This document shows, piece by piece, positions 1-64,000 of a stretch of 64,000 nt of DNA. The DNA lies in NCBI RefSeq assembly GCF_003934165.1, contig NZ_RKST01000014.1, forward strand, positions 1-64,000, given 5' to 3'. How positions within the stretch are numbered: the stretch's first letter is position 1; the number at the start of each line of letters is the position of its first letter. Source of the DNA: Borborobacter arsenicus (GTDB lineage: Bacteria; Pseudomonadota; Alphaproteobacteria; Rhizobiales; Rhizobiaceae). The notes beneath the pieces are model-generated. The model had not been told where the DNA came from and ran no database searches. It saw only the letters and a list, made by a program, of their open reading frames with translations. The position numbers and the translations under genes are program-made.

Positions 1-120
1 AACAAGCTCAAGAACTGGCGCCGTATAGCCACGCGCTACGACAAGACCAAGGAATCCTATCTCGGCTTCGTCGCCATCGCCGCAGTCAAATTATGGATAC
101 CCTTTGTCCACGAGCGCTAG
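1..120 (+). mobile_element. IS5-family transposase, C-terminal fragment (5' part outside window)
   Basis: Frame 1 is open from the window edge to TAG at 118-120. It encodes about 39 residues with the IS5-family tail RIATRYDKTKESYLGFVA followed by KLWIPFVHE, which lies at the end of these DDE transposases, after the catalytic Glu. The N-terminal DDE domain and left end of the element lie outside the window. No terminal inverted repeat could be recognised after the stop, because the opposite-strand epimerase-like reading begins to match its own family within a few bases. The right end of the element is therefore either lost or coincides with the end of the gene. Confidence 0.8.
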
Positions 121-872
121 AACGACAAAAATCCCGTATCAAACTTTTCAATATCGCGAGCGACGGCGGCCACGCCGGAATCGAAAACTGCCTTCCATTT
201 TTTTTCACCTGTAATTTCAAAGTAGTCTAGAATCCCGCCTAGCGCGGTGACGTGCCCGTTAAGGACTTTGTAAGACGTGCCAGTCGGGTCTGCATACTCT
301 TCGACCCACGTTACCTCGCCGTCTATGGTGGCGACGCCTCCATCCTTTGGCGAGTTGACATATGCTTCCATCGCCGCTTCGGCAGCTTCGTGGTATTTTG
401 CTTCTCCGGTCAACGCTGAAGCTCTTTGCAGCACACCCGCAATTCGTGCTTGGCCGATACCAGAAATCCAGCCAGCTGGAATGCCATATTCCTCTATAGG
501 AAACGGATAGGGCCACTCCGCCAATTGTCCGTGCCTTACTGCGGAGCTTAGCAGATAGTCGGCTTGCAACATAAACTGATGCAGCAGATCGACCTTGGAG
601 CAATTCGTATCGAGATAGTCACGATAAAGCGCGTTTGCGTAATTCGTTATAAAATACGGGTTTCGAAACTTACCCACACCGCCGCCGTAGCGATTGCCGT
701 AGTCGAACACGAGTATACCGTCCGAATCCAGACTAAACCCTTTGGAGGATGCATACTCAGCCGCCGGGGATGTTAGTGTTCTTGGAGCGGGTCCGATTTC
801 AGGACAATTCGCAAACGCCGACGCACTGCCGAGGCCCCATGCCAAGGCCATCGTAAAGAATAATTTCATCAC
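117..872 (-). CDS. 3'-truncated D-glucuronyl C5-epimerase-like protein, probably inactive
   Basis: The protein has 251 residues. Residues 1-21 form a signal peptide ending in AFA, so export is predicted. The rest matches the C-terminal domain of D-glucuronyl C5-epimerases (uronate epimerisation in glycosaminoglycan-like polymers): PYPFPIEEYG, WISGIGQARI, EEYADPTGTSYKVLNGH, and FDTGFLS near the end. In the family the last motif is followed by a Tyr-rich C-terminal stretch of a few dozen residues that carries part of the active site. Here a TAG stop occurs at once, and it overlaps the stop of the opposing IS5 transposase, so the gene looks cut by an insertion or deletion. The gene is visibly richer in A+T than its neighbours, which suggests acquisition by transfer. 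No polysaccharide genes are adjacent. Confidence 0.7.
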   Translation of the reverse strand: MMKLFFTMALAWGLGSASAFANCPEIGPAPRTLTSPAAEYASSKGFSLDSDGILVFDYGNRYGGGVGKFRNPYFITNYANALYRDYLDTNCSKVDLLHQFMLQADYLLSSAVRHGQLAEWPYPFPIEEYGIPAGWISGIGQARIAGVLQRASALTGEAKYHEAAEAAMEAYVNSPKDGGVATIDGEVTWVEEYADPTGTSYKVLNGHVTALGGILDYFEITGEKKWKAVFDSGVAAVARDIEKFDTGFLSF

Positions 873-1268
873 GCCCAGAAAACCCCATAGAAAAAGCCCA
901 GCCTCGCCTTACTCGATCATTTTGGAATATTCAAATGATGGGAATAAAAGTGACAGTATGCCGCTGGCCGAGGCATTGCCTAAGTCTCAAACACCAACAT
1001 TCCAAGGCATCGACACGATCTACCGGCCGCGAAGGCGGCCGGGGCGAGATTTGCTGGGCGGCTGGCTCGACTGATAGGATTAGTTGAAGCTTGCTGCCCG
1101 GCCTTGGGGCCGCTAGCCAGACCCAGCGAGACGCCGACCCGTGCAGAGGGCGTCCGTGGCTTAGGCGATTGATCTTCAACGCCTTTTATGAACGGGGTTT
1201 AAGCCCTCCTTAAATCGCCGTATTTACTGTCCAAGCGAGCCTTTCAAACGGGATCGACAGCGGGCGGC
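873..1268. other. Intergenic region with a perfect hairpin
   Basis: No convincing gene was seen in this 396-base gap. Two short open frames here lack family resemblance. It contains a perfect 8-bp stem with a GAAG loop at 1023-1042 (arms CCGGCCGC and GCGGCCGG) without a following T-run. The first part (about 890-960) is AT-rich and could hold the promoter of the epimerase-like gene. The promoter of the downstream penicillin-binding protein must also lie here but was not identified. Confidence 0.5.
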
Positions 1269-3503
1269 ATGGCAAGGAAAGACAGGACACGCATCGAGCC
1301 AACCTTCGACGGGCCGGCCGACAAAAGAGAGGCGGCCGGGCTGTCGGTGACTGACGACGACCGCGTCGTGCCGTCGCGAAAGCGTGCTGTCTCCAAGCGA
1401 GCGCCGACCAAGGCGTCGCGGCAGGAGCGGCCGGCGCGCGGCCGGCAGCGGACCAGAAGCCGCGGACTGTTCAGCGGGCTGGGGCGTGTCGTCTACTGGG
1501 GTTTCGTGCTCGCGCTCTGGGCCGGCATCGCGGCCGCCGGCGTCGTGCTCTATTACGGCGCGCAGATGCCGAGCGCCACCACCTGGTCCATTCCGGACCG
1601 GCCGCCCAACGTCAAGATCGTCTCGGTTGACGGCAAGCTCCTCGCCAATCGCGGCATGACCGGCGGCGAGGCGGTGGGCTTGCACGAAATGTCGCCCTAT
1701 ATCCCGCAGGCGGTGATGGCGATCGAGGACCGGCGCTTCTATTCGCATTTCGGCATCGATCCGCTCGGGCTTGCCCGCGCCATGGTGGAGAATATCACCA
1801 GCGGCCGCTTCTCGCAGGGTGGCTCGACGCTCACCCAGCAGCTTGCCAAGAACCTGTTCCTCAAGCCCGACCGCACCATCGAGCGCAAGGTGCAGGAAGT
1901 GCTGCTCGCGCTTTGGCTCGAGCACAAGCACACCAAGGACCAGATCCTCGAAATGTATCTCAACCGAGTCTATTTCGGCTCGGGCGCCTATGGCGTGGAG
2001 GCGGCGTCGCGCCGCTATTTCGGCAAGTCCGCCCGCGACGTGACGCTCGCCGAGGCTGCGCTTCTGGCCGGGTTGCTCAAGGCGCCGTCGCGGCTGTCTC
2101 CGGCGCGCGACCCCAAGGCTGCGGAAGACCGCGCCCGACTCGTTCTTTCGGCCATGCGCCAGGAAGGAATGATCGGCGAAAAGGAGCTGGCCACGGCGAT
2201 GAGCGCGCCGGCAACGCGCGCCGCCGCCTATTGGACCGGCTCGGAGCATTATGTCGCCGACCGCATCATGGAGGAACTGCCCGGGATCATCGGCGATGTG
2301 CGCAGCGATATCATCGTCGACGCCACGGTCGACCTGACCCTGCAGAAGCTTGCAGAAGAGTCCATCCGCCGCCTCATCGACGAGGAGGGGAAAAAGCTTG
2401 ATGTCAGCCAGGGTGCGCTCGTGTCGATCGACAATTCCGGCGCGGTGCGCGCCATGGTGGGCGGCTATGACTATGCCAACAGCCAGTTCGACCGCGCTGC
2501 CGAGGCGCGCCGCCAGCCGGGTTCGGCCTTCAAGCCCTTCGTGTTCCTGGCCGCGCTCGAACAGGGCCGCACACCCGACAGCGTGCGCAACGATGCGCCG
2601 ATCCGCATCGGCAAATGGAAGCCTGAAAATTATAACGGAAAATATTACGGCAAGGTCACGCTTTCGACCGCGCTTGCCAAATCGCTGAACTCGGTGGCGG
2701 CCCAACTGACCATGGAAGTCGGCCCCGCCGCGGTGATCGAGGTGGCGCAGCGCATGGGCATCGAATCGACCCTGCAGGCCAATGTCTCGCTCGCACTGGG
2801 CACCTCCGAGGTGACACCGCTGGAACTGACGGCGGCCTATGTGCCTTTCGCCAATGGCGGCTATCGCCCGGAAGTGCATTTCATCCAGCGCGTGACGACC
2901 ACCTCCGGCGAAGTGCTCTATGAAAATAGCGGCGGTGCGACGCCGCGCGTGGTGCGCCCCGAAATCATCGGCATGATGAATGCGATGATGACCGGCACCG
3001 TGGAGACGGGAACCGCAAGGAAAGCGGCCTTCGCCTGGCCGGCGGCGGGCAAGACCGGTACAAGCCAGAATTCGCGCGATGCCTGGTTCGTCGGCTACAC
3101 CGCCAACCTGACCACCGGTGTCTGGTTCGGCAATGATGACGGCAAGCCGATGAAGAAGGTGACAGGCGGTGCGCTGCCGGCGCAGGCTTGGCACGAATTC
3201 ATGGTGGCCGCGCATGAGGGCGTGCCGGTGGCGCCGCTGCCGGGCACGTGGAAGTCCAATCCCGATGCCGAGCCTGAATATGATGATGGCGTGCCGATGG
3301 CCGGTGCCGACCGGCCCGCATTGCTTCCGGCCAATCCCGATAGGCCGACACAGGTCGATCCGGTCGATACCGCCGGCGGTTTCATGCCAGCCCCGCAGGA
3401 GGTTCCGACAGCCTCGATCAACCGTCCGGTGCCGCCGGCCGATGTCGGCGGACCGGCGGTGCGGCGCGAAACCTCGATCCTCGACGTGATCATGGGCAAT
3501 TGA
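1269..3503 (+). CDS. Class A penicillin-binding protein (PBP1A family)
   Basis: This 744-residue bifunctional peptidoglycan synthase polymerises lipid II and cross-links stem peptides in the periplasm. A basic cytoplasmic tail (1-70) precedes one membrane anchor (about 73-95). The GT51 glycosyltransferase domain follows, with EDRRFYSHFG (catalytic Glu at 153), GGSTLTQQLAKNLFL and RKVQEVLLALWLE. The transpeptidase domain has the active-site SAFK (Ser419, Lys422), SLN (in AKSLNS, about 474) and KTGTS (about 600). The Pro-rich C-terminal tail is typical. Length and motif order fit a complete, active enzyme. The ATG at 1269 leaves the whole basic tail intact; the upstream RBS is weak. Which of several rhizobial paralogues it is cannot be told. 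Confidence 0.95.
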   Translation: MARKDRTRIEPTFDGPADKREAAGLSVTDDDRVVPSRKRAVSKRAPTKASRQERPARGRQRTRSRGLFSGLGRVVYWGFVLALWAGIAAAGVVLYYGAQMPSATTWSIPDRPPNVKIVSVDGKLLANRGMTGGEAVGLHEMSPYIPQAVMAIEDRRFYSHFGIDPLGLARAMVENITSGRFSQGGSTLTQQLAKNLFLKPDRTIERKVQEVLLALWLEHKHTKDQILEMYLNRVYFGSGAYGVEAASRRYFGKSARDVTLAEAALLAGLLKAPSRLSPARDPKAAEDRARLVLSAMRQEGMIGEKELATAMSAPATRAAAYWTGSEHYVADRIMEELPGIIGDVRSDIIVDATVDLTLQKLAEESIRRLIDEEGKKLDVSQGALVSIDNSGAVRAMVGGYDYANSQFDRAAEARRQPGSAFKPFVFLAALEQGRTPDSVRNDAPIRIGKWKPENYNGKYYGKVTLSTALAKSLNSVAAQLTMEVGPAAVIEVAQRMGIESTLQANVSLALGTSEVTPLELTAAYVPFANGGYRPEVHFIQRVTTTSGEVLYENSGGATPRVVRPEIIGMMNAMMTGTVETGTARKAAFAWPAAGKTGTSQNSRDAWFVGYTANLTTGVWFGNDDGKPMKKVTGGALPAQAWHEFMVAAHEGVPVAPLPGTWKSNPDAEPEYDDGVPMAGADRPALLPANPDRPTQVDPVDTAGGFMPAPQEVPTASINRPVPPADVGGPAVRRETSILDVIMGN

Positions 3504-3584
3504 ACCGCAGGCATAGATGCCCCTCGCAAGTACGGTCCGCATCCGCTACATAGCGCTCAAGATGAGGCGTCGGACCCCAAGATC

Positions 3585-4334
3585 ATGACTGCGACAGATA
3601 CGCGAAAGACGATTGTGCTCACCGGCGCCAGCCGGGGCATCGGCCATGCGACGGTGAAGCGCTTTTCGCGCGAGGGCTGGCGGGTGATCACCTGCTCGCG
3701 CCAGGCTTTTGCCGAGGATTGCCCCTGGCCGGCAGGACCTGAGGACCACATCAAGGTCGACCTCGCCGACCCCGAGGACGTCGGCATGGCCGTGTCCGAG
3801 ATAAGGCGCCGGCTCGAGCCGCACAGCGGCCAGCTTCACGCGCTGGTCAACAATGCTGGCATCTCGCCCAAGCTGAAGGATGGCGGCCGGATGAATTCGA
3901 TCGACACGCCGATGCATGTGTGGCGCGATGTCTTTCAGGTGAATTTCTTCGCCCCGATCATGCTGGCGCGCGGCTTGTTCAAGGAGCTTGCGGCCGGGCA
4001 GGGCTCGATCGTCAATGTCACCTCCATCGCCGGCACGCGCGTGCATCCTTTCGCCGGCACCTCCTACGCCACCTCCAAGGCGGCCCTTGGCTCGCTGACG
4101 CGGGAGATGGCGCATGATTTCGGCCCGCACGGCATTCGCGTCAATGCCATCGCGCCGGGCGAGATCGACACGGCGATCCTGTCGCCGGGCACGGAGAAGA
4201 TGGTCGAGACGCTGCCGCTGCGCCGCCTCGGATCGACCTCGGAAGTGGCCGACATCATCTTCTTCCTGTGCTCCAGCCAGGCTTCCTATGTGACCGGCTC
4301 GGAAATCCACATCAATGGCGGCCAGCACGTCTGA
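3585..4334 (+). CDS. SDR family NAD(P)-dependent oxidoreductase
   Basis: This is a 249-residue classical short-chain dehydrogenase. It has the cofactor motif TGASRGIG at 13-20, NNAG at 89-92, catalytic Ser147 (in NVTSIAG), and Tyr161/Lys165 (in SYATSKAA). The C-terminal end (VTGSEIHINGGQ) is typical of beta-ketoacyl-reductase/glucose-dehydrogenase-like members. The length is normal. The substrate cannot be inferred: neither the upstream penicillin-binding protein nor the downstream MarR operon gives a pathway. The gap of about 75 bases to the MarR gene contains a palindromic operator, so the SDR is probably a separate transcription unit. Confidence 0.9.
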   Translation: MTATDTRKTIVLTGASRGIGHATVKRFSREGWRVITCSRQAFAEDCPWPAGPEDHIKVDLADPEDVGMAVSEIRRRLEPHSGQLHALVNNAGISPKLKDGGRMNSIDTPMHVWRDVFQVNFFAPIMLARGLFKELAAGQGSIVNVTSIAGTRVHPFAGTSYATSKAALGSLTREMAHDFGPHGIRVNAIAPGEIDTAILSPGTEKMVETLPLRRLGSTSEVADIIFFLCSSQASYVTGSEIHINGGQHV

Positions 4335-4384
4335 TCGTAGTCCAGTGCCCGGACTTTCTGGCGCGGCTTGGCTTGACTCATTTA

Positions 4385-4399
4385 CATAGGAGTCCTATG
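4385..4399. promoter_or_regulatory. Palindromic MarR-type operator
   Basis: CATAGGA-G-TCCTATG is a perfect 7-bp inverted repeat with one central base. It ends 8 bases before the MarR start codon and overlaps the expected ribosome binding region. MarR proteins normally autorepress through such 15-20 bp dyads, so autoregulation of the MarR/thioredoxin-like operon is inferred. Confidence 0.6.
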
Positions 4400-4407
4400 A
4401 AAATGCA

Positions 4408-5076
4408 ATGGAGATCGAACGAGACGATAACGCCCAGATAGCGGCGGGGCTTGTGCAACTGGTGTCCTTCCTGCGCATGTCGGGTTGGCGCGATGCCGCG
4501 CCGCTTGGCCTCACGCCGACACAAGGGGCCTGCCTGTCTCTGTTGGAAAACAGGGGGCCGAACCGGGTCACCGTGTTGGCCAAGCTTCTCGGCGTCACGC
4601 AGGCGACGGCGAGTGACGTTATCGCAGCTCTGGAGCGCAAGCGCCTCGTGATCAGGCAGGCCGATCCTGATGACGGCAGGGCAATACAAGTCCGGCTGAC
4701 TCAGGAAGGCAGGGTTTTGGCCGCACGCATGTCGGCCCCGCCGGCGCCGCTTGCCAAGGCCGTGGAAGCGCTGGACGACAAGGAGAGCGCGGGGATGCGG
4801 CGCGCTTTGTCGAAGATCATCCTGGAATTGCAGGAGGCGGGCGCCATCGAGCCGCAGCGGCTGTGCCTGACCTGCCGCTTCTTCCAGCCCTACAAGCATT
4901 CCGATGCGGTGAGGCCGCATCACTGCGCCTTCGTGGACGCGGCTTTCGGGGACGCTTCGCTGCGCCTCGACTGCAACGACCACGCGGACGCCGGATCATC
5001 GGCAAGGTTGCGGGCAATCGCAACTGCGCCGAAACCGGTCCGGCGAAACGAACGAGTGCCCCGCCCACCGCAATGA
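4408..5076 (+). CDS. MarR-family regulator with a C-terminal Cys/His-rich extension
   Basis: This is a 222-residue protein. Residues about 10-150 form a MarR winged helix: LTPTQGACLSLLENRG, recognition-helix region VTQATASDVIAALERK, wing DPDDGRAIQVRLTQEG. Unlike plain MarR proteins it continues with CLTCRFF, then RPHHCAFVDAAFGD and LRLDC. These four Cys and two His could bind a metal or Fe-S cluster or act as thiol sensors. The last 30 or so residues, after LDCNDHADA, are Arg/Ala-rich and may be a frame-shifted or extended tail. It is followed by a CxxC thioredoxin-like gene and a periplasmic protein, and preceded by a palindrome suited to autoregulation. A redox or metal role is inference. 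Confidence 0.85.
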   Translation: MEIERDDNAQIAAGLVQLVSFLRMSGWRDAAPLGLTPTQGACLSLLENRGPNRVTVLAKLLGVTQATASDVIAALERKRLVIRQADPDDGRAIQVRLTQEGRVLAARMSAPPAPLAKAVEALDDKESAGMRRALSKIILELQEAGAIEPQRLCLTCRFFQPYKHSDAVRPHHCAFVDAAFGDASLRLDCNDHADAGSSARLRAIATAPKPVRRNERVPRPPQ

Positions 5077-5130
5077 GCGAGGCACTCTTTTTGCTCAAGC
5101 TCTCTTGGGAAAGAAAGGAGCCCTTCAACC

Positions 5131-5376
5131 ATGCCACAAAAAGCTGTGTTTTACCATGCAGGCTGTTCGGTCTGCGTGGACGCCGAACAGCGTTTCGCTC
5201 ACGCCCTCAACCCTTCGGCCTATAAGGTCGAGATCGTCCATCTCGGGCAATCGCCCGAGCGGATCGCCGAAGCTGCGGCTTCCGGTGTCAAATCCGTCCC
5301 AGCCTTCGTCGTAGACGGCCAGCCCTATCACATCAATTTCGGCGCGGCCTTGGCCGATCTCGGGGGAGGCGCCTGA
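5131..5376 (+). CDS. Small thioredoxin/glutaredoxin-fold protein (CxxC)
   Basis: The protein has 81 residues. FYHAGCSVCVDAE gives the redox CxxC at the start of the first helix (Cys11, Cys14), and GVKSVPAFVVDG gives the cis-Pro loop typical of thioredoxin-fold proteins. There is no signal peptide, so it is cytoplasmic. A good RBS (AAAGGAG) precedes the ATG. Its stop overlaps the start of the next gene (TGATG), so translation is coupled. It belongs to the MarR-led operon and may relay thiol redox state to or from that regulator's Cys cluster. That link is inferred from context only. Confidence 0.8.
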   Translation: MPQKAVFYHAGCSVCVDAEQRFAHALNPSAYKVEIVHLGQSPERIAEAAASGVKSVPAFVVDGQPYHINFGAALADLGGGA

Positions 5377-6125
5377 TGGCCCGGCTATCATTTGCGGCGA
5401 CCGGGGCAGGCCTGTGCCTGCTCGCTGGCCTTTCTGTCCAGCCGGTTCTCGCCCATTCCGATGGGATCGAGGCCAAGGAAGGCAATGCCAAGGTGGCGGA
5501 TTTCGATATCGTTCATGCGCGGATCACCACCGAGGGATCCGAGGCGGTGTTCCACATGGCGGTATCGGGCAAGGCGGGCGAGACCAAGCCGAGCGCGGTG
5601 GGAAAGCTCGCCGGTTCGGAAGTGTTCGCCTATGTCTGGCCGACCAGCATCGATCCGGCGCAGATCGGCTTCGACAAGGGGGCGGGCATTCTCGCCATGA
5701 CCGTCACGGCGCATCCGGATTTCGACGACACGCCGCTCTACGACGAGAATGGCGATGGCGATCCGAAGAATGACGGCGATCTGTGGCACAGCCACTGGGT
5801 CGTGCTGGGGCCCGACGATGCCTGCGGTGCCGGCGCGCTCAAGGTGATCGACATTCCCGAAGGTGCCAAGCCGAACCTGCCGAAGACCTGGCCGGGCCTG
5901 CCGCTACTGATCGACAGTCCCGGCTGGGAGCCGGTGCTGGGCGAGGGCACGGTCGAGCTTCGCGTGAAGTTCGAGGACATGTCCGCGGTGAAGGCGACGA
6001 AATATGACGGCGTCACCGCAGGCCTGCGCGTGAATGCCGATGTCCACGCGCCGCTGCTTTGCGTGGCCGATGTCTTCGACGTGGCTTCCGGCGACCTCAG
6101 CCTGCCGGGCAAGGTCGGCGAATAG
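5376..6125 (+). CDS. Exported protein of unknown function in the MarR/thioredoxin-like operon
   Basis: This 249-residue protein starts inside the stop of the preceding thioredoxin-like gene. An N-terminal signal peptide (about 1-26, ending VLA-HS) predicts periplasmic location. The mature part is acidic, with the segment YDENGDGDPKNDGDLWHSHW, where an Asp/Asn-rich EF-hand-like loop precedes a His/Trp motif that could bind a metal. Two late Cys (in DDACGAG and LLCVADV) could form a disulfide. I do not recognise a named family. The operon suggests a part in an envelope redox or metal response. Confidence 0.75.
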   Translation: MARLSFAATGAGLCLLAGLSVQPVLAHSDGIEAKEGNAKVADFDIVHARITTEGSEAVFHMAVSGKAGETKPSAVGKLAGSEVFAYVWPTSIDPAQIGFDKGAGILAMTVTAHPDFDDTPLYDENGDGDPKNDGDLWHSHWVVLGPDDACGAGALKVIDIPEGAKPNLPKTWPGLPLLIDSPGWEPVLGEGTVELRVKFEDMSAVKATKYDGVTAGLRVNADVHAPLLCVADVFDVASGDLSLPGKVGE

Positions 6126-6165
6126 AGCATGGTGCCTCCCTGCTCGGCGCAGGGGAAGGGTGCAA

Positions 6166-6246
6166 GCATTGCGGACGGCGCTTCCTCTCCCCCGTCGAGC
6201 GGGGGAGAGGTGGTTTGCAAAGCAAACCGGAGTGGGGGTCGAAATA
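6166..6246. repeat. Dispersed palindromic repeat, copy 1, in the gap before cysG
   Basis: About 81 bases containing the hairpin CTCTCCCCC-GTCGAGC-GGGGGAGAG and then GGTTTGCAAAGCAAACC. A copy of roughly 90% identity occurs in opposite orientation at 53417-53498. The whole 6126-6434 gap has no gene. Besides the repeat it holds an AT-rich stretch around 6312-6325 (AAATTATATTTTC), which is a likely promoter/operator area for cysG. Confidence 0.75.
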
Positions 6247-6434
6247 TAGGCGATAGCCTTGCTGCTCGCATGGTGGGGAGGCATCGACTCGGCAGTCCGG
6301 GCAGGCATCAGAAATTATATTTTCGTGAGGCGGCAAGGGGCGCAAAAGCAATCGCCTCGCCCGGACGCAAGCGCGAGCGCATTGCTTCTGCAAGGCGTGG
6401 ACACCGGCTAAAAATCAGGGACGATCTGGAAACA

Positions 6435-7871
6435 ATGTCTGTGATGGCCGAGCCTGCCGTGAAACTCAATGCATTCCCTGTCTTCCTGCGTGTCGAGGGC
6501 CGCAAAATCGTCATCATTGGTGGCGGCGGCGAGGCCCTAGCCAAGGCGAGGCTGCTTGGCCAGTCGAGCGCCAGGCTGGTGGTCGTTTCCAACCGCATCG
6601 AGCCCGAACTGGCCGAATGGATTGCCGGCAATGGTGCCGTCCATCTCGACACAGCCTATGCGCCGGCGCATCTGGTGGGCGCGGTGATGGTGTTTGCCGC
6701 GACCGGCGATCCGGTTGCGGACCGGCAGGTTTCGGAAGATGCGCGCCGGCTGGGCATTGCCGTAAATGCGGTGGATCGCCCCGAGCTTTGCGATTTCTTC
6801 ACCCCGGCACTCGTCAATCGCGCGCCGCTTGCCGTTGCCATCGGCACCGAGGGAGCGGGGCCGGTCCTGGCGCAGATGGTGCGCTCGAAGATCGACCGCA
6901 TGCTTTCGCCTTCGCTCGGATCCCTTGCCTTGCTCGCAAATTCCTTCCGTGAGGCGGCGGAAAGGCTGGTTCCACGGGGTGATCCAAGGCGTCGGTTCTG
7001 GCGCGAATTCTTCACCGGGAGGCCGGCGCGCGCGATGGAAGCGGGAGATGCTGCCGCGGCTAGGAGTGCGGCCTCCGACCTTTTGTCGCGCGGTGCTTCA
7101 GGCAGGGGCCATGTCGTGCTGGTCGGCGCGGGACCGGGCGCCGAAGACCTGCTGACGCTGCGGGCCCATCGCCATCTGATGGAAGCGGATGTTATACTTT
7201 ACGATGCGCTGGTGCCGGAAGCCGTGGTCACCATGGGGCGCCGCGATGCCGAACGAATTTCGGTCGGCAAGCGCAAGGGGTGCCATTCCAAGACCCAGGG
7301 TGAAATCAACGATTTGCTGGTCCGCCTCGGTCGCGAAGGCAAGCAGGTGGTGCGGCTGAAATCGGGCGATCCGCTGGTCTTCGGTCGGGCGGGCGAGGAG
7401 ATGCAGGCGCTGCGCGACGCGGGAATTTCGTACGAGATCGTGCCGGGCATCAGCGCTGCCTTTGCCGCCGCCGCCGATTTCGAACTGCCGCTGACCCTGC
7501 GCGGCGTGACCTCCTCCATGGTGTTCACCACCGGCCACGACCTCAAGGGCCGCTCGCTGCCCGATTGGGCAAAGCTTGCCATTTCCGGCGCCACCGTCGC
7601 CGTCTATATGGGGCGCTCGGTTGCCGCCGATGTTGCCGGCCGCCTGATCGAGGCCGGCCTGCCATCGGATACGGCGGTGGCCGTGGTGGAGAATGCCAGC
7701 CTTGCAACCCGCCGTATGTTCCATGGCACGCTGGCCGACCTGCCTTCGCTGGAGCAGCGCACGGATATGAGCGGTCCGGTCATGACGATCATCGGCGATG
7801 CCGTTGCAGGCGCGAATTTCGACAGATCCGAGCCGCTTGCCCTGCAAAAGCGGGAGGCCGTGGCGGCATGA
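6435..7871 (+). CDS. cysG: Siroheme synthase
   Basis: The enzyme is 478 residues long from the ATG at 6435. The frame is open further upstream, but that part covers repeat DNA. The N-terminal module has a Rossmann motif (IVIIGGGGEALAKARLL) for precorrin-2 dehydrogenase/ferrochelatase. The C-terminal module, from about residue 225 (HVVLVGAGPGAEDLLTLRA), is the SAM-dependent uroporphyrinogen-III methyltransferase, with GDPLVFGRAGEE and YEIVPGISAA. It makes siroheme, the prosthetic group of assimilatory sulfite and nitrite reductases. The stop overlaps the cysH start (ATGA), so the two form an operon for sulfate assimilation. In relatives the sulfite reductase gene usually lies between them; it is missing here. 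Confidence 0.93.
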   Translation: MSVMAEPAVKLNAFPVFLRVEGRKIVIIGGGGEALAKARLLGQSSARLVVVSNRIEPELAEWIAGNGAVHLDTAYAPAHLVGAVMVFAATGDPVADRQVSEDARRLGIAVNAVDRPELCDFFTPALVNRAPLAVAIGTEGAGPVLAQMVRSKIDRMLSPSLGSLALLANSFREAAERLVPRGDPRRRFWREFFTGRPARAMEAGDAAAARSAASDLLSRGASGRGHVVLVGAGPGAEDLLTLRAHRHLMEADVILYDALVPEAVVTMGRRDAERISVGKRKGCHSKTQGEINDLLVRLGREGKQVVRLKSGDPLVFGRAGEEMQALRDAGISYEIVPGISAAFAAAADFELPLTLRGVTSSMVFTTGHDLKGRSLPDWAKLAISGATVAVYMGRSVAADVAGRLIEAGLPSDTAVAVVENASLATRRMFHGTLADLPSLEQRTDMSGPVMTIIGDAVAGANFDRSEPLALQKREAVAA

Positions 7872-8617
7872 CGCAAGTGGCGGACGCTGCAATCGAAAGG
7901 GAGACGCAGGCCGAGGCTGAGCGTCTGGATGCCCTCTATTGCGCCCTCCCGGCAGCCGAAATCATCGCGCGGACGCTGGGAGCACATGGCGAGGGCGAGA
8001 TTGCCGCTGTTTCGTCTTTCGGCGCGGATTCGGCCGTGCTGCTGCATCTGATTGCCGAAATGGACCGGTCGCTTCCCATCATCTTCCTCGATACCGGCAT
8101 GCATTTCGAGGAGACGCTTGCCTATCGCGATGCTCTCGCGAGCGATCTCGGCCTGAGCGACATCCGCATCGTCACGCCGGACGAGGCAGCCCTTGAGCGC
8201 GACGATCCCGATGGCAAGCTGCATCTGACCGACACCGATGCCTGCTGCGCCATTCGCAAGGTCGAGCCGATGGCGCGCGGCGTCGCGCCTTTCCGGGGCT
8301 GGTTTACCGGCCGCAAGCGCTTCCAGGCATCCACGCGCCAGGCCCTGCCGGTCTTCGAGGCCGTGGGGCCGCGTCTTCGCATCAATCCGCTCGCCCGCTG
8401 GACCACCGCCGATCAGGCCGACTATATGCGCCGGCACGAGTTGCGGGCAAATCCGCTGGTCGCCTATGGCTATCTGTCGATCGGCTGCTTTCCCTGTACC
8501 TCGGTCGTCAAACCCGGCGAGGATGCGCGCAGCGGCCGCTGGGCCGGGCAAGCCAAGACGGAATGCGGTATCCACCTGTCCGGGCTGGGCGAGACGCTGG
8601 ACACTCTGACGCGTTAG
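7868..8617 (+). CDS. cysH: Adenylylsulfate (APS/PAPS) reductase
   Basis: The protein is 249 residues from the ATG at 7868, which overlaps the cysG stop by 4 bases. The PP-loop-like motif SSFGADSAVLLH (about 49-60), the [4Fe-4S] ligands Cys126-Cys127 (DACCAIRK) and Cys207-x2-Cys210 (GCFPC), and the catalytic Cys233 (ECGIH) are all present. The four cluster cysteines mark it as the APS-reducing bacterial type, which yields sulfite and AMP using thioredoxin. It lacks the extra C-terminal domain of plant enzymes. The pairing with siroheme synthase places it in assimilatory sulfate reduction. Confidence 0.92.
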   Translation: MTQVADAAIERETQAEAERLDALYCALPAAEIIARTLGAHGEGEIAAVSSFGADSAVLLHLIAEMDRSLPIIFLDTGMHFEETLAYRDALASDLGLSDIRIVTPDEAALERDDPDGKLHLTDTDACCAIRKVEPMARGVAPFRGWFTGRKRFQASTRQALPVFEAVGPRLRINPLARWTTADQADYMRRHELRANPLVAYGYLSIGCFPCTSVVKPGEDARSGRWAGQAKTECGIHLSGLGETLDTLTR

Positions 8618-8623
8618 GCGGTT

Positions 8624-8821
8624 TCAACCGCGCCGCCGCGACCCGGATTGCTGTTCCGCCTCGTCGATCCTACCAAGCAGGTCGACGAATCTCGGCGGAA
8701 TCTGCGCGTCGGGCTGGAAGGCCGGCAAGGATCGGACGAAGCGTTTCAACTGCTCCAGTTCGGACTGACGCCTGACTTCATCTGCAAGTGCCCGAGAGAC
8801 TATTTGATTTCTGCGGCTCAT
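8624..8821 (-). CDS. Small hypothetical protein
   Basis: A 65-residue, highly charged, probably helical protein (start MSRRNQIVSRALADEVRRQ, end RRRG). A purine-rich RBS (AAAGAAGG) lies about 11 bases before the ATG, and the gene sits in the gap between cysH and grpE, convergent with cysH. No family was recognised. An overlapping plus-strand frame at 8648-8926 lacks a good RBS and looks less protein-like. Confidence 0.45.
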   Translation of the reverse strand: MSRRNQIVSRALADEVRRQSELEQLKRFVRSLPAFQPDAQIPPRFVDLLGRIDEAEQQSGSRRRG

Positions 8822-9005
8822 GATCCGGAAAACCTTCTTTCGGTTTCCAAACTCGTCTCAAACCCGAATGGTTCCGCCAAATGCCGCCTGCGACAACTGC
8901 TGCCGGCAAACAGGGTAAAGATTTAATTAAAGTTGAATCAATGCGATAGGCGGACCCACGGCACCCCCAAACGCGCCGCCAAGCTGCATCAGCCGCGCCT
9001 TGCCC

Positions 9006-9034
9006 CTTGATTTTTGCTGGTCGAAGCTCGATAT
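9006..9034 (+). promoter_or_regulatory. Putative RpoH (sigma-32) heat-shock promoter of grpE
   Basis: CTTGAT, 17 bases, then CGATAT resembles the alphaproteobacterial RpoH pattern (CTTGAA-N17-CCANAT-like). It ends about 40 bases before the grpE ATG. Heat-shock control of grpE is well established in this class. Confidence 0.5.
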
Positions 9035-9073
9035 CGGGCGCAACTTCCGAACCTTTTGCGAGAATAACGGTAG

Positions 9074-9718
9074 ATGGTGATGAGCGACCAGGAAAAACAC
9101 GAATACGCGCCCGAGGAGAATGAGACGGCCGAAGCGGCCGCCGATGTGAAGGAAACCGGCGCGGAAAGTGATTATGAGGTGCTGCAGCGCCTGATGAAGG
9201 AGAACGAGGAGCTCAAGGACAGGGCCCTTCGGATCGCCGCCGATATGGAGAATTTGCGCCGGCGCACCGCGCGCGACGTGCAGGATGCACGTGCCTATTC
9301 GGTGGCCAATTTCGCCCGCGACATGCTGGGCGTCGCCGACAATCTGCGCCGCGCGCTGGATGCTATCCCGGCCGAGGCCAAGGCCGGCGGCGATGCCGGC
9401 TTCAAGGCGCTGATCGAAGGCGTCGAGATGACCGAGCGAGACATGCATGTGGCGTTGGAGCGTCACGGAGTCAAAAAGCTCAATCCCGAAGGCGGCAAGT
9501 TCGACCCGCATTTCCATCAGGCGATGTTCGAAGTGCCTAATCCCGACGTGCCGGCCAATACGGTGGTGCAGGTGGTGCAGCAGGGCTATTCGATCGGCGA
9601 CCGCGTGCTGCGGCCGGCAATGGTCGGCGTCGCCAAGGGCGGGCCGAAGCAAAGTGCTGCTCCTGAAACGCCGGTAGAACCCGGCCCCATCAACGAGCAG
9701 GCCGAAAAAGACGCCTGA
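9074..9718 (+). CDS. grpE: Nucleotide exchange factor GrpE
   Basis: This 214-residue cytoplasmic protein is the exchange factor for DnaK. An acidic N-terminus (1-35) is followed by a long coiled coil (about 36-85, including [18 protein letters not shown]). The beta domain carries [32 protein letters not shown] and [17 protein letters not shown], all diagnostic. An alternative ATG two codons downstream (9080) is equally plausible. In many rhizobia grpE follows hrcA; here no hrcA is adjacent. A strong terminator follows. Confidence 0.96.
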
Positions 9719-9723
9719 TTGCT

Positions 9724-9753
9724 TTCAGGCCGGCTGATCCGGCCTGAATTTCC
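9724..9753 (+). terminator. Rho-independent terminator of grpE
   Basis: A perfect 10-bp stem (TTCAGGCCGG / CCGGCCTGAA) with a 5-base loop begins 6 bases after the grpE stop, followed by TTTCCTT. Confidence 0.8.
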
Positions 9754-9834
9754 TTCAAGCGCCGGATGTTGGGCGTTGCATGGCCCTTCGGGATCGACCA
9801 TGCTCGTGCGCAAATCACCGGCGCGGCGGCTGAC

Positions 9835-10467
9835 ATGAATCCGATCCTGCTTCTCGATTATGCCGGCGTGGCGGTCTTTGCCGCCACCGGCGCGCTTGCC
9901 GCCTCGCGCAAGCAGCTCGACATCATCGGCTTCCTGTTCCTGGCCAGCGTGACCGGCATAGGCGGCGGCACCTTCCGTGATCTCATTCTCGGCGCGCCGG
10001 TGTTCTGGGTGCAAAATCCTGCTTATGTGCTGGTCTGTGCCGCCATTGCGGTGCTGGTGTTCTTCACAGCCCACAAGGTGGAATCGCGCTATAAGCTGCT
10101 TTTGTGGCTCGATGCGGTCGGGCTCTCGGCCTATTCGGTCATGGGCGCGGCCAAGGGCCTTGCCGCGACCGCCTCGCCAACGGTTGCCATCATCACCGGC
10201 ATGCTGACGGCGACCTTCGGCGGCATATTGCGCGACCTGCTGGCCGGCGAGCCATCCGTATTGCTGCGACCCGAAATCTACGTCACCGCGGCGATGGCAG
10301 GTGCAGCCGCCTTCACGCTTGCCGATCTCGCCGGCCTGTCGGCAACCCTGTCGGCCGTACTTGCCTTCTCGACGGCATTCGTGGTTCGTGGCGGTGCGCT
10401 GAAATTCGGCTGGGCCTTTCCGGCCTATCGCAGCCGGCCCGGCCGCCGGCCTGAAGACATACCCTGA
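9835..10467 (+). CDS. UPF0126 / TRIC-type membrane protein (YicG-like)
   Basis: From the ATG at 9835 the protein has 210 residues and about seven membrane segments. It contains two copies of the family's Gly-rich motif, GIGGGTFRDLILG and TFGGILRDLLAG, in an internally duplicated arrangement. The family has been linked structurally to trimeric intracellular cation channels. The physiological role of bacterial members is not settled. The frame opens further upstream, but the extra 23 residues do not resemble the family. The gene stands alone between grpE and the thiamine riboswitch. Confidence 0.88.
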   Translation: MNPILLLDYAGVAVFAATGALAASRKQLDIIGFLFLASVTGIGGGTFRDLILGAPVFWVQNPAYVLVCAAIAVLVFFTAHKVESRYKLLLWLDAVGLSAYSVMGAAKGLAATASPTVAIITGMLTATFGGILRDLLAGEPSVLLRPEIYVTAAMAGAAAFTLADLAGLSATLSAVLAFSTAFVVRGGALKFGWAFPAYRSRPGRRPEDIP

Positions 10468-10537
10468 AGCAAAAATATATCCGCATGCCCGGCACAAAAC
10501 GGCTTGCCCTTCCGATCCCGATCTGATTGATTGCGCC

Positions 10538-10629
10538 GCATCCACAGGGGTGCTCCGTATTGCCGGGGCTGAGACGCGGGCGCCAAGCCCTCAAACCCTA
10601 GAAGCTGATCTGGGTAATACCAGCGGAGC
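10538..10629 (+). promoter_or_regulatory. TPP riboswitch (THI element)
   Basis: The conserved thi-box landmarks occur in order: ACAGGGGTGCT at 10544, GGGGCTGAGA at 10565, ACCCTAGAAGCTGATCTGG at about 10595, and GTAATACCAGCGGAG ending at 10627. It ends 11 bases before the ATG of ykoF. The RNA binds thiamine pyrophosphate and, in proteobacteria, usually blocks translation initiation; the short distance to the ATG suits that. It should switch off the ykoF-thiXZY operon when thiamine is plentiful. Confidence 0.95.
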
Positions 10630-10639
10630 GAGGCGGGCG

Positions 10640-11248
10640 ATGTTTTCCGGCGCACAGATATCCCTTTATCCCATGACCGACGATTTCGTCGGCGTCATCA
10701 TGAGCGCTTTGGGCGCGCTCGACCCGTACCGCGACCGGTTGAGGATCGAGACCGACGATATCTCGACGCTTGTGGTAGGACCTCCTGAAGTGCTGTTTCC
10801 GGCGATGCGCGACCTCTTTGTCGCCGCGGCTCGTACCGGCAAGCACTGCGTGCTCTCGGCCGCGATCTCGCGCGGCTGTCCGGGCGAGCCTGACGACGCG
10901 ATCTGCCAGTCGGTGCAGCTCTCCGGCCCGCGTGAGCCGTTGGGGGAGCGCAAGGCAGCCGCTCTCGCCGCAATTGCCGCCGCCCCCGACACGGCAACGC
11001 CGATCGCGGCGCAATTCTCGCTCTATGTGATGGGCACCGGCGATCACATGGACGAGATCTATGGCTGCATCGATTTTCTCAAGCGGTCAGGGGTCTTCGA
11101 TCGCTCGAAGAATTTCTGCACCAAGCTGGGTGGCGACGCGGGCAAGGTATTCACTGCCGTCGAAGCCGCCTTCTGCCGCTTCGGCCCGTCAGAAGGCCAT
11201 GTAACCATCGACCTGACGGTTTCCGCGAACAGCCCGACGCCGCGCTAG
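10640..11248 (+). CDS. ykoF: YkoF-family thiamine/HMP-binding protein
   Basis: A 202-residue protein from the ATG at 10640; this start follows the riboswitch, while longer frames would run through it. It shows the YkoF tandem-domain pattern: AQISLYPM at the start of repeat 1 and AAQFSLYVMGTGDHMDEIYGC at repeat 2. Bacillus YkoF binds the pyrimidine half of thiamine. It is cytoplasmic, with no signal peptide. It leads an operon with a pyrimidine-precursor ABC transporter under TPP control, which supports a role in thiamine precursor salvage. Confidence 0.88.
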   Translation: MFSGAQISLYPMTDDFVGVIMSALGALDPYRDRLRIETDDISTLVVGPPEVLFPAMRDLFVAAARTGKHCVLSAAISRGCPGEPDDAICQSVQLSGPREPLGERKAAALAAIAAAPDTATPIAAQFSLYVMGTGDHMDEIYGCIDFLKRSGVFDRSKNFCTKLGGDAGKVFTAVEAAFCRFGPSEGHVTIDLTVSANSPTPR

Positions 11249-11278
11249 GCGGATTCCTCGCGTTCCGAAGGTTGCCCG

Positions 11279-12079
11279 ATGTCCACAAGCCGCACTCGCG
11301 CGGGCGTGTTCGCGCCCGTTTTCAGCAAGATCGCTCCCGCCCTGCTGTCGGTCGGCACGCTGGTCGTGGCATGGGAACTCTATGCACGGTTTTCCGGCAT
11401 ATCGGCCATCATGCTGCCGGCACCCTCGCGCGTCATCGGCCAGGCGCTGGAGCACCGGCAGGCGTTGTTCGACAATACGCTGCCGACCATCCGCGCGACG
11501 GTGTTCGGCTTTGGCTGTTCGCTGACGGCCGCCTTCGTCTTCTCGGTGCTGGTCGACTTTTCCGGGCGGCTGCGTCGTGCGCTGTTTCCGGTGTTCATCA
11601 TCAGCCAGACGCTACCGCTGGTGGCGATTGCTCCGCTGGTCGTGCTCTGGTTCGGTTTCGGCCTCGCGCCCAAGATCATGCTGGTGGCGCTTGTCACCTT
11701 CTTCCCGATGCTGGTGGCGCTGGTGCAGGGCTATGCGGCAACCGACGACGACATCCAGTCGCTGCTCGCCTCGATGGGGGCGTCGCGTGTGCGGGTGTTC
11801 CTGCTGGCACGGCTGCCCTCTTCGTTGCCCTATTTCTTCGCCGGCCTGCGCATCTCCATAACCTATGCCGTGGTCGGCGCGATCTTTGCCGAATATGCCG
11901 GGGCCGCCAAAGGGCTCGGCATCTATATCCTCAACGCCAAGAACAATTTCCGCCCGGGCCTGGTGCTCGCCGCCGTGCTGGTGTGCGCCACGCTGACGCT
12001 CGTGCTGTTCGGCATCACCGTGCTGATCCAGCGTGTTGCCATGCCCTGGGAGCGGCTTGATCAAGGGCGCCGGCGATGA
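11279..12079 (+). CDS. thiX: ABC permease for thiamine pyrimidine precursor
   Basis: A 266-residue membrane protein with six or so transmembrane segments and the BPD_transp_1 EAA loop (SLLASMGASRVRVFLLARLP). It is the permease partner of the downstream ATPase (4-base ATGA overlap) and the NMT1/THI5-like binding protein. The position under a TPP riboswitch identifies it as the ThiXYZ system, which imports formylaminopyrimidine/HMP. Assignment rests on context, since the protein alone would look like a nitrate/sulfonate/taurine permease. Confidence 0.85.
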   Translation: MSTSRTRAGVFAPVFSKIAPALLSVGTLVVAWELYARFSGISAIMLPAPSRVIGQALEHRQALFDNTLPTIRATVFGFGCSLTAAFVFSVLVDFSGRLRRALFPVFIISQTLPLVAIAPLVVLWFGFGLAPKIMLVALVTFFPMLVALVQGYAATDDDIQSLLASMGASRVRVFLLARLPSSLPYFFAGLRISITYAVVGAIFAEYAGAAKGLGIYILNAKNNFRPGLVLAAVLVCATLTLVLFGITVLIQRVAMPWERLDQGRRR

Positions 12080-12825
12080 GCGCCCCACGCCTTGAACTGC
12101 GGCAACTGCGCAAGCGCTTCGACGGGCTCGATGTTCTCGCCGATATCTCGCTCACCGTGCGGCCCGGCGAATTCGTTTCGATCCTCGGACCCTCCGGCTG
12201 CGGCAAATCCACGATCTTCAAGCTGCTGACGGGTGCGCTTCAGACCGACGGCGGCGAGGTGCTGTTCGACGGCACCCCGCTGGAGGACGGGCGGCGGCCC
12301 TTTGCCTTCATGCCGCAACGCGATGCGCTGATGCCATGGCGGCGGATCATCGACAATACGACGCTCGGCCTTGAAGTGCAGGGGCTTTCCCGCAGCCAGG
12401 CGCGCGAGAAAGTTGCGCCACTCTTCGCCGAATTCGGCCTTGATGGCTTCGAGCGCCATTATCCCGCCCAGCTTTCCGGCGGCATGCGCCAGCGCGCGGC
12501 CTTGCTTCGCACCGTGGTGCAGCAGCGCGACATGCTGCTGCTGGACGAGCCGTTTAGCGCGCTCGATGCGCTGACGCGTGCCGGCATGCAGCGCTGGCTG
12601 CAAGCGATGTGGGAACGTCACCGCTGGACGGCGCTGCTGATCACCCATGACGTGCGCGAAGCCGTGTTCCTGTCAGATCGTATCTATGTGCTGACCGAGC
12701 GCCCGGCACGTGTGCTCGATGAAATCACCGTCTCGCTGCCCCATCCGCGTACCGACCTTGCCTCGCCCGAGGCCAGCGCCATCGAGGCCCGCCTCCTCCA
12801 AACCCTCCTCAACCCGCAGCCCTAG
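12076..12825 (+). CDS. thiZ: ABC ATPase for thiamine pyrimidine precursor
   Basis: A 249-residue ATPase with Walker A GPSGCGKST, Q-loop FMPQRDALMPW, signature LSGGMRQR, Walker B MLLLDEPF followed by SALD, and the switch His in LITHDVREA. It belongs to the nitrate/taurine-type importer subfamily. Translation is coupled to the permease by a 4-base overlap. It powers the ThiXYZ importer. No sign of truncation. Confidence 0.87.
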   Translation: MSAPRLELRQLRKRFDGLDVLADISLTVRPGEFVSILGPSGCGKSTIFKLLTGALQTDGGEVLFDGTPLEDGRRPFAFMPQRDALMPWRRIIDNTTLGLEVQGLSRSQAREKVAPLFAEFGLDGFERHYPAQLSGGMRQRAALLRTVVQQRDMLLLDEPFSALDALTRAGMQRWLQAMWERHRWTALLITHDVREAVFLSDRIYVLTERPARVLDEITVSLPHPRTDLASPEASAIEARLLQTLLNPQP

Positions 12826-12833
12826 GAAGGAAG

Positions 12834-13841
12834 ATGACCATGCTGACCCGCCGCCAGATGATTGCCGCCACGCTTGCAACGACGCTTCTGCCGACAAGAA
12901 GTTTTGCCGGCTTAAAACCTGTGACCATCGCGCTCGACTGGACGCCCAACACCAACCATATCGGCCTGCATGTAGCGCAGGCCAAGGGCTTTTATGCCAA
13001 TGCCGGCGTCGACGTGGAAATCCTGCCCTATAGCGACACCTCGGCCGGCGCGCTGGTGGCGAGCCGCGTTGCCGATTTCGGCATATTGAGTTCGCTCGGC
13101 CTGTTCACCCAGCGCACGGCAGGCGCCGATCTGGTGGCCACCTATGCCATCATGCAGACCGAGACCGGCCGCCTGGTCTTCAATGCCGACCGCACCGACA
13201 TCAAGAGCCCCAGGGACCTCGACGGCCTCACCTATGGCGGCTTCGGCAGCGCCTGGGAAAATGCGCTCATCGGCAGCATCATTCGCCATGATGGCGGCAA
13301 GGGAGAATATGAGACCGTGACGCTGGGCACCTCCGCCTATGAGGCGCTGGCCAATGGCGCGGTGGATTTCACCCTGGAAGTCTACACCTGGGAGGGCGTC
13401 AAGGCCGAGCTTGACGGACGGCCGCAGCGCGCCTTCCGCTATGCCGATTTCGGCGTGCCCGACCAGCACAGCAATTTCATCGGGTCGAGCGAGGCCTATC
13501 TGAAGGAAAACCCTGAAGCGGCTTCCGGCTTCGTTACCGCGACGCGGCGCGGCTATGAGTTCGCTGTCGACCATCCCGACGAGGCCGCCGAGATTCTCAT
13601 TGCCGCCAATAAAGACGTGCTGACCGACCACAAGCTTATCCGCGCCTCATTGCAGGCATTGATCGACGGTCACTATTTCCGCTCGAAGGAGGGCGCTGTC
13701 GGCCGCATCGATCCGGCCAAGATCGACGCCATCGGCACCTATCTGTTCGATGCCGGGGTGCTCAAGGACGGCGATGGCAAGAAGGTGGAGGAGCGGCCTG
13801 ACTTCTCGACCTATTTTACCAACGATTTCCAGACGGCTTGA
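12834..13841 (+). CDS. thiY: Periplasmic thiamine-pyrimidine-precursor-binding protein (NMT1/THI5-like)
   Basis: A 335-residue protein. The N-terminus has a twin-arginine-like signal (TRRQMIAATLATTLLPTRSFA). The mature part starts KPVTIALDWTPNTNHIGLHVA, the hallmark of NMT1/THI5-like proteins; ThiY of other bacteria binds N-formyl-4-amino-5-aminomethyl-2-methylpyrimidine. It completes the riboswitch-controlled operon. An in-frame ATG two codons inside is an equally possible start. No tenA gene is present in this operon, although TenA is often the enzyme that processes the imported compound. Confidence 0.87.
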   Translation: MTMLTRRQMIAATLATTLLPTRSFAGLKPVTIALDWTPNTNHIGLHVAQAKGFYANAGVDVEILPYSDTSAGALVASRVADFGILSSLGLFTQRTAGADLVATYAIMQTETGRLVFNADRTDIKSPRDLDGLTYGGFGSAWENALIGSIIRHDGGKGEYETVTLGTSAYEALANGAVDFTLEVYTWEGVKAELDGRPQRAFRYADFGVPDQHSNFIGSSEAYLKENPEAASGFVTATRRGYEFAVDHPDEAAEILIAANKDVLTDHKLIRASLQALIDGHYFRSKEGAVGRIDPAKIDAIGTYLFDAGVLKDGDGKKVEERPDFSTYFTNDFQTA

Positions 13842-13860
13842 CGCGATCAATAGGATTAGC

Positions 13861-13881
13861 GGTGGGCGCTCACCGCCCACC
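13861..13881 (+). terminator. Hairpin after the thi operon
   Basis: An 8-bp stem (GGTGGGCG / CGCCCACC) with a 5-base loop lies 19 bases after the thiY stop. There is no T-run, so it may be a Rho-aided or 3'-end stabilising hairpin rather than a classical terminator. Confidence 0.45.
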
Positions 13882-13898
13882 ACATGAAATCGGCTAGA

Positions 13899-13941
13899 GC
13901 ATGATCCCGAAAAGTTGCAGACTTTTCGGACAAGATCATGC
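13899..13941. repeat. Hyphomicrobiales dispersed palindrome, copy 1
   Basis: The arms GCATGATC and GATCATGC enclose CCGAAAAGT and ACTTTTCGG, making a near-perfect cruciform. The same sequence frame recurs at 45526-45571 and, in degraded form, at 55030-55070. Such elements occur in many copies in rhizobial genomes. Confidence 0.8.
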
Positions 13942-13995
13942 TTCAAGAACAAAGGCTTAGATCGAGATGGCGATTCAAGGAAAAGACATCTCGAT

Positions 13996-14598
13996 CTAAT
14001 GCCCATTCACCAGCCGCAGGATGAGCTGGTGAATATTGCCGCCCTCGCTGAGCTCGTCGCGGTCGAAATCGCGGCTGCGCTGCCGCTGTTCCTGGGAGAG
14101 CCGGGACAGATGTCCGGTCAGCTCCTTTCTGATCTTCTGGCAATCGGGATCGCCGGCAACGGTGAGGCCGACGCTGACACGCTCGATCTCGCGGACCATG
14201 TCCTTGATGATGTCGCCATGCACCAGCTCGTGCCTGCGCACGCCGTCGATGAACACATCCCAGTTCTTCCGGGTGAGCGGCGGCAGCCGGTCGGCCGGTT
14301 TCGGCAGCGCATAGGTGATGATCAGTTTCGGTCGAGCCGACGCCAGCGTGCAGGTGTCGCCCTGCGCCTGGTAGTCGCGTGACCAGGTCAGCTTGAAATT
14401 GGTGTGGGCGATGGTGCGGTACTTGCTTTTGCCAACCTTAGGCCCATGCTCGCCGATGGAGGCATAGAGCTCGGCCCCCGATTTCCCCGAGATCGCATAG
14501 GCCTCGACCTTCTCGACCGCCTGCCAGTCTGCAAGGGCGGGCGTCGGCAACAAGACGAGACAGATGGTAAACAGCCTGCGCCAGCCTCTTGTCTTCAT
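13996..14598 (-). CDS. DUF922 exported putative Zn-dependent protease
   Basis: From the ATG at 14598 (RBS GGAGGGGG about 6 bases upstream) the protein has 200 residues with a signal peptide ending PALA. It carries the metallopeptidase-like motif HELVHGDI with the DUF922 context WDVFIDGVRRHELVH, and two Cys (GDTCTLA, DPDCQKI) that may pair. A periplasmic peptidase is predicted, but the substrate and activity of the family are not established. It is convergent with the thi operon, separated by a dispersed palindrome. Confidence 0.85.
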   Translation of the reverse strand: MKTRGWRRLFTICLVLLPTPALADWQAVEKVEAYAISGKSGAELYASIGEHGPKVGKSKYRTIAHTNFKLTWSRDYQAQGDTCTLASARPKLIITYALPKPADRLPPLTRKNWDVFIDGVRRHELVHGDIIKDMVREIERVSVGLTVAGDPDCQKIRKELTGHLSRLSQEQRQRSRDFDRDELSEGGNIHQLILRLVNGH

Positions 14599-14691
14599 GC
14601 GATCCCCCTCCGGTCCATTTCCGAGGGGACAGACATAACGAACGAGCTCCGCCGGTAAAGTCCTTTCGGACTGCCGGGCAATCTCGCGCAA

Positions 14692-14723
14692 TAAAAAGGG
14701 CCGCCCGGATGGTTCCGGACGGC
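14692..14723 (-). terminator. Rho-independent terminator of the MFS gene
   Basis: Read on the minus strand: GCCGTCCGG, 6-base loop, CCGGGCGGC, then CCTTTTTAT. It lies about 110 bases past the stop of the transporter gene and just before the DUF922 gene. Confidence 0.75.
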
Positions 14724-14830
14724 TCGATTTCCATTCCTTCGCTGCAGCGAAGGCTACGCCAGCTATACTTGGCCTATTCTTATAAACGGACTGCGGAGGG
14801 GCAGCCTACACTTGCCGCCAGCCCCGCGTG

Positions 14831-16180
14831 TCAGTTGGCGGAAAAAGCGGCACGGGCGGTGCCGCCGGCTGCCGGAGACGTCTCCTCCGAACTGGCTTCC
14901 TCGCTGAAATCCTTCGGCATGCGGCGGCGCAGAATGGCCACGCAGACGATGCTGAGCAGAGCCATTGCGGCGAGATAGTAGCCGATCGAATGCGAGCCGA
15001 AATTCGCGGCAAGGTCGGTGGCGATGATCGGCGCCAGCGCACCGCCGAAGATGCCACCCAGGCTGTAGGCAAGCGCGGAACCGGTATAGCGCAGGCTCGG
15101 CTTGAACAGCTCCGGCAGGAAGGCGCCCATCGGTCCATAAATGCCGCCCATCACCGCAAGCGTGATCGACATGGCGGCGGCGATCATCAGCGAATCCTTC
15201 GTATCCAGCATCGGGAAGAAGAAGAACGACCAGATGATTGCGACGACGCCCGAGATCATGATAACGCGCGGGCGGCCGAAGCGGTCGCCGAGCATTCCGC
15301 AGATCAGGGTCGAAGCCGCCATTGCGATGACCGCCACCATGGTCAGCGAAAGCATGTGGGAGCGTTCCAGGCCGAGTGTCTTGACGCCGTAGGAGAGGCC
15401 GAAAGTGCCGGTGGTGAAGAACAGCACATAGGTGATGGCTGTCGACATGCCGCCAAGGATGACCTGCAGCGAATTGGTCTTGAGCACGCTGACGATCGGC
15501 GCGCTTGACTGGGCTTCCTTGTCGAGTACGCGCTGGAAGACCGGCGTTTCGGCGATGCTGAGCCGGATATACAGGCCGAAAATGATCAGGAGCGAACTGA
15601 GCAGGAACGGGATGCGCCAACCCCAGCTCAGGAACTGCTCGTCGCTGAGGAGCAGGCTGAGGCCGAGGAAGATGCCGTTGGACAGCAGGAAGCCCGGAGC
15701 GCTGCCGAGTTGCGGCAGGGCGCCGAACAATCCGCGTTTACCCTTGGGCGCAAATTCGGTGGCAACCAAGGCCGCGCCGCCCCACTCGCCGCCAAGGCCG
15801 ATGCCCTGCATGAAGCGCAGCAGGCATAGAAGGATCGGTGCCGCAATGCCTATGGTCCCGTAGGTCGGCAGCAGGCCGATCAGCACGGTCGCCACGCCCA
15901 TGGTGAGCAGCGAGGCAACCAGCATCGCCTTGCGGCCGATGCGGTCGCCGAAATGGCCGAACACGACTGCGCCGAGCGGCCGCGAGACGAAACCAACGGC
16001 AAATGTCGCGAAAGCGGCGATAGTTCCGATGACCGGGTCGAGGCTCGGAAAGAAAATACTATTGAAGACGAGAGCTGCAGCTATCCCGTAAATATAGAAA
16101 TCGTAGAATTCAACAGTAGTGCCGATCAGGCTGGCGATAGCAACGCGCCTTTGCATTGCTTTTCCGATCTCTGCCATCAT
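14831..16180 (-). CDS. MFS transporter, metabolite:H+ symporter (MHS) family
   Basis: About 449 residues from the ATG at 16180 (or 16177, which has better spacing from the GGAGG on the minus strand); the longer frame upstream is not protein-like. It has twelve membrane segments with the MFS loop motif GHFGDRIGRKAM and the MHS hallmark IGLGGEWGGAALVATE, as in ProP, KgtP and ShiA. The second loop DRFGRPRVI is also present. Likely substrate: a small carboxylate or quaternary amine. A LysR gene lies upstream on the same strand and may control it. Confidence 0.9.
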   Translation of the reverse strand: MMAEIGKAMQRRVAIASLIGTTVEFYDFYIYGIAAALVFNSIFFPSLDPVIGTIAAFATFAVGFVSRPLGAVVFGHFGDRIGRKAMLVASLLTMGVATVLIGLLPTYGTIGIAAPILLCLLRFMQGIGLGGEWGGAALVATEFAPKGKRGLFGALPQLGSAPGFLLSNGIFLGLSLLLSDEQFLSWGWRIPFLLSSLLIIFGLYIRLSIAETPVFQRVLDKEAQSSAPIVSVLKTNSLQVILGGMSTAITYVLFFTTGTFGLSYGVKTLGLERSHMLSLTMVAVIAMAASTLICGMLGDRFGRPRVIMISGVVAIIWSFFFFPMLDTKDSLMIAAAMSITLAVMGGIYGPMGAFLPELFKPSLRYTGSALAYSLGGIFGGALAPIIATDLAANFGSHSIGYYLAAMALLSIVCVAILRRRMPKDFSEEASSEETSPAAGGTARAAFSAN

Positions 16181-16243
16181 TTTCCTCCGATGATATGCGG
16201 TTGTCCGTTGAGCACGCCGCCGAGGTCCATTCCGCAATCGGCA

Positions 16244-16261
16244 GCTGCCGGAGACGTCTCC
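16244..16261. promoter_or_regulatory. 18-bp repeat containing a perfect 12-bp palindrome, upstream of the MFS gene
   Basis: GCTGCCGGAGACGTCTCC includes the perfect palindrome GGAGACGTCTCC, about 70 bases upstream of the transporter start. An identical 18-mer lies at 14868-14885 inside the 3' end of the same gene. It could be an operator pair, or a chance or duplication product. The rest of the 16181-16456 gap shows no gene. Confidence 0.35.
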
Positions 16262-16456
16262 ACCTGGACCCATTTCGCGCCCTTACATGCGAATTTTGGC
16301 GCATGCAATAATCAGAATTTTGTATGCAGGGTGCGGAATGCGTGTTACGCGGGCACGTGCGCGGCCGTGCAAAATTCCGGCGCCCCGTCTTGCAGGTTCA
16401 AATAAAATTTTCATGGTCGGTGGATTGTGATCCAGCCGCCTGGGGCCGGGGCCGGG

Positions 16457-17389
16457 TCACTGCACCGCCGGCAGAGGCTCCTTGTTCAGCGCCGCCTGAC
16501 GACGCGAGATCTTGATGATCCATGCCCGCAATTCCGTGCCGAGAGGTTTTTCCAGCGCCGAGCGCTGCCATGCCAGGAAGTAGGTCTGCGACAGTTTGAG
16601 CCGCAGGTCGAAGGGCACGACCAGCCGCCCGGCGGCGAGATCGTCGTGAACCATGGCGAGCTGCGCCAGCACAAATCCGCGCCCGTTGATCGCCGCATCG
16701 ATCGCCGCGCTGGAAATCGAAAACCGCAGGTCCCTTGGCGTGCTCGGCGGTGTCTCGCCGATGCTTGCCGCCCAATCGACCCAGCTTGGCGGCTGCTGGT
16801 AGCCGGAGTCCCATTCGATGCCCAGCAGCGAGCGGGTGAGGATGTCGGCCGGGCGCGCCACGGGGTTTGCGGCCAGAAAGGCCGGGGAGCAGGCTGGCAC
16901 CACCCAGTCGGTAAAAAGTTCCGTGTAGTGCTCGAAGGATTTGACCCGGTCGCCGTAGGAGATGCGGAAGTCGACCGGCTCTTCCCCCTGGCGCGGCTCG
17001 GTGCCGGTGCCGACGAGGCGGACATGGGCTCCCGACTTGGCCTGCCAGTCGAAGAGCTGCGGCCCCACCCATTTGCTGGCGAGCGATGGCAGGCAGCTCA
17101 CCACCAGGCTGCTTTCGGCCCGGATGGACAGCAATTCGTCCTGCGCCTCGCGAAGCTTGTCGAACGCCCGCGTGACCTTAGCGTGGTAGATGCGGCCCCA
17201 GGACGTCAGCGAGATGTTCTTGCCATGCCGCTCAAGCAGGCGCAGGCCAAGCATGTCCTCCGCCCGCTTGATCTGCTGGCTTACCGCCCCGCTGGTCACG
17301 CCGAGCTCGTCTGCGGTCGCTGCGACACTGCCATGGCGCCCGAAGGCCTCGAAGGTCTGTATCGCGCGCAAAGGCGGCAGCTTCCTCAC
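16457..17389 (-). CDS. LysR-family transcriptional regulator (GcvA-like)
   Basis: 310 residues: an N-terminal winged HTH (LPPLRAIQTFEAFGRHGSVAAT, then SGAVSQQIKRAEDMLG) and a periplasmic-binding-like effector domain from about residue 93. The start PLRA(I/L)..FEA and overall form match GcvA-like members. It is divergent from the diiron oxygenase operon (257-base shared region) and upstream, same strand, of the MFS transporter, so it probably controls one or both. The effector is unknown. Confidence 0.9.
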   Translation of the reverse strand: MRKLPPLRAIQTFEAFGRHGSVAATADELGVTSGAVSQQIKRAEDMLGLRLLERHGKNISLTSWGRIYHAKVTRAFDKLREAQDELLSIRAESSLVVSCLPSLASKWVGPQLFDWQAKSGAHVRLVGTGTEPRQGEEPVDFRISYGDRVKSFEHYTELFTDWVVPACSPAFLAANPVARPADILTRSLLGIEWDSGYQQPPSWVDWAASIGETPPSTPRDLRFSISSAAIDAAINGRGFVLAQLAMVHDDLAAGRLVVPFDLRLKLSQTYFLAWQRSALEKPLGTELRAWIIKISRRQAALNKEPLPAVQ

Positions 17390-17646
17390 ATTCCGGCTCC
17401 AACTGAAATTTCCTTCTTTAGTAAAACTAAATCAGATCGCAATTTCAATGATTTTGATTGGGAAGGCATCGCGGCTATCATCCTGATGTCTGAAGCCGCC
17501 CGCCGGAGCGGGCCAGGAGGCGAGGTTCTCGCCCGGACAATCGAGCAAATCCGGATCTTGTGCGGATCGCGCCGGACATCGGCCGTCCGATGGCGAGGTC
17601 GTGCAAATTCATTGCCGCGGCACCGTAGCGGCCAAGGAGGAAGAAA

Positions 17647-18339
17647 ATGGTAGACGTGCGTAGGGTCAGGGGCGGCGATGGTCTGGCGGAAATCAACGAC
17701 GAACTGGATCAGATCCTCGACTCGGTGGTCGAGAATACGCGCCTTGCCACGGAGTCGTTCTTCGCCTCCTATGACAAGAACCCTGACCCGAAGGTCCTGG
17801 CTGCATGGCTGGCGCCGCGCGCCTGGCGCGAGATCGACTACGTCTTCCTGCTGAACGAACAGATCCGCCGTTATGGACTCGAGTTCGAGCGCAAGCACAT
17901 CACGCTGCTTGCCAAGCAGTCCTTCCAGGAAGCCGAGCATTACGAAATCGTCGGCAGGGCGATCGAATCGCTCGGCGGCACGGTGCCGACCTCCGTTCCG
18001 CCGGAAGCCAAGCCGTGGAGCGACTTCCTGTGGGAGTGCCTCGAGCGGCACCCACTGGCAGCGATCGCAGCCTGGAACTGTTCGGAGACGTCGGCGTCCG
18101 GCAGCTTCGAGCCGACCTTCAAGGCCGGCGAACGGCATGATTTCGCCGAGGTCGTGCGGGTCTACAAGCAGATCGAGACGGACGAGAAGTTCCATGTCGG
18201 CCTCGGCCGCCAGGTTCTGGCGGCCTATGCCAAGACCGATCACGACCGCGACGAGATCCTGCGCGCCATGCGCGGCATGCGCGACATTGCGTGGAAGACC
18301 TTCACGCCCGAATCCGTCGCCCAGGCGCGCAGCGCCTGA
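17647..18339 (+). CDS. Ferritin-like predicted diiron oxygenase component
   Basis: The protein has 230 residues and a strong RBS (AAGGAGGAAGAAA). I do not recognise a named family, but the sequence has two regularly spaced carboxylate/His sets: Glu62 with Glu95-x2-His98, and Glu147 with Glu180-x2-His183. The spacing is 33 residues in each half. This is the ligand pattern of four-helix ferritin-like diiron proteins such as PaaA-type and other oxygenases. It is mostly helical with no signal peptide. The next gene is a PDR/VanB-type flavin/2Fe-2S reductase, as expected for a two-component oxygenase. The substrate may be linked to the TctCBA importer and enzymes downstream. Confidence 0.65.
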   Translation: MVDVRRVRGGDGLAEINDELDQILDSVVENTRLATESFFASYDKNPDPKVLAAWLAPRAWREIDYVFLLNEQIRRYGLEFERKHITLLAKQSFQEAEHYEIVGRAIESLGGTVPTSVPPEAKPWSDFLWECLERHPLAAIAAWNCSETSASGSFEPTFKAGERHDFAEVVRVYKQIETDEKFHVGLGRQVLAAYAKTDHDRDEILRAMRGMRDIAWKTFTPESVAQARSA

Positions 18340-18353
18340 GCATGGCTTGAAGT

Positions 18354-18374
18354 GACGCGGGTTCTTTCCGCGTC
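18354..18374 (+). terminator. Short hairpin between oxygenase and reductase genes
   Basis: A perfect 7-bp stem (GACGCGG / CCGCGTC) with loop GTTCTTT. There is no T-run. It may attenuate or stabilise the first message of the operon. Confidence 0.3.
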
Positions 18375-18422
18375 GCCTGCGGCAGACCGAACAAGTCGAT
18401 GACACCGGCGTGGACTGAGAAC

Positions 18423-19403
18423 ATGACGACATTCGATTCCCGGTCGCTCGGACAGGCGAGCGAGTTGTTCGAACTGACCATCGCCGAACTGCGGCCTGTC
18501 GCGGAAGGTGTGGTCAGTCTCGAACTGCGCACTCCCGATGGGGCGGATCTGCCCGCATGGCAGCCCGGTGCACATATAGATGTGTTGCTGCCGAACGGCA
18601 TCGTCAGGCAATACTCGCTGTGCGGGGACCCCGCGCAGCGCGACAACTGGCGGATCGGGGTGTTGCGCGAGCCCGCCAGCCGCGGCGGTTCAAGCTATGT
18701 CCACGAAGAATTGCGGCAGGGCGGCACGCTCTCGGTTGCCGGACCGCGCAACAATTTCAGCCTGGCTGAGGCGGATCGCTATCTCTTTATCGCTGGCGGT
18801 ATCGGCATAACGCCGATCCTGCCGATGATCCGTGCGGTGGCGGCCCAAGGCAAGCCCTGGACTCTTCTATATGGCGGACGCAGCCGGCGCTCGATGGCCT
18901 TTCTTGAAGAGATTGGCGGACTCGCCGGCGGCGAAGCCCATATCGTGCCGCAGGACGAATTCGGCCTGCTCGATCTCCAGAAATTCCTGGGAGAGCACCT
19001 GCCTGACACACTTGTCTATTGCTGCGGCCCCGCCCCGCTGATCGATGCTGTGGAGGCCAAGTGCCAGATATGGCGCTCGGGCGCGCTGCATCTGGAGCGG
19101 TTCGCGCCGAGCGACAAGGCCGCCAATAAGGAAAAAGGCAGCTTCGAGGTCGAGCTTGCCCGGTCCGGTAAGCGTCTGGTCATTCCGCCCTATCGCAGCA
19201 TCCTCGACATATTGGAGGAGAATGGCTGCAAGGTCACCAATTCCTGCCGTGCCGGCATTTGCGGCACCTGCCTGGTGAAGGTGCTTTCGGGCGTGCCCGA
19301 CCATTTCGACGACGTGCTCAGCTACGAGGACCAGGAGGCGGGTGACGTCATGCTTGTCTGTGTATCACGCGCCAAGAGCGACCTGCTCGTGCTTGATTTG
19401 TGA
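18423..19403 (+). CDS. PDR/VanB-type oxidoreductase (FMN, NAD(P)H, 2Fe-2S)
   Basis: About 326 residues from the ATG at 18423; an ATG at 18399 is possible. Order of domains: flavin-binding barrel (RQYSLCGDP), NAD-binding domain (FIAGGIGITPILPMI and YCCGPAPLI), and a C-terminal plant-type 2Fe-2S ferredoxin (SCRAGICGTCLVKVL plus a later Cys in MLVCVS). This is the phthalate dioxygenase reductase/VanB arrangement, which passes electrons from NAD(P)H to a terminal oxygenase. The preceding ferritin-like diiron protein is the obvious partner, which would be unusual because these reductases mostly serve Rieske oxygenases. Confidence 0.92.
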   Translation: MTTFDSRSLGQASELFELTIAELRPVAEGVVSLELRTPDGADLPAWQPGAHIDVLLPNGIVRQYSLCGDPAQRDNWRIGVLREPASRGGSSYVHEELRQGGTLSVAGPRNNFSLAEADRYLFIAGGIGITPILPMIRAVAAQGKPWTLLYGGRSRRSMAFLEEIGGLAGGEAHIVPQDEFGLLDLQKFLGEHLPDTLVYCCGPAPLIDAVEAKCQIWRSGALHLERFAPSDKAANKEKGSFEVELARSGKRLVIPPYRSILDILEENGCKVTNSCRAGICGTCLVKVLSGVPDHFDDVLSYEDQEAGDVMLVCVSRAKSDLLVLDL

Positions 19404-19460
19404 CGCGGCGAATCCGTGCGGGAGTTCGCGAGCAGAGCCAGACAAAAGGAGTTTTGAAGG

Positions 19461-19490
19461 GCCGCCCTGGCTGCTGAAGGCCAGGGCGGC
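19461..19490 (+). terminator. Strong hairpin between reductase and tctC genes
   Basis: A perfect 11-bp stem (GCCGCCCTGGC / GCCAGGGCGGC) with an 8-base loop, 57 bases after the reductase stop. The lack of a T-run suggests partial attenuation or RNA-end protection rather than full termination. The tctC gene begins 80 bases later. Confidence 0.5.
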
Positions 19491-19570
19491 TCAAGCCGCA
19501 TTTTCCGGGAACGGGAGAGAGAAGTTCCGGAAAATCGAAAATCTGCATCAATGCAACACGGGAGGTACTC

Positions 19571-20563
19571 ATGCATTTGAACGAACGCAAACGTGGCGCG
19601 GGCTTCTGGTCCGCAATCGCACTGGGTGTTGCGATGGTGTTCTCCGGAACGGCCGTCGCACAGGAATGGGCGCCGACCAAGCCGTTGCGCCTGATCGTTC
19701 CCTATCCGGCGGGCGGCACCAGCGACACCATTGCCCGGCTGATCGCGCCCGAACTCGGCGAGGCGCTGGGCCAGCCGGTCGTGGTTGAAAACAAGACCGG
19801 CGGCGGCGGTGTGACCGGAACCGAAGCGATCCTGCGCTCGCCAGCCGATGGACACACTTTCGGTATCATCGCCAGCTCCTACGCTTCCGCCGTCAATCTC
19901 GTTCCCGACCTGCCCTTCGATCCGATCAAGGACGCCCAGCCGCTGACCATGGTCACCCGTGTCGGCGTCGCGCTGATCACCAATCCGGATTTCCCGGCCA
20001 AGACGCTGCAGGAATTGCTGGCGATGGCCAAGGAGAAGCCGGGCACCATCCCCTATGGTTCGGCCGGCAACGGCCTGTCCGGGCATTTCTCCGGTGAGGC
20101 GATGAAGCTGTCTGCCAATGTGGACATGGTCCATGTGCCGTATCGCGGTGGCGCACCGGGTCTCAACGACGTGATTGCCGGGCAGATCCCGATGATGTTC
20201 AACGTCATCTCCTCGGTGAAATCCTCGATCGATGGCGGCAAGGTCCGTCCGCTGGTCGTCACCAGCGCCGAACGCTCCAAGGTGCTTCCCGATGTGCCGA
20301 CGATGGCAGAAGCGGGTGTCGAGGACGTCGAGATCTATGAATGGTATGGCCTGGTCGCGCCTGCCGGCATTCCGCCCGAGGCCACCAAGCGCCTCCATGC
20401 CGAACTAGCAAAGGTGCTGAAGCAGCAGGCCTTTGTCGAGCGGATGGACGCGCAGGGCGTCGAAGTGGTGGCGAATTCGCCCGAGGACTTCACCGCCTTC
20501 ATCTCCGGTGAGATCGAGCGCTTCGGCCAGCTCATCAAGTCGGCGAACATCACGCTCGATTGA
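19571..20563 (+). CDS. Tripartite tricarboxylate transporter binding protein (TctC/Bug family)
   Basis: 330 residues with a signal peptide (about 1-27, ending AVA-QE) and the Bug motifs RLIVPYPAGGTSDTIARLIA and GQPVVVENKTGGGGVTG. Periplasmic Bug proteins bind small carboxylates and deliver them to TctAB membrane subunits. The matching tctB and tctA genes lie downstream at 22924-24871, after two enzyme genes. It has a good RBS (GGGAGG). It probably imports the substrate of the enzymes in this cluster. Confidence 0.9.
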   Translation: MHLNERKRGAGFWSAIALGVAMVFSGTAVAQEWAPTKPLRLIVPYPAGGTSDTIARLIAPELGEALGQPVVVENKTGGGGVTGTEAILRSPADGHTFGIIASSYASAVNLVPDLPFDPIKDAQPLTMVTRVGVALITNPDFPAKTLQELLAMAKEKPGTIPYGSAGNGLSGHFSGEAMKLSANVDMVHVPYRGGAPGLNDVIAGQIPMMFNVISSVKSSIDGGKVRPLVVTSAERSKVLPDVPTMAEAGVEDVEIYEWYGLVAPAGIPPEATKRLHAELAKVLKQQAFVERMDAQGVEVVANSPEDFTAFISGEIERFGQLIKSANITLD

Positions 20564-20658
20564 GACCGTCCTCCCAAGGACGCGCCGCGGCTCTCGGTTC
20601 TCCGAGTGCTGCGGCGCTTACAAGACTATCCGGTAATCCGAAATTGGAGTGGAATTGC

Positions 20659-21675
20659 ATGAAAAGAACGACGTTTGTGGACGCCGTCTACACCCAGACC
20701 GAAGGCGAGACGACCTGCATCATCAATGGTCAGTTCCTTTTTCCGGGAGGAACCACGCTTCTTGAGAAGCGCGAACATTTCAAGAAGCGCTTCGATTGGG
20801 TGCGCAAGGCCATTCTGAACGAGCCGCGCGGGCACAATGACCTCTTCGGCGCATTGCTGGTGCCGTCCTCCAGCCCCGAGGCCGATGTCGGCATCATCTG
20901 GCTGGACGGCGACGGCTATGGCGACATGTGCGGCCATGGCACCATCGCTACCTCGATGATCATGACCGCGTTCGACCTGACGCCGCAGTCGTCGAGCCCC
21001 AACCGCATCCGCATCGAAACGCCGGCCGGCATCGTCGTGTCGGAAGTCGAGGTCGAGGGTGATGAGGTAAAGTCGTGCCGCTTCGAAAACGTCCCGGCCT
21101 TCCTGGCCGAGCGTGACATTGCGGTGGAACTGCCGGAGCTCGGCACCGTCCAGGCCGACATCGCCTTTGGCGGCAATTACTTCATCACCATTCCGCTGCC
21201 GGAATCCTTCTGCCGCATCGCGCCTGAGAACGGCGCGATCCTGGCCAAGCTCGGCGTGCTCGCCAAGAAGCAGATCAACGAGAAGATAAAGCTCGTCCAT
21301 CCGGAAAAGCCGCATATTACCGAAATCGACCTGGTGACCTTCTACCAGCCCTCGCAGCGGCCGGGCGCCTTCTATCGCTGCGTCCATACCTATCGCAATG
21401 GCAAGATGGACCGCTCGCCGGGCGGCACCGGCACCTCGGCCATGCTGGCCATGCTTGAAGGGCGCGGCCGCATCAAGGTGGGTGAACCGATCCAGGCGGA
21501 AGGCCTGCTCGGCTCCGGCACCTTCGAGGGCTGCATCGTGCGCGAGACGACGGTTGCCGGCAATCGCGCCGTGGTTCCCACCGTCAAGGGCCGCTCGACC
21601 ATCGTCGGCTTCGCCAAATGGCACCTCGATCCCAATGACGAGAACGGCAAGGGCTACGTGATCAGCACCGTCTGA
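20659..21675 (+). CDS. Proline-racemase-superfamily protein with atypical Cys/Gly active site
   Basis: 338 residues from the ATG at 20659 (RBS GGAGT). The first active-site motif DMCGHGTIA (Cys91) and the second DRSPGGTGTSA align with proline racemase, hydroxyproline epimerase and trans-3-hydroxyproline dehydratase. The second catalytic position, Cys in racemases/epimerases and Thr in the dehydratase, is Gly255 here. A simple two-base racemase is therefore unlikely, and a one-base elimination or isomerisation is possible. It sits between the TTT binding protein and an FMN dehydrogenase, so a hydroxylated acid is a likely substrate. Confidence 0.8.
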   Translation: MKRTTFVDAVYTQTEGETTCIINGQFLFPGGTTLLEKREHFKKRFDWVRKAILNEPRGHNDLFGALLVPSSSPEADVGIIWLDGDGYGDMCGHGTIATSMIMTAFDLTPQSSSPNRIRIETPAGIVVSEVEVEGDEVKSCRFENVPAFLAERDIAVELPELGTVQADIAFGGNYFITIPLPESFCRIAPENGAILAKLGVLAKKQINEKIKLVHPEKPHITEIDLVTFYQPSQRPGAFYRCVHTYRNGKMDRSPGGTGTSAMLAMLEGRGRIKVGEPIQAEGLLGSGTFEGCIVRETTVAGNRAVVPTVKGRSTIVGFAKWHLDPNDENGKGYVISTV

Positions 21676-21700
21676 TCGCAGGCGTCGGGGAGGATTGAAA

Positions 21701-22882
21701 ATGGCAGGTGCAAGAGCCCTGGCAAGGGCGCGCAACATATCCGATCTGCGGGAACTCGCTCAAAGGCGGGTTCCACGCTTCTCGTTCGAATATGTCGATG
21801 GCGGCGCCGAGGACGAACTGACGATGGTGGCCAATCGCGCCGCCTTTGCCAACGCCCATATCCTGCCCCGGCAGCTTGCGGGCATCTCGACCGTCGATAC
21901 CGGCGTCGAGGTGCTCGGCAAGCGCTCGCAATTGCCGATCGCCATCGCGCCGACCGGCTATAATGGAATGCTGGCCAGGGATGGCGACCTGGCACTTGCC
22001 AGGACCGCGCGCGCCTCCGGCTTTCCCTTCACCCAAAGCACCATGTCGAGCAGCACCATCGAGCAAGTCGCTGGTGTGATGAAGGGCGGCCGGCACTGGT
22101 TCCAGCTCTACATGCTCAAGGATATCGCCATCACCAGGCGCCTGGTCGAGCGCGCGCTTGACGCCGGCTGCGAGGCGCTGGTGCTAACCAGCGATGCGAT
22201 CGTGCTCGGCAATCGCGAAGGCGACAAGCACAATTATGCCGGTCCCGGCAAGCTGACATGGCGCGCCAAGATGAATGTCGCCTCGCGCCTGTCATGGGTG
22301 CTGGATGTGGTGGTGCCAAACGGGCCGCCCGGCTTCGGCAACCTGGCTGAATTTCTTCCCAAGGGGCAGGGCAGCGCCATTGATGGCGCACGCTTCATCT
22401 CCGCGCAGATGGATGCGGCCCTGTCATGGGAAAGCGTGGAATGGCTGCGCTCGATCTGGCCGCGCAAGCTGGTGGTCAAGGGCATCATGCGGGCCGAAGA
22501 CGCGGTAGCTGCAGTCGAGCGTGGCGTCGATGCGGTTGTGGTCTCGAACCATGGCGGGCGCCAGCTCGATGGCGCGGCAACCTCGCTCCATGCCCTTCCG
22601 GCCATAAGCGAGGCGCTGAACGGGCGCTGCGACATCCTTCTCGACAGCGGCATCCGGCGTGGAGGCGACGTCTTCAAGGCGCTGGCACTGGGAGCGAACG
22701 CCGTGCTGTGCGGCCGCGCGATGCTTTACGGCCTGGCGGCCGGGGGCGCGCCGGGCGCGGCGCGCTCGGTAGAGATTCTGCGAACGGAGCTGGAGCGCAC
22801 CATGGTGCTCGCCGGCTGCAACTCGCTCTCACAAATCGACAGATCCGCACTTTGCGCAAGGTCGCCGATCCTTCGCTGCTGA
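21701..22882 (+). CDS. FMN-dependent alpha-hydroxy-acid dehydrogenase/oxidase (L-lactate/mandelate family)
   Basis: 393 residues from the ATG at 21701, preceded by GGGGAGGA at good spacing. It is a (beta/alpha)8 flavoenzyme oxidising L-2-hydroxy acids to 2-oxo acids. Seen are FSFEYVDGGAEDE, PIAIAPTGYNGM, WFQLYM, Lys260 (VVKGIM), and the catalytic His284/Arg287 in SNHGGRQLDGAA, followed by LDSGIRRGGDVFKALALGA. Whether the electron acceptor is oxygen, quinone or cytochrome cannot be told. Its place inside a TctCBA cluster suggests it oxidises the imported acid or a product of it. Confidence 0.9.
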   Translation: MAGARALARARNISDLRELAQRRVPRFSFEYVDGGAEDELTMVANRAAFANAHILPRQLAGISTVDTGVEVLGKRSQLPIAIAPTGYNGMLARDGDLALARTARASGFPFTQSTMSSSTIEQVAGVMKGGRHWFQLYMLKDIAITRRLVERALDAGCEALVLTSDAIVLGNREGDKHNYAGPGKLTWRAKMNVASRLSWVLDVVVPNGPPGFGNLAEFLPKGQGSAIDGARFISAQMDAALSWESVEWLRSIWPRKLVVKGIMRAEDAVAAVERGVDAVVVSNHGGRQLDGAATSLHALPAISEALNGRCDILLDSGIRRGGDVFKALALGANAVLCGRAMLYGLAAGGAPGAARSVEILRTELERTMVLAGCNSLSQIDRSALCARSPILRC

Positions 22883-22923
22883 TCGGTCTGTCCCAAAGAA
22901 AAAGACACTGGAAGGGAGGTTCC

Positions 22924-23373
22924 ATGCGCCTGGTCAAGAGTCCAAACGATATCGTCTTCGCAGCCGCGTTGTTATTGATGGCCGGCGTGCTTTACTGGCA
23001 GGTGTCCAGCCTCCGGGTCGGCACGATCCTGCGCATGGGCCCCGGCTATATGCCGACGATACTGTGCGGTCTCATTGCCCTGGCCGGGCTGGGAATCCTC
23101 GCCCGTGCGTTGTTTTTTGCCGGCGAAAAACTCCATTCATGGCCCTTTCGCCCGCTGACTTTCATATTTGCCGGCCTGCTGGCTTTCGGCCTGCTGGTGG
23201 AGAGGGGTGGTTTGCTCGTCGCAATGCCGGCGCTCGTCGTGCTGGTGAGCCTGGCCGATCGCGACAGTAGTCTGCGCGAGGTCGCGGCGCTTGCTGTCGC
23301 CCTCACTGTCTTCTCCGCACTGGTGTTCGTCACCGCGCTGCGCCTTCCCATTCCTCTCTGGCCGGCGGGTTGA
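22924..23373 (+). CDS. Tripartite tricarboxylate transporter small subunit (TctB)
   Basis: 149 residues with four predicted membrane segments (for example AAALLLMAGVLYWQV, ILCGLIALAGLGILARAL). TctB subunits are short and poorly conserved. Identification rests on size, topology, the MGPGYMPTI motif and the position 4 bases before tctA. Longer readings of the same frame run through the preceding gene. RBS GGGAGG. Confidence 0.85.
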   Translation: MRLVKSPNDIVFAAALLLMAGVLYWQVSSLRVGTILRMGPGYMPTILCGLIALAGLGILARALFFAGEKLHSWPFRPLTFIFAGLLAFGLLVERGGLLVAMPALVVLVSLADRDSSLREVAALAVALTVFSALVFVTALRLPIPLWPAG

Positions 23374-23377
23374 GCCG

Positions 23378-24871
23378 ATGTTCGATGCATTCTCCAATCT
23401 TTTTTCCGGCCTCTCGGTCGCGTTGCAGATCCAGAATCTGTTCTATTGCTTCAGCGGGGCGCTGATCGGAACCCTCATCGGCGTCCTGCCGGGTCTGGGG
23501 CCGGTCGCCACCATCGCGATCCTGCTGCCGGTCACCTTCTATCTGCCGCCGGTCGCGGCGCTGGTGATGCTGGCCGGCATCTATTACGGCGCCCAATATG
23601 GCGGCTCGACCACAGCCATCCTCGTCAATCTTCCCGGCGAGAGCTCGTCGGTGGTGACCTGTCTCGACGGCTACAAGATGGCCCGCAACGGGCGTGCCGG
23701 CCCGGCGCTGGCCATTGCCGCGCTGTCTTCGCTCTTTGCCGGCATCGTTGCGGTGGTGCTGATGGCGGTTTTTGCGACCGGCCTCAGTGAACTCACGATG
23801 TTCTTCGGGCCCGCCGAATATTTCTCCCTCATGATCTTCGGCCTGATCGCAGCGGTGATCCTGGCGCAGGGATCGGTGATCAGCGCGCTCGCCATGGTGT
23901 TTGTCGGTCTGCTTCTGTCGCTGGTCGGCACTGACGTTTCCAGCGGTGTCCAGCGCATGACCTTCGGCTTCTTCGATCTCAGCGACGGCATCGATTTCGT
24001 GCCTCTGGCCATGGGCCTGTTCGCTGTTGCCGAGATCCTGAAGAACCTCGAGGAGCCCGAGGAGCGCGTGGTGCTGAAGGGCAAGATCGGCCGCCTGATG
24101 CCCAGCCGCGAGGAATTCAGGAAGGTCATCCCGTCGGCCTTGCGCGGCACCTTCATCGGCTCCTTCCTCGGCCTTTTGCCCGGCGGCGGTCCGACGCTCG
24201 GCTCATTCGCCTCCTATACGGTGGAAAAGCGGATCTCGAAATACCCGCAGCGCTTCGGCACCGGCGTGGTCGAGGGCGTGGCGGGGCCGGAAGCTGCCAA
24301 CAATGCGAGCGCCCAGACGGCATTCGTGCCGCTGCTCACACTCGGCATCCCCTCGAACCCGACGATCGCCATGATGGCGGGAGCCATGCTCATCCACGGT
24401 ATCCAGCCTGGCCCCGAAGTCATGACCAAGAACCCTGACGTGTTCTGGGGCCTGATCGCCAGCATGGTGATCGGCAATCTGATGCTCGTCATCATCAACC
24501 TGCCGCTTATCGGCGTGTGGGTGTCGCTGCTGAAGATCCCCTACCGGCTGTTCTATCCGGCGATCCTCGTCTTCTGCTGCATTGGCGCCTACAGCGTGAA
24601 CAATAATGTGTTCGACATCTATGTGATGATGTTCTTCGGCGTGCTTGGCTATGTGTTCATGAAGTGGAAGGCCGAGCCGGCCCCGTTGATTCTCGCTTTC
24701 GTGCTTGGCCCGCTGATCGAGGAACATTTCCGGCGCGCCATGCTGTTGTCGCTGGGTGACCCGACGACATTCGTCAGCCGCCCGATCAGCCTCGCATTGC
24801 TCGTCGCCGCTCTTGGCCTTATCGCGATCACCGTCGCACCGCGCCTGCGCAGCCAGCGCCAGGATGCGTGA
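23378..24871 (+). CDS. Tripartite tricarboxylate transporter large subunit (TctA)
   Basis: 497 residues and about ten to twelve membrane segments. The TctA signature GVLPGLGPVATIAILLP, GIYYGAQYGGSTTAILVNLPG and the second-half counterpart GLLPGGGPTLGSFASY with PEAANNASAQTAFVPLLTLG are present. It forms the translocation pathway together with TctB. Ends the catabolic operon, followed by a GC-rich hairpin at 24939-24953. Confidence 0.94.
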   Translation: MFDAFSNLFSGLSVALQIQNLFYCFSGALIGTLIGVLPGLGPVATIAILLPVTFYLPPVAALVMLAGIYYGAQYGGSTTAILVNLPGESSSVVTCLDGYKMARNGRAGPALAIAALSSLFAGIVAVVLMAVFATGLSELTMFFGPAEYFSLMIFGLIAAVILAQGSVISALAMVFVGLLLSLVGTDVSSGVQRMTFGFFDLSDGIDFVPLAMGLFAVAEILKNLEEPEERVVLKGKIGRLMPSREEFRKVIPSALRGTFIGSFLGLLPGGGPTLGSFASYTVEKRISKYPQRFGTGVVEGVAGPEAANNASAQTAFVPLLTLGIPSNPTIAMMAGAMLIHGIQPGPEVMTKNPDVFWGLIASMVIGNLMLVIINLPLIGVWVSLLKIPYRLFYPAILVFCCIGAYSVNNNVFDIYVMMFFGVLGYVFMKWKAEPAPLILAFVLGPLIEEHFRRAMLLSLGDPTTFVSRPISLALLVAALGLIAITVAPRLRSQRQDA

Positions 24872-25199
24872 GCGCGCCATACCTCGCCCCAGACAGGAGC
24901 ATCGAACGCCGATGACGAAACAGAAGCGCTGATGTGAAGCCCCGCCCCGGGGCAAGCCCAAAGCGAAATCCAGGGCGCGCACCCAGGCAGCGCGAGCCGG
25001 TTCACCGACCCAGAATCCCGGTATGACTTCCACAATCAAGAATTGAGGAAGTCATACAGCGTATTTCCTGTGCATTCTGTATTCAATAAAACTATTACGA
25101 ATACAAAACCAAATATATTGCATACACAATATTGACGTTTGTCTTAATTTGTGAGAGGTTTTTGCATTAGGGACATCTTGCTTTTAGGGAGGGAAAGGA
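24872..25199. other. Intergenic region: hairpins and AT-rich promoter zone for the TRAP operon
   Basis: No gene seen. A 6-bp GC stem (GCCCCG / CGGGGC) is at 24939-24953 and a perfect 10-bp inverted repeat (GTATGACTTC / GAAGTCATAC, 17-base loop) at 25021-25057. Both could end tctA transcription. From 25060 to 25190 the DNA is strikingly AT-rich, with partial repeats of GTATTC, GAATAC and GCATACAC. It is a likely promoter with GntR- or IclR-type operator sites for the TRAP genes. Confidence 0.45.
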
Positions 25200-26303
25200 A
25201 TGGAGCGTCGTTCTTTCATCAAATCAATCGGGCTTGCGGGCGCGACGGTCGCCGGGGCTGCGCTGGCTGCGCCGGCAATCGCCCAGGATGTGCGCCATTG
25301 GCGCCTTTTGCATGCCTATCCCAAGGGCTATCCGGTCTATGGGACAGCGCCGAACGTCTTTGCCGAATTCGTCGGCAAGGCTTCGGGCGGGCGCCTGAAG
25401 GTCCAGGTCTATGGCGCGGGCGAGGTCGTGCCCGCCTTCGAGACCATGGATGCGGTCAGCAGCGGCGCTGCACAGGTGGGTTTCGGCACCTCCTATTTCT
25501 GGAAGGGCAAGGAGCCGGCGATGCAGTTCATCACCGGCCTTCCTTTCGGCATGACGGTGCAGGAGCAGAATGCCTGGTTCACGGCTGGCGGGCTTGAATT
25601 GTCGCAGAAGGTCTATGAGCGCCTCGGCTGCAAGTTCTTCGTTGCCGGTAACAGCGGCACGCAGATGGGCGGCTGGTTCAACCGCGAGATCGAATCGACG
25701 GCCAGCTTCTCCGGGCTGAAGATGCGCATGCCGGGCATGGGCGGCGAGGTGCTGAGCGCGCTCGGGGCGACCATCGTCAACCTTCCGGGCGGCGAGCTGC
25801 TGCCTTCGATGCAGTCCGGCGCCATCGATGCCTGCGAATGGATCGGGCCCTATCTCGACCAGGCCTTCGGCTTCCACAAGGTCGCCAAATACTACTACTA
25901 TCCGGGCTGGCAGGAGCCGTCGGGCATCAACGACCTGTTCGTCAACATGGATGAGTGGAACAAGCTGCCCGAGGACCTGCAGGCCATCGTCGCGGCCGGT
26001 GCCGAACTGGCGAATGCCCATGTCATCAACGAGCTGACCGCCAGGAACCCGGTCGCGCAAAAGCAGCTTATGGACGAGAAGGTCGAATTCCGTCCGTTCA
26101 GCAACGAGACGCTGATCGATCTTGCCAACAAGTCCGGCGAGGTGATCAACGACCTGGCCTCCAAGGATCCGCTCAGCCGCGAAGTTGTGGATCATATCCT
26201 CAACTTCCGCGCTGCCGTCATGGGTGCCACGGCGCTCAGCGAGCAGGCGGTGCTGATGGCCAGGTCGCTGGACTACAAATATGCCAACCTGAACGGCGGT
26301 TGA
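25200..26303 (+). CDS. TRAP transporter solute-binding protein (DctP family)
   Basis: 367 residues with a twin-arginine-like signal (ERRSFIKSIGLAGATVAGAALAAPAIAQ). The mature part contains the DctP pattern SGLKMRMPGMGGEVLSALGA with GELLPSMQSGAIDACEWIGP, where the conserved Arg (KMRMPG) binds the ligand carboxylate. Closest general resemblance is to 2-oxo-acid-binding members such as TakP. It leads a complete TRAP operon with small and large membrane subunits. Confidence 0.92.
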   Translation: MERRSFIKSIGLAGATVAGAALAAPAIAQDVRHWRLLHAYPKGYPVYGTAPNVFAEFVGKASGGRLKVQVYGAGEVVPAFETMDAVSSGAAQVGFGTSYFWKGKEPAMQFITGLPFGMTVQEQNAWFTAGGLELSQKVYERLGCKFFVAGNSGTQMGGWFNREIESTASFSGLKMRMPGMGGEVLSALGATIVNLPGGELLPSMQSGAIDACEWIGPYLDQAFGFHKVAKYYYYPGWQEPSGINDLFVNMDEWNKLPEDLQAIVAAGAELANAHVINELTARNPVAQKQLMDEKVEFRPFSNETLIDLANKSGEVINDLASKDPLSREVVDHILNFRAAVMGATALSEQAVLMARSLDYKYANLNGG

Positions 26304-26369
26304 GGTGGCTGCCCGGCGGGTCGGCAAAATCCGGTCCGCCGGTGCTTTCCAGATAACTGGTCAGCATTC

Positions 26370-26398
26370 GAGCCCGCTCCAATCATGGCAGCGGGCTC
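26370..26398 (+). terminator. Attenuator hairpin between TRAP binding-protein and permease genes
   Basis: A perfect 9-bp stem (GAGCCCGCT / AGCGGGCTC) with an 11-base loop, followed by TTGTCCT. Such hairpins commonly keep binding-protein mRNA more abundant than permease mRNA. Confidence 0.55.
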
Positions 26399-26491
26399 TT
26401 GTCCTCAACCTTATATCCAGCTCCCGGCAAACGCAGCTTTTGCTGCACTGCGCACCGTCTACTGGGAGCCCCTATTGCAAGGCCTCACGCC

Positions 26492-27040
26492 ATGTCCTTC
26501 TTGATTTCCCTGGCCAACGGCATCGACCGGGTCAACAACCGGATCGGACAGGCGTTGTCCTGGCTGGTCCTCTTCACCGTCCTGGCGGCGGCTGCCGTCG
26601 CCATCCTGCGTTACGCCTTTTCTGTTGGCTGGGTGTGGATGCAGGATTCCTACGTCTGGGCAAATGCTGCCCTGATCATGCTCGGCGCCGCCTACACGCT
26701 GCTGCATGAAAAGCATGTGCGCGTAGACTTCTTCTACGCTTCCCGCGGGCCGAAATTTCGTGCCGCGGTCAATCTCTTCGGAACGCTATTTCTTCTGGTT
26801 CCGAGCGTGCTCGCCATCTTCTGGTACAGCTACCCCTATGTCCTGCATTCCTGGCAGCGGCTTGAATCCACTCAGGATGTCGGTGGCCTGCCCTGGGTCT
26901 ATGCGCTCAAAACCATAATCCTTTTGTTCTGCATCCCGCTGCTGGCGCAGGGCCTGTCGCTGGCAATCCGGAACTATCTGGTGCTCGTGGGCGCCGCCGC
27001 AGAAACCGACAATACGAACGGAAACACTGACAATGATTGA
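26492..27040 (+). CDS. TRAP transporter small permease (DctQ)
   Basis: 182 residues from the ATG at 26492, with four membrane segments. Typical DctQ features are WMQDSYVWANAALIMLGAAYTLLHEKHVRVDFF in sequence, including the conserved H-VRVD motif at the end of helix 3. The extended frame upstream is not DctQ-like. It overlaps the DctM start by 8 bases. Confidence 0.9.
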   Translation: MSFLISLANGIDRVNNRIGQALSWLVLFTVLAAAAVAILRYAFSVGWVWMQDSYVWANAALIMLGAAYTLLHEKHVRVDFFYASRGPKFRAAVNLFGTLFLLVPSVLAIFWYSYPYVLHSWQRLESTQDVGGLPWVYALKTIILLFCIPLLAQGLSLAIRNYLVLVGAAAETDNTNGNTDND

Positions 27041-28415
27041 TGCGGCAGTCATAGGGGTACTCATGTTCCCGGCGGTGGTGGCCGCCCTGATGATGGGCTT
27101 TCCCGTCGCTTTCACCTTGAGCGGCGTGGCTCTGATATTTGCCGGCATCGGCGCGATATTCGGCCTGATCCAGTCCGAGATGCTGCCGGTCATACCGGGC
27201 CGCATCTATGGCATCATGACCAACCAGGTCTATGTCGCGATCCCGCTCTTCGTCTTCATGGGCGTGGTGCTGGAGCGCTCGCGCATCGCCGAAGATCTGC
27301 TCGAGACGCTCGGCCTTCTGTTCGGCCGCATGCGGGGCGGGCTTGGCCTGTCGGTGATCTTCGTCGGCGCGCTGCTGGCCGCCTCGACCGGGGTCGTCGG
27401 CGCAACCGTGGTGACGATGGGCCTGCTCAGCCTGCCCGCCATGATGCGAGCCGGCTATGATCCCAAGCTTGCAAGCGGCATCATCTGCGCCTCCGGCACG
27501 CTCGGCCAGATCATCCCGCCTTCGACGGTCCTCATCCTGCTGGCCGATATACTGCAGGGCGCCTATGCGCAGGCGCAGACCGCCAAGGGCAATTTCGCAC
27601 CCGAGCCGGTGTCGGTGGTCGATTTGTTTGCCGGTGCCTTCTTCCCCGGCCTGGTTCTGGTGGGGCTTTATGCGTCCTGGGTGATCTTCCTTGCCGTAAC
27701 ACGCAAGGACGCCTGCCCGGCGCTGGTCAAGGAAGGCGAAGTGGTCAGCGGATTAGGGTTCAAGGTCGTCAAGGCCTTGATCCCGCCGCTGGCTCTTATC
27801 ATTGCGGTGCTGGGCTCCATCATCGCCGGCCTTGCAACCCCAACGGAATCTGCTGCCATCGGCTCGCTCGGCGCCATGCTGCTTGCCGCTATGCAGGGCG
27901 GTCTCAATCTGAAGATCCTGCGCTCTGCCATGCGTTCGACCTTGCAGATCTCGTCGATGATCTTCCTCATCCTCATCGGCGCGACGCTGTTTTCGCTGGT
28001 GTTCCGCCTGTTCGAAGGCGACGTGCTGGTCGAACATTTCCTGACCAACATGCCCGGCGGCGTGTTCACCTCGATCCTGTTCGTTATGGTGGTGATCTTC
28101 CTGCTCGGTTTCGTGCTCGACTTCATCGAGATCATGTTCCTGGTGCTGCCGATCGTAGCCCCAATCATCCTCATGCACGATATTTCGCCAATCTGGTTCG
28201 GCGTGCTGATCGCGGTCAACCTGCAAACAAGCTTCCTGACGCCGCCCTTCGGGTTCTCGCTGTTCTACCTGCGCAGCGTGGCGCCGCCCTCGGTGACGAC
28301 CGCCCATATCTACAAGGGCATTATTCCCTTCGTCTGCCTGCAGGTCATCGGGCTGGCGATCGTGTGGTACTTCACCGGACTCAGCACCTGGCTGCCACAG
28401 GTGTTGTTCAAATAG
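27033..28415 (+). CDS. TRAP transporter large permease (DctM)
   Basis: 460 residues, about twelve membrane segments. DctM signatures include GFPVAFTLSGVALIF, VPLFVFMG-type IPLFVFMGVVLERS, GVVGATVVTMGLLSLPAMM and SGTLGQIIPPSTVLI. The N-terminus overlaps dctQ by 8 bases, so translation is coupled. With the two preceding genes it makes a complete sodium-dependent organic acid importer. Confidence 0.94.
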   Translation: MIDAAVIGVLMFPAVVAALMMGFPVAFTLSGVALIFAGIGAIFGLIQSEMLPVIPGRIYGIMTNQVYVAIPLFVFMGVVLERSRIAEDLLETLGLLFGRMRGGLGLSVIFVGALLAASTGVVGATVVTMGLLSLPAMMRAGYDPKLASGIICASGTLGQIIPPSTVLILLADILQGAYAQAQTAKGNFAPEPVSVVDLFAGAFFPGLVLVGLYASWVIFLAVTRKDACPALVKEGEVVSGLGFKVVKALIPPLALIIAVLGSIIAGLATPTESAAIGSLGAMLLAAMQGGLNLKILRSAMRSTLQISSMIFLILIGATLFSLVFRLFEGDVLVEHFLTNMPGGVFTSILFVMVVIFLLGFVLDFIEIMFLVLPIVAPIILMHDISPIWFGVLIAVNLQTSFLTPPFGFSLFYLRSVAPPSVTTAHIYKGIIPFVCLQVIGLAIVWYFTGLSTWLPQVLFK

Positions 28416-28416
28416 C

Positions 28417-28468
28417 AGCTCCTTCGGGAGCTTGATCAGGCGCCGTGCGGTCCGGTCGGGACGCACGG
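28417..28468 (+). terminator. Tandem hairpins ending the TRAP operon
   Basis: The first is AGCTCC-TTCG-GGAGCT (28417-28432), a stable UUCG-loop stem two bases after the dctM stop. The second (28443-28468) pairs CCGTGC with GCACGG plus an inner GTCC/GGAC, followed by a short T-containing run. It may serve convergent transcription from both sides. Confidence 0.6.
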
Positions 28469-28507
28469 TGCCCGATTTCTTTGGAGCGCCTGAAAGCCGG
28501 TCTTGTA

Positions 28508-30883
28508 TCAATCCCCGTAAGGCACCCAGACATTCTTGATCTCGACGGCGCGGCGCAGGAATGTATCGCCGGCGACGAGATCGGAGCGCCAATCGACCTT
28601 GCGCCCGCCGCTGGTCCAGACCCGCTTGAGATTGCCGGCCGATTCCGCTTCCGCCTGCTTGCAGCTGTCGGCATCGGCCACGCACCACAAGCCGTCGACG
28701 TCATCATGCCTGGCTAGAACGGCGGCCAGTTCGGCGGATTTGCCGGTGACGATGTTGATGGCGCCGGCCGGCAGGTCGGAGGTTTCGATAACCTGATAGA
28801 GATCGGTCGCCAGCAGCGGATGGCGTTCCGACGGCACCAGCACCACGCGATTGCCCATGGCAAGCGCCGGTGCGCAAAGCGAGATCAGCCCAAGCAGCGG
28901 GGCGTCGTCGCCACAAACAATGCCCAGCACGCCGACCGGTTCGTTCAATGCCAGCGTCACGGTGCGCGAAGGCGGGGCATGCACGCGGCCCTCATATTTG
29001 TCGGCCATGCCGGCAAAGTAGAACAGCCGCTCGATGGAAAGTTCCACCTCCTCAGCCGCCGCCTTGGCGTTGCTGCCGGTCAGACGCGCCAGCCGCCGGG
29101 TGAATTCGTCCGCGCGCGCCGCCAAATTCTCGGCAAGATAATAGAGCACCTGCGAGCGGTTGTAGCCGGTCGCTTCGCTCCAGGCAGTGCCCTTGCGGGC
29201 TGCCGCGACCGCATCGCGAATGTCCTTGCGGTTGCCCAGACCGACCTCGCCTGCAAGCCGGGCCTTGGCATCGGCGACGGCAAGCGAATAATTGCCGTCC
29301 GGCCGCACCTGCTTGCCGCCGATGAACAGCTTGGCCGTGCGGTCGATGGCCGGGCTTTCAGTGTCGCCGTCGCCAGCAATTTTCGGTCTGCTCGTCGGCT
29401 TGATCGTCGCGCCAAGCGGCAGGTCTTCGACCAGATATTCCAGCATGCCTTCGCGCCCGCCCTCGCGGCCAAAGCCACTTTCACGGAAGCCACCGAAGCC
29501 GCAGGCGGCGTCGAGCATGTTGGTGCCGTTGATCCACACCACGCCGGCCTTCAGTTGCGGGGCGACGTGAAGAGCAAGGTTGACGTTTTCGCTCCACACG
29601 GAGGCGGCAAGCCCGTAGCGGGTATTATTGGCAAGCTCGATCGCTTCCTCGGTCGAGCGGAAGCTCATGGCGGCAAGGACCGGGCCGAACACCTCTTCCT
29701 GCGCCAGGATGTTAGCCGGCGCAACGGAGGTTGCCAGCGTCGGCGGGTAGAAATGGCCTGAAGCCGGCAAGGCGCAATCGGGTTGCCAGCATTCGGCGCC
29801 CTGGCTCGCGCCTTCGGCCACCATGCCACGTACGCGCTCCAGCTGCACCCGGTTGACCAGCGGCCCGATATCGGTGTTTTTGTCGAGCGGATTGCCGACG
29901 CGCAGCCGGCTCATGCGGGTCTTGACCTTGGCGAAGAAAGCTTCGGCCACGCTTTCCTGCGCGAGCAGCCGCGACCCGGCGCAGCACACCTGGCCCTGGT
30001 TGAACCAGATGCCGTCGACCAGGCCCTCGACCGCGCTGTCGAGATCGGCATCCTCGAACACCAGGAAGGCCGACTTGCCGCCAAGTTCCAGCGACAGCTT
30101 CTTGCCCGTCCCGGCGGTCGCCTTGCGGATGATCTTGCCGACTTCCGAGGAACCCGTGAAGGCGATTTTCTGCACGCCCGGATGGTTGACGATTGCCTCG
30201 CCCGCGGCAGGGCCGCCGGGAACGATATTGACCACACCCTTGGGCACGCCCGCCCTTTGGCAGACCTCTGCAAACAGGATTGCTGTCAGCGGCGTATATT
30301 CGGCGGGCTTCAGCACCAATGTGCAGCCGGCGGCAAGTGCGGGCGCGATCTTCCAGGCCAGCATCAGCAGCGGGAAGTTCCAGGGGATGATCTGCCCGAC
30401 GACGCCCACCGGCTTGCGGTCGGGAAACTCCCTTGTCAGCGCCTGCGCCCAGCCGGCGTGATGGATGAAATGCCGAATCGCCAGCGGCACGTCGATATCG
30501 CGGCTTTCGCGGATCGGCTTGCCATTGTCGATCGATTCCAGCACCGCGAAAAGGCGCTGGTGACGCTGCATGGCACGGCCGATGGCATAAAGCACCTTGG
30601 CCCGCTCATAGCCGGAGCGGGCGCGCCATTTCGGTAATGCCTTGGCGGCAGCGGAAACCGCCGCGTCGATGTCGGCTGTACTCGCATCCGAAACGCTGGC
30701 CAGAAGTTTTCCAGTCGCCGGCTCATGCGTGGCGAAGGTCGCCCCGCTTGCCGCCGCGCGCCACGCGCCGCCGATGAACAGCGATGTGGAGAAATCGCGC
30801 CCGGCAACCCAGGCATCGGCCTCGTTGCGCGCTTCGGGTGCTGCGTCGTAATCCATCGCCGCATAGCGTTCGAGAATGTTCAT
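28508..30883 (-). CDS. Two-domain aldehyde dehydrogenase (ALDH16-like)
   Basis: 791 residues from the ATG at 30883 (RBS GAGGAG). Residues about 40-510 are a full ALDH domain: IPWNFPLLMLAWKIAPAL, FTGSSEVGK, catalytic Glu in LELGGKSAF and catalytic Cys in NQGQVCCAGSR. A second, shorter ALDH-like domain (about 530-790) starts KLFIGGKQV and keeps the Rossmann part but has no catalytic Cys motif. This layout matches ALDH16, whose second domain is a non-catalytic structural unit. deoC lies upstream on the same strand, so oxidation of acetaldehyde from deoxyribose-5-phosphate cleavage is a reasonable role. Confidence 0.88.
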   Translation of the reverse strand: MNILERYAAMDYDAAPEARNEADAWVAGRDFSTSLFIGGAWRAAASGATFATHEPATGKLLASVSDASTADIDAAVSAAAKALPKWRARSGYERAKVLYAIGRAMQRHQRLFAVLESIDNGKPIRESRDIDVPLAIRHFIHHAGWAQALTREFPDRKPVGVVGQIIPWNFPLLMLAWKIAPALAAGCTLVLKPAEYTPLTAILFAEVCQRAGVPKGVVNIVPGGPAAGEAIVNHPGVQKIAFTGSSEVGKIIRKATAGTGKKLSLELGGKSAFLVFEDADLDSAVEGLVDGIWFNQGQVCCAGSRLLAQESVAEAFFAKVKTRMSRLRVGNPLDKNTDIGPLVNRVQLERVRGMVAEGASQGAECWQPDCALPASGHFYPPTLATSVAPANILAQEEVFGPVLAAMSFRSTEEAIELANNTRYGLAASVWSENVNLALHVAPQLKAGVVWINGTNMLDAACGFGGFRESGFGREGGREGMLEYLVEDLPLGATIKPTSRPKIAGDGDTESPAIDRTAKLFIGGKQVRPDGNYSLAVADAKARLAGEVGLGNRKDIRDAVAAARKGTAWSEATGYNRSQVLYYLAENLAARADEFTRRLARLTGSNAKAAAEEVELSIERLFYFAGMADKYEGRVHAPPSRTVTLALNEPVGVLGIVCGDDAPLLGLISLCAPALAMGNRVVLVPSERHPLLATDLYQVIETSDLPAGAINIVTGKSAELAAVLARHDDVDGLWCVADADSCKQAEAESAGNLKRVWTSGGRKVDWRSDLVAGDTFLRRAVEIKNVWVPYGD

Positions 30884-30918
30884 TGTATTTCTCCTCGCAG
30901 GATCGCGCTCTACGTTGC

Positions 30919-31068
30919 CCCCCTCTGCCCTGCCGGGCATCTCCCCCACAAGGGGGGAGATTACGCTCATGTTGCCCTTCGTACTCTACCTCCCAAAAGT
31001 GGTGCGCAGACGTAGGTGAAGGCTAATCTCCCCCCTTGTGGGGGAGATGCCCGGCAGGGCAGAGGGGG
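30919..31068. repeat. Large inverted repeat between deoC and the ALDH gene
   Basis: Two perfect 45-base arms (30919-30963 and 31024-31068) surround a 60-base spacer. Each arm contains smaller hairpins (CCCTGCCGGGC, CTCCCCCAC..GGGGGGAG). Related modules (CCTCTGTCCTGCCGGAC) bound the composite repeat at 53361-53636. The RNA would form a very stable stem between two co-oriented genes and could limit readthrough or act as a processing site. Confidence 0.9.
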
Positions 31069-31108
31069 CGTGAAGGGACGCGACATCGAAAGCAAAAGCT
31101 CTCCGAAC

Positions 31109-32155
31109 CTACGCCATTGCATGGCGATGGTTGGCGGAGTAGCGGCCGCCGCTGACATGGTGCTCGAGCTGGCGCTCGATGTCGGTGAGCAGGCTGGAGG
31201 CGCCGAAGCGGAACAGCTCCGGCTCCAGCCAGGGCCGGCCGAGTTCCTCCTTCATCAGGATCAGCCAGTCGAGCGCGGATTTCGCCGTCGAAATGCCGCC
31301 GGCCGGCTTGAAGCCGATCATCTGGCCGGTCTGCTCGAAATAGGCGCGGATGGCGCGCACCATGGCAAGCCCGACCGGCAGGGTGGCGTTGACGCTTTCC
31401 TTGCCGGTGGACGTCTTGACGAAATCGGCGCCGCCCATCATCGCCACCATGGCCGCCAGCATGACATTGCGCAGCGTGGCCAGATCGCCGGTGCCGAGGA
31501 TCACCTTCAGATGTGCTTCCCCACAGGCGGCTCGGAAGGCAACGATCTCGTCATAGAGTTGCGGCCACCTTGCCTCGAAGACCAGCCCGCGCGGAATGAC
31601 GACATCGATCTCATCGGCGCCGGCTGCGACCGACAATTCGATCTCGCGGATGCGGGTCTCAAGCGGTGCGAGCCCGTGCGGAAAAGAGGTCGAGACCGCG
31701 GCGACATGGACGCGGGACCCATGCAGCGCCTCGACCGCCGTGGCGACGAAGGGATGGTAGACGCAGACCGCGGCGGGGCGGATCACTGTTTCGCCAAGGC
31801 CAAGACCCGCGGCAATGTCCTTGCGTAGCGGATTGAGCGCCTTGGCGCACAGCCGGCGCACGCGCTCATCCGTGTCGTTGCTGTTGAGCGTGGTCAGGTC
31901 CATGCAGGAAAGTGCCCTGAGCAGCCAGGCGGCTTGGTTGTCGGCCTTGATCGAGCGGCGCTTGGCCAGCGTCGCCGCGCGCCGTTCAAGCGCGCTGCGA
32001 TTGACGTTGCGCAGCGATTCCAGGAAGCCGAGATCGAGCTTCATGCCGGGATTGCGGGCAAGTCCGGGCTCTGTTGACGCAGTGTTGGCTGCCAGCCGCA
32101 CCGGCAGGGCCGCCACGGGGGAGCCCGGTTTCACATCCGCGATGGCCTTGCTCAT
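31109..32155 (-). CDS. deoC: Deoxyribose-phosphate aldolase
   Basis: 348 residues. It cleaves 2-deoxyribose-5-phosphate to acetaldehyde and glyceraldehyde-3-phosphate. Seen are DLTTLNSNDTDERV (family start), EIDVVIPRG, LKVILGTGDL, the Schiff-base Lys in DFVKTSTGKE and GFKPAGGIST. About 75 extra N-terminal residues before the core match the long rhizobial/animal-type DeoC. The downstream ALDH16-like gene probably removes the acetaldehyde. The 150-base inverted repeat separates the two. Confidence 0.94.
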   Translation of the reverse strand: MSKAIADVKPGSPVAALPVRLAANTASTEPGLARNPGMKLDLGFLESLRNVNRSALERRAATLAKRRSIKADNQAAWLLRALSCMDLTTLNSNDTDERVRRLCAKALNPLRKDIAAGLGLGETVIRPAAVCVYHPFVATAVEALHGSRVHVAAVSTSFPHGLAPLETRIREIELSVAAGADEIDVVIPRGLVFEARWPQLYDEIVAFRAACGEAHLKVILGTGDLATLRNVMLAAMVAMMGGADFVKTSTGKESVNATLPVGLAMVRAIRAYFEQTGQMIGFKPAGGISTAKSALDWLILMKEELGRPWLEPELFRFGASSLLTDIERQLEHHVSGGRYSANHRHAMA

Positions 32156-32271
32156 CTGCCTGCCTTTCCCAACCGAGCGCCCGATAGGTTATCCGGCTCG
32201 AAGCCTGCCTCATGCCATCTTTGAACGGGGCGCGGCATCAAGGCAAGATGATTGATCGTGCCGGCCCGGCT

Positions 32272-32559
32272 CTACACTTGGCAGACGATATGCGAAAAAT
32301 AACGGTCGCGGGGGTTGTATTCGGGGCGTATGCCGTCAAAGCCGCGCTCCGTTATGGTCACGAAGGACATGCCCTCGACCGGAAAGGTGCGGAAGCCGGC
32401 GCCGCTGCCGCCGCTCACCTGGAAGGCCGACAGCGTCAGCGCGCCCTTTTCGTCGTAGCCGAGAATATAGGGCTCGGCCATGCGCGGGGCGGATTTGTAA
32501 ATGAAGGACACGAGCCGGCGCTGGCCGATCGCCTCGCTGAGCGCTTGCTTGATGGACAT
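32272..32559 (-). CDS. Small WYL-domain-like protein
   Basis: 95 residues from the ATG at 32559; a longer frame exists, but this start (MSIKQALSEAIGQRRLVSF) fits the domain best. The pattern AIGQRRLVSFIYKS, EPYILGYDEKGALTLSAFQ, RTFPVEGMSFVTIT resembles the WYL ligand-sensing beta domain found in transcription factors and CRISPR regulators, here without any DNA-binding part. Function unknown. It lies between fpr and deoC. Confidence 0.7.
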   Translation of the reverse strand: MSIKQALSEAIGQRRLVSFIYKSAPRMAEPYILGYDEKGALTLSAFQVSGGSGAGFRTFPVEGMSFVTITERGFDGIRPEYNPRDRYFSHIVCQV

Positions 32560-32661
32560 TGGTCGTTCCCGGTCACAATGATCCTGGCGCCGATCATAGC
32601 GCCTCCCCAAGGAAAAATGGAGAAGGACGGCAGGAAGACAACCGCTTTTCGGGTTCGGCGG

Positions 32662-33489
32662 TCAGCCGACGAAGGCGCGTTCGACCAAGAAGCTGCCGGG
32701 ATTGCTGAGCGAGCCTTCAACGAAACCCAGCCCTTCGGCCAGCGCACGCACGTCGCGCAACATATGCATCGAGCCGCAGATCATGATGCGGTCGGTGGCG
32801 GGATCGAGCTTGTCGATGCCGAGATCGGTGTAGAACGAGCCGGATTCGATGAGCGCGGTGATGCGGCCCATGCGCCCGGAGGCCTCGCGCGTGGTGCTGT
32901 TATAGAGGCGGACGCGGCCATGCGTCAGTTCGCCGATCAGCGGGTCATCGGCAAGCTGCGCGAAAAGCTCGCGGCCATAGCGCAACTCGGCGGTGTCGCG
33001 GCAGGTGTGGGTGAGGATGAGCTGGTCGAATTTCTCATAGGTATCGGGATCGCGCAGCAGGCTGGCGAAGGGCGCGATGCCGGTGCCGGTGGAGATCATC
33101 ACCAGCCGCTTTGCCAGCGTCAGTGCATCGATCACCAGCGTGCCGGTCGCCTTGGGGCGCATCAGCACGATGTCGCCGGGCTCGATCTTCTGCAGATGCG
33201 AGGTGAGCGGGCCGTCCGGCACCTTGATGGAGAAGAATTCCAGTTCCTCGTCCCAGTTCGGGCTGGCAATGGAATAGGCACGAAACACCGGCTTTTCGGC
33301 ATTGGGCAAGCCGATCATGACGAATTCGCCCGAGCGGAAGCGCAGCGATTGCGGCCGTGTGATGCGAAACGAGAACAGCCGGTCGGTGTAGTGCTTCACC
33401 GAGACGACGGTCTGCGCATGGACATTGGCCGGAATCGGGAAATCGAGCGGCTTGGCGCCGGTCGGATCAGCCGCTGCCAGGGAATTCAT
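32662..33489 (-). CDS. fpr: Ferredoxin/flavodoxin-NADP reductase
   Basis: 275 residues. Seen are the FAD site RAYSIASP, the FAD/phosphate segment LTSHLQ, the NADP-binding GTGIAPFASLLRD and CGSMHMLRDV, and the C-terminal ERAFVG typical of bacterial subclass I FPR enzymes with a short C-terminal extension. It balances NADPH and reduced ferredoxin/flavodoxin pools and can aid oxidative stress defence. It is divergent from hyuA. Confidence 0.93.
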   Translation of the reverse strand: MNSLAAADPTGAKPLDFPIPANVHAQTVVSVKHYTDRLFSFRITRPQSLRFRSGEFVMIGLPNAEKPVFRAYSIASPNWDEELEFFSIKVPDGPLTSHLQKIEPGDIVLMRPKATGTLVIDALTLAKRLVMISTGTGIAPFASLLRDPDTYEKFDQLILTHTCRDTAELRYGRELFAQLADDPLIGELTHGRVRLYNSTTREASGRMGRITALIESGSFYTDLGIDKLDPATDRIMICGSMHMLRDVRALAEGLGFVEGSLSNPGSFLVERAFVG

Positions 33490-33676
33490 CCAGCCGGACC
33501 TTTCATGCGTTGAAGCGGCAAATCATCCTGCTTCGCCAGGACCTTGCGGTTCGGCGTGCTGCCGGATTGCCCAAAATGGTAAACTCTTGCGTGGGCGATT
33601 GATTAGTATACAAACGATCTTTGCGTCAAGATAACGATGGGACACGCGCGGGTGCGCTGCATTTCGGAAACGGCGC

Positions 33677-35743
33677 ATGGCTGAGACTGTTTCGGCAAGG
33701 GCAGGCGGCGTGGTCGCCGGGATCGATGTCGGCGGCACCTTCACCGACCTGTTGCTGTTCGATGCGGACACGGGCGGCGTGCGTGTTGCCAAGACGCTGA
33801 CCACCCCCGACAACCAGGCTTTCGGCGTCGTGGCGGCGCTGTCCGAATGCGGTTTCCCGGTCGAGGCGATCGATCTCATCGTGCATGGCACGACCACCAC
33901 CACCAACGCCGTGCTGGAGCGGCGGCTGGCGAAAACCGGCATGATCACCACCCGGGGTTTTCGCGACGTGATCGAACTTGGCCGGCGCACGCGGCCGCAG
34001 GCCTATGGCATGACCGGTGGTTTCACTCCCGTCATTCCGCGCGACCTCAGGTTGGAAGTGGCCGAACGCGTCGAGGCCTCAGGCGCGGTGCGCACGCCGC
34101 TGGACGAGGAAGAATTGCGCCAGGCAGTTCGCCTTCTGCTTGCAGCCGGCTGCGAGGCGCTGGTGATCCATTTCCTGCATTCCTACGCCAATCCGACGCA
34201 TGAAGAGCGTGCGGCCGAGATAGTCGCCGAACTCTGGCCGAACGACTACATCACCGTCGGTCACCGGCTGCTTTCGGAGGCGCGCGAGTTCGAGCGCGGC
34301 GTTACGGCTTCGGTGAATGCCGCGGTACAGCCGATCCTGGAGCGCTATATCAGCCGGCTGCGCGGCGAGTTGCAAACGCGTGGCTATCGCCGCGAATTCC
34401 TGATCATGAATGGCAATGGCGGCATGATCTCGGCCGGCAATGTCACCCGCGAATCCGCCAAGACGGTGATGTCCGGCCCGGCCTCGGGCGTGATTGCTGC
34501 CGCCTATACCGGGCGGCGCGCCGGCTACGGCAATCTCGTCACCTATGACATGGGCGGCACTTCCACCGATGTCGCGCTCGTGCGCGGCGCCGAACCGGCG
34601 GTCTCCAACGAGATCGAGATCGAATATGCCATGCCGATCCATGTGCCGATGATCGCGGTGCATACGATCGGGGCCGGCGGCGGCTCGATTGCCAGGGTGG
34701 ATGCCTCCGGCCTGATCCAGGTCGGGCCGCAAAGCGCGGGCGCCGATCCTGGTCCGATCTGCTACGGGCGCGGCGGTGCCGAGCCGACGCTGACCGACGC
34801 CAATCTGGTGCTGGGCCGGCTCGATCCGCGCCGGCTGCTTTCGGTCGACCGGCCGGTGAGCGTCGATGTCGTGCGCGACATCTTTGCCCGGAAGATCGGC
34901 GGCGCGGCCGGACTTGACGGGGTCGGGGCGGCGGGCGCGGTGCTGAAGCTGGGCAATATGAAGATGGCGGGTGCTGTCCGCATGGTTTCGGTGGCGCGCG
35001 GCAACGACCCGCGCGATTTCGTGCTGTTTGCCTTCGGTGGCGCGGGGCCGCTGCATGCGACGGCCCTTGCCCGCGAGCTTGGCTTGCCCAAGGTGCTGGT
35101 GCCGGCCCGTCCGGGCATCACCAATGCGCTCGGCTGCGTGGTGGCCGACCTGCGCCATGATTTCGTCAATACGATCAACCAGCCGGTGGCGCTGCTAGAC
35201 GAGGAAAAGATGCGGGCCGTGCTGGAGCGGCACCGTCTTCAGGGCGAGGAATTGATCACCAAGGAATCCGTACAGCCGGACGCGATCAGGGTGACGCATT
35301 CGGCCGATATGCAGTTCGTCGGCCAGACCCATATCATCAACGTGCCGCTGCCTTCGGCCGATGTGAGCCGCGCCATGCTGCAGGAACTGTTCGAGAAGGC
35401 CTATTTCGCTCGCTTCAAGGTGCAGCTTCCGGAAATTCGCGCCAATCTGGTCAATCTCAACACGTCGGTCACCGGGTTGCGGCCGCAGATCGACCTGTCG
35501 ATCCTGATAGACCCGGCCGGGAGGGCAGCGACGCTTGCCGAGGCTCTGCGCGAGCGGCGGCCGGTATGGTTCGACGGCACCTGGCATGACACGCCGGTCT
35601 ATCGACGTGAACGGCTTCCGCTGGATGCCGAGTTGCAGGGGCCAGCGATCATCGAGCAGATGGATGCAACCACGGTTCTGGAACCGGGCGATCACGCGCG
35701 GCTGGACGGCGATGGCAATATCATCATCGAGGTGGGCGCATGA
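33677..35743 (+). CDS. hyuA: Hydantoinase/oxoprolinase family protein, A subunit (HyuA)
   Basis: 688 residues. N-terminal ASKHA ATP-binding motifs GIDVGGTFTDLLLFD and VHGTTTTTNAVLERR; later YDMGGTSTDVALV, GAGGGSIARVD, QVGPQSAGADPGP and FGGAGPLHATALA. These are characteristic of N-methylhydantoinase A, acetophenone carboxylase and 5-oxoprolinase A subunits, which drive ATP-dependent lactam hydrolysis or carboxylation. It overlaps hyuB by 4 bases. It converges on the molybdenum-hydroxylase operon, so a cyclic amide formed there is a plausible substrate. Confidence 0.92.
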   Translation: MAETVSARAGGVVAGIDVGGTFTDLLLFDADTGGVRVAKTLTTPDNQAFGVVAALSECGFPVEAIDLIVHGTTTTTNAVLERRLAKTGMITTRGFRDVIELGRRTRPQAYGMTGGFTPVIPRDLRLEVAERVEASGAVRTPLDEEELRQAVRLLLAAGCEALVIHFLHSYANPTHEERAAEIVAELWPNDYITVGHRLLSEAREFERGVTASVNAAVQPILERYISRLRGELQTRGYRREFLIMNGNGGMISAGNVTRESAKTVMSGPASGVIAAAYTGRRAGYGNLVTYDMGGTSTDVALVRGAEPAVSNEIEIEYAMPIHVPMIAVHTIGAGGGSIARVDASGLIQVGPQSAGADPGPICYGRGGAEPTLTDANLVLGRLDPRRLLSVDRPVSVDVVRDIFARKIGGAAGLDGVGAAGAVLKLGNMKMAGAVRMVSVARGNDPRDFVLFAFGGAGPLHATALARELGLPKVLVPARPGITNALGCVVADLRHDFVNTINQPVALLDEEKMRAVLERHRLQGEELITKESVQPDAIRVTHSADMQFVGQTHIINVPLPSADVSRAMLQELFEKAYFARFKVQLPEIRANLVNLNTSVTGLRPQIDLSILIDPAGRAATLAEALRERRPVWFDGTWHDTPVYRRERLPLDAELQGPAIIEQMDATTVLEPGDHARLDGDGNIIIEVGA

Positions 35744-37485
35744 CCGCCCTCGACGCCATCACGCTTTCGGTCATCCAGGCGGCGCTGCAGCAGACCTGCG
35801 ACGAGATGGACCTGACCTTCAGCCGCGCCGCCTTCTCGCCGGTGATCTCGGAGGCCAATGACCGCTCCGACGGTATTTATTCGGCCGAGGATGGGTCGCT
35901 GATCGCGCAAGGGTCGCAGGGCCTGCCGGTCTTCGTTGGCGTCATGCAGCATTCGACCGCCACCATAATCGAGATGATCCGCGACGGGCGCTGCCAGTCG
36001 CCGCTGGAGGGCGACATCTACATCGTCAACGATCCCTATCTGGGCGGCACGCATCTGATGGATGTGCGCTTCGCCATGCCGGTCTGGCGCGGCGGAAAAA
36101 TCTTCTGCTGGCTGTCCAACACCGGCCATTGGCCCGATATTGGCGGCGCGGTGCCGGGCGGCTTTTCGGCCTCGGCGACGGCTGTCGAGCAGGAGGGGCT
36201 ACGGTTGCCGCCGGTGAAACTGTTCAAGGGCGGAAAGCTCGACCCGGAAATCTATGCAATCATCTGTTCGAATATCCGCGTCGCCGACCAGCGCATCGGT
36301 GACATCTCCGCGCAGGCGGCAGCACTGCGCGTCGGCGAGGAGCGTCTATGCGCCGTCCTCGACCGTTACGGTGACGAAACGGTGCTTGCGGCCATTGCCG
36401 AATTGCGCAAGCGTGCGGCCGCCCAAATGCGCGCTCATATCGCCGCCATTCCGGACGGGACCTACCGCGCCAAGGCCTTCGTCGATTCGGACGGCGTGGT
36501 TGACCTGCCGCTGACCATCGCGTTTGCGGTGGAGAAGGTCGGCGATACGCTCACTTTCGACTTTGCCGGTTCGAGCCCGCCCTGTGCCGGCCCGATGAAC
36601 AGCGTGCTCGCCACCACGCTGTCCTCGGTCTATCTGGCCATGCGCCATATCTTCCCTGACGTGCCGATGAGCGCCGGCGCCTTCGAGCCTCTGCTGGTGA
36701 AGCGGCCGGAAGGGACCTTCCTCGACGCGCGCTATCCGCGGCCGGTGTCGGGCTGCGCGGCGGAGGTGTCGCAGCGCATCGCCGAGGCCGTGTTCGCCGC
36801 ACTCGTGCAGGCTCTACCGGACAGGGTGACGGCTGCTCCTGCCGGCTCCAGCGGCAATTTTGCGCTCGGCGGTCACGACCCGGCGCGCGGCCGCGATTAT
36901 GTCATGTACCAGATTTCGGGCGGCGGCTATGGCGGCAATGCCGGCCATGACGGGCTGTCCAATGGCTGCTCGACCATCGGCATCTCGAAATCGCCGCCGG
37001 TGGAAATCATGGAACAGGCCTATCCGGTGCTTTACCGGCACTATGCGTTGCGCGAGGGTTCTGGTGGGGCAGGTGAAAGGCGCGGCGGCTTCGGCCTTGC
37101 CTATGAGGTGGAACTGTTGCGGGGCGAGGCGCGCGCCTCCTTCGTCATGGATCACGGCCGGGTCGGGCCACAGGGCGTGCGCGGCGGCAGGGATGGCGCG
37201 GTCAACACCGTGACGGTGTACCGGGACGGGCAGGCGCATGTGCCGCCGCATCTTTCCAAGGAACAGGACATTGCGCTGAAGGCGGGCGACCGGGTTGCGG
37301 TCGGCACACCGGGCGGCGGCGGCTATGGCGATCCGCTCCGCCGCGACCCGGCGCTGGTGATGAACGATGTAAGCCTCGGCTACTACACGTGCGAACAGGC
37401 GGCGGAACTGTTCGGCGTGGTGTTGGATGAGGCCGGTGCGGTGGATGGAGCGGCGACGGCGACACGGCGGGCTGGCGGAAAGTGA
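35740..37485 (+). CDS. hyuB: Hydantoinase/oxoprolinase family protein, B subunit (HyuB)
   Basis: 581 residues. Seen are IVNDPYLGGTHLMDV, WLSNTGHWPDIGG, and GGGYGGNAG and GTPGGGGYGDP near the C-terminus, all of the hydantoinase B family. It forms the complex with HyuA. The start overlaps the hyuA stop (ATGA). It ends 42 bases before the end of the convergent MarR gene. Confidence 0.92.
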   Translation: MTALDAITLSVIQAALQQTCDEMDLTFSRAAFSPVISEANDRSDGIYSAEDGSLIAQGSQGLPVFVGVMQHSTATIIEMIRDGRCQSPLEGDIYIVNDPYLGGTHLMDVRFAMPVWRGGKIFCWLSNTGHWPDIGGAVPGGFSASATAVEQEGLRLPPVKLFKGGKLDPEIYAIICSNIRVADQRIGDISAQAAALRVGEERLCAVLDRYGDETVLAAIAELRKRAAAQMRAHIAAIPDGTYRAKAFVDSDGVVDLPLTIAFAVEKVGDTLTFDFAGSSPPCAGPMNSVLATTLSSVYLAMRHIFPDVPMSAGAFEPLLVKRPEGTFLDARYPRPVSGCAAEVSQRIAEAVFAALVQALPDRVTAAPAGSSGNFALGGHDPARGRDYVMYQISGGGYGGNAGHDGLSNGCSTIGISKSPPVEIMEQAYPVLYRHYALREGSGGAGERRGGFGLAYEVELLRGEARASFVMDHGRVGPQGVRGGRDGAVNTVTVYRDGQAHVPPHLSKEQDIALKAGDRVAVGTPGGGGYGDPLRRDPALVMNDVSLGYYTCEQAAELFGVVLDEAGAVDGAATATRRAGGK

Positions 37486-37527
37486 CGAACGGATATACCG
37501 CCGGTGCGAGAAAACGGCGGCGCGCGT

Positions 37528-37992
37528 CTATGCCAGCCTGGCGAGCAGCTTGAGGAATGTGGCCACCTCCTTGGGCGACAGCGGCGACAGCGTCTCCTCG
37601 GTGATGCGTGTGGCGAGCGGGATCAGCGCATCGACCGTGCGGCGGCCTTCGACTGTCAGGCTGACCAGCAGGCGGCGCCTGTCCCCGTCATGGCGGGAAA
37701 GCTCCACCAGCCCGCGCGCCCGCAGCCGGTCGATGACGCCCTTGACGGTTGCGGCATCCATGGCGACCAGCGCGCCAAGCTGGTTCTGCGAGGTGTCGCC
37801 GCCGACATCGCGCAGCTTGGCGAGTGCCGCAAATTGCGGCGGCGTCAGGTCGCTGATGTAGGAGGAGAAAATGGCGACGTGGCGCTGCTGCGCGCGCCGC
37901 AGGATGAAGCCGACCTGATCCTGGAGGTGATATTCTCCCGATTCCGACTCCTCAGCATCGACAAGCTTGAGGATATTGTCTTCGCCGGTCAC
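37528..37992 (-). CDS. MarR-family regulator at the end of the Mo-hydroxylase operon
   Basis: 154 residues. The MarR winged helix is seen in SDLTPPQFAALAKLRD, NQLGALVAMDAATVKGVIDRLRARGLVE and wing HDGDRRRLLVSLTVEGRR. It is the last of six genes whose ends overlap (4 bases with the gene before it), so it is probably an autoregulating sensor of the operon's aromatic or heterocyclic substrate. Confidence 0.9.
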   Translation of the reverse strand: MTGEDNILKLVDAEESESGEYHLQDQVGFILRRAQQRHVAIFSSYISDLTPPQFAALAKLRDVGGDTSQNQLGALVAMDAATVKGVIDRLRARGLVELSRHDGDRRRLLVSLTVEGRRTVDALIPLATRITEETLSPLSPKEVATFLKLLARLA

Positions 37993-38573
37993 CGCAACCC
38001 GTCCCAGGCCTTGATGTCTTCCGCCTTCAGGCCGCCCATGCGGTTATGGATGCGCGGGCCGCAGGCCATTGCGAGACAGAACACGATCTCGTCCGCGCGC
38101 GGTCCGTCGCTCAGCCCCACCTCCATCGCGTCGAAATGGCTGCGCACATAGGCGGCGTTGATATGGCCGAGCGGCACGTCGATGCGCGCGCCGAAGGCCC
38201 CGACCTTCTTGGCTGAAGGCACGATCGCCTTGGCTTCGCCCAGTCGCTCGCGCATGGCATAACCCCCCGGCACATGCCACAGTGCGCCATGCTCCAACTC
38301 GCCGGCGGTTCCGACGATTGCACCCTTGCCGTAACCGTCGATCGCCTTGATGTCGTCGCCCAGAGCCGCAATCAGCCGGTCTGTGAGCATCAGGCCGAGC
38401 GGCTTCAAATCCTCCATGGCGCTTTCGAGATCGGCTTCATGGCGCCCGGCGAAGGGGTTCTTCACCACCGCAAGCGCTGCGGCACGCCGGCGCGGCGTGG
38501 CCGGGGCCGGACCGCCATCGTGGATGATCTCTTCGGTCAATACCGCGATTTTGCGGATGGGGAATCTAGGCAT
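37989..38573 (-). CDS. 'Amino acid synthesis' family protein (AmAS)
   Basis: 194 residues from the ATG at 38573. It matches the small AmAS family: KIAVLTEEIIHDGG at the start, AVVKNPFAGRHEADL, GYGKGAIVGTAGELEHG and DEIVFCLAMACGPRIHNRMGG. The biochemical role is unknown despite the family name. Homologues occur with UPF0280 and hydroxynicotinate-reductase-like genes in other alphaproteobacteria, so a role in ring cleavage or product handling is inferred. It overlaps its neighbours by 4 and 8 bases. Confidence 0.85.
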   Translation of the reverse strand: MPRFPIRKIAVLTEEIIHDGGPAPATPRRRAAALAVVKNPFAGRHEADLESAMEDLKPLGLMLTDRLIAALGDDIKAIDGYGKGAIVGTAGELEHGALWHVPGGYAMRERLGEAKAIVPSAKKVGAFGARIDVPLGHINAAYVRSHFDAMEVGLSDGPRADEIVFCLAMACGPRIHNRMGGLKAEDIKAWDGLR

Positions 38574-39477
38574 TGGGCAACTCCTTGGAAATCTCTGTGT
38601 GCGCGGTGATAGGCCGAGACCTTTTGAGGGGGGTATCGTCGAGCGCAACCGTGCCGAAGAATCGCATATCACCACCCAGAAACAGCGCGGCCGCCTCGAT
38701 CAGGCCACGCCGCCAAAATTCCTCGGCAAGGGCGAACCCGCTACCGAGTGCGGAGGCGATCTCGCCGGGTTTGAGCGGGCCGACATCGACGGTGACCGGC
38801 CTGTCGCCGAGGTCGCTGTCCGGGGCGAGGTCACAGGCGGGCACACGCCGCACGGTTGGATGACCGGGCAAGTCGACCGCATTGGCGATCAGCGTTGCGG
38901 CGGCGTCAGCTTCCGCCGCCGTTTTCGCCAGCACGGTGACGGCGTCGGCAATGCCGAGCGAATAGCTGCGGCCGCGCCAGCCGCTGGTGGCGATGCCGCG
39001 CACCGGGTCGGCGAAGCCGATCATGATGCGGTCGGCAAATCCATGACCGGTGCCGGCAATGGCAGCTTTCATGACAGCGCCCTCGGCAAGATGAATGGCA
39101 ATGTCACCGCCATCATTGACATAGGCTTTTTCAAGTCGCCGGCCGGTGCACATGGCGGCGAGCATCTCATCGGCCACCGCGCCTGCGACCGCCGCCATCG
39201 GCGTGATGAATGCGGGCGCATGGCGGCAGACGGCACGTTCCATGCGCTGTGCTATCACCCCATGGAAGGCGCGCGTCGTGGCGGTGGCCGGGCGGCGCAA
39301 CTCGGCAAGTTCCTCCACCAGTCCCGTCAGCACCGTGTCGAAACGCGCTATCGCCTGTTCATAGGCGGCGCGGCGTTCGGCTTCCTCACCAAACGCTTCG
39401 ATAATGAGGTCGATCGGCCCATGATTGAGGTGGAGGCGCCTGCCGTCGGCCAGCCATGCGATCTGCGGGCCGGTCAT
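38566..39477 (-). CDS. UPF0280 family protein (ApbE-related)
   Basis: 303 residues from the ATG at 39477, which overlaps the end of the reductase-like gene by 4 bases. Seen are HLNHGPIDLIIEAFG at the start and AYVNDGGDIAIHL plus SGWRGRSYSLGIADAVTVLA, which mirror the GGDI and SG(T)S...ADAxxT motifs of the ApbE flavin transferase superfamily. The function is unproven. It could attach a flavin to, or otherwise mature, an enzyme of this operon; that is speculation. Confidence 0.85.
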   Translation of the reverse strand: MTGPQIAWLADGRRLHLNHGPIDLIIEAFGEEAERRAAYEQAIARFDTVLTGLVEELAELRRPATATTRAFHGVIAQRMERAVCRHAPAFITPMAAVAGAVADEMLAAMCTGRRLEKAYVNDGGDIAIHLAEGAVMKAAIAGTGHGFADRIMIGFADPVRGIATSGWRGRSYSLGIADAVTVLAKTAAEADAAATLIANAVDLPGHPTVRRVPACDLAPDSDLGDRPVTVDVGPLKPGEIASALGSGFALAEEFWRRGLIEAAALFLGGDMRFFGTVALDDTPLKRSRPITAHTEISKELPNA

Positions 39478-41018
39478 TTGCCGTGCCCTCCAGGGTCGGA
39501 GAGACGCAGGCCATGCAGCGGCGGCCATGGGTTGTCGCCGGGGGCAAGGCGGCGTTCGTGCCGATTGAAATAGGCGCCGCCGCCAGCCTCCACATCCTCG
39601 ATCGTGCGGATTTCGTCGGCATAGCCGCCAAGCCGGAGATAATCGTCGCGGCGCAGCGTGAATTCGAGTGGCGCCACCAGCGCCGGTGTCGGTACATAGC
39701 CGAAGGCGTTGTCGGGCACGCGGCTGACATCGACCATCAGCGTGATGCCGCCGCCCGGCCAGACATAGACGGGCGCACCGCCAACGGTGACATAGGTCTG
39801 GAGCCCATGGACGGAGCGGGTGAGATTGACCGGGTTCTCCACCACACCGGCTCGCAGCGATCCGCCTGCACCGCCGACGAACAGCACCGTGCACAGCGCC
39901 GGCTCGCAATTCTGCTCGATCAGGTCGACGGATTTGCGCAGCCGTTCAGGAAAAGGTTTTTCCACCGGTCGCAGGTCGTCATCGAGTTCGAAATAGGCGA
40001 ATTGCTCGCCTGTGGTGGAAACCATCAGCAGCGACAGGCCGGGGTGTGCGCCCTTTTTCGGGTTCCACTCGCCGAGGATCGACAACGGGTCGGAGATCGT
40101 CGTGCCGCCCCAGCCAAGCCCGGGCTCGGAGACCTTGAAATAGCGACCGGGCGTGGAGCGGTGGCCGATCACCTTGATGCCGGTGTCCTGCCAGCCGAGC
40201 ACCTTGCCGGCCTGGTGCTCGGAAACAACGCCGGTGATGTGGTCGTCGACCACCACCACCTCGTCCACCAGGCCGCGCCATTGTGTGGCAAACATGCCGA
40301 TGGCGGCCGAGCCGCAGCCGACGCGCATGCGCTTTTCCGTCACGCCGTCGATGATGGGCGCGTTGCCGGCCTGGACGACGACACTGGCACCACCGTCGAT
40401 CGACAGTTCCACCTTCTGCTTGTTGCACAGCGCAAGCAGTGTGGCGCAGGTGACGTGGCCCTCCGCTTTGGAACCGCCTGTCAGATGATTGACGCCGCCC
40501 AGCGACAGCATCTGCGAGCCATATTCGCCGGTGGTGACATGGCCGACCGCTTCGCCTTCGGCACGCACGGTGGCGGTTTCGGGCCCCAGGAAACGGTCTG
40601 TGTCGATCTTCATTTTGGCGCCGCAATAGGAAAATATACCCTCCGTCACCACGGTGACGAGATCGACGCCCGCGACCTCCTGGCTGACGATGAAGGGCGC
40701 GGGTTTGTAGTCGGGGTAGGTGGTGCCGGCGCCGATGGCGGAAACGAAGCGGCGGCCGGTATTGACCAGTTCTCCGCTCCAGGCCTCGCCCTCTCCGGCA
40801 AATGGGACGGAACTGCCGCCGGTTTCGGTGTGGTATTCGAGGATCGTCACCGGATCGAGCCTCACGATCCTGCCATCTACATTGCCATAGCGGTCGCAGG
40901 CTCCGGTGCGGCCTTCGGCGATGTAGCACATGACCGGGCAGGCGTCGCAGCGGAGCTTTTCGCCGACCTGTTTGGCGCCGGGATCATGCGTCTCGAAGCG
41001 TTCGGATATCTCGCTCAT
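39474..41018 (-). CDS. 6-hydroxynicotinate reductase-like Fe-S protein
   Basis: 514 residues. Near the N-terminus Cys24-x2-Cys27-x3-Cys31-x9-Cys41 (RCDACPVMCY ... GACDRYGN) forms a likely [4Fe-4S] site. The rest shows Gly-rich segments such as HVTTGEYGSQMLSLGGVNHL, RVGCGSAAIGMF and FVGGAGGSLRAGVVENPVN. This is the family named after Eubacterium barkeri 6-hydroxynicotinate reductase, which reduces the pyridone ring to tetrahydro-6-oxonicotinate. In this operon it follows a molybdenum hydroxylase, the order expected for such a pathway. The substrate in this organism is not proven. Confidence 0.8.
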   Translation of the reverse strand: MSEISERFETHDPGAKQVGEKLRCDACPVMCYIAEGRTGACDRYGNVDGRIVRLDPVTILEYHTETGGSSVPFAGEGEAWSGELVNTGRRFVSAIGAGTTYPDYKPAPFIVSQEVAGVDLVTVVTEGIFSYCGAKMKIDTDRFLGPETATVRAEGEAVGHVTTGEYGSQMLSLGGVNHLTGGSKAEGHVTCATLLALCNKQKVELSIDGGASVVVQAGNAPIIDGVTEKRMRVGCGSAAIGMFATQWRGLVDEVVVVDDHITGVVSEHQAGKVLGWQDTGIKVIGHRSTPGRYFKVSEPGLGWGGTTISDPLSILGEWNPKKGAHPGLSLLMVSTTGEQFAYFELDDDLRPVEKPFPERLRKSVDLIEQNCEPALCTVLFVGGAGGSLRAGVVENPVNLTRSVHGLQTYVTVGGAPVYVWPGGGITLMVDVSRVPDNAFGYVPTPALVAPLEFTLRRDDYLRLGGYADEIRTIEDVEAGGGAYFNRHERRLAPGDNPWPPLHGLRLSDPGGHGK

Positions 41019-43759
41019 CGTCCCGCCTCCCTTATCGCGGCGCGGATGCGCGATGGCGTTGCCGGGATTTTCGTGACCGGAACGCCGGTGGCATGGCGGA
41101 TCGCGTTGAGGATGGCGGGCGCGGTCGGGATCAGCACATGCTCGCCCAACCCTTTGGCACCGAAGGGTCCTTCCGGGTCCGGAACTTCTATCAGGATGGT
41201 TTCGATCGGTGGAACGTCGCCGATGGTGGGAATGAGGTAGTCGTGCAGGTTCTCGGTGCGGCCGGGGATATATTCCTCCATCAGCGCCATGCCGATGCCT
41301 TGCGCGATGCCGCCTTCGATCTGGCCTTGTGCCAACAGGGGATTGATCGCGCGGCCGACATCATGCGCGGCGGTGATCTTGACGAGCTTCACCGTGCCGA
41401 GCTTGAGATCGACTTCCAGTTCGGCAATTTGCGCGCCATAGCCGAACACGGCATAGGGCGTGCCCTGGCCCTTCGCGTCGAGCGGCGCCGTCGGCGGATC
41501 GTAAGTTTCCTCGGCGGTGAAGACGAGACCATCGGCATCGGGGGTTAGAGCGGAAAGGCCGATGCGGCGGGTAGCGTCGCCCTCGCGGATGATGAGCAGG
41601 CAACCTTCAAGGCTCAGCGCGGCATGATCGGAGACATTGGCGAAGCGGAGTATTTTTTCACGCAGGCTTTTCGCCGCCTTCTCGGCCGCCTTGCCGGAAA
41701 CGAAGGTCTGGCGCGAAGCGGACGTCTTGCCGGCATCCGGCGTGATTGCCGTATCGGCGCTCCTCAGAGCGATCAGGGTCAGGGGCACGCCGAGCGCATC
41801 GGCGGCGATCTGGGCAATCACCGTATTGGAGCCCTGGCCGATATCGACAGCACCCTGATGTAGCACGACTTGTCCCTCGGGCGAGATGCCGAGCTTGATG
41901 GTCGAGGGATTGGGCAGCGAGGTGTTGCCGCAGCCATACCAGCAGGAGGCCACGCCGACCCCGCGTTTCATGTGCCCGTTTTCGGCATCGAAGCGCCCGG
42001 CATCGGCGAGCGCGCGTTGCCAGTGCGGCTTGAGCGCCTCCAGGCAATCGGCGATGCCGACACCTTCCTCAAGCAGTTGTCCCGTAACCGTTTCGGAGCC
42101 GTTCCGAAGCGCATTCTTCAGCCGGAATTCGAGCCGGTCGATGCCGGCCTTTATGGCGAGCGCGTCGTAAAGCGTCTCCTGGCAGATGGTGGCTTGCGGC
42201 ACGCCGAAGCCACGAAACGCGCCGGAGATCGGTCCGTTGGTGTGGATAGCACGGCCAAGCGCCCGGTAATTTGGCGTCACATAGGGCCCTGACGCATGCA
42301 CCGGCACGCGGTTCGCCACCGTCGGGCCCCAGCTTGCATAGGCGCCGGTGTCGAAATCGCCGGAAAAGACCATGCCGCAAATCCGGCCCTGCGCGTCGGC
42401 GCCGATGGTCGCCCGCATCGCGGCGGGATGGCGCTTGGTGGTCGATGTCATGGATTCGTCACGAGTGAAGCAGAGCGCCGCCGGGCGGCCGGTCTTCAGC
42501 GCCACCAGTCCGACCAGCGGCTGCACCGAGAGATCGAGCTTGGAGCCGAAGCCGCCGCCGGTCGCGGTCGGCACGATGCGGACCTTTTCAGGTGGCAGGC
42601 CAAGCAGGCGGGCGGTGTCGGCGCGGTCCATATAGGGCGCCTGCGTGCAGGCAGTGACGACCAGCGTATCGCCATCCATATGGGCAAAGCCCGCCTCCGG
42701 CTCGATATAGGCATGCTCGACATATGAAGTTTCGATCATATCCGAAACGATATGGGCGGCTGCGGCAAGCGCGGCTTCAGGATCGCCGTGCTCGACGAAA
42801 CCCTGGGTGAGCAGGTTTCCGGGTCGGCCGGCATGCAGCAGCGCGGCATCGCCGGTCTGTGCGGTCTCGGTGTCCAGCAATGCGGGCAGTTCAGTCCAGG
42901 CGATCGGGAAGGCGGAAAGATCGAGAGATGCGATGGCGTCTGGCTCGCCGGCAATCACCGCCACCGCCTCACCGCGAAAGCGCGTACTGCCTTCTGCAAG
43001 CGCCGGTTGGTCGGCAAAGGGCGGAATGACGCCGAAGCGATTTTCGCCCGGAATATCCGCTGCGGTGTAGATGTCGACGATGCCGGGATGTTCGGCCTGA
43101 TACGCCTCCAGATCGCCGAAGGCAAAGCGCGCATGGTGATGCGGCGAGCGGATGACGGCCAAGGCAAGCGCATCGGCCGGGAAGCTGTCGCCGCCGAATT
43201 TTTCGGTGCCGTTGATTTTGGCAATACCGTCAAGCCGGATCGGCGAGGCACCGACGGCATGGCCGGCGGGGGGCAGGCCGAGATCGAGTCCGCTGCCGGG
43301 GCGAGCACTATCCATCACCGCAGCGATAATCTTGCGATAGCCGGTGCAGCGGCACAACACGCCGCCGAGCGCGTCCCTGACCTCGTCTTCGGCCGGGTGC
43401 GGATTGCGCTCCAGCAGCGCGGTTGCCGCCATCAGCATGCCCGGCGTGCAGATGCCGCATTGGGCTGCGCCGTGCCGCAGGAACGAGGCTTGCAGCGCCG
43501 AGAGTCTGCCATTGCCAAGGCCCTCGACCGTGCGCACATGCGCGCCCGCGACGGAAGCGGCGGGCACGAGGCAGGCGCAGACCGGCTCGCCATCGAGCAG
43601 CACGGTGCAGGCGCCGCAATCGCCGGCATCGCAGCCGACCTTGGTGCCGGTGAGCCGCAATTCGTCGCGCAGCACCGAGGACAGGCGCTGGACCGGTGCG
43701 GCACTGACGGTGACGGCGCTGCCGTTGACGGTGAAGACGATTTCGCCGCGCGCGCTCAT
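41015..43759 (-). CDS. Xanthine dehydrogenase-family molybdenum hydroxylase, fused 2Fe-2S and molybdopterin subunits
   Basis: 914 residues from the ATG at 43759. Residues 1-150 carry two 2Fe-2S sites: Cys43, 48, 51, 63 (VGCDAGDCGACTV) and Cys101, 104, 136, 138 (CGICTPG, CRCTGY). The remainder is the molybdopterin domain, with GGGFGSK, GAFRGFGVPQ, QGAVDIGQGSN, and the active-site Glu in GAKGLGEH. Such enzymes hydroxylate N-heteroaromatic rings. Small and large subunits are usually separate or fused with FAD; this 2Fe-2S/Mo fusion with a separate FAD gene is less common. It overlaps both neighbours by 4 bases. Confidence 0.93.
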   Translation of the reverse strand: MSARGEIVFTVNGSAVTVSAAPVQRLSSVLRDELRLTGTKVGCDAGDCGACTVLLDGEPVCACLVPAASVAGAHVRTVEGLGNGRLSALQASFLRHGAAQCGICTPGMLMAATALLERNPHPAEDEVRDALGGVLCRCTGYRKIIAAVMDSARPGSGLDLGLPPAGHAVGASPIRLDGIAKINGTEKFGGDSFPADALALAVIRSPHHHARFAFGDLEAYQAEHPGIVDIYTAADIPGENRFGVIPPFADQPALAEGSTRFRGEAVAVIAGEPDAIASLDLSAFPIAWTELPALLDTETAQTGDAALLHAGRPGNLLTQGFVEHGDPEAALAAAAHIVSDMIETSYVEHAYIEPEAGFAHMDGDTLVVTACTQAPYMDRADTARLLGLPPEKVRIVPTATGGGFGSKLDLSVQPLVGLVALKTGRPAALCFTRDESMTSTTKRHPAAMRATIGADAQGRICGMVFSGDFDTGAYASWGPTVANRVPVHASGPYVTPNYRALGRAIHTNGPISGAFRGFGVPQATICQETLYDALAIKAGIDRLEFRLKNALRNGSETVTGQLLEEGVGIADCLEALKPHWQRALADAGRFDAENGHMKRGVGVASCWYGCGNTSLPNPSTIKLGISPEGQVVLHQGAVDIGQGSNTVIAQIAADALGVPLTLIALRSADTAITPDAGKTSASRQTFVSGKAAEKAAKSLREKILRFANVSDHAALSLEGCLLIIREGDATRRIGLSALTPDADGLVFTAEETYDPPTAPLDAKGQGTPYAVFGYGAQIAELEVDLKLGTVKLVKITAAHDVGRAINPLLAQGQIEGGIAQGIGMALMEEYIPGRTENLHDYLIPTIGDVPPIETILIEVPDPEGPFGAKGLGEHVLIPTAPAILNAIRHATGVPVTKIPATPSRIRAAIREAGR

Positions 43760-44613
43760 GCCGCCACCGCATTGGCGCTGGGTGGATCGGCGGCGGCCAG
43801 CACGGCCCGTGTGACGATCTCGCGCGCCGCTTCGCGCCTGTAGCCGGCGCTGGCACGGACATCGTCGATCGGTGCGAGCTCGCTCAGTTCGGCTGTCGCG
43901 ATTGCCGTGGCGATGTCGGCTACAGCGATGCCGCGCAGCGCGGTTTCGACGCCGGTAAGGCGCTTCGCGACCGCCGAGCAGGAGCCCACCGCGATGGCGG
44001 CCTGTTTGACGATACCATCCGCGATGACAAGGCGGGCCGCGGCCATGGCGATGGATATGACCAGATAGCGGCGCGCGCCGAGCTTGAAGAAGGCGGAAGT
44101 GCCGGCAGTTGACGGCTTGGGGATGCGGATTGCGGTGACCATTTCGCCCGGCTGCAATGCGGTGCGCCGATTGCCGAGGATGAAGCGGTCGAGCGGCAGA
44201 AAGCGGGACGATGCCGTTGAGCGGATCTCTACCGCCGCATCGAGGGTGAGCAACGGCGGCACCCCATCCGCCGCCGGCGAGGCATTGCACAGATTGCCGG
44301 CGATCGAGGCCATGTTCTGGATCTGCACCGAGCCGACTTCGCGCGCGGCAAGCTTCAGTCCGTCGAAGGCGGCGGGCAGGTCATGGCAGATGAGATCGGT
44401 CCAGGTGGTGCGCGCGCCTATGATGACTTGGTCAGGCGTTTCGGCGATGCCGCGAAGTTCGCCAAGGCCGTTGATGTCCAATATGTCTTCGCGCGGTGGC
44501 CGGTTGCCCAGCGCCGGGTAGAAATCGGTGCCGCCCGCCAGAATCCGCCACGACCCCTCGCCGAGCAGCGCAAGCGCCGCTTCGATCGAGGTGGGTTTTG
44601 CGTAACGGATCAC
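43756..44613 (-). CDS. FAD-binding subunit of the molybdenum hydroxylase
   Basis: 285 residues using a GTG start at 44613, chosen because GGGAG lies 7 bases upstream and the protein begins VIRYAKPTSIEAALALL as in CoxM/XdhB subunits; an ATG at 44706 would add 31 atypical residues. The FAD motifs ILAGGTDFYP and QIQNMASIAGNLCNASPAAD are present. It passes electrons from the 2Fe-2S centres. It is the first gene of the six-gene operon, divergent from pncA. Confidence 0.9.
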   Translation of the reverse strand: MIRYAKPTSIEAALALLGEGSWRILAGGTDFYPALGNRPPREDILDINGLGELRGIAETPDQVIIGARTTWTDLICHDLPAAFDGLKLAAREVGSVQIQNMASIAGNLCNASPAADGVPPLLTLDAAVEIRSTASSRFLPLDRFILGNRRTALQPGEMVTAIRIPKPSTAGTSAFFKLGARRYLVISIAMAAARLVIADGIVKQAAIAVGSCSAVAKRLTGVETALRGIAVADIATAIATAELSELAPIDDVRASAGYRREAAREIVTRAVLAAADPPSANAVAA

Positions 44614-44797
44614 GCACTGCCTCCCGGTCGCGACGAATTCGGCAGGTCGCGGCAAATCCGCTCGAAGCAACCACTTTGCGCGTTCTTTGCCTGTGCGGGT
44701 GAGCACATGCGCGCTTGGTGGCGACCGCCAAATTCATTCGTACACAAATGATACCAGTGCCTTGGGGGAATTCAAGGCGCCGTTTCCTGTCGGATTG

Positions 44798-44818
44798 CGG
44801 CCATAACAGGCCGTTTTT
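44798..44818 (+). terminator. Small terminator-like hairpin upstream of pncA
   Basis: CGGCC, loop ATAACA, GGCCG, then TTTTT. It lies in the divergent region between the FAD-subunit gene and pncA, reading toward pncA, and could be an attenuator in its leader. The 44614-44890 region otherwise holds no gene. Confidence 0.35.
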
Positions 44819-44890
44819 GGCCGATTGGCGGTTGACGTGGGAGGCCTTCTGGACGACTTTCCGGCTTCAAAAATGACGGGTGGTGGTTAC

Positions 44891-45490
44891 ATGGCCGACG
44901 AGGCGCTGATCGTCATAGATGTACAGAACGATTTTTGTCCCGGCGGCAGTCTCGCCGTTGCGGGTGGCGACCAGATCGTGCCGCTGATCAACGAGATGAT
45001 CGGCCGTTTCGAGCATGTGATCCTGACGCAGGACTGGCATCCGGCCGACCATTCGAGCTTTGCCTCCAGGCATCCCGGAAAACAGCCCTTCGAGACGATC
45101 GCCATGCCCTATGGCGAACAGACGCTGTGGCCCGACCATTGCATCCAGGGCTCAGGCGGCGCGGCGTTTCATCCGGCGCTGAAATGGGCGAAGGCCGAAC
45201 TGGTGCTGCGCAAGGGTTATCACCGCAAGATCGACAGCTATTCGGCCTTCTTCGAGAACGACCGCACGACGCCGACAGGGCTGGCGGGCTATTTGCGCGA
45301 GCGCGGCATCGGTCGGCTCACGCTCGCCGGTCTGGCAACAGATTTCTGCGTCGCCTATTCGGCGCTCGATGCGGTCGCGCAAGGCTTCAATGTGACCGTG
45401 CGGCTTGATGCCTGTCGCGGCATTGACCTTGCCGGGTCGCTGGACCGGATGATCGGCCAAATGAAAGCGGCGGGCGTGACGCTCGCCTGA
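44891..45490 (+). CDS. pncA: Nicotinamidase/pyrazinamidase
   Basis: 199 residues. The catalytic triad Asp10 (VIDVQNDF), Lys108 (LRKGY) and Cys153 (ATDFCVAYSALDA) is complete, as is the metal site (Asp48, His50 in QDWHPADH and His83). It deamidates nicotinamide to nicotinate and ammonia. ATG at 44891 is preceded by a modest GGTGG; an ATG at 44873 is possible. Being divergent from a nicotinate-type hydroxylase operon, it could feed both NAD salvage (pncB at 53.7-55.0 kb) and nicotinate breakdown. Confidence 0.93.
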   Translation: MADEALIVIDVQNDFCPGGSLAVAGGDQIVPLINEMIGRFEHVILTQDWHPADHSSFASRHPGKQPFETIAMPYGEQTLWPDHCIQGSGGAAFHPALKWAKAELVLRKGYHRKIDSYSAFFENDRTTPTGLAGYLRERGIGRLTLAGLATDFCVAYSALDAVAQGFNVTVRLDACRGIDLAGSLDRMIGQMKAAGVTLA

Positions 45491-45525
45491 GGCAGATCGA
45501 TCCAGAGACAGGAATTTCCATCAAA

Positions 45526-45571
45526 GCATGATCCCGAAAAGCGGGCAGCCGATTTTCGGGAACGATCATGC
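45526..45571. repeat. Hyphomicrobiales dispersed palindrome, copy 2
   Basis: GCATGATCCCGAAAA at the left and GATTTTCGGGAACGATCATGC at the right pair as outer arms; same element as 13899-13941. It lies between pncA and the antiporter gene. Confidence 0.8.
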
Positions 45572-45605
45572 TCCGACAGACACGTGATGTAAGGGGGATA
45601 ATTTC

Positions 45606-47033
45606 ATGCGGCCATCAAACGCTGCGGCGGCGGGCCTTGCCGGTGCCGTGCTTCTGGGGACGACAAGCCTTGCGCTGGCGGCGGAAGAACATGGGTTGCC
45701 GGGTGCGACGATGTCGCTGTGGTGGGCGCTTCCCTTCATCGGCCTGCTCCTGTCGATCGCAACCGGGCCGCTGTTTTATCCGCATCTGTGGGAGCATCAT
45801 TACGGCAAGATCACCGCTGCGTGGTCGGCATTGGCAGTGGTGCCGATGGCCTTTTTCTATGGCCTGCCGGTTTCCGCCGAGGCCGTGCTGCATGCGGTTC
45901 TGCTGGAATATATGTCCTTCATCATCCTGCTGTTTGCGCTGTTCACCATTGCCGGCGGCATATTGGTGGCCGGAAACATCCATGGCACGCCGCTGGTCAA
46001 TGCGTCGCTCCTGGTCATCGGTGCGCTGATGGCCTCGGTGGTGGGAACGACCGGTGCCTCGATGATCATGATCCGGCCGATCATCCGCGCCAATGACAAT
46101 CGTCCCTTCAATGCGCATGTCATTGTCTTCTTCATCTTCCTTGTCTCCAATATCGGCGGCTCGCTGACGCCGCTGGGCGACCCGCCGCTATTCGTCGGTT
46201 TCCTGCGCGGCGTCGAGTTCTTCTGGACGACGACGCATATCTTCAAGGAGACGCTGCTGGTCGGCGGTATCGTGCTGGCGGCCTTCGTCGTGCTGGATGT
46301 TGTCCTGCATCTGCGCGAGGGCGGCATGCCGAAGATCAAGGATCCGACGCCGGATTCGAAGGTGCGTATCCGCGGTCTGGCCAATCTGCCGCTGCTGGCC
46401 GGCGTGATCGGCGCCATCCTCATGTCGGCTGCCTGGAAACCCGGAATTTCCTTTTCGGTACAGGGTGTCGAAGTCGAGCTGCAGAACCTCGTGCGCGACG
46501 GCATTATCGTAGCGCTGGCACTGATCTCGCTGGTGGTGACCCGCAAGGAATATCGCTCGGCCAACGGCTTTGCCTGGGAGCCGATCAAGGAGGTCGCCAA
46601 GATATTTGCCGGCATCTTCATCTGCATCGTGCCGGTGGTGGCGATCCTGCGCGCCGGAATGGAAGGCGCCTTCTCACCGCTGGTGGAAATGGTGACTCTG
46701 CCTTCCGGTGAGCCCAACGACCTCGCCTATTTCTGGATGACCGGCCTACTCTCGTCCTTCCTCGACAATGCGCCGACCTATCTCGTCTTCTTCGAACTGG
46801 CGGGCGGCAATCCGCAGGAGCTGATGACGACGCTGGCTTCCACGCTGGTGGCCATCTCGGCCGGTGCCGTGTTCATGGGTGCCAATACCTATATCGGTAA
46901 TGCGCCCAACTTCATGGTCTATGCAATCGCCAAGAACCAGGGCATCCGCATGCCGAGCTTCTTCGGCTACATGGCCTGGTCGGGCATTGTGCTGATCCCG
47001 ACCTTTGTGCTGGTCAGCCTCGTGTTCTTCTGA
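45606..47033 (+). CDS. NhaD/ArsB-type sodium:proton antiporter
   Basis: 475 residues, about twelve membrane segments after a hydrophobic signal-like start (ending LALAAEE). The ion-transporter-superfamily pattern is present: SNIGGSLTPLGDPPLFVGFL in the middle and FLDNAPTYLVFFELAGG with GANTYIGNAPNFMVYAIA at the end, as in NhaD antiporters. A Na+/H+ or Li+/H+ exchange role is likely. RBS AAGGGGG. Convergent with livF with only 13 bases between them. Confidence 0.88.
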   Translation: MRPSNAAAAGLAGAVLLGTTSLALAAEEHGLPGATMSLWWALPFIGLLLSIATGPLFYPHLWEHHYGKITAAWSALAVVPMAFFYGLPVSAEAVLHAVLLEYMSFIILLFALFTIAGGILVAGNIHGTPLVNASLLVIGALMASVVGTTGASMIMIRPIIRANDNRPFNAHVIVFFIFLVSNIGGSLTPLGDPPLFVGFLRGVEFFWTTTHIFKETLLVGGIVLAAFVVLDVVLHLREGGMPKIKDPTPDSKVRIRGLANLPLLAGVIGAILMSAAWKPGISFSVQGVEVELQNLVRDGIIVALALISLVVTRKEYRSANGFAWEPIKEVAKIFAGIFICIVPVVAILRAGMEGAFSPLVEMVTLPSGEPNDLAYFWMTGLLSSFLDNAPTYLVFFELAGGNPQELMTTLASTLVAISAGAVFMGANTYIGNAPNFMVYAIAKNQGIRMPSFFGYMAWSGIVLIPTFVLVSLVFF

Positions 47034-47046
47034 GGCTGAAGGCCGG

Positions 47047-47754
47047 TCAGCCGACGCCGACATAGCGCTTGATCAGCGACGGGTCGCCGCGCAGCCGTTC
47101 GACTTCGACGGTTTCGCGGCTGCGGCCGTTCTCGATGAAGGTGACGCGGTCGGCAAGTGACAGCACCGCATCGACCCGCTGTTCGACCAGTATGGTGGAG
47201 ACGCCGGTCGAGCGTAGGCTTGCCACCGTCTCGCGGATACGTGCGATCATCGAGGGCATCAGCCCTTCGGTCGGCTCGTCTAGCAAAAGCACCTCCGGCT
47301 CAAGGCAAAGGGCGCGCGCCATGGCAAGCATCTGCTGCTCGCCGCCCGACAGCGTGCCGGAGCGCTGCCTGAACCGCTCGCGCAGCACCGGGAACAGTTC
47401 CAGCACCCTTTCCCTTGTCGCTTGCCCCTTCCTCCGGGTCATCAGGCCGATCTCGATGTTCTCGGCGACGGTCATTTCGGCAAACAGCCGCCGGCCCTGC
47501 GGCACATAGGCGACGCCGGCTTTCGGCACCTCATGGGCCGGCAGCACCGTCAGTTCGGTGCCGCCGAGCCGGATCGAGCCGGCGCGGGCGGGAACCAGCC
47601 CCATGATCGCCTTCAAGGTCGTCGTCTTGCCGGCGCCGTTGCGGCCGAGCAGGCAATGCACTTCGCCCTGTTTCAGGGTAAGGCCAAGCCCGTGCAGCAC
47701 CTGCACTTCGCCATAGAAGCAGTCGACCCCGGCGATGGCGAGCACGTCAGCCAT
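47047..47754 (-). CDS. livF: Branched-chain amino acid-type ABC ATPase
   Basis: 235 residues from the ATG at 47754; the longer frame upstream lies in livG. Walker A GRNGAGKTTT, Q-loop VAYVPQGRRLF, signature LSGGEQQMLAMARAL, Walker B VLLLDEPTEGL. LivF-type members are recognised by GVAYVPQGR. Overlaps livG by 8 bases. One of two ATPases of the importer. Confidence 0.92.
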   Translation of the reverse strand: MADVLAIAGVDCFYGEVQVLHGLGLTLKQGEVHCLLGRNGAGKTTTLKAIMGLVPARAGSIRLGGTELTVLPAHEVPKAGVAYVPQGRRLFAEMTVAENIEIGLMTRRKGQATRERVLELFPVLRERFRQRSGTLSGGEQQMLAMARALCLEPEVLLLDEPTEGLMPSMIARIRETVASLRSTGVSTILVEQRVDAVLSLADRVTFIENGRSRETVEVERLRGDPSLIKRYVGVG

Positions 47755-48478
47755 GGTTTTCGGTCCCAAGATAGGCGCGCTGGACGGCCTCATCGGCGCG
47801 GATTTCCTCCGGCATGCCTTCGGCCAGGATCTTGCCGGCATTCATGACGGTGATGCGCCGGGCAAGCTCCATGACGACATCCATATTGTGCTCGATCAGA
47901 AGCACGGTGGCGGAACTGGCAATGTCGCGCACCAGCCCCATGAAGCCGTCGATCTCGCTGTCTGAGAGCCCCTGCGTCGGCTCGTCGAGAATGAGCAGGC
48001 GCGGCTTGAGCGCGAGACCCATCGCCACTTCCAGCAGGCGCTGATGGCCGTAAGAGAGAGCACCGGCTTGTATGTTGGCGCGGTCGGCAAGGCCGGTGTG
48101 CTCCAAGGCGCTCATGATCGCCGCGTGCAGGTGGGTTTTGGCACGGCCATCTTCCAAGGTGCGCTGCGCCGGCAGCGCGACATTGTCGTAGGCGCTGAGA
48201 TTGGGAAAGACGCTGGTGATCTGGAACGTATAGGCAATACCGCGTCGGACCCGCAGATGCGCGGGCATATGGGTGATGTCCTCGCCGTCGAAGACGATGG
48301 TGCCGGAGGTCGGCGGAACCCGGCCGCATACCAGGCTGACAAAGGTGGTCTTGCCGGCGCCGTTGGGCCCGATGATGGCGCGGATTTCGCCGGTCGCCAG
48401 CGAGAAATCGACGCCATCCACCGCGCGCAGTCCGTCATAGGCTTTCGTGAGCCCGCGCGTGGTCAGGAGCGGCGTCAT
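47747..48478 (-). CDS. livG: Branched-chain amino acid-type ABC ATPase
   Basis: 243 residues from the ATG at 48478, which overlaps the permease stop; an ATG at 48487 is possible. Walker A GPNGAGKTT, Q-loop region AYTFQITSVFPNLSAYDN, signature variant LSYGHQRLLEVAMGLA, Walker B LLILDEPTQGLS. The LSYG signature is usual for LivG-type subunits. Works with livF, M and H. Confidence 0.92.
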   Translation of the reverse strand: MTPLLTTRGLTKAYDGLRAVDGVDFSLATGEIRAIIGPNGAGKTTFVSLVCGRVPPTSGTIVFDGEDITHMPAHLRVRRGIAYTFQITSVFPNLSAYDNVALPAQRTLEDGRAKTHLHAAIMSALEHTGLADRANIQAGALSYGHQRLLEVAMGLALKPRLLILDEPTQGLSDSEIDGFMGLVRDIASSATVLLIEHNMDVVMELARRITVMNAGKILAEGMPEEIRADEAVQRAYLGTENHG

Positions 48479-49440
48479 GGCAGCCACCCTGCCCAGCGCG
48501 CGCGTATGGTGCCCAGTATGCCTTTCGGGAAGAAAAGCACGAGCAGGATGAGTGCGATGCCGACGATGAGCAGATAGGCCGAGGTGTAGCTCGAAGTGAT
48601 GTCGATGACATAATACATGAACAGCGTGCCGATGAACGGGCCGAGCGTGGTGGCGGCACCGCCGAGCAGCACCCAGAGCAGGGGCAGGATCGAATATTGT
48701 ACGCCGGCAAAGGTTGAGCCGGCATAGCCGAAGAGCAAGGCATAGGCGGCGCCTGCCGTGGCGCAGATCGTGCCCGACAGCACGACCGCGGCTAGCTTGT
48801 TGGCGAAGGTGTCGTAGCCAAGCATGCGCGCACGGTCCTCGTTTTCGCGGATCGCCACCAGCACCCGGCCGAAGGAGGAGCGCACGGCAATAAGCGTGGC
48901 GAAAAGCACGATCGCGAATATCGCCAGCGCCAGCAGGTAGCGCGTCGTCGGGTCGGTGAGGTTGAGATAGAAATCGCCGACAAAGAAGCGGCGTATCTCC
49001 TGGCTAAGCACGATGCCATCGTCGCCGCCGGTCCATTCGGCGAAGTAGAAGGTCAGCAGATAGAATACCTGCGCGAACATCATGGTGACGATCATGAAGG
49101 CGACACCGGTGGTGCGCAGTGCCAGAAGCCCGATGGCGGTGGATAGGGCAGCCCCACAGGCAATGCCGGCTGCAAGCCCGGCGGGAATGCTCCAGCCGAG
49201 ATGGTAGACGCTGAGGCCGGCGCCATAGAGGCCGGCGGCAAAGAACATGGCGTGGCCGAGGCTGAGCAGCCCGGTATAGCCGAACAGGATGTTGTAGCCC
49301 ATGGCGAAGACGGAAAGCAGCATCACGCGGGCAAGCACGGCGTGATGATATTCCGGCAGGACGAAATTCAGCGCAAACAGCAGCGCGACCACACCCGCGT
49401 GCAGGACGAGGATTCGAGGAGGAAGGGCGGAACTCCTCAT
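48475..49440 (-). CDS. livM: Branched-chain amino acid-type ABC permease
   Basis: 321 residues, about eight to ten membrane segments. LivM motifs include GYNILFGYTGLLSLGHAMFFA, LRTTGVAFMIVTMMFAQ and RVLVAIRENEDRARMLGYDTF. It overlaps livH and livG by 4 bases each. Forms the channel with livH. Confidence 0.92.
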   Translation of the reverse strand: MRSSALPPRILVLHAGVVALLFALNFVLPEYHHAVLARVMLLSVFAMGYNILFGYTGLLSLGHAMFFAAGLYGAGLSVYHLGWSIPAGLAAGIACGAALSTAIGLLALRTTGVAFMIVTMMFAQVFYLLTFYFAEWTGGDDGIVLSQEIRRFFVGDFYLNLTDPTTRYLLALAIFAIVLFATLIAVRSSFGRVLVAIRENEDRARMLGYDTFANKLAAVVLSGTICATAGAAYALLFGYAGSTFAGVQYSILPLLWVLLGGAATTLGPFIGTLFMYYVIDITSSYTSAYLLIVGIALILLVLFFPKGILGTIRARWAGWLP

Positions 49441-50318
49441 TTTGCGGCCGACCCGAACAGACCCTGCGGCCGGAACACCAGCACCATGGCAACCGCCAGC
49501 GTGGCGATGATCTTGGCAAGCGTCGGCGAGAAGAAGGCGGAGATGACGCCGTCCGATACGCCGATCAGCAGGGCGGCCACCACCGTGCCGCGCAGCGAGC
49601 CGAGCCCGCCGATGATGACGACGATGAAGGACAACAGCAGCGGGTTGAGGCCCATGAGATAATGCGCCTGGGTGATGGGTACGATGAGCACAGCAGCGAT
49701 GGCCGCCAGCATCGCGCCGAGCGCGAAGACGCCGGCATAGACGCGCCCGACCGGAATGCCGAAGGCCTGCGCCGTCTCGCGGTCATATTGGGTAGCACGC
49801 ATGACGAGGCCGATGCGCGTGCGGGTGAGCACGAACCAGGTGAAAATTAGCAGCAACGCCGAAGTGGCGATTATCGAAAGCTTGTAACCGGAATAGCCGA
49901 ACCACGGGAACAGGATGCGATAGGTGAAGGGCGCATCGACGGGGCGCGCCTGCGGGCCATAGAAGGTCAGCGCCAACTGCTGGATGATGTAGAGCAGGCC
50001 GATCGTGGCGACGATGGTCGCCTCGGGCTCATAGTTCAGTCGCCGCAGCACCAGCCGGTCGGCGGCAAAGGCCACCGCGCCGACGATGAGCGGGCTGATC
50101 GCCAGTGCGGCCAGGAAGCCGATGGCCGGATGGCCGCTGACCAGCGAGGCAATCCACCAGGCAAGCACCGCGCCCAACATGAAGAACTCGCCATGGGCGA
50201 CATTGACCACGCGCATGACGCCGAACACCAGCGACAGGCCCAGCGCCATCAGCGCCAGCACGGCGCTGGTGACGAGGCCTTCGAGCGTGGCCAGCAGGAG
50301 ATGCGGTCCGAAAGCCAT
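49437..50318 (-). CDS. livH: Branched-chain amino acid-type ABC permease
   Basis: 293 residues. LivH motifs include LSLVFGVMRVVNVAHGEFFMLGA near the N-terminus, RATQYDRETAQAFGIPVGRVY, and IGGLGSLRGTVVAALLIG. About eight membrane segments. First permease gene after the binding protein, separated from it by a dispersed repeat. Confidence 0.92.
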   Translation of the reverse strand: MAFGPHLLLATLEGLVTSAVLALMALGLSLVFGVMRVVNVAHGEFFMLGAVLAWWIASLVSGHPAIGFLAALAISPLIVGAVAFAADRLVLRRLNYEPEATIVATIGLLYIIQQLALTFYGPQARPVDAPFTYRILFPWFGYSGYKLSIIATSALLLIFTWFVLTRTRIGLVMRATQYDRETAQAFGIPVGRVYAGVFALGAMLAAIAAVLIVPITQAHYLMGLNPLLLSFIVVIIGGLGSLRGTVVAALLIGVSDGVISAFFSPTLAKIIATLAVAMVLVFRPQGLFGSAAK

Positions 50319-50370
50319 TCAGAATGTCTTCGTGTCACGCCGGCAGACTCTGCGCCGCCCTTCACGCTTA

Positions 50371-50470
50371 CCCTCTCCCCGTAAACGGGGCGAGGGCGAT
50401 GTTGACGTTGCGGCCATCCATCTTCCCCCCGCTTGCGGGGAGAAGACGCCGGCAGGCAGATGAGGGGCGG
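50371..50470. repeat. Dispersed GC-rich palindromes between binding-protein and livH genes
   Basis: Two hairpins: CCCTCTCCCCGT / ACGGGGCGAGGG (50371-50396) and CTTCCCCCCGC / GCGGGGAGAAG (50422-50445), followed by GCCGGCAGGCAGATGAGGGGC. Similar modules are at 58907-58996. They may damp readthrough from the binding-protein gene into the permeases. Confidence 0.7.
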
Positions 50471-50500
50471 CAAAAAACGTCGACGGCGTTTCGTAGCTGC

Positions 50501-51805
50501 TCACAGCGGCTGCGTCGTGTAGTCGGCTTCGACCTCGTAGTGCCCGTCCTCGATCGAGGTGCGGTGCACGACATTCAGCTTGCCGCCTTCGAGTTTGGAA
50601 ATGTTCTGGTGGCCATAGCACTGGTGGTTCTTGCCGTTGAAGACCTTGTCGCCCTGAGGATGCTCATTGCCTTCCTTGAATTCGGTCAGCGCCTCGGTCG
50701 CCTCGATCAGCTTGGCGCGATCTTCAGGACCCTTGTAGCCGCTGTCCTCCATCGCCTTCTTGATGACATAGAGCGTTTCCCAGCAGCCGAACATATGGGC
50801 GGCGGTTGAGACGTCCTTGGGATCACCTACGGCGGCACCGTTGTCGTCGATGCCGACGGCAGCGCGATAGACCTTCTGCGCGTCTGAATCATTCGGCTGG
50901 GCATAGCGCGGCGAGCCTTCCCAGAAATGGCTGCCGTCGAGGAATTCCAGGCCGGGGCTGTTGATGTCGACGGCTTCGAGCGAGTCGATGAAGCCGAAAA
51001 GCTGTGGCCGGTTGGAGCCGTAGAACTCGCCGAGTTCCTTGACGAAGGTAAGCACCGCCGGCCCGACCATGACGTGATAGATGACTTCGGTCTCAGCCGG
51101 AATCTGCGGAAAATAGCGGGTAAACGAGCTCTCCGTGGGTGGGATCGCGATCTGGGCGATGACCTCGGCACCCTGCGCTTTCAAGGCCGGCGGCAGATAG
51201 TCGCGATGGTCGTAGCCGAAAGCGTAATCGGGGAAGATCATCGTGACCTTCTTGCCGGCATTGGCGGCGATCCAGGGAGCGACCGAGGTAACCTGGCTGC
51301 GCACATCGGTGATGCCCGGCTGGAGGCAATAGCGGTTCATCTTGCCGGAGGCGACGTGATAGCCCTCGCTGACCACATAATAGGGGATCTTCAACTCGCC
51401 TGCCGTCGGGGCCGATCCGGTGACGACATGGGAGAACAGCGTGCCATAGACGATATCGGTCTTGTGCTGGCTGGCGAATTTGGCGACCACTTCGGCGCCG
51501 CGCTTGGCGTCGGTGCCGTCATCCTCGACGATGATCTCCACCGGGCGGCCATTGATGCCGCCGGCATCGTTGATCAACTTGACGGCGGCATTGGTCGTCT
51601 TTTCATACCAGCGGCCATAGGCGGCGCCGATCCCGGTGCGGTGGCACTGGAAGCCTATTCTGATGGGGGCGGCGCTTTGCGCCTGCGAATAGCGCACGAA
51701 ACCGGGCGCGGCGGCAAGGCCTGCCGAAGCGGCCACGCCTTTCAGCACGGTACGACGATCGAGGCGCAGGCGCGCCGGGCCTGGGTTGGAGATTGTGTCA
51801 GTCAT
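50501..51805 (-). CDS. ABC transporter substrate-binding protein (Liv/amide type)
   Basis: 434 residues with a twin-arginine-type signal (DRRTVLKGVAASAGLAAAPGF). The mature protein starts IRIGFQCHRTGIGAAYGRW, the type I periplasmic-binding fold of LivK/amide/urea-type receptors, with INDAGGINGRPVEIIVEDDGTD. It is the receptor of the livHMGF importer just downstream. Ligand not determinable from sequence; neighbouring pncA, pncB and heterocycle genes make a nitrogenous ring compound or amide an option, as well as branched-chain amino acids. Confidence 0.88.
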   Translation of the reverse strand: MTDTISNPGPARLRLDRRTVLKGVAASAGLAAAPGFVRYSQAQSAAPIRIGFQCHRTGIGAAYGRWYEKTTNAAVKLINDAGGINGRPVEIIVEDDGTDAKRGAEVVAKFASQHKTDIVYGTLFSHVVTGSAPTAGELKIPYYVVSEGYHVASGKMNRYCLQPGITDVRSQVTSVAPWIAANAGKKVTMIFPDYAFGYDHRDYLPPALKAQGAEVIAQIAIPPTESSFTRYFPQIPAETEVIYHVMVGPAVLTFVKELGEFYGSNRPQLFGFIDSLEAVDINSPGLEFLDGSHFWEGSPRYAQPNDSDAQKVYRAAVGIDDNGAAVGDPKDVSTAAHMFGCWETLYVIKKAMEDSGYKGPEDRAKLIEATEALTEFKEGNEHPQGDKVFNGKNHQCYGHQNISKLEGGKLNVVHRTSIEDGHYEVEADYTTQPL

Positions 51806-51942
51806 GCCGGCTCCCCTTGTCCTGGCGGTTGCGTTGTCGGTTCGTTATTTCAAAACGACGACTGCATAGATGTTCGGTAGAATTACCGGATTTCTGACAT
51901 GGCCATCGGGCTTCCGCAAGGGAAATGGCCTCCGGCTTCCCG

Positions 51943-53385
51943 TCAGCCGGCGGTCGGCGTCGAAAGCAGCCAGAGGCCGAAGACGGTATAGAAGATCATC
52001 AGGACGGTCAGCGGAAATTGGCTCATCGTCGCACGCCGCGCATCTTCATGCAGGCGAAACGCCAGAGCATGGGCGATGAGGACGGCAAGCGCATGGCCGG
52101 CGATGATGGCCACCGCCTGTGCATTCCACAAAGCCCAGGCGGAATCGTGGCCGGCGACGATGCCGGCCTCGACATGGAAATGCGCCGTGCCCAGCAGGTT
52201 CCAGCCGAGTGAGAACGGATCGGACAGTGCGACCAGCGCATATTGGCCATCGACCAGCAGAGCGGTGAGATAGTGCGAGAAATGATAAACCAGCGCGATC
52301 GGCGCGATCGACCAGACCATCAGGCCGGCGACATCCGCCAAGGAATTTCCGCTTGCCGCCAAGCGCTCGCCAAGCCGAACAGCGGCCAGATAGGCGCAGG
52401 ACAGCGCGGCAAATGTCAGCATCAGGCCGAGCGTGTTAACGGCCATGACTGCTGAGCGGCCCGGAAATTCGAGCGGGTTGATGCCGATCAGGCCAAGCCA
52501 GAAGAATGTCTTCGACAGGCCGTCGAAGGAGACCGAACTCAGCACCAGCAGCAGGAAGGCGATGCCGCTGACCGGCAGCGGCTTGGCGTGCCACAGCCTG
52601 GCGCCTGGCCAGCAGAGCGAAAGACGGACACGTCGATTGCCGGCCGCCGCCTCGGTGACGGCGAACCGCGATATCATGCCGAAGAAGACTGACAGGAATT
52701 CGCTGCGGCGGCTCCAATCATTGTAACCGAACGCGATCATCAGGACGAAGCTTGCGAGCCAGTAGAGGCCGGCGGCCGAAGCAAGCCGCGCCGGATCGTC
52801 GGGGGCGGGGTCGATCAGCTCGAACCAGGCAAAGGCGAGAAACAGCAGGACCGCGGGCCAATAGCCTGGCCGCTCCGGCATGGTGCGATGCTTGATGGCG
52901 GGAAAAAGGGCCGCGAGAAGCCGCCATGGTCCGTACCACGGGTTGATCCATGACCAGAGATTGCCGAACACGCCCTGGACAAGCGTCATCCCGACCCAGA
53001 GCAGCGTCCAGATCGTCAGCGGCAGCGGGTTCGACAGCGGATCACGGCTGCCGAACAGACCGGCCGCGACAAGGGTTGCGAACAGGGCGAAGGCACAGAG
53101 GCTGGCGAGGACGCGTAAATCCTTGCTGATCGAAAAAAGTGCAAGCCGCTGTGCGGCCAGGCGTTCGAGCAGCTTCGGCGGCAGGATAGCAAGCACGAGG
53201 AAGCTTGCCGCGACCGCGATCGCCCCGCCGGCAATATAGTAGTCGGTGGGCAGGAGCAGCACATGGCCACGCTCGGAAGCATGCGCGAATGCGGGGCCTG
53301 TCCATAGGGCGCAGAGGAGGGCAGCTGGTAAAGCCGCGATCGGAAGCCTTGAGCTCGATGCACCCCCCTCTGTCCTGCCGGACAT
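51943..53385 (-). CDS. Polytopic membrane protein related to the 'fenitrothion hydrolase' family
   Basis: 480 residues from the ATG at 53385. A signal-like segment (about 10-34, ending AFA-HASERG) is followed by about ten membrane spans. Segments such as VQGVFGNLWSWINPWYGPWRLL, WPAVLLFLAFAWFELI, SVFFGMISRFAV and HFSHYLTALLVDGQ agree with proteins annotated as fenitrothion hydrolase. The real substrate of most members is unknown. The first nine codons (MSGRTEGGA), the start codon and the RBS (AAGGGAGAA) come from a dispersed repeat. The frame stays open for 91 more codons, but these are repeat-derived. Confidence 0.7.
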   Translation of the reverse strand: MSGRTEGGASSSRLPIAALPAALLCALWTGPAFAHASERGHVLLLPTDYYIAGGAIAVAASFLVLAILPPKLLERLAAQRLALFSISKDLRVLASLCAFALFATLVAAGLFGSRDPLSNPLPLTIWTLLWVGMTLVQGVFGNLWSWINPWYGPWRLLAALFPAIKHRTMPERPGYWPAVLLFLAFAWFELIDPAPDDPARLASAAGLYWLASFVLMIAFGYNDWSRRSEFLSVFFGMISRFAVTEAAAGNRRVRLSLCWPGARLWHAKPLPVSGIAFLLLVLSSVSFDGLSKTFFWLGLIGINPLEFPGRSAVMAVNTLGLMLTFAALSCAYLAAVRLGERLAASGNSLADVAGLMVWSIAPIALVYHFSHYLTALLVDGQYALVALSDPFSLGWNLLGTAHFHVEAGIVAGHDSAWALWNAQAVAIIAGHALAVLIAHALAFRLHEDARRATMSQFPLTVLMIFYTVFGLWLLSTPTAG

Positions 53386-53636
53386 TTCTCCCTTTGAGAG
53401 CAGGGGAGTTGCATGTGGAATTCGACCCCCACGCCGGTTTGCTTTGCAAACCACCTCTCCCCCGCTCGACGGGGGAGAGGAAATGCCGGCCGCAACGCTG
53501 CCACTCTTCCTCTCCCCTTTTGAGGGGGGTGAGGAGCGGTCGGCGGAGCCGATCAATCGACAACGATTTGTCGATTGAAGCGACGAACGCCCGGAGCCAT
53601 AGCGAAGGGCAGGGTCCGGCAGGACAGAGGGGGGTG
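53361..53636. repeat. Composite MITE-like repeat bounded by 23-bp perfect inverted repeats
   Basis: The outer arms at 53361-53383 and 53614-53636 are perfectly complementary. Inside are the 82-bp module shared with 6166-6246 (here 53417-53498, inverted) and another hairpin CTCTCCCCTTTTGAGGGGGGTGAG around 53511-53534. The left arm encodes the N-terminus of the adjacent membrane protein. Confidence 0.85.
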
Positions 53637-53683
53637 AGATGGAAAGCCGGGGCGTCAAAGATATGCTCCCGTTCAGGCCGGCT

Positions 53684-54988
53684 TCACACCTTCACCAGAT
53701 GCTCGACGCGGTCCTTCTCGCCGAAAATCTGCAGATAGCGCTCGATGGTCTTGCGGTCGCCGGTTGCCTTGGCCGGGTTGTCGGAAAGCTTCACCGCATT
53801 GCGGCTATTGACCTTGGTGACCTTGCAGACAAGCGAAATGGCGTTGAGGCCCTTGACCTCCTTTGGCGCGCAGCCCTCGAAATCGTTGGTGAGATTGGTG
53901 CCCCAGCCGAAGGCCATACGCACCTTGCCGTGGAAATGCCGGTGGGCTTCCTCGATGGTGTCCACCTCCAGACCGTCGGAGAAGATGAGCAGCTTCTTCC
54001 TGGGGTCGACCCCCTTCTCGCGCCACCAGGCCATGATCTTCTCGCCGGCCTCGACAGGCGGTGCGCTGTCAGGGCGAAAGCCGGTCCATTTCGCAACCCA
54101 GTCGGGCGCGTCGCGCAGGAAGGCGGTGGTGCCGAAGGCATCCGGCAGCACGATGAGCAGGTTGCCGCCATAATAGCGCTGCCAGTCCTGCAGCACCTGG
54201 TAGGGCGACTGCTTGAGCTCTTCCACAGTGTCGGTCAGCGCGGCAAGCACCATGGGCAGTTCATGCGCATTGGTGCCAAGCGCTTCCAGGTCGGTATCCA
54301 TGGCAAGCAGCACGTTCGACGTGCCGGTGAAGGCGGCGCCGATGCCTTCCTTCAGCGCCTCAACGCACCAGCGCTGCCACAGGAAGCTGTGGCGGCGGCG
54401 GGTGCCGAAGTCGGAAATGTTGAGATCCGGCAGCCGCCGCAGCCGCTCGGTCTTGGCCCACAGCTTGGCCTTGGCGCGCGCATAAAGCACGTCGAGCGCG
54501 AATGGTCCGAACGGCTTCATGGCTGCGCGCGAACGCAGCTCGTTGATGATGGCAAGGGCAGGAATTTCCCACAGCGTCGTGTACATCCACGGCCCGTGGA
54601 ATTCGAGTTCGTACTGACCGTCACGCTTCGACAGCTCATATTCCGGCAGTTGGAAATCCTCCAGCCAGGCAAGGAATTCCGGCTCGAATATCTGCTTGTG
54701 GCCGTAGAACGTGTTGCCGCCCAGCCAGATCATCTCCTTCTTGGTGAAACGCAGCGTGCGCGCATGGTCTAGCTGCTCGCGCAGTTCCTGCTCGTCGATC
54801 TCCTCGGCGATCCTGACGGAACTGGTGCGATTGATCAGCGAAAAGGTCACATCGACCTTGGGATACATGCCCCAGATCATCTGCAGCATCAAAAGCTTGT
54901 AGAAGTCCGTGTCGAGCAGGCTGCGCACGATCGGGTCGAGCTTCCAGGCATGGTTGTAGACGCGCCGGGCGATATCGGTTCTGGGCAT
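53684..54988 (-). CDS. pncB: Nicotinate phosphoribosyltransferase
   Basis: 434 residues. [20 protein letters not shown] at the start, the conserved [11 protein letters not shown] region, [24 protein letters not shown] with the phosphorylatable His in GTNAHE, and [12 protein letters not shown] are diagnostic. It converts nicotinate and PRPP to nicotinate mononucleotide in NAD salvage (Preiss-Handler path), in series with pncA at 44.9 kb. Length is normal for proteobacterial PncB. A degraded palindrome lies upstream. Confidence 0.96.
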
Positions 54989-55029
54989 GCGCCGGACCTT
55001 TGTGCTGTTTCCTGCTTCAGCCTCTTAGA

Positions 55030-55070
55030 GCATGATCCCGAAAGCGGAAACCGTCTCCGAAAAATCATGC
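55030..55070. repeat. Hyphomicrobiales dispersed palindrome, degraded copy 3
   Basis: GCATGATCCCGAAA at left and TCCGAAAAATCATGC at right; several mismatches relative to copies at 13899 and 45526. Lies between pncB and the LysR gene in a 203-base gap with no other feature seen. Confidence 0.65.
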
Positions 55071-55191
55071 GCCAGCAAAGAGATGCAGCATGATGAGGAT
55101 TCCAGAAAAAGTCACCATGTTCCAGCTTCGAAATTACATTGAGGCTGCATGGATTGCCGCACCCGCTTGGCAAAACCTGGCTTATCCACGC

Positions 55192-56142
55192 TCAGCCTTT
55201 TTGTGGGCGCCGCTTGCGGATGCTGATCTGGCCCGCGACTGTCGTCTCGACCCGGCCCAGCGCTTCTTCGCGCTCTGCAAACAGCCAGTCGATGAAGAGC
55301 TGGACGATGGGCGTCGCCCGCGCTTCGGTCCGGCAGACGACATAGAAGGCATCGACCGCCGGAACCGAAAGATTGAACGGCGACACCAGTTGCCCCCTGG
55401 CCAGCAGGCCGCTGGCGGTGACCGTATCGCCCAGGGCGACGCCATTGCCGTGGACGGCTGCCTCCGTGGACAGCTGCGCGTCGCTCAGGCGCAGTTCGCG
55501 TGCCGGCTTGAGGCCGAGCGCATCAGCCGCCGCCAGCCAGATGTGCCATTCGCGGCCGTCATCGCCGTGCAGCCTGGTGTGGTCGGCAAGATCGCGGATG
55601 GTGCGGATCGGACGGTTGTTTATCAGCGTCGGGCTGACTACCGGGAACAGCTCGATGCTCGACCACTTCTTGAACCAGCAATCGGTCCAGCCGCCATCGC
55701 CATAATGGACGCAGATGTCGATGTCGGCAGCGCGGACATCTTGCGGATCGTTCGAGGCGATGAGCCGCAACGCGACGTCGGGGTAGCGCGCGGTGAAGTT
55801 GCCGAGGCGGGGAATGAGCCACAGCGAAAGCAGCGCCGGCACGCAACTAACCACCAGCGAGCCCGAACTGCTGGGCCGCGTCATGCGCGCGGTTGCAGCC
55901 GCTATGCCGTCAAAGGCGCTGGATACGGCCGGCAGCAGTTCAGCACCCTGCGCGGTCAGCTTCAGCCGCTGCCCGACCCGTTCGAATAGCTTGACGCCGA
56001 GCGACAGTTCCAGCGCGCGGATCTGATGGCTGATGGCGCCGTGGGTGACGTGCAACTCGCCGGCCGCCTTGGAAAGCGAACCATGCCTTGCCGTTGCCTC
56101 GAAGGCGCGCAGCGGGTTGAGCGGAGGCAAGCGCTTGGTCAT
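55192..56142 (-). CDS. LysR-family regulator divergent from the ureohydrolase gene
   Basis: 316 residues of GcvA-like form: LPPLNPLRAFEATARHGSLSKAAGELHVTHGAISHQIRALE is the winged HTH, followed by the effector domain from about 93. A perfect TGTGAGAA/TTCTCACA dyad lies 27 bases upstream, between it and the divergent agmatinase-family gene. It most likely controls that gene and possibly the polyamine-type transporter beyond it. Confidence 0.92.
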   Translation of the reverse strand: MTKRLPPLNPLRAFEATARHGSLSKAAGELHVTHGAISHQIRALELSLGVKLFERVGQRLKLTAQGAELLPAVSSAFDGIAAATARMTRPSSSGSLVVSCVPALLSLWLIPRLGNFTARYPDVALRLIASNDPQDVRAADIDICVHYGDGGWTDCWFKKWSSIELFPVVSPTLINNRPIRTIRDLADHTRLHGDDGREWHIWLAAADALGLKPARELRLSDAQLSTEAAVHGNGVALGDTVTASGLLARGQLVSPFNLSVPAVDAFYVVCRTEARATPIVQLFIDWLFAEREEALGRVETTVAGQISIRKRRPQKG

Positions 56143-56168
56143 CGATTGCCATGTCCTGGCAGATTAGC

Positions 56169-56185
56169 TGTGAGAAATTCTCACA
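56169..56185. promoter_or_regulatory. LysR-type operator dyad
   Basis: TGTGAGAA-A-TTCTCACA is a perfect 8-bp inverted repeat with one central base in the 137-base divergent region. It contains the T-N11-A core expected for LysR proteins. Probably bound by the adjacent LysR regulator. Confidence 0.65.
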
Positions 56186-56279
56186 TATGAGGCTATAACA
56201 ATATCAATTGATTTTTCAATGAGCCTATCCAAGAATCCGCTGCGGCTGGATGATGTCCGAACGCATAAGGGAGGTGGCT

Positions 56280-57326
56280 ATGGGTTTCGACGCAAGCAAG
56301 CTCGAGGCGCTGCGCCGCAAATATGGCGAGAGCCATGGCGGTGAATTGTTCAATCCGCAGTTCCGGCGGGTAGCTGACAAGATATTCTCCAAAAGCGGCA
56401 CACGGCTGGCGCCCTATTCCGGGATACCGACCTTTCTCACCGCACCTTACAGGCAGGTAGACAACGACAATCCCGATTTCGGCGATCTTCAGGTCGCCAT
56501 GATCGGCGTACCGATGGACCTTGGCGTCACCAACCGTACCGGTTCGCGCTTCGGCCCGCGCGCCTTGCGAACCATCGAGCGCATCGGTCCTTACAACCAT
56601 GTGCTGGACTGCGCGCCGGTGCAGGATTTGCGTGTCGCCGACATCGGCGATGTCAGCTTCCAGAGCCGCTACCGGCTCGAACTCAGCCATGAAGACATCG
56701 AGCGGCGCATCGGCCAGATCGTCGAGGCCGGCGTGCTGCCGCTATCGGTCGGCGGCGACCACTCGATCACTCATCCCATCCTCAGGGCGGTGGGCGGCAA
56801 GCGTCCGGTCGGCATGATCCATATCGATGCGCATTGCGATACCGGCGGCGCGTACGACCTGACCAAGTTCCACCATGGCGGCCCCTTTCGCAACGCCGTG
56901 CTCGACGGCGTGCTTGATCCGACGCGCACCATCCAGATCGGCATCCGCGGATCGGCCGAATATCTGTGGGAGTTCACCTATGAATCCGGCATGACGGTGA
57001 TCCACGCCGAGGAGGTGAGCGGCATGGGCATTCCGGCAGTGATCGAGAAGGCAAGGCAGATCGTCGGCGATGGCCCGACCTATCTGTCCTTCGACATCGA
57101 CAGTCTCGACCCGGCCTTCGCACCCGGCACCGGCACGCCGGAGGTCGGCGGGCTGACGACGCGCGAGGTGCTGGAAATCCTGCGCGGCCTCAAGGGGCTG
57201 AACCTCGTCGGTGGCGATGTGGTGGAGGTTGCGCCGCAATATGATTCCACCACCAACACGGCTCATGCCGGTGCGCAGGTGCTGTTCGAGATATTGAGCC
57301 TGATGGTGTTCAGCCCGGCAATCTAG
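56280..57326 (+). CDS. Agmatinase/guanidinobutyrase-family ureohydrolase
   Basis: 348 residues from the ATG at 56280 (RBS GGGAGG 6 bases upstream). It hydrolyses a guanidino compound to urea and an amine. All Mn-binding motifs are present: GGDHS (His161), HIDAHCD (Asp183, His185, Asp187) and SFDIDSLDPAFAPGTGTPE (Asp272, Asp274). The roughly 60-residue N-terminal extension before the core occurs in several agmatinase-named rhizobial proteins. The TAG stop lies in a CTAG at the edge of a MITE-like element, so the native C-terminus may have been altered. A polyamine-type importer follows. Confidence 0.9.
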   Translation: MGFDASKLEALRRKYGESHGGELFNPQFRRVADKIFSKSGTRLAPYSGIPTFLTAPYRQVDNDNPDFGDLQVAMIGVPMDLGVTNRTGSRFGPRALRTIERIGPYNHVLDCAPVQDLRVADIGDVSFQSRYRLELSHEDIERRIGQIVEAGVLPLSVGGDHSITHPILRAVGGKRPVGMIHIDAHCDTGGAYDLTKFHHGGPFRNAVLDGVLDPTRTIQIGIRGSAEYLWEFTYESGMTVIHAEEVSGMGIPAVIEKARQIVGDGPTYLSFDIDSLDPAFAPGTGTPEVGGLTTREVLEILRGLKGLNLVGGDVVEVAPQYDSTTNTAHAGAQVLFEILSLMVFSPAI

Positions 57327-57593
57327 GGTCAGGATCTATTAATATGATCGAAATGGCGCCTGAAACGGCAAGGAAATGCAAGGAGAAGGCCGATGGTCGA
57401 TGTGGTTCCATCGGCCGAGGACTTCGACGCGGCAGTTCGAAGCCGTTTCGGCGTCCTGCGGATGTGGTCCATCTGGCCGGCAACGTCGTCGCGAAAGGAC
57501 TTGAAAGCCCCCAGGCTTCCTGCGCCTTCGCTCCTCGTATCCGGCCAGATGGCCTCACACCATTTCGACCAGATTAATAGATCCTGACCCTAG
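57323..57593. mobile_element. MITE-like element with 34-bp terminal inverted repeats
   Basis: Left end 57323-57356 and right end 57560-57593 match in 32 of 34 positions as inverted repeats (core GGGTCAGGATCTATTAAT). Both are bounded by CTAG, which may be a target duplication around TA. The 271-base element encodes no convincing protein. A partial copy of its end lies at 59000-59022. It separates the ureohydrolase gene from the ABC transporter genes. Confidence 0.8.
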
Positions 57594-57673
57594 AACAGGA
57601 CGGCCTGAACGAAAAAGCGTTATAACGACAGGGAACGTGCCGGCAGGGCCGGCGATGAACGGAGGAGACCGAC

Positions 57674-58762
57674 ATGACCGCATTTCTGGACAACAGATTG
57701 ACCCGTCGCGGCGTGCTTGCCGCAGGCACGGCCGGCGCCGCGCTTCTTGCCATGCCGGCGGTGCTGAGGGCGCAGGACAAGTCGCTGAAGATCGGCGTCT
57801 ATGGCGGCTATTTCAAGAAGTCCTTTGACGAACACATCTTTCCCGAATTCACCAAGGCGACCGGCATTGCCGTCGAATCAATCGCGGAGCCGACGGGCGA
57901 GGCCTGGCTGGTTCAGCTCGAACAGGCGGCCAAGGCCAACCAGGCGCCGGCCGATGTCTCGATGATGTCGCAGACCTCGACCTTGAAGGGACAGGCGACC
58001 GAATTGTGGACGCCGATCGATCTTGCCAGGATCAAGAGCGGCGGCGACCTCCTGGAGCGCTTCGTCAACAAATATCCCGACGGGCGCGTAGCCGGCGTCG
58101 GTGCGGTGGCGTGGTACATCACGCTGGTCACCAACACCGACGTCTACAAAGAGGCGCCGACTTCCTGGGCGGCCCTGTGGGACCCGGCCAATGCCGACAA
58201 GCTCGGCCTGCTGGCGCTTGCCTCGAACTCCTTCCTGCTGGAAGTGACGGCCAAGACCTATCTGGGCGGCACCAATGCCCTCGACACTGAGGAAGGGCTG
58301 TTGAAGGCCTTCGAGAAGCTGGCGGAGGTAAAGCCCAATGTCCGGCTCTGGTATCGTGACGAAGCGCAGTTCGAACAGGCGCTGAAATCCGGCGAGATTC
58401 CGATGGGCCAGTATTATCACGACGTCACCGGCCTTGCCGCTGCCGATGGCCAGCCGGTGCGCTCGACCTTCCCGAAAGAAGGCGGCATCCAGGATTCCGG
58501 CAACTGGGTCCTGTCGCGCGCCTCCACCAAGGTGGAGGAAGCGCATGTCTTCATCGACTATATGAGCCAGCCGGCAATCCAGGGCCTGATGTCGCGCAAG
58601 GTCGGCACCGCGCCGACGCTGAAGAAAGAGGTGCTCGATTTGTCGCCCGAGGAGTTCGCGGCCGTGTCGTCGGACATTGATCCGATCATCCCGCGCTACG
58701 ACCTCTACACGACCAAGGCCGACTGGATTAACCAGAAATGGACCGAGCTGATCGTAGGGTGA
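57674..58762 (+). CDS. Polyamine-type ABC transporter substrate-binding protein
   Basis: 362 residues with a twin-arginine-like signal (TRRGVLAAGTAGAALLAMPAVLRA-Q). The mature part (LKIGVYGGYFKKSFDEHIFPEFTKATGI) is of the PotD/extracellular solute-binding type 2 family. RBS GGAGG. Context with a ureohydrolase and PotABC-like subunits favours a polyamine or guanidino ligand, but the acidic ligand-pocket residues cannot be verified by eye. Confidence 0.88.
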   Translation: MTAFLDNRLTRRGVLAAGTAGAALLAMPAVLRAQDKSLKIGVYGGYFKKSFDEHIFPEFTKATGIAVESIAEPTGEAWLVQLEQAAKANQAPADVSMMSQTSTLKGQATELWTPIDLARIKSGGDLLERFVNKYPDGRVAGVGAVAWYITLVTNTDVYKEAPTSWAALWDPANADKLGLLALASNSFLLEVTAKTYLGGTNALDTEEGLLKAFEKLAEVKPNVRLWYRDEAQFEQALKSGEIPMGQYYHDVTGLAAADGQPVRSTFPKEGGIQDSGNWVLSRASTKVEEAHVFIDYMSQPAIQGLMSRKVGTAPTLKKEVLDLSPEEFAAVSSDIDPIIPRYDLYTTKADWINQKWTELIVG

Positions 58763-58783
58763 GCTGCCGGTTCGCGAAGCGAA

Positions 58784-58808
58784 GTAATCGTGCCGGTGGC
58801 ACGATTAC
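58784..58808 (+). terminator. Hairpin after the binding-protein gene
   Basis: Perfect 11-bp stem GTAATCGTGCC / GGCACGATTAC with loop GGT, 21 bases past the stop. There is no T-run. Likely mRNA-end protection or partial termination between the binding protein and the rest of the transporter. Confidence 0.5.
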
Positions 58809-58906
58809 AGGCCAGCGAACGCCGGGACGCTGCGGAGCAGCGGGGACCCCGGCCGGGGGAGGCATGATGCAACCCTCTTCACCCGGCCTCCGTTACGCTC
58901 GACTGA

Positions 58907-59022
58907 CCTCTCCCCGCCGGGGAGAGGAGAAATGTCGGCGGCACGCTTCCCTCTTCTCCCCAGCGGGGAGAAGGTGGCGCGTAGCGCCGGATGAGGGGCA
59001 GATTAATAGGTCCTGATCCTAA
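58907..59022. repeat. Dispersed palindromes plus a MITE-end remnant
   Basis: CCTCTCCCC-GCC-GGGGAGAGG (58907-58927) and CTTCTCCCC-AGC-GGGGAGAAG (58953-58973) are perfect hairpins, followed by GGATGAGGGGCAG. Then 59000-59022 (GATTAATAGGTCCTGATCCT core) resembles the right end of the MITE at 57323-57593. The 58763-59047 gap contains no gene. Confidence 0.7.
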
Positions 59023-59047
59023 CCTATTTATATCCAGCAGGTATGCC

Positions 59048-60085
59048 ATGTCCGGCCTGTCATTGAACGACATCACCAAGGAATTCGGCAATTTCACTGC
59101 CGTCGACCAGGTGACGCTGAATGTACCGCACGGAACCTTCGTGTGTCTGCTCGGGCCATCGGGCTGCGGCAAGACCACGCTGTTGCGCATGGTGGCCGGG
59201 CTGGAGGAGCCGAGCGCCGGAACCATCGTCCTTGACGGTCAGGACATAACCTCGGCGCCGACGCATAAGCGCAATTTCGGCATGGTGTTCCAGTCGCTGG
59301 CGCTGTTTCCGCATCTGACGGTGGGCGACAATATCGCCTATTCGCTGCGCATCAGGGGCGCTTCCAGGGATGAGCAGAATACGCGCGTCGATGAGCTTTT
59401 GAAGCTCATCCATCTGCCGGGCTTTGCCGATCGGCCGGTGGCCAAGCTTTCCGGCGGCCAGCGCCAGCGCGTGGCGATTGCCCGAGCGCTCGCATTGTCG
59501 CCGCGCCTGTTCCTGCTCGACGAGCCGATGTCGGCGCTCGATGCCAAGCTGCGCGAATCCATGCAGGTGGAACTGCGCCAGTTGCAGCAACAACTCGGCA
59601 TCACCACCATTGTCGTCACCCATGACCAGCGCGAGGCGATGACCATGGCCGATCTGGTGGTGGTGATGGGCGAGGGCCGGATCAGGCAGGCCGCCGCGCC
59701 GGTGGAAATCTATCGCCGCCCGGCCGACGCCTTCGTCGCCGATTTCATCGGCTCGACCAATCTTCTGGAGGTGAGTGCCGACAGCGCCGGCCGCGCGACG
59801 GTGCTGGGCACGGCTGTTGCCGGCCTTGAACTTCCCGCGCAGGTGGCGCACGCGTCGATCTCGATCCGCCCCGAGGACATTCATCTTACAACGCCCGGCA
59901 ATGGCGCGATCACCGGCACCGTGACCTTCATCCGCGATCTCGGCGGCACGGTCGAAACCTTCGTGGAAGCCTCCGGCAAGACCATCGTCGCGGTGGCCAC
60001 GCCGCGCGAGCGGCCGAATGTGACGGTCGGCGCCCAGGTCGGCATCGTGCTGCCGCCCGAAAGCTGTGTGGTGCTGAAAAAATGA
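59048..60085 (+). CDS. Polyamine-type ABC transporter ATPase (PotA-like)
   Basis: 345 residues from the ATG at 59048. Walker A GPSGCGKTT, Q-loop FGMVFQSLALFPHL, signature LSGGQRQRVAIARAL, Walker B LFLLDEPMSALD, switch VVTHDQREA, then a TOBE domain (about 270-345, with ISIRPEDIH). This long MalK/PotA form energises spermidine/putrescine- or Fe-type importers. The two permease genes follow after a repeat. Confidence 0.92.
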   Translation: MSGLSLNDITKEFGNFTAVDQVTLNVPHGTFVCLLGPSGCGKTTLLRMVAGLEEPSAGTIVLDGQDITSAPTHKRNFGMVFQSLALFPHLTVGDNIAYSLRIRGASRDEQNTRVDELLKLIHLPGFADRPVAKLSGGQRQRVAIARALALSPRLFLLDEPMSALDAKLRESMQVELRQLQQQLGITTIVVTHDQREAMTMADLVVVMGEGRIRQAAAPVEIYRRPADAFVADFIGSTNLLEVSADSAGRATVLGTAVAGLELPAQVAHASISIRPEDIHLTTPGNGAITGTVTFIRDLGGTVETFVEASGKTIVAVATPRERPNVTVGAQVGIVLPPESCVVLKK

Positions 60086-60143
60086 GAGGCGCAGCATCCT
60101 CCATATGCGACTTCGCCGGGGGCGAGGTGGTTGCATCTGGAAT

Positions 60144-60286
60144 TACCCCCACCCCTAACCCCTCCCCACAAGGGGGAGGGAAATCCTGCCGCCCGGGCCG
60201 CCGGCACCAGCATTCAACGCCATCGGCACCCATGACGGCGAAACCATCCCCCTCCCCCTTGTGGGGAGGGGTTAGGGGTGGGGGTA
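60144..60286. repeat. Inverted repeat between the ATPase and permease genes
   Basis: Two perfect 37-base arms (60144-60180 and 60250-60286; core ACCCCTAACCCCTCCCCACA) with a 69-base spacer. A MITE-like or palindromic element inside an operon. It fills most of the 60086-60323 gap. Confidence 0.88.
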
Positions 60287-60323
60287 CAAGGTCGGCACTT
60301 TCTCTTCACACGGAGCGTCGCCC

Positions 60324-61178
60324 ATGAGACGCGAAGCGCCAAAAGCGATCACCGACTACGCGCCGCTGCTCTTTCCGGCTCTGATGCTGATCGTGTTCTT
60401 CGTGGTGCCGTTCTCGACCATGATCGCGGTGAGCTTCTTCAAGCGCCAGCAGGGCGGCTTTTACACGCCCGATTTCGTGCTCGACAATTATGCGCGCTTT
60501 CTGTCGACCTTCTTCGGCACGGTGCTCGGTTTTTCGCTGATGCTGGCCGTTCTGGTGGCGGTGTGCTGCGTCGCCATTGCTTTCCCCTTCACCTATCTTT
60601 TGACCAAGCGCTCGCGCAAGGTGCAGACGCTCTGGCTGGTCGGGCTTCTCTCGGTGCTGTCACTGTCGGAGGTCATCATCGGCTTTGCCTGGTCGACGCT
60701 GTTTTCGCGCACGGCAGGCATTACCAATCTTCTGGTTGCGCTTGGATTGATGGCCGAGCCGCAAGCCCTGCTGCCGAGCTTCGGCGCGGTGCTGACCGGC
60801 ATGGTCTATCAGGCACTGCCCTATACGATTCTCGTTCTTTACCCCGCGCTGGTGCGGCTCGACCCCACATTGCTCGAGGCTGCGCGCACGCTTGGCGCCT
60901 CACCGGTGAAGGCCTTTTTCAACGTGGTGACGCCCGCACTTCGCAACACCATAGTGGCGACCTTGATCATGGTCTTCGTCTTTGCGCTTGGCTCCTATTT
61001 GCTGCCGCAGATTCTCGGGCGGCCGCGGCACTGGACCCTGTCGGTGCTGATCACCGATCAGGCGATCTACCAGTCGAACATGCCGTTTGCCGCCGCCATG
61101 GCCGTGTTCCTGGTGCTGATCTCGCTGGCGCTGGTCGGGCTTACCCTGCTGGTCGGCCGCAGGGAGGCTGCGGCATGA
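60324..61178 (+). CDS. Polyamine-type ABC permease (PotB-like)
   Basis: 284 residues and six membrane segments, with the EAA loop LLEAARTLGASPVKAFFNVVTPAL facing the ATPase. It starts MRREAPKAITDY just after a short leader. Overlaps the second permease by 4 bases. Confidence 0.9.
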   Translation: MRREAPKAITDYAPLLFPALMLIVFFVVPFSTMIAVSFFKRQQGGFYTPDFVLDNYARFLSTFFGTVLGFSLMLAVLVAVCCVAIAFPFTYLLTKRSRKVQTLWLVGLLSVLSLSEVIIGFAWSTLFSRTAGITNLLVALGLMAEPQALLPSFGAVLTGMVYQALPYTILVLYPALVRLDPTLLEAARTLGASPVKAFFNVVTPALRNTIVATLIMVFVFALGSYLLPQILGRPRHWTLSVLITDQAIYQSNMPFAAAMAVFLVLISLALVGLTLLVGRREAAA

Positions 61179-61978
61179 TCGAGAAATTTCTGCGCCGGCT
61201 ATATTTCATCGCTGTTGCGCTGTTCCTCGCCGCGCCGCTGATCGTGGTGCTCGGGGTCTCCGTCAATGAAAGGCAGGACCTGGCCTTTCCGCCGAAGGGC
61301 TTCTCGCTGGCATGGTATGCGCAGATATTTACCGATGAGGGCTGGCGCAATGCGCTGTTCGCCTCGGTGGTTCTGGCGCTGACGGCGGCGGCTCTTGCGG
61401 TCGCCATCGCGCTGCCGCTCGCCTGGTTCCTGTGGCGCCGCCATGCGCCCTGGGCGCATATTTTCCAGCTTCTCGGCGTGGCGCCCTTCATCCTTCCGCC
61501 GGTCATTACCGCGCTCGGCCTGCTGACCTTCTGGGCGACCACCGGCTTTTACGGCCAGCCATGGACGGCGGCGATCAGCCACGCCATCTTCTTCGTCACG
61601 CTGCCGCTGGTGACGTTGTCGCTGGGATTTGCCTCCATCGACCGCTCGCTGGTTGAGGCGGCTTCCACCATGGGTGCCGACGACCGGACGGTGGCCAAGA
61701 CCGTAGTGCTGCCGCTGATCCTGCCCTATCTGGTCTCCGGCTACGCCTTCGCCTTCGTGCTGTCGCTCAACGAATATATCGTCGCCTATATGACAGTCGG
61801 CTTCACCATGGAGACGCTGCCGATCAAGATATTCAACGCGCTGCGCTATGGTTACACGCCGACCATGGCGTCGGTGACGGTGTTCTTCGTGCTGATCGCC
61901 GCCATCGTGTTCGGTCTTATCGCCAGGTTCGGGGACATCAGGCGGCTGCTTGGGGCGATGAGTTCGGACGGAAAATGA
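61175..61978 (+). CDS. Polyamine-type ABC permease (PotC-like)
   Basis: 267 residues from the ATG at 61175, overlapping the first permease stop (ATGA). Six membrane segments and the EAA loop LVEAASTMGADDRTVAKTVVLPL. An apparently longer frame upstream is a shadow of the first permease. It ends 9 bases before the end of the convergent MATE gene. Confidence 0.9.
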   Translation: MIEKFLRRLYFIAVALFLAAPLIVVLGVSVNERQDLAFPPKGFSLAWYAQIFTDEGWRNALFASVVLALTAAALAVAIALPLAWFLWRRHAPWAHIFQLLGVAPFILPPVITALGLLTFWATTGFYGQPWTAAISHAIFFVTLPLVTLSLGFASIDRSLVEAASTMGADDRTVAKTVVLPLILPYLVSGYAFAFVLSLNEYIVAYMTVGFTMETLPIKIFNALRYGYTPTMASVTVFFVLIAAIVFGLIARFGDIRRLLGAMSSDGK

Positions 61979-61987
61979 GGCCCGGCG

Positions 61988-63403
61988 TCAGGCGCCCAAG
62001 CCGACGCGCATAGGCGCCGCGCCCATGAGGCCCAGCCGATCGCGCCGCAGCCAGCGGATGAGCAGCAGAAGGGCGACAGCGGCAAGACCCGCCGAAAGCC
62101 CCATCCAGATGCCGTTGCCGCGAAAGCCGAAATGGAAGGCGAGCACCACGCCAAGCGGCAGGCCGATGCCCCAATAGCCGATCGCGGCTATGACCATTGG
62201 AATGCGGGTATCGTGCAGGCCGCGCAGCATGCCGGCACCCACCGCCTGCGCACCGTCGACGATTTGGAACAGCGCGGCAAAGGCAAGGAACGTTACCGCA
62301 ATGGTGACCACCTCGGCATTGGCGGGGTTGCCGATGTCGATGAAAATGCTGATCAGCGAGTGCGGCACGGTTATCATGGCAAGGGCGGCAAACGCCATGA
62401 AACCGACGCCGATTACATAGGCTGTCCAGCCCGCCCGGCTGATGCCGCTGGGGTCGCGCGCGCCATAGGCGATGCCGACGCGCACCGTCGCCGCCTGGTT
62501 GACGCCGAGCGGAACCATGAAGCTGATCGAGCAGACCTGCATGGCGATAGCGTAGGCCGCCAGTGATGCCGCATCGATCAATCCCATCAGGAAGGCGGCG
62601 GCATTGAACAGCGTGACCTCGAAAGCCATCATGCCGGCGATCGGCAGGCCAAGCCACAGAAGCTCACGAAAGCGCGGCCAGTCGGCGCGCCAGAAGCGCC
62701 CGAACAGGTGGTAGCGCCGAAAGCGGCGATCCAGAGAAACCACCAACGCCATGCCGGCAAACATCAGGAAGCTGGACAGGCTGGTCGCGATGCCGGAGCC
62801 GACGATGCCCATTTCGGGGAAGCCGAAATGCCCGAAGACCAGCGCCCAATTGGCGAGCGCGTTGAAGGCAACCGCAATGAAGGCCACCACCAGCGCCCAG
62901 CCCGGACGTTCCAGCGTGGCGATGAACGAACGCAGCACGATATAGAAATAAAACGGCAGCAGCCCCCATTGCAGCGCATGCAGATAGTCGCCCGCCTCGG
63001 CGGCCAGCGCCGGCTCCTGGCCCATGGCAAGCAGGATGGCCTCGCCGTTCCACAGCAGGGCCCAGACCGGAATGGCAATGAAGACAGCTGCCCATAGGCC
63101 CTGGCGCACGGTGCGGCGCAGGTCGCGCACCGAATGGCGGTTGCGGCCGACCTCGCGCGCCATCATCGGCACGGTGGCCAGCATCAGGCCAAGTCCGAAC
63201 ACCAGCGGTGCGAAATAGAGATTGGCGCCAAGCGCGCTCGCGGCCAGCGTGTTGGGTCCGACACGGCCGAGTATCATGACATCGGTCGCCGTCATTGCAG
63301 TCTGTGCAAGATTGGTCAGCACCATCGGCCAGCTCAGGGCCAGCATCGCACGAATCTCGGCGCGCCAGGGGCTTGCGCCCGCATAGGCTTGGGTCGACGA
63401 CAT
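61988..63403 (-). CDS. MATE-family multidrug efflux transporter
   Basis: 471 residues from the ATG at 63403; the frame extends further upstream without family resemblance. Twelve membrane segments in two similar halves. Typical NorM-like features are LSWPMVLTNLAQTAMTATDVMILGRVG at the start, VTLFNAAAFLMGLIDAASLAAYAIA mid-protein and GWGIGLPLG-type segment YWGIGLPLGVVLAF near the end. Exports cationic compounds using Na+ or H+. No regulator adjoins it. Confidence 0.92.
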   Translation of the reverse strand: MSSTQAYAGASPWRAEIRAMLALSWPMVLTNLAQTAMTATDVMILGRVGPNTLAASALGANLYFAPLVFGLGLMLATVPMMAREVGRNRHSVRDLRRTVRQGLWAAVFIAIPVWALLWNGEAILLAMGQEPALAAEAGDYLHALQWGLLPFYFYIVLRSFIATLERPGWALVVAFIAVAFNALANWALVFGHFGFPEMGIVGSGIATSLSSFLMFAGMALVVSLDRRFRRYHLFGRFWRADWPRFRELLWLGLPIAGMMAFEVTLFNAAAFLMGLIDAASLAAYAIAMQVCSISFMVPLGVNQAATVRVGIAYGARDPSGISRAGWTAYVIGVGFMAFAALAMITVPHSLISIFIDIGNPANAEVVTIAVTFLAFAALFQIVDGAQAVGAGMLRGLHDTRIPMVIAAIGYWGIGLPLGVVLAFHFGFRGNGIWMGLSAGLAAVALLLLIRWLRRDRLGLMGAAPMRVGLGA

Positions 63404-63650
63404 GTGTTTGTCTTTCTGTCGCGCAGCGGTGCAAAACCGCACCGCCCATCGCATTTTTAAATGTAGTGTCCTGAAGCAGGCGCTGCCGCACCATGTGGCC
63501 GTTTTTGCAGCAAATCCGTTCGGCAATACTCTAATTTCAGCCGAAAGCTTCCAGGCCAGAGCGTGCTTTTGGACTAAACGCTCGCATTAGGCAAGACGCC
63601 AGCGGCCGTAACGATGAGGCCACGATATCGAAGGAGGCGCAGCCGACAGA

Positions 63651-64000
63651 TCAGGCGGTGATGCGCAGCAGGTGATTGTCCCAGACGAATTCTTGCGCCT
63701 GAACGGCGCTGCCTTGCGCCGCGACGATTTCGCCGGTGCCGGTGGTGGCTCGGAAGGAGGCGTGGTCGGGCGCTAGGCCGCACACTTCCGTCAGGTCGTG
63801 GCGTGCCACAACGCGGCCGCTGGCGGCTTCGATCACGGCGTAGGAATTGCCCTGCGGCGAGGAAACCGCAATGGTGCCGGCATCGCGATTGGCCGCGACC
63901 GAGCCGATATAGTTGCGGAAGCCGCCGAGGATGGTTTCGGGCATGTCGAGCAGGTGCAGATTCTTGCCGCGAACGGCGCGGCCGACGAGCAGCGGCTTTT
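63651..64000 (-). CDS. DUF1513 domain protein, C-terminal part (5' end outside window)
   Basis: The frame is open from the window edge to the stop at 63651 (about 115 residues visible). The segments KPLLVGRAVRGKNLHLLD, GFRNYIGSVAANRD and VSSPQGNSYAVIEAASG are beta-propeller-like and match the DUF1513 family, exported proteins usually encoded with imelysin-type iron-uptake genes. If that order holds, such genes lie beyond the window. The 63404-63650 gap shows no other gene. Confidence 0.75.
   Translation of the reverse strand, partial: KPLLVGRAVRGKNLHLLDMPETILGGFRNYIGSVAANRDAGTIAVSSPQGNSYAVIEAASGRVVARHDLTEVCGLAPDHASFRATTGTGEIVAAQGSAVQAQEFVWDNHLLRITA

Follow-up and report, generated by a model that had tools for sequence, protein, structure and literature searches.

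A probable reductive-type nicotinate utilisation locus of Borborobacter arsenicus in which HyuAB seems to replace enamidase

In the nicotinate fermentation of Eubacterium barkeri, as presented in the accessible part of PMC9304392, 1,4,5,6-tetrahydro-6-oxonicotinate (THON) is opened by a bifunctional enamidase. A nicotinate cluster with a homologue of 6-hydroxynicotinate reductase (HNR) is described in the available text of PMC3511419 for Azorhizobium caulinodans, Bradyrhizobium, Rhodopseudomonas palustris and strain SG-6C, the last of which, with the homologue in its cluster, is reported to use nicotinate. Lactams are also substrates of a two-subunit family with ATP- and metal-binding residues, represented, in the parts of the papers available to us, by the caprolactamase CapAB (PMC8453981) and the oxoprolinase OplAB (PMC11033972); the latter acts on delta-valerolactam, a six-membered lactam.

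How does the locus studied here compare? It lies in a 64,000-nucleotide stretch of the Borborobacter arsenicus genome (the window; contig NZ_RKST01000014.1, positions 1 to 64,000). With E. barkeri it would share hydroxylation, reduction to THON and hydrolytic ring opening. With the cluster of PMC3511419, as far as its accessible text goes, it shares the HNR homologue, genes for the first three steps, an ABC transporter and two conserved proteins of unknown function; these two are unnamed in that text and are very likely UPF0280 and AmAS. An earlier, sequence-only reading of this DNA had called the system undescribed. That label had to be dropped: the available part of PMC3511419 prints the HNR-homologue nicotinate cluster for several Alphaproteobacteria, and 17 of 26 plasmid-borne HNR homologues already carry the reductase name. 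The new part, judged from the sequences, seems to be HyuAB, an apparent stand-in for the third-step enzyme of that cluster and a replacement for enamidase.

Gene organisation and the predicted hydroxylase and reductase

The features of the locus are as follows.

43756..44706, minus strand: FAD subunit of a xanthine-dehydrogenase-family molybdenum hydroxylase (fad), operon gene 1; Pfam FAD_binding_5 (140 bits) and CO_deh_flav_C
41015..43759, minus strand: fused 2Fe-2S/molybdopterin hydroxylase subunit; Pfam Fer2, Fer2_2, Ald_Xan_dh_C, MoCoBD_1 and MoCoBD_2
39474..41018, minus strand: 6-hydroxynicotinate reductase homologue (hnr), by annotated homologues
38566..39477, minus strand: UPF0280 protein, ApbE-like fold; NCBIfam PRK04334.1-2 and AlphaFold model
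37989..38573 (ATG start), minus strand: AmAS/DUF1185, Bacillus chorismate mutase-like family; Pfam PF06684, 3byq at E 1.1e-56
37528..37992, minus strand: MarR-family regulator; Pfam MarR_2 and MarR
33677..35743, plus strand: HyuA, ATP-binding subunit of a putative ATP-dependent ring-opening hydrolase; Hydantoinase_A
35740..37485, plus strand: HyuB, metal-binding subunit of the putative ring-opening hydrolase; Hydantoinase_B
44825..45490 (listed ORF), plus strand: PncA nicotinamidase; NCBIfam NF008623, 216 bits (cut-off 174)
44733..44752, minus strand: operator-like inverted repeat between fad and pncA; 35.4 bits
33599..33618, minus strand: operator upstream of hyuA, ending 58 bases before its ATG; 22.6 bits
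32662..33489, minus strand: ferredoxin-NADP reductase-like protein; best model NCBIfam NF008178, 136 bits, below its cut-off of 390
47047..50318, minus strand: Liv-type ABC transporter, two ATPases and two permeases; a livH homologue is common near HNR
50501..51805, minus strand: periplasmic substrate-binding protein of the Liv-type transporter; Peripla_BP_6, 164 bits
53684..54988, minus strand: nicotinate phosphoribosyltransferase (pncB-like); NAPRTase and NAPRTase_N

The gene arrangement was as first read: fad, FeS/Mo, hnr, UPF0280, AmAS and marR form a six-gene operon with overlaps of 4, 4, 4, 8 and 4 bases, hyuA and hyuB converge on marR from the plus strand, and pncA diverges from fad. 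The listed ORF of pncA opens with a TTG at 44825. Since its match to the nicotinamidase model begins no earlier than residue 24, translation more likely starts at the ATG of position 44891. UPF0280 (388.2 against an NCBIfam cut-off of 290) and AmAS (229.5 bits against 27 for PF06684) are clear members of their families.

The molybdenum hydroxylase adjoins the reductase gene, a combination of gene order and domains consistent with the reductive (THON) pathway. Its fused 2Fe-2S/Mo protein is a predicted nicotinate 6-hydroxylase; the window hydroxylase reached no NCBIfam equivalog cut-off. The proposed likeness of the next protein to 6-hydroxynicotinate reductase was borne out by its homologues in the 26 plasmid records (59–71% identity), with their 17 reductase annotations, and by the cluster printed in the accessible part of PMC3511419. 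No Pfam or NCBIfam model above cut-off covers HNR, neither sequence nor profile comparison with the PDB turned up a credible match, and an AlphaFold model built from 45 closely related sequences had a pLDDT of 44. Among 39 aligned rows, seven cysteines (C24, C27, C31, C41, C132, C235 and C371) are invariant, and an eighth brings to eight those kept in at least 38. The E. barkeri Hnr has three clusters; the eight cysteines conserved in the alignment would be too few for three clusters held by cysteine alone.

HNR was found in 57 of 151 family genomes and 92 of 397 order genomes, both samples drawn from larger groups. We counted its neighbours at the 159 loci flanked by 6 kb or more on either side (sets of 65 and 94, in which a few organisms may occur twice), loci with less on a side being excluded. 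This survey showed conservation of the block far beyond chance: UPF0280 was present in 154 and AmAS in 142 of the 159 neighbourhoods. The MarR gene occurred in 65/65 of the first set and 78/94 of the second, pncA in 65/65 but only 19/94, a livH homologue in 55/65 and 62/94, and the ferredoxin-NADP reductase-like gene in 31/65 and 34/94. The Liv-type transporter is thus a regular companion, and Liv genes are annotated beside hnr. The pncB-like gene was seen in 6/94 and 0/65, the flanks of the first set mostly ending short of its position. The hydroxylase type of the window lies beside the HNR core in 117 neighbourhoods and a 2Fe-2S plus Mo/cytochrome c type in 20, with both types together in none. 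In Neorhizobium NCHU2750, one cluster unites an annotated nicB with hnr, UPF0280, two AmAS genes, hyuA and hyuB.

HyuAB, enamidase and the shared operator

The absence of the known enamidase, proposed earlier, was upheld: in contrast to E. barkeri, the window genome gave no match to the 2vun family at E ≤ 1e-60, using a query confirmed as enamidase by 2vun itself (E 2.3e-109). The locus is therefore a variant of the reductive (THON) route and not a full member. We then scored orthologues at 60% identity or more for enamidase and 65% or more for HyuB. Among 146 HNR-bearing genomes, 65 had enamidase only, 72 HyuB only, four both and five neither; the corresponding figures were 52, 32, 3 and 5 for the 92 genomes of the order and 13, 40, 1 and 0 for the 54 further genomes of the family. 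HNR-negative genomes seldom carry HyuB at this level: it was found in 1 of 305 from the order and in 2 of 80 from the family, the latter count leaving out 16 of 96, two of which are genus mates outside the family sample. One more HNR-negative family genome (G101) has a HyuB match at 58%, below the line. Enamidase is present in 13 of the 305 HNR-negative order genomes and so has other uses.

Such genome counts are weakened by shared ancestry. With 142 HNR proteins in the tree (the 146 minus the fragments G283 and G332 and minus G114 and G131), eight independent pairs could be drawn, in which enamidase changed opposite to HyuB in five to seven and in the same direction in none; the sign test is only just significant (median p 0.03, range 0.016–0.063). 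A smaller tree of 90, the order genomes minus the same two fragments, gave p 0.125–0.5.

The catalytic residues of HyuAB were compared with those described for CapA and CapB in the accessible part of PMC8453981. The phosphate-binding aspartates of CapA (D11, D295) correspond to HyuA D17 and D291, and the motifs DVGGTFTD and DMGGTSTD keep their first Asp in 39 of 40 rows (one gap) and in 40 of 40, respectively. In an alignment with 6yra_B, the CapB metal ligands D41, H99, D102 and H124 correspond to HyuB D41, H105, D108 and H130, all conserved in 38 of 38 rows. HyuA (512.7 bits) and HyuB (329.6 bits) fall short of the equivalog cut-off of 1000 for the caprolactamase models NF050156 and NF050157; in contrast to the substrates of CapAB and OplAB, the one predicted here is an unsaturated, pyridone-derived lactam.

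An operator matrix trained only on fad promoters of other species picked out two strong sites in the 64 kb: the fad/pncA promoter and, second-best, the hyuA promoter, the best unrelated place scoring 2.6 bits. A pattern made from both sites matched the 5.45-Mb genome at these two sites only. In all 35 loci with a hyuA of at least 75% identity the operator precedes hyuA, with no score under 15.0 bits; median scores for six other genes of the same loci were −10 to −18. About 2% of random stretches score as high as the hyuA median, and these most likely cover true sites. It is kept before hyuA even at the three loci where hyuAB lies away from the hnr operon (L255–L257). The MarR regulator likely binds this shared operator. 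No operator was found in the 0.8–1.1 kb upstream of enamidase in five genomes (G077 and G120, with enamidase and without HyuB; G054, G357 and G396, with both), so enamidase is not visibly in that regulon there. Nor was it found before the enamidase genes of two distant lineages (G248, G007), where another operator is likely. Further matches to the pattern occur in G286, G107 and G062, the first at 2261913, by eye between LysR-like and AraC/GlxA-like genes; a reversed control pattern also matched in G062 (three times) and G107 (once).

The HyuB/enamidase complementarity, the shared operator and the conserved catalytic residues thus argue for HyuAB as the likely ring opener, in line with its earlier reading as the opener of a cyclic amide. 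That sequence-only reading had passed over the operator before fad and hyuA, the pncB-like gene and the regular company of the Liv-type transporter.

UPF0280 and AmAS

The sequence-only reading had UPF0280 and AmAS standing, with HyuAB, in the place of enamidase. This part did not survive: both also occur in clusters beside an enamidase orthologue (Comamonadaceae, Sulfitobacter plasmids) and are therefore unlikely replacements. The AlphaFold model of UPF0280 (pLDDT 88) superimposed on ApbE, Ftp and FmnB structures with Z 13.9–15.8 and rmsd 3.2–3.8 over 201–215 residues, unrelated entries beginning at Z 8.1; the modelled fold is ApbE-like. Like the ApbE/Ftp flavin transferases, UPF0280 has NGGD, ATSG and ADAxAT stretches; unlike them, it offers no counterpart, in the profile alignment, to the HTxDPRxG stretch with its conserved His. 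Given that gap and a Pfam ApbE score of 10.5 bits (cut-off 25.6, E 0.43), we rejected UPF0280 as a standard ApbE.

HNR is reported to carry a covalent flavin, and its flavinylation is one candidate role for UPF0280. Of 35 HNR genomes searched, 14 yielded no ApbE above cut-off, which leaves room for such a role and is no proof of it, since the window genome has an ApbE (G000:C34). We recognised no ApbE-type target motif by eye among the invariant Ser and Thr residues of HNR, and HNR compared with the ApbE profile gave a probability of 0.2. For AmAS, the accessible text of PMC2954203 ties DUF1185 tentatively to amino-acid metabolism.

Proposed pathway and its alternatives

From the computed gene content, orthology, HyuAB/enamidase complementarity, operator sequence and conserved catalytic residues we infer a substrate, each reaction, the use of ATP, the operator-binding protein and the possible roles of UPF0280 and AmAS. 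Nicotinate would be taken up by the Liv-type transporter or made from nicotinamide by PncA, and 6-hydroxylated by the molybdenum hydroxylase. HNR would reduce 6-hydroxynicotinate to THON, perhaps with electrons from the adjoining ferredoxin-NADP reductase-like protein. HyuAB would then open the six-membered lactam, probably at the cost of ATP, and so replace the enamidase found in E. barkeri and many other HNR bacteria; deamination and breakdown through glutarate may follow. One operator under the MarR regulator would govern the operon, pncA and hyuAB, and the pncB-like gene may provide nicotinate salvage beside the degradation genes. The order hydroxylate, reduce, open lactam, proposed at the outset, is supported, and we regard reductive-type (THON) nicotinate utilisation with HyuAB replacing enamidase as the probable function of the locus. 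Against it stand the scarcity of pncA in the second neighbourhood set, the HyuA and HyuB scores (513 and 330 bits) far below the caprolactamase cut-off, the five enamidase genes without the operator, and the position of hyuAB away from hnr in three genomes of genus code g74. A bolder version, in which pyridine-ring catabolism has in HyuAB its first ATP-dependent lactam hydrolase, which opens THON and was repeatedly exchanged with a metal-only enamidase, and in which UPF0280 is a dedicated ApbE-fold maturation factor attaching the covalent flavin reported for HNR, seems unlikely to be right in all its parts.

Could the route be right and the opener another protein—UPF0280, AmAS or an unseen amidohydrolase—with HyuAB acting on a co-regulated side substrate? 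UPF0280 and AmAS sit in nearly every HNR cluster without an assigned role, and a common operator speaks for common control, not for a common pathway step. However, both proteins also accompany enamidase orthologues, HyuB is complementary to enamidase, and only 5 of the 146 HNR genomes have neither opener, so that we consider this distinctly unlikely. That HyuAB is an ordinary hydantoinase or oxoprolinase of a deoC/aldehyde dehydrogenase block that came to lie near the operon by accident, is hardly credible and was already disfavoured. In three g74 genomes hyuAB does travel with fpr, deoC and an aldehyde dehydrogenase gene, away from hnr; yet 35 of the 36 HyuB orthologues of the order sample (≥65%) sit in HNR-bearing genomes, the operator precedes hyuA at every locus tested, and in distant lineages, where no deoC homologue was detected nearby, hyuAB adjoins the hnr core.

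Degradation of a different N-heterocycle (e.g. a substituted pyridine or a pyrimidine) by the same hydroxylate-reduce-hydrolyse logic appears highly improbable. The substrate is assigned by homology, the window hydroxylase scores below every equivalog cut-off, and hydantoinase-type enzymes accept many cyclic amides. Nicotinate is nevertheless indicated by the HNR annotations, the printed cluster, the constancy of pncA in the first neighbourhood set and the pncB-like gene in the window, as well as by the occurrence of the HNR core beside either hydroxylase type and by nicB in the Neorhizobium cluster; the nicotinate use of SG-6C, in the available part of PMC3511419, points the same way.

The reductive nicotinate route with HyuAB as its likely opener would supply a candidate ring-opening enzyme for the many rhizobia and related bacteria with the reductase but without a detected enamidase. 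A likely ATP-consuming opener would have been exchanged repeatedly with an unrelated enzyme that needs no ATP. The route is also now linked to two orphan families, UPF0280 and AmAS, which narrows the range of their possible functions.

The locus and the known nicotinate route

The genes in the window most likely serve an already described route of nicotinate breakdown, predicted here to be a variant in which HyuAB replaces enamidase, the known ring opener. The sequence-only reading had called the system undescribed; we no longer use that term, since the locus is a predicted variant of a nicotinate route already in the literature, the accessible part of PMC3511419 being the source for what was known. 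In the accessible text of PMC9304392, the route passes through 1,4,5,6-tetrahydro-6-oxonicotinate (THON), followed by hydrolytic opening and deamination, for which Eubacterium barkeri uses a bifunctional enamidase. A literature search covering few subscription journals returned no title or abstract tying HyuAB or UPF0280 to nicotinate, and no mention of UPF0280 in the literature searched.

The layout reported earlier, a six-gene minus-strand block flanked by hyuAB and pncA, was verified (successive overlaps of 4, 4, 4, 8 and 4 bases), and its gene labels match the domain search results. The homologue of 6-hydroxynicotinate reductase (HNR) reached no curated model in the domain searches, so its name depends on annotated relatives. 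Its homologues in 26 plasmid records (59–71% identity) are labelled 6-hydroxynicotinate reductase in 17 cases and hypothetical protein in three; six carry no annotation there.

The conserved core and neighboring genes

HNR was present in 1/4 genomes of the genus, 57/151 of the family and 92/397 of the order, and in 32/398 of a phylum-wide sample that overlaps the others; across all four samples there was almost always one copy per genome. The nearest 80 named loci came chiefly from Mesorhizobium, and also from Aminobacter, Nitratireductor and relatives. Neighborhoods were counted only for HNR loci with 6 kb on both sides, in two sets (n = 65 and n = 94). Across these 159, HNR, UPF0280 (65/65 and 89/94) and AmAS (62/65 and 80/94) form a constant core; MarR was found in 65/65 and 78/94. 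AmAS frequently comes in two copies. Near this core, the hydroxylase and the ring opener are variable. The window-type hydroxylase (fused FeS/Mo plus FAD) occupies 64/65 and 53/94 neighborhoods and an alternative 2Fe-2S plus Mo/cytochrome c type 0/65 and 20/94; the two never occur together, and 22/159 have neither. In Neorhizobium NCHU2750, a nicB-annotated gene, fpr, Liv genes, MarR, hnr, UPF0280, two AmAS genes, hyuA and hyuB form one cluster, whose members other than nicB and the Liv genes were cross-checked.

The predicted model of UPF0280 has an ApbE flavin transferase-like fold by structure comparison, and the protein matched the ApbE profile with 94% probability (E 1.1e-7). Unlike ApbE flavin transferases, it lacks the HTxDPRxG stretch. 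Because the HNR of E. barkeri is reported to carry covalent flavin, UPF0280 is an attractive, if unproven, candidate maturation factor for HNR. AmAS is a member of DUF1185, for which the accessible part of PMC2954203 describes a chorismate-mutase-like fold.

Several further genes lie near the operon:

53684–54988, minus strand: nicotinate phosphoribosyltransferase-like gene
51943–53658, minus strand: open frame
45606–47033, plus strand: citrate-transporter-like membrane protein (CitMHS_2), with pncA on one side and Liv genes on the other
28508–30970 and 31109–32155, minus strand: gene for a protein of 820 residues that contains two aldehyde dehydrogenase stretches, and deoC beside it
20560–21672, 23291–24868 and 25200–28412, plus strand: proline-racemase-like gene, accompanied by transporter genes (TctA, DctP/DctM)

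A homologue of the phosphoribosyltransferase-like gene occurs in 6/94 neighborhoods of the second set. The open frame had no Pfam match at E ≤ 1e-8; homologues (39–55%) occur in several HNR neighborhoods, and it is possibly an additional member of the locus. Many named Mesorhizobium loci retain the CitMHS_2 gene. Genus code g74 (probably Mesorhizobium) includes three genomes in which the aldehyde dehydrogenase/deoC pair and hyuAB remain together; the dehydrogenase-like protein could oxidize glutarate semialdehyde or be a housekeeping neighbor. The racemase and transporter genes are an ordinary uptake block. In one lineage, a CoA-transferase gene lies downstream of the HNR clusters (loci L186, L176, L180, L178 and L182); the best model for that of L176 was succinate-glutarate CoA-transferase, at 231 bits, below the cut-off of 750. 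Its presence would be fitting for a glutarate exit.

Ring openers across genomes

HyuAB is one of two alternatives at the ring-opener position; the other is an amidohydrolase with a match to enamidase 2vun (E 2.3e-109). Within the neighborhoods, hyuB was found in 30/65 and 25/94 and enamidase in 0/65 and 25/94, never with hyuB. We took at least 65% identity as the line for HyuB orthologues in whole genomes. Among the 92 HNR-bearing genomes of the order, 52 had enamidase only, 32 HyuB only, three both and five neither; in two of the last (G183, G394) HNR sits on short contigs of draft assemblies, and the other three (G215, G309, G393) have HyuB relatives at 58–60%, under the line. The 54 further HNR-bearing family genomes comprised 13 with enamidase only, 40 with HyuB only, one with both and none with neither. 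Exactly one opener was therefore present in 137/146, and HyuB reached the line in 1/305 HNR-negative genomes of the order and 2/80 of the family.

Fisher's test on this split gave 3.6e-30 with ancestry ignored. Both opener states occur within genus codes g16 (G018, G120) and g66 (G068, G152), and the HNR trees imply at least five switches among 90 proteins and at least eight among 142. Eight independent pairs on the HNR tree gave 5–7 opposite and no parallel changes (median p 0.03, range 0.016–0.063). HyuAB, UPF0280 and AmAS had all been proposed to stand in for enamidase; that probably holds for HyuAB, which is complementary to it, but probably not for UPF0280 and AmAS, which accompany either opener and therefore probably both serve a step common to the two variants.

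Enamidase orthologues (72–77%) also occur in 12 genomes of family code f16 in which HNR was not detected:

G249, G280, G373, G392, G426, G454, G468, G480, G492, G514, G526, G537

The operator-like site and HyuAB chemistry

Two predicted operator-like inverted repeats lie in the window:

44733–44752: between fad and pncA
33599–33618: upstream of hyuA

The alignment of 73 promoters, the window's included, revealed the conserved block TATCATTTGCATACGAATGAA in the fad/pncA intergenic region. With a matrix built from 22 distinct sites of other species only, the fad site scored 35.4 bits and the hyuA site 22.6; the best other place in the 64-kb window scored 2.6. A pattern of the two window sites, with three mismatches allowed, matched nowhere else in the 5.45-Mb genome, a result that is partly circular by construction. 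The site preceded hyuA in 35/35 loci in which this gene shares 75% identity or more with the hyuA of the window (minimum 15.0, median 26.5 bits). These include three g74 loci (L255, L256, L257) where hyuAB lies away from hnr, at 73 kb (G076), at 98 kb (G286) or on a separate contig (G357). In G054, G357 and G396, genomes with both openers, the site stands in front of hyuA. In the stretches examined from five related genomes, no operator was found upstream of the enamidase genes, which weakens the case for full regulatory equivalence of enamidase and hyuA.

In alignments with caprolactamase, all four metal ligands are retained in HyuB, as are both aspartates of the phosphate site in HyuA; according to the accessible part of PMC8453981, caprolactamase that lacks such a residue has little or no activity. 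A related oxoprolinase uses ATP to open the six-membered delta-valerolactam (PMC11033972, accessible part). THON is likewise a six-membered lactam, and the proposed reaction is therefore chemically ordinary: HyuAB would open the THON lactam, taking the place of enamidase, and may need ATP for this enamide.
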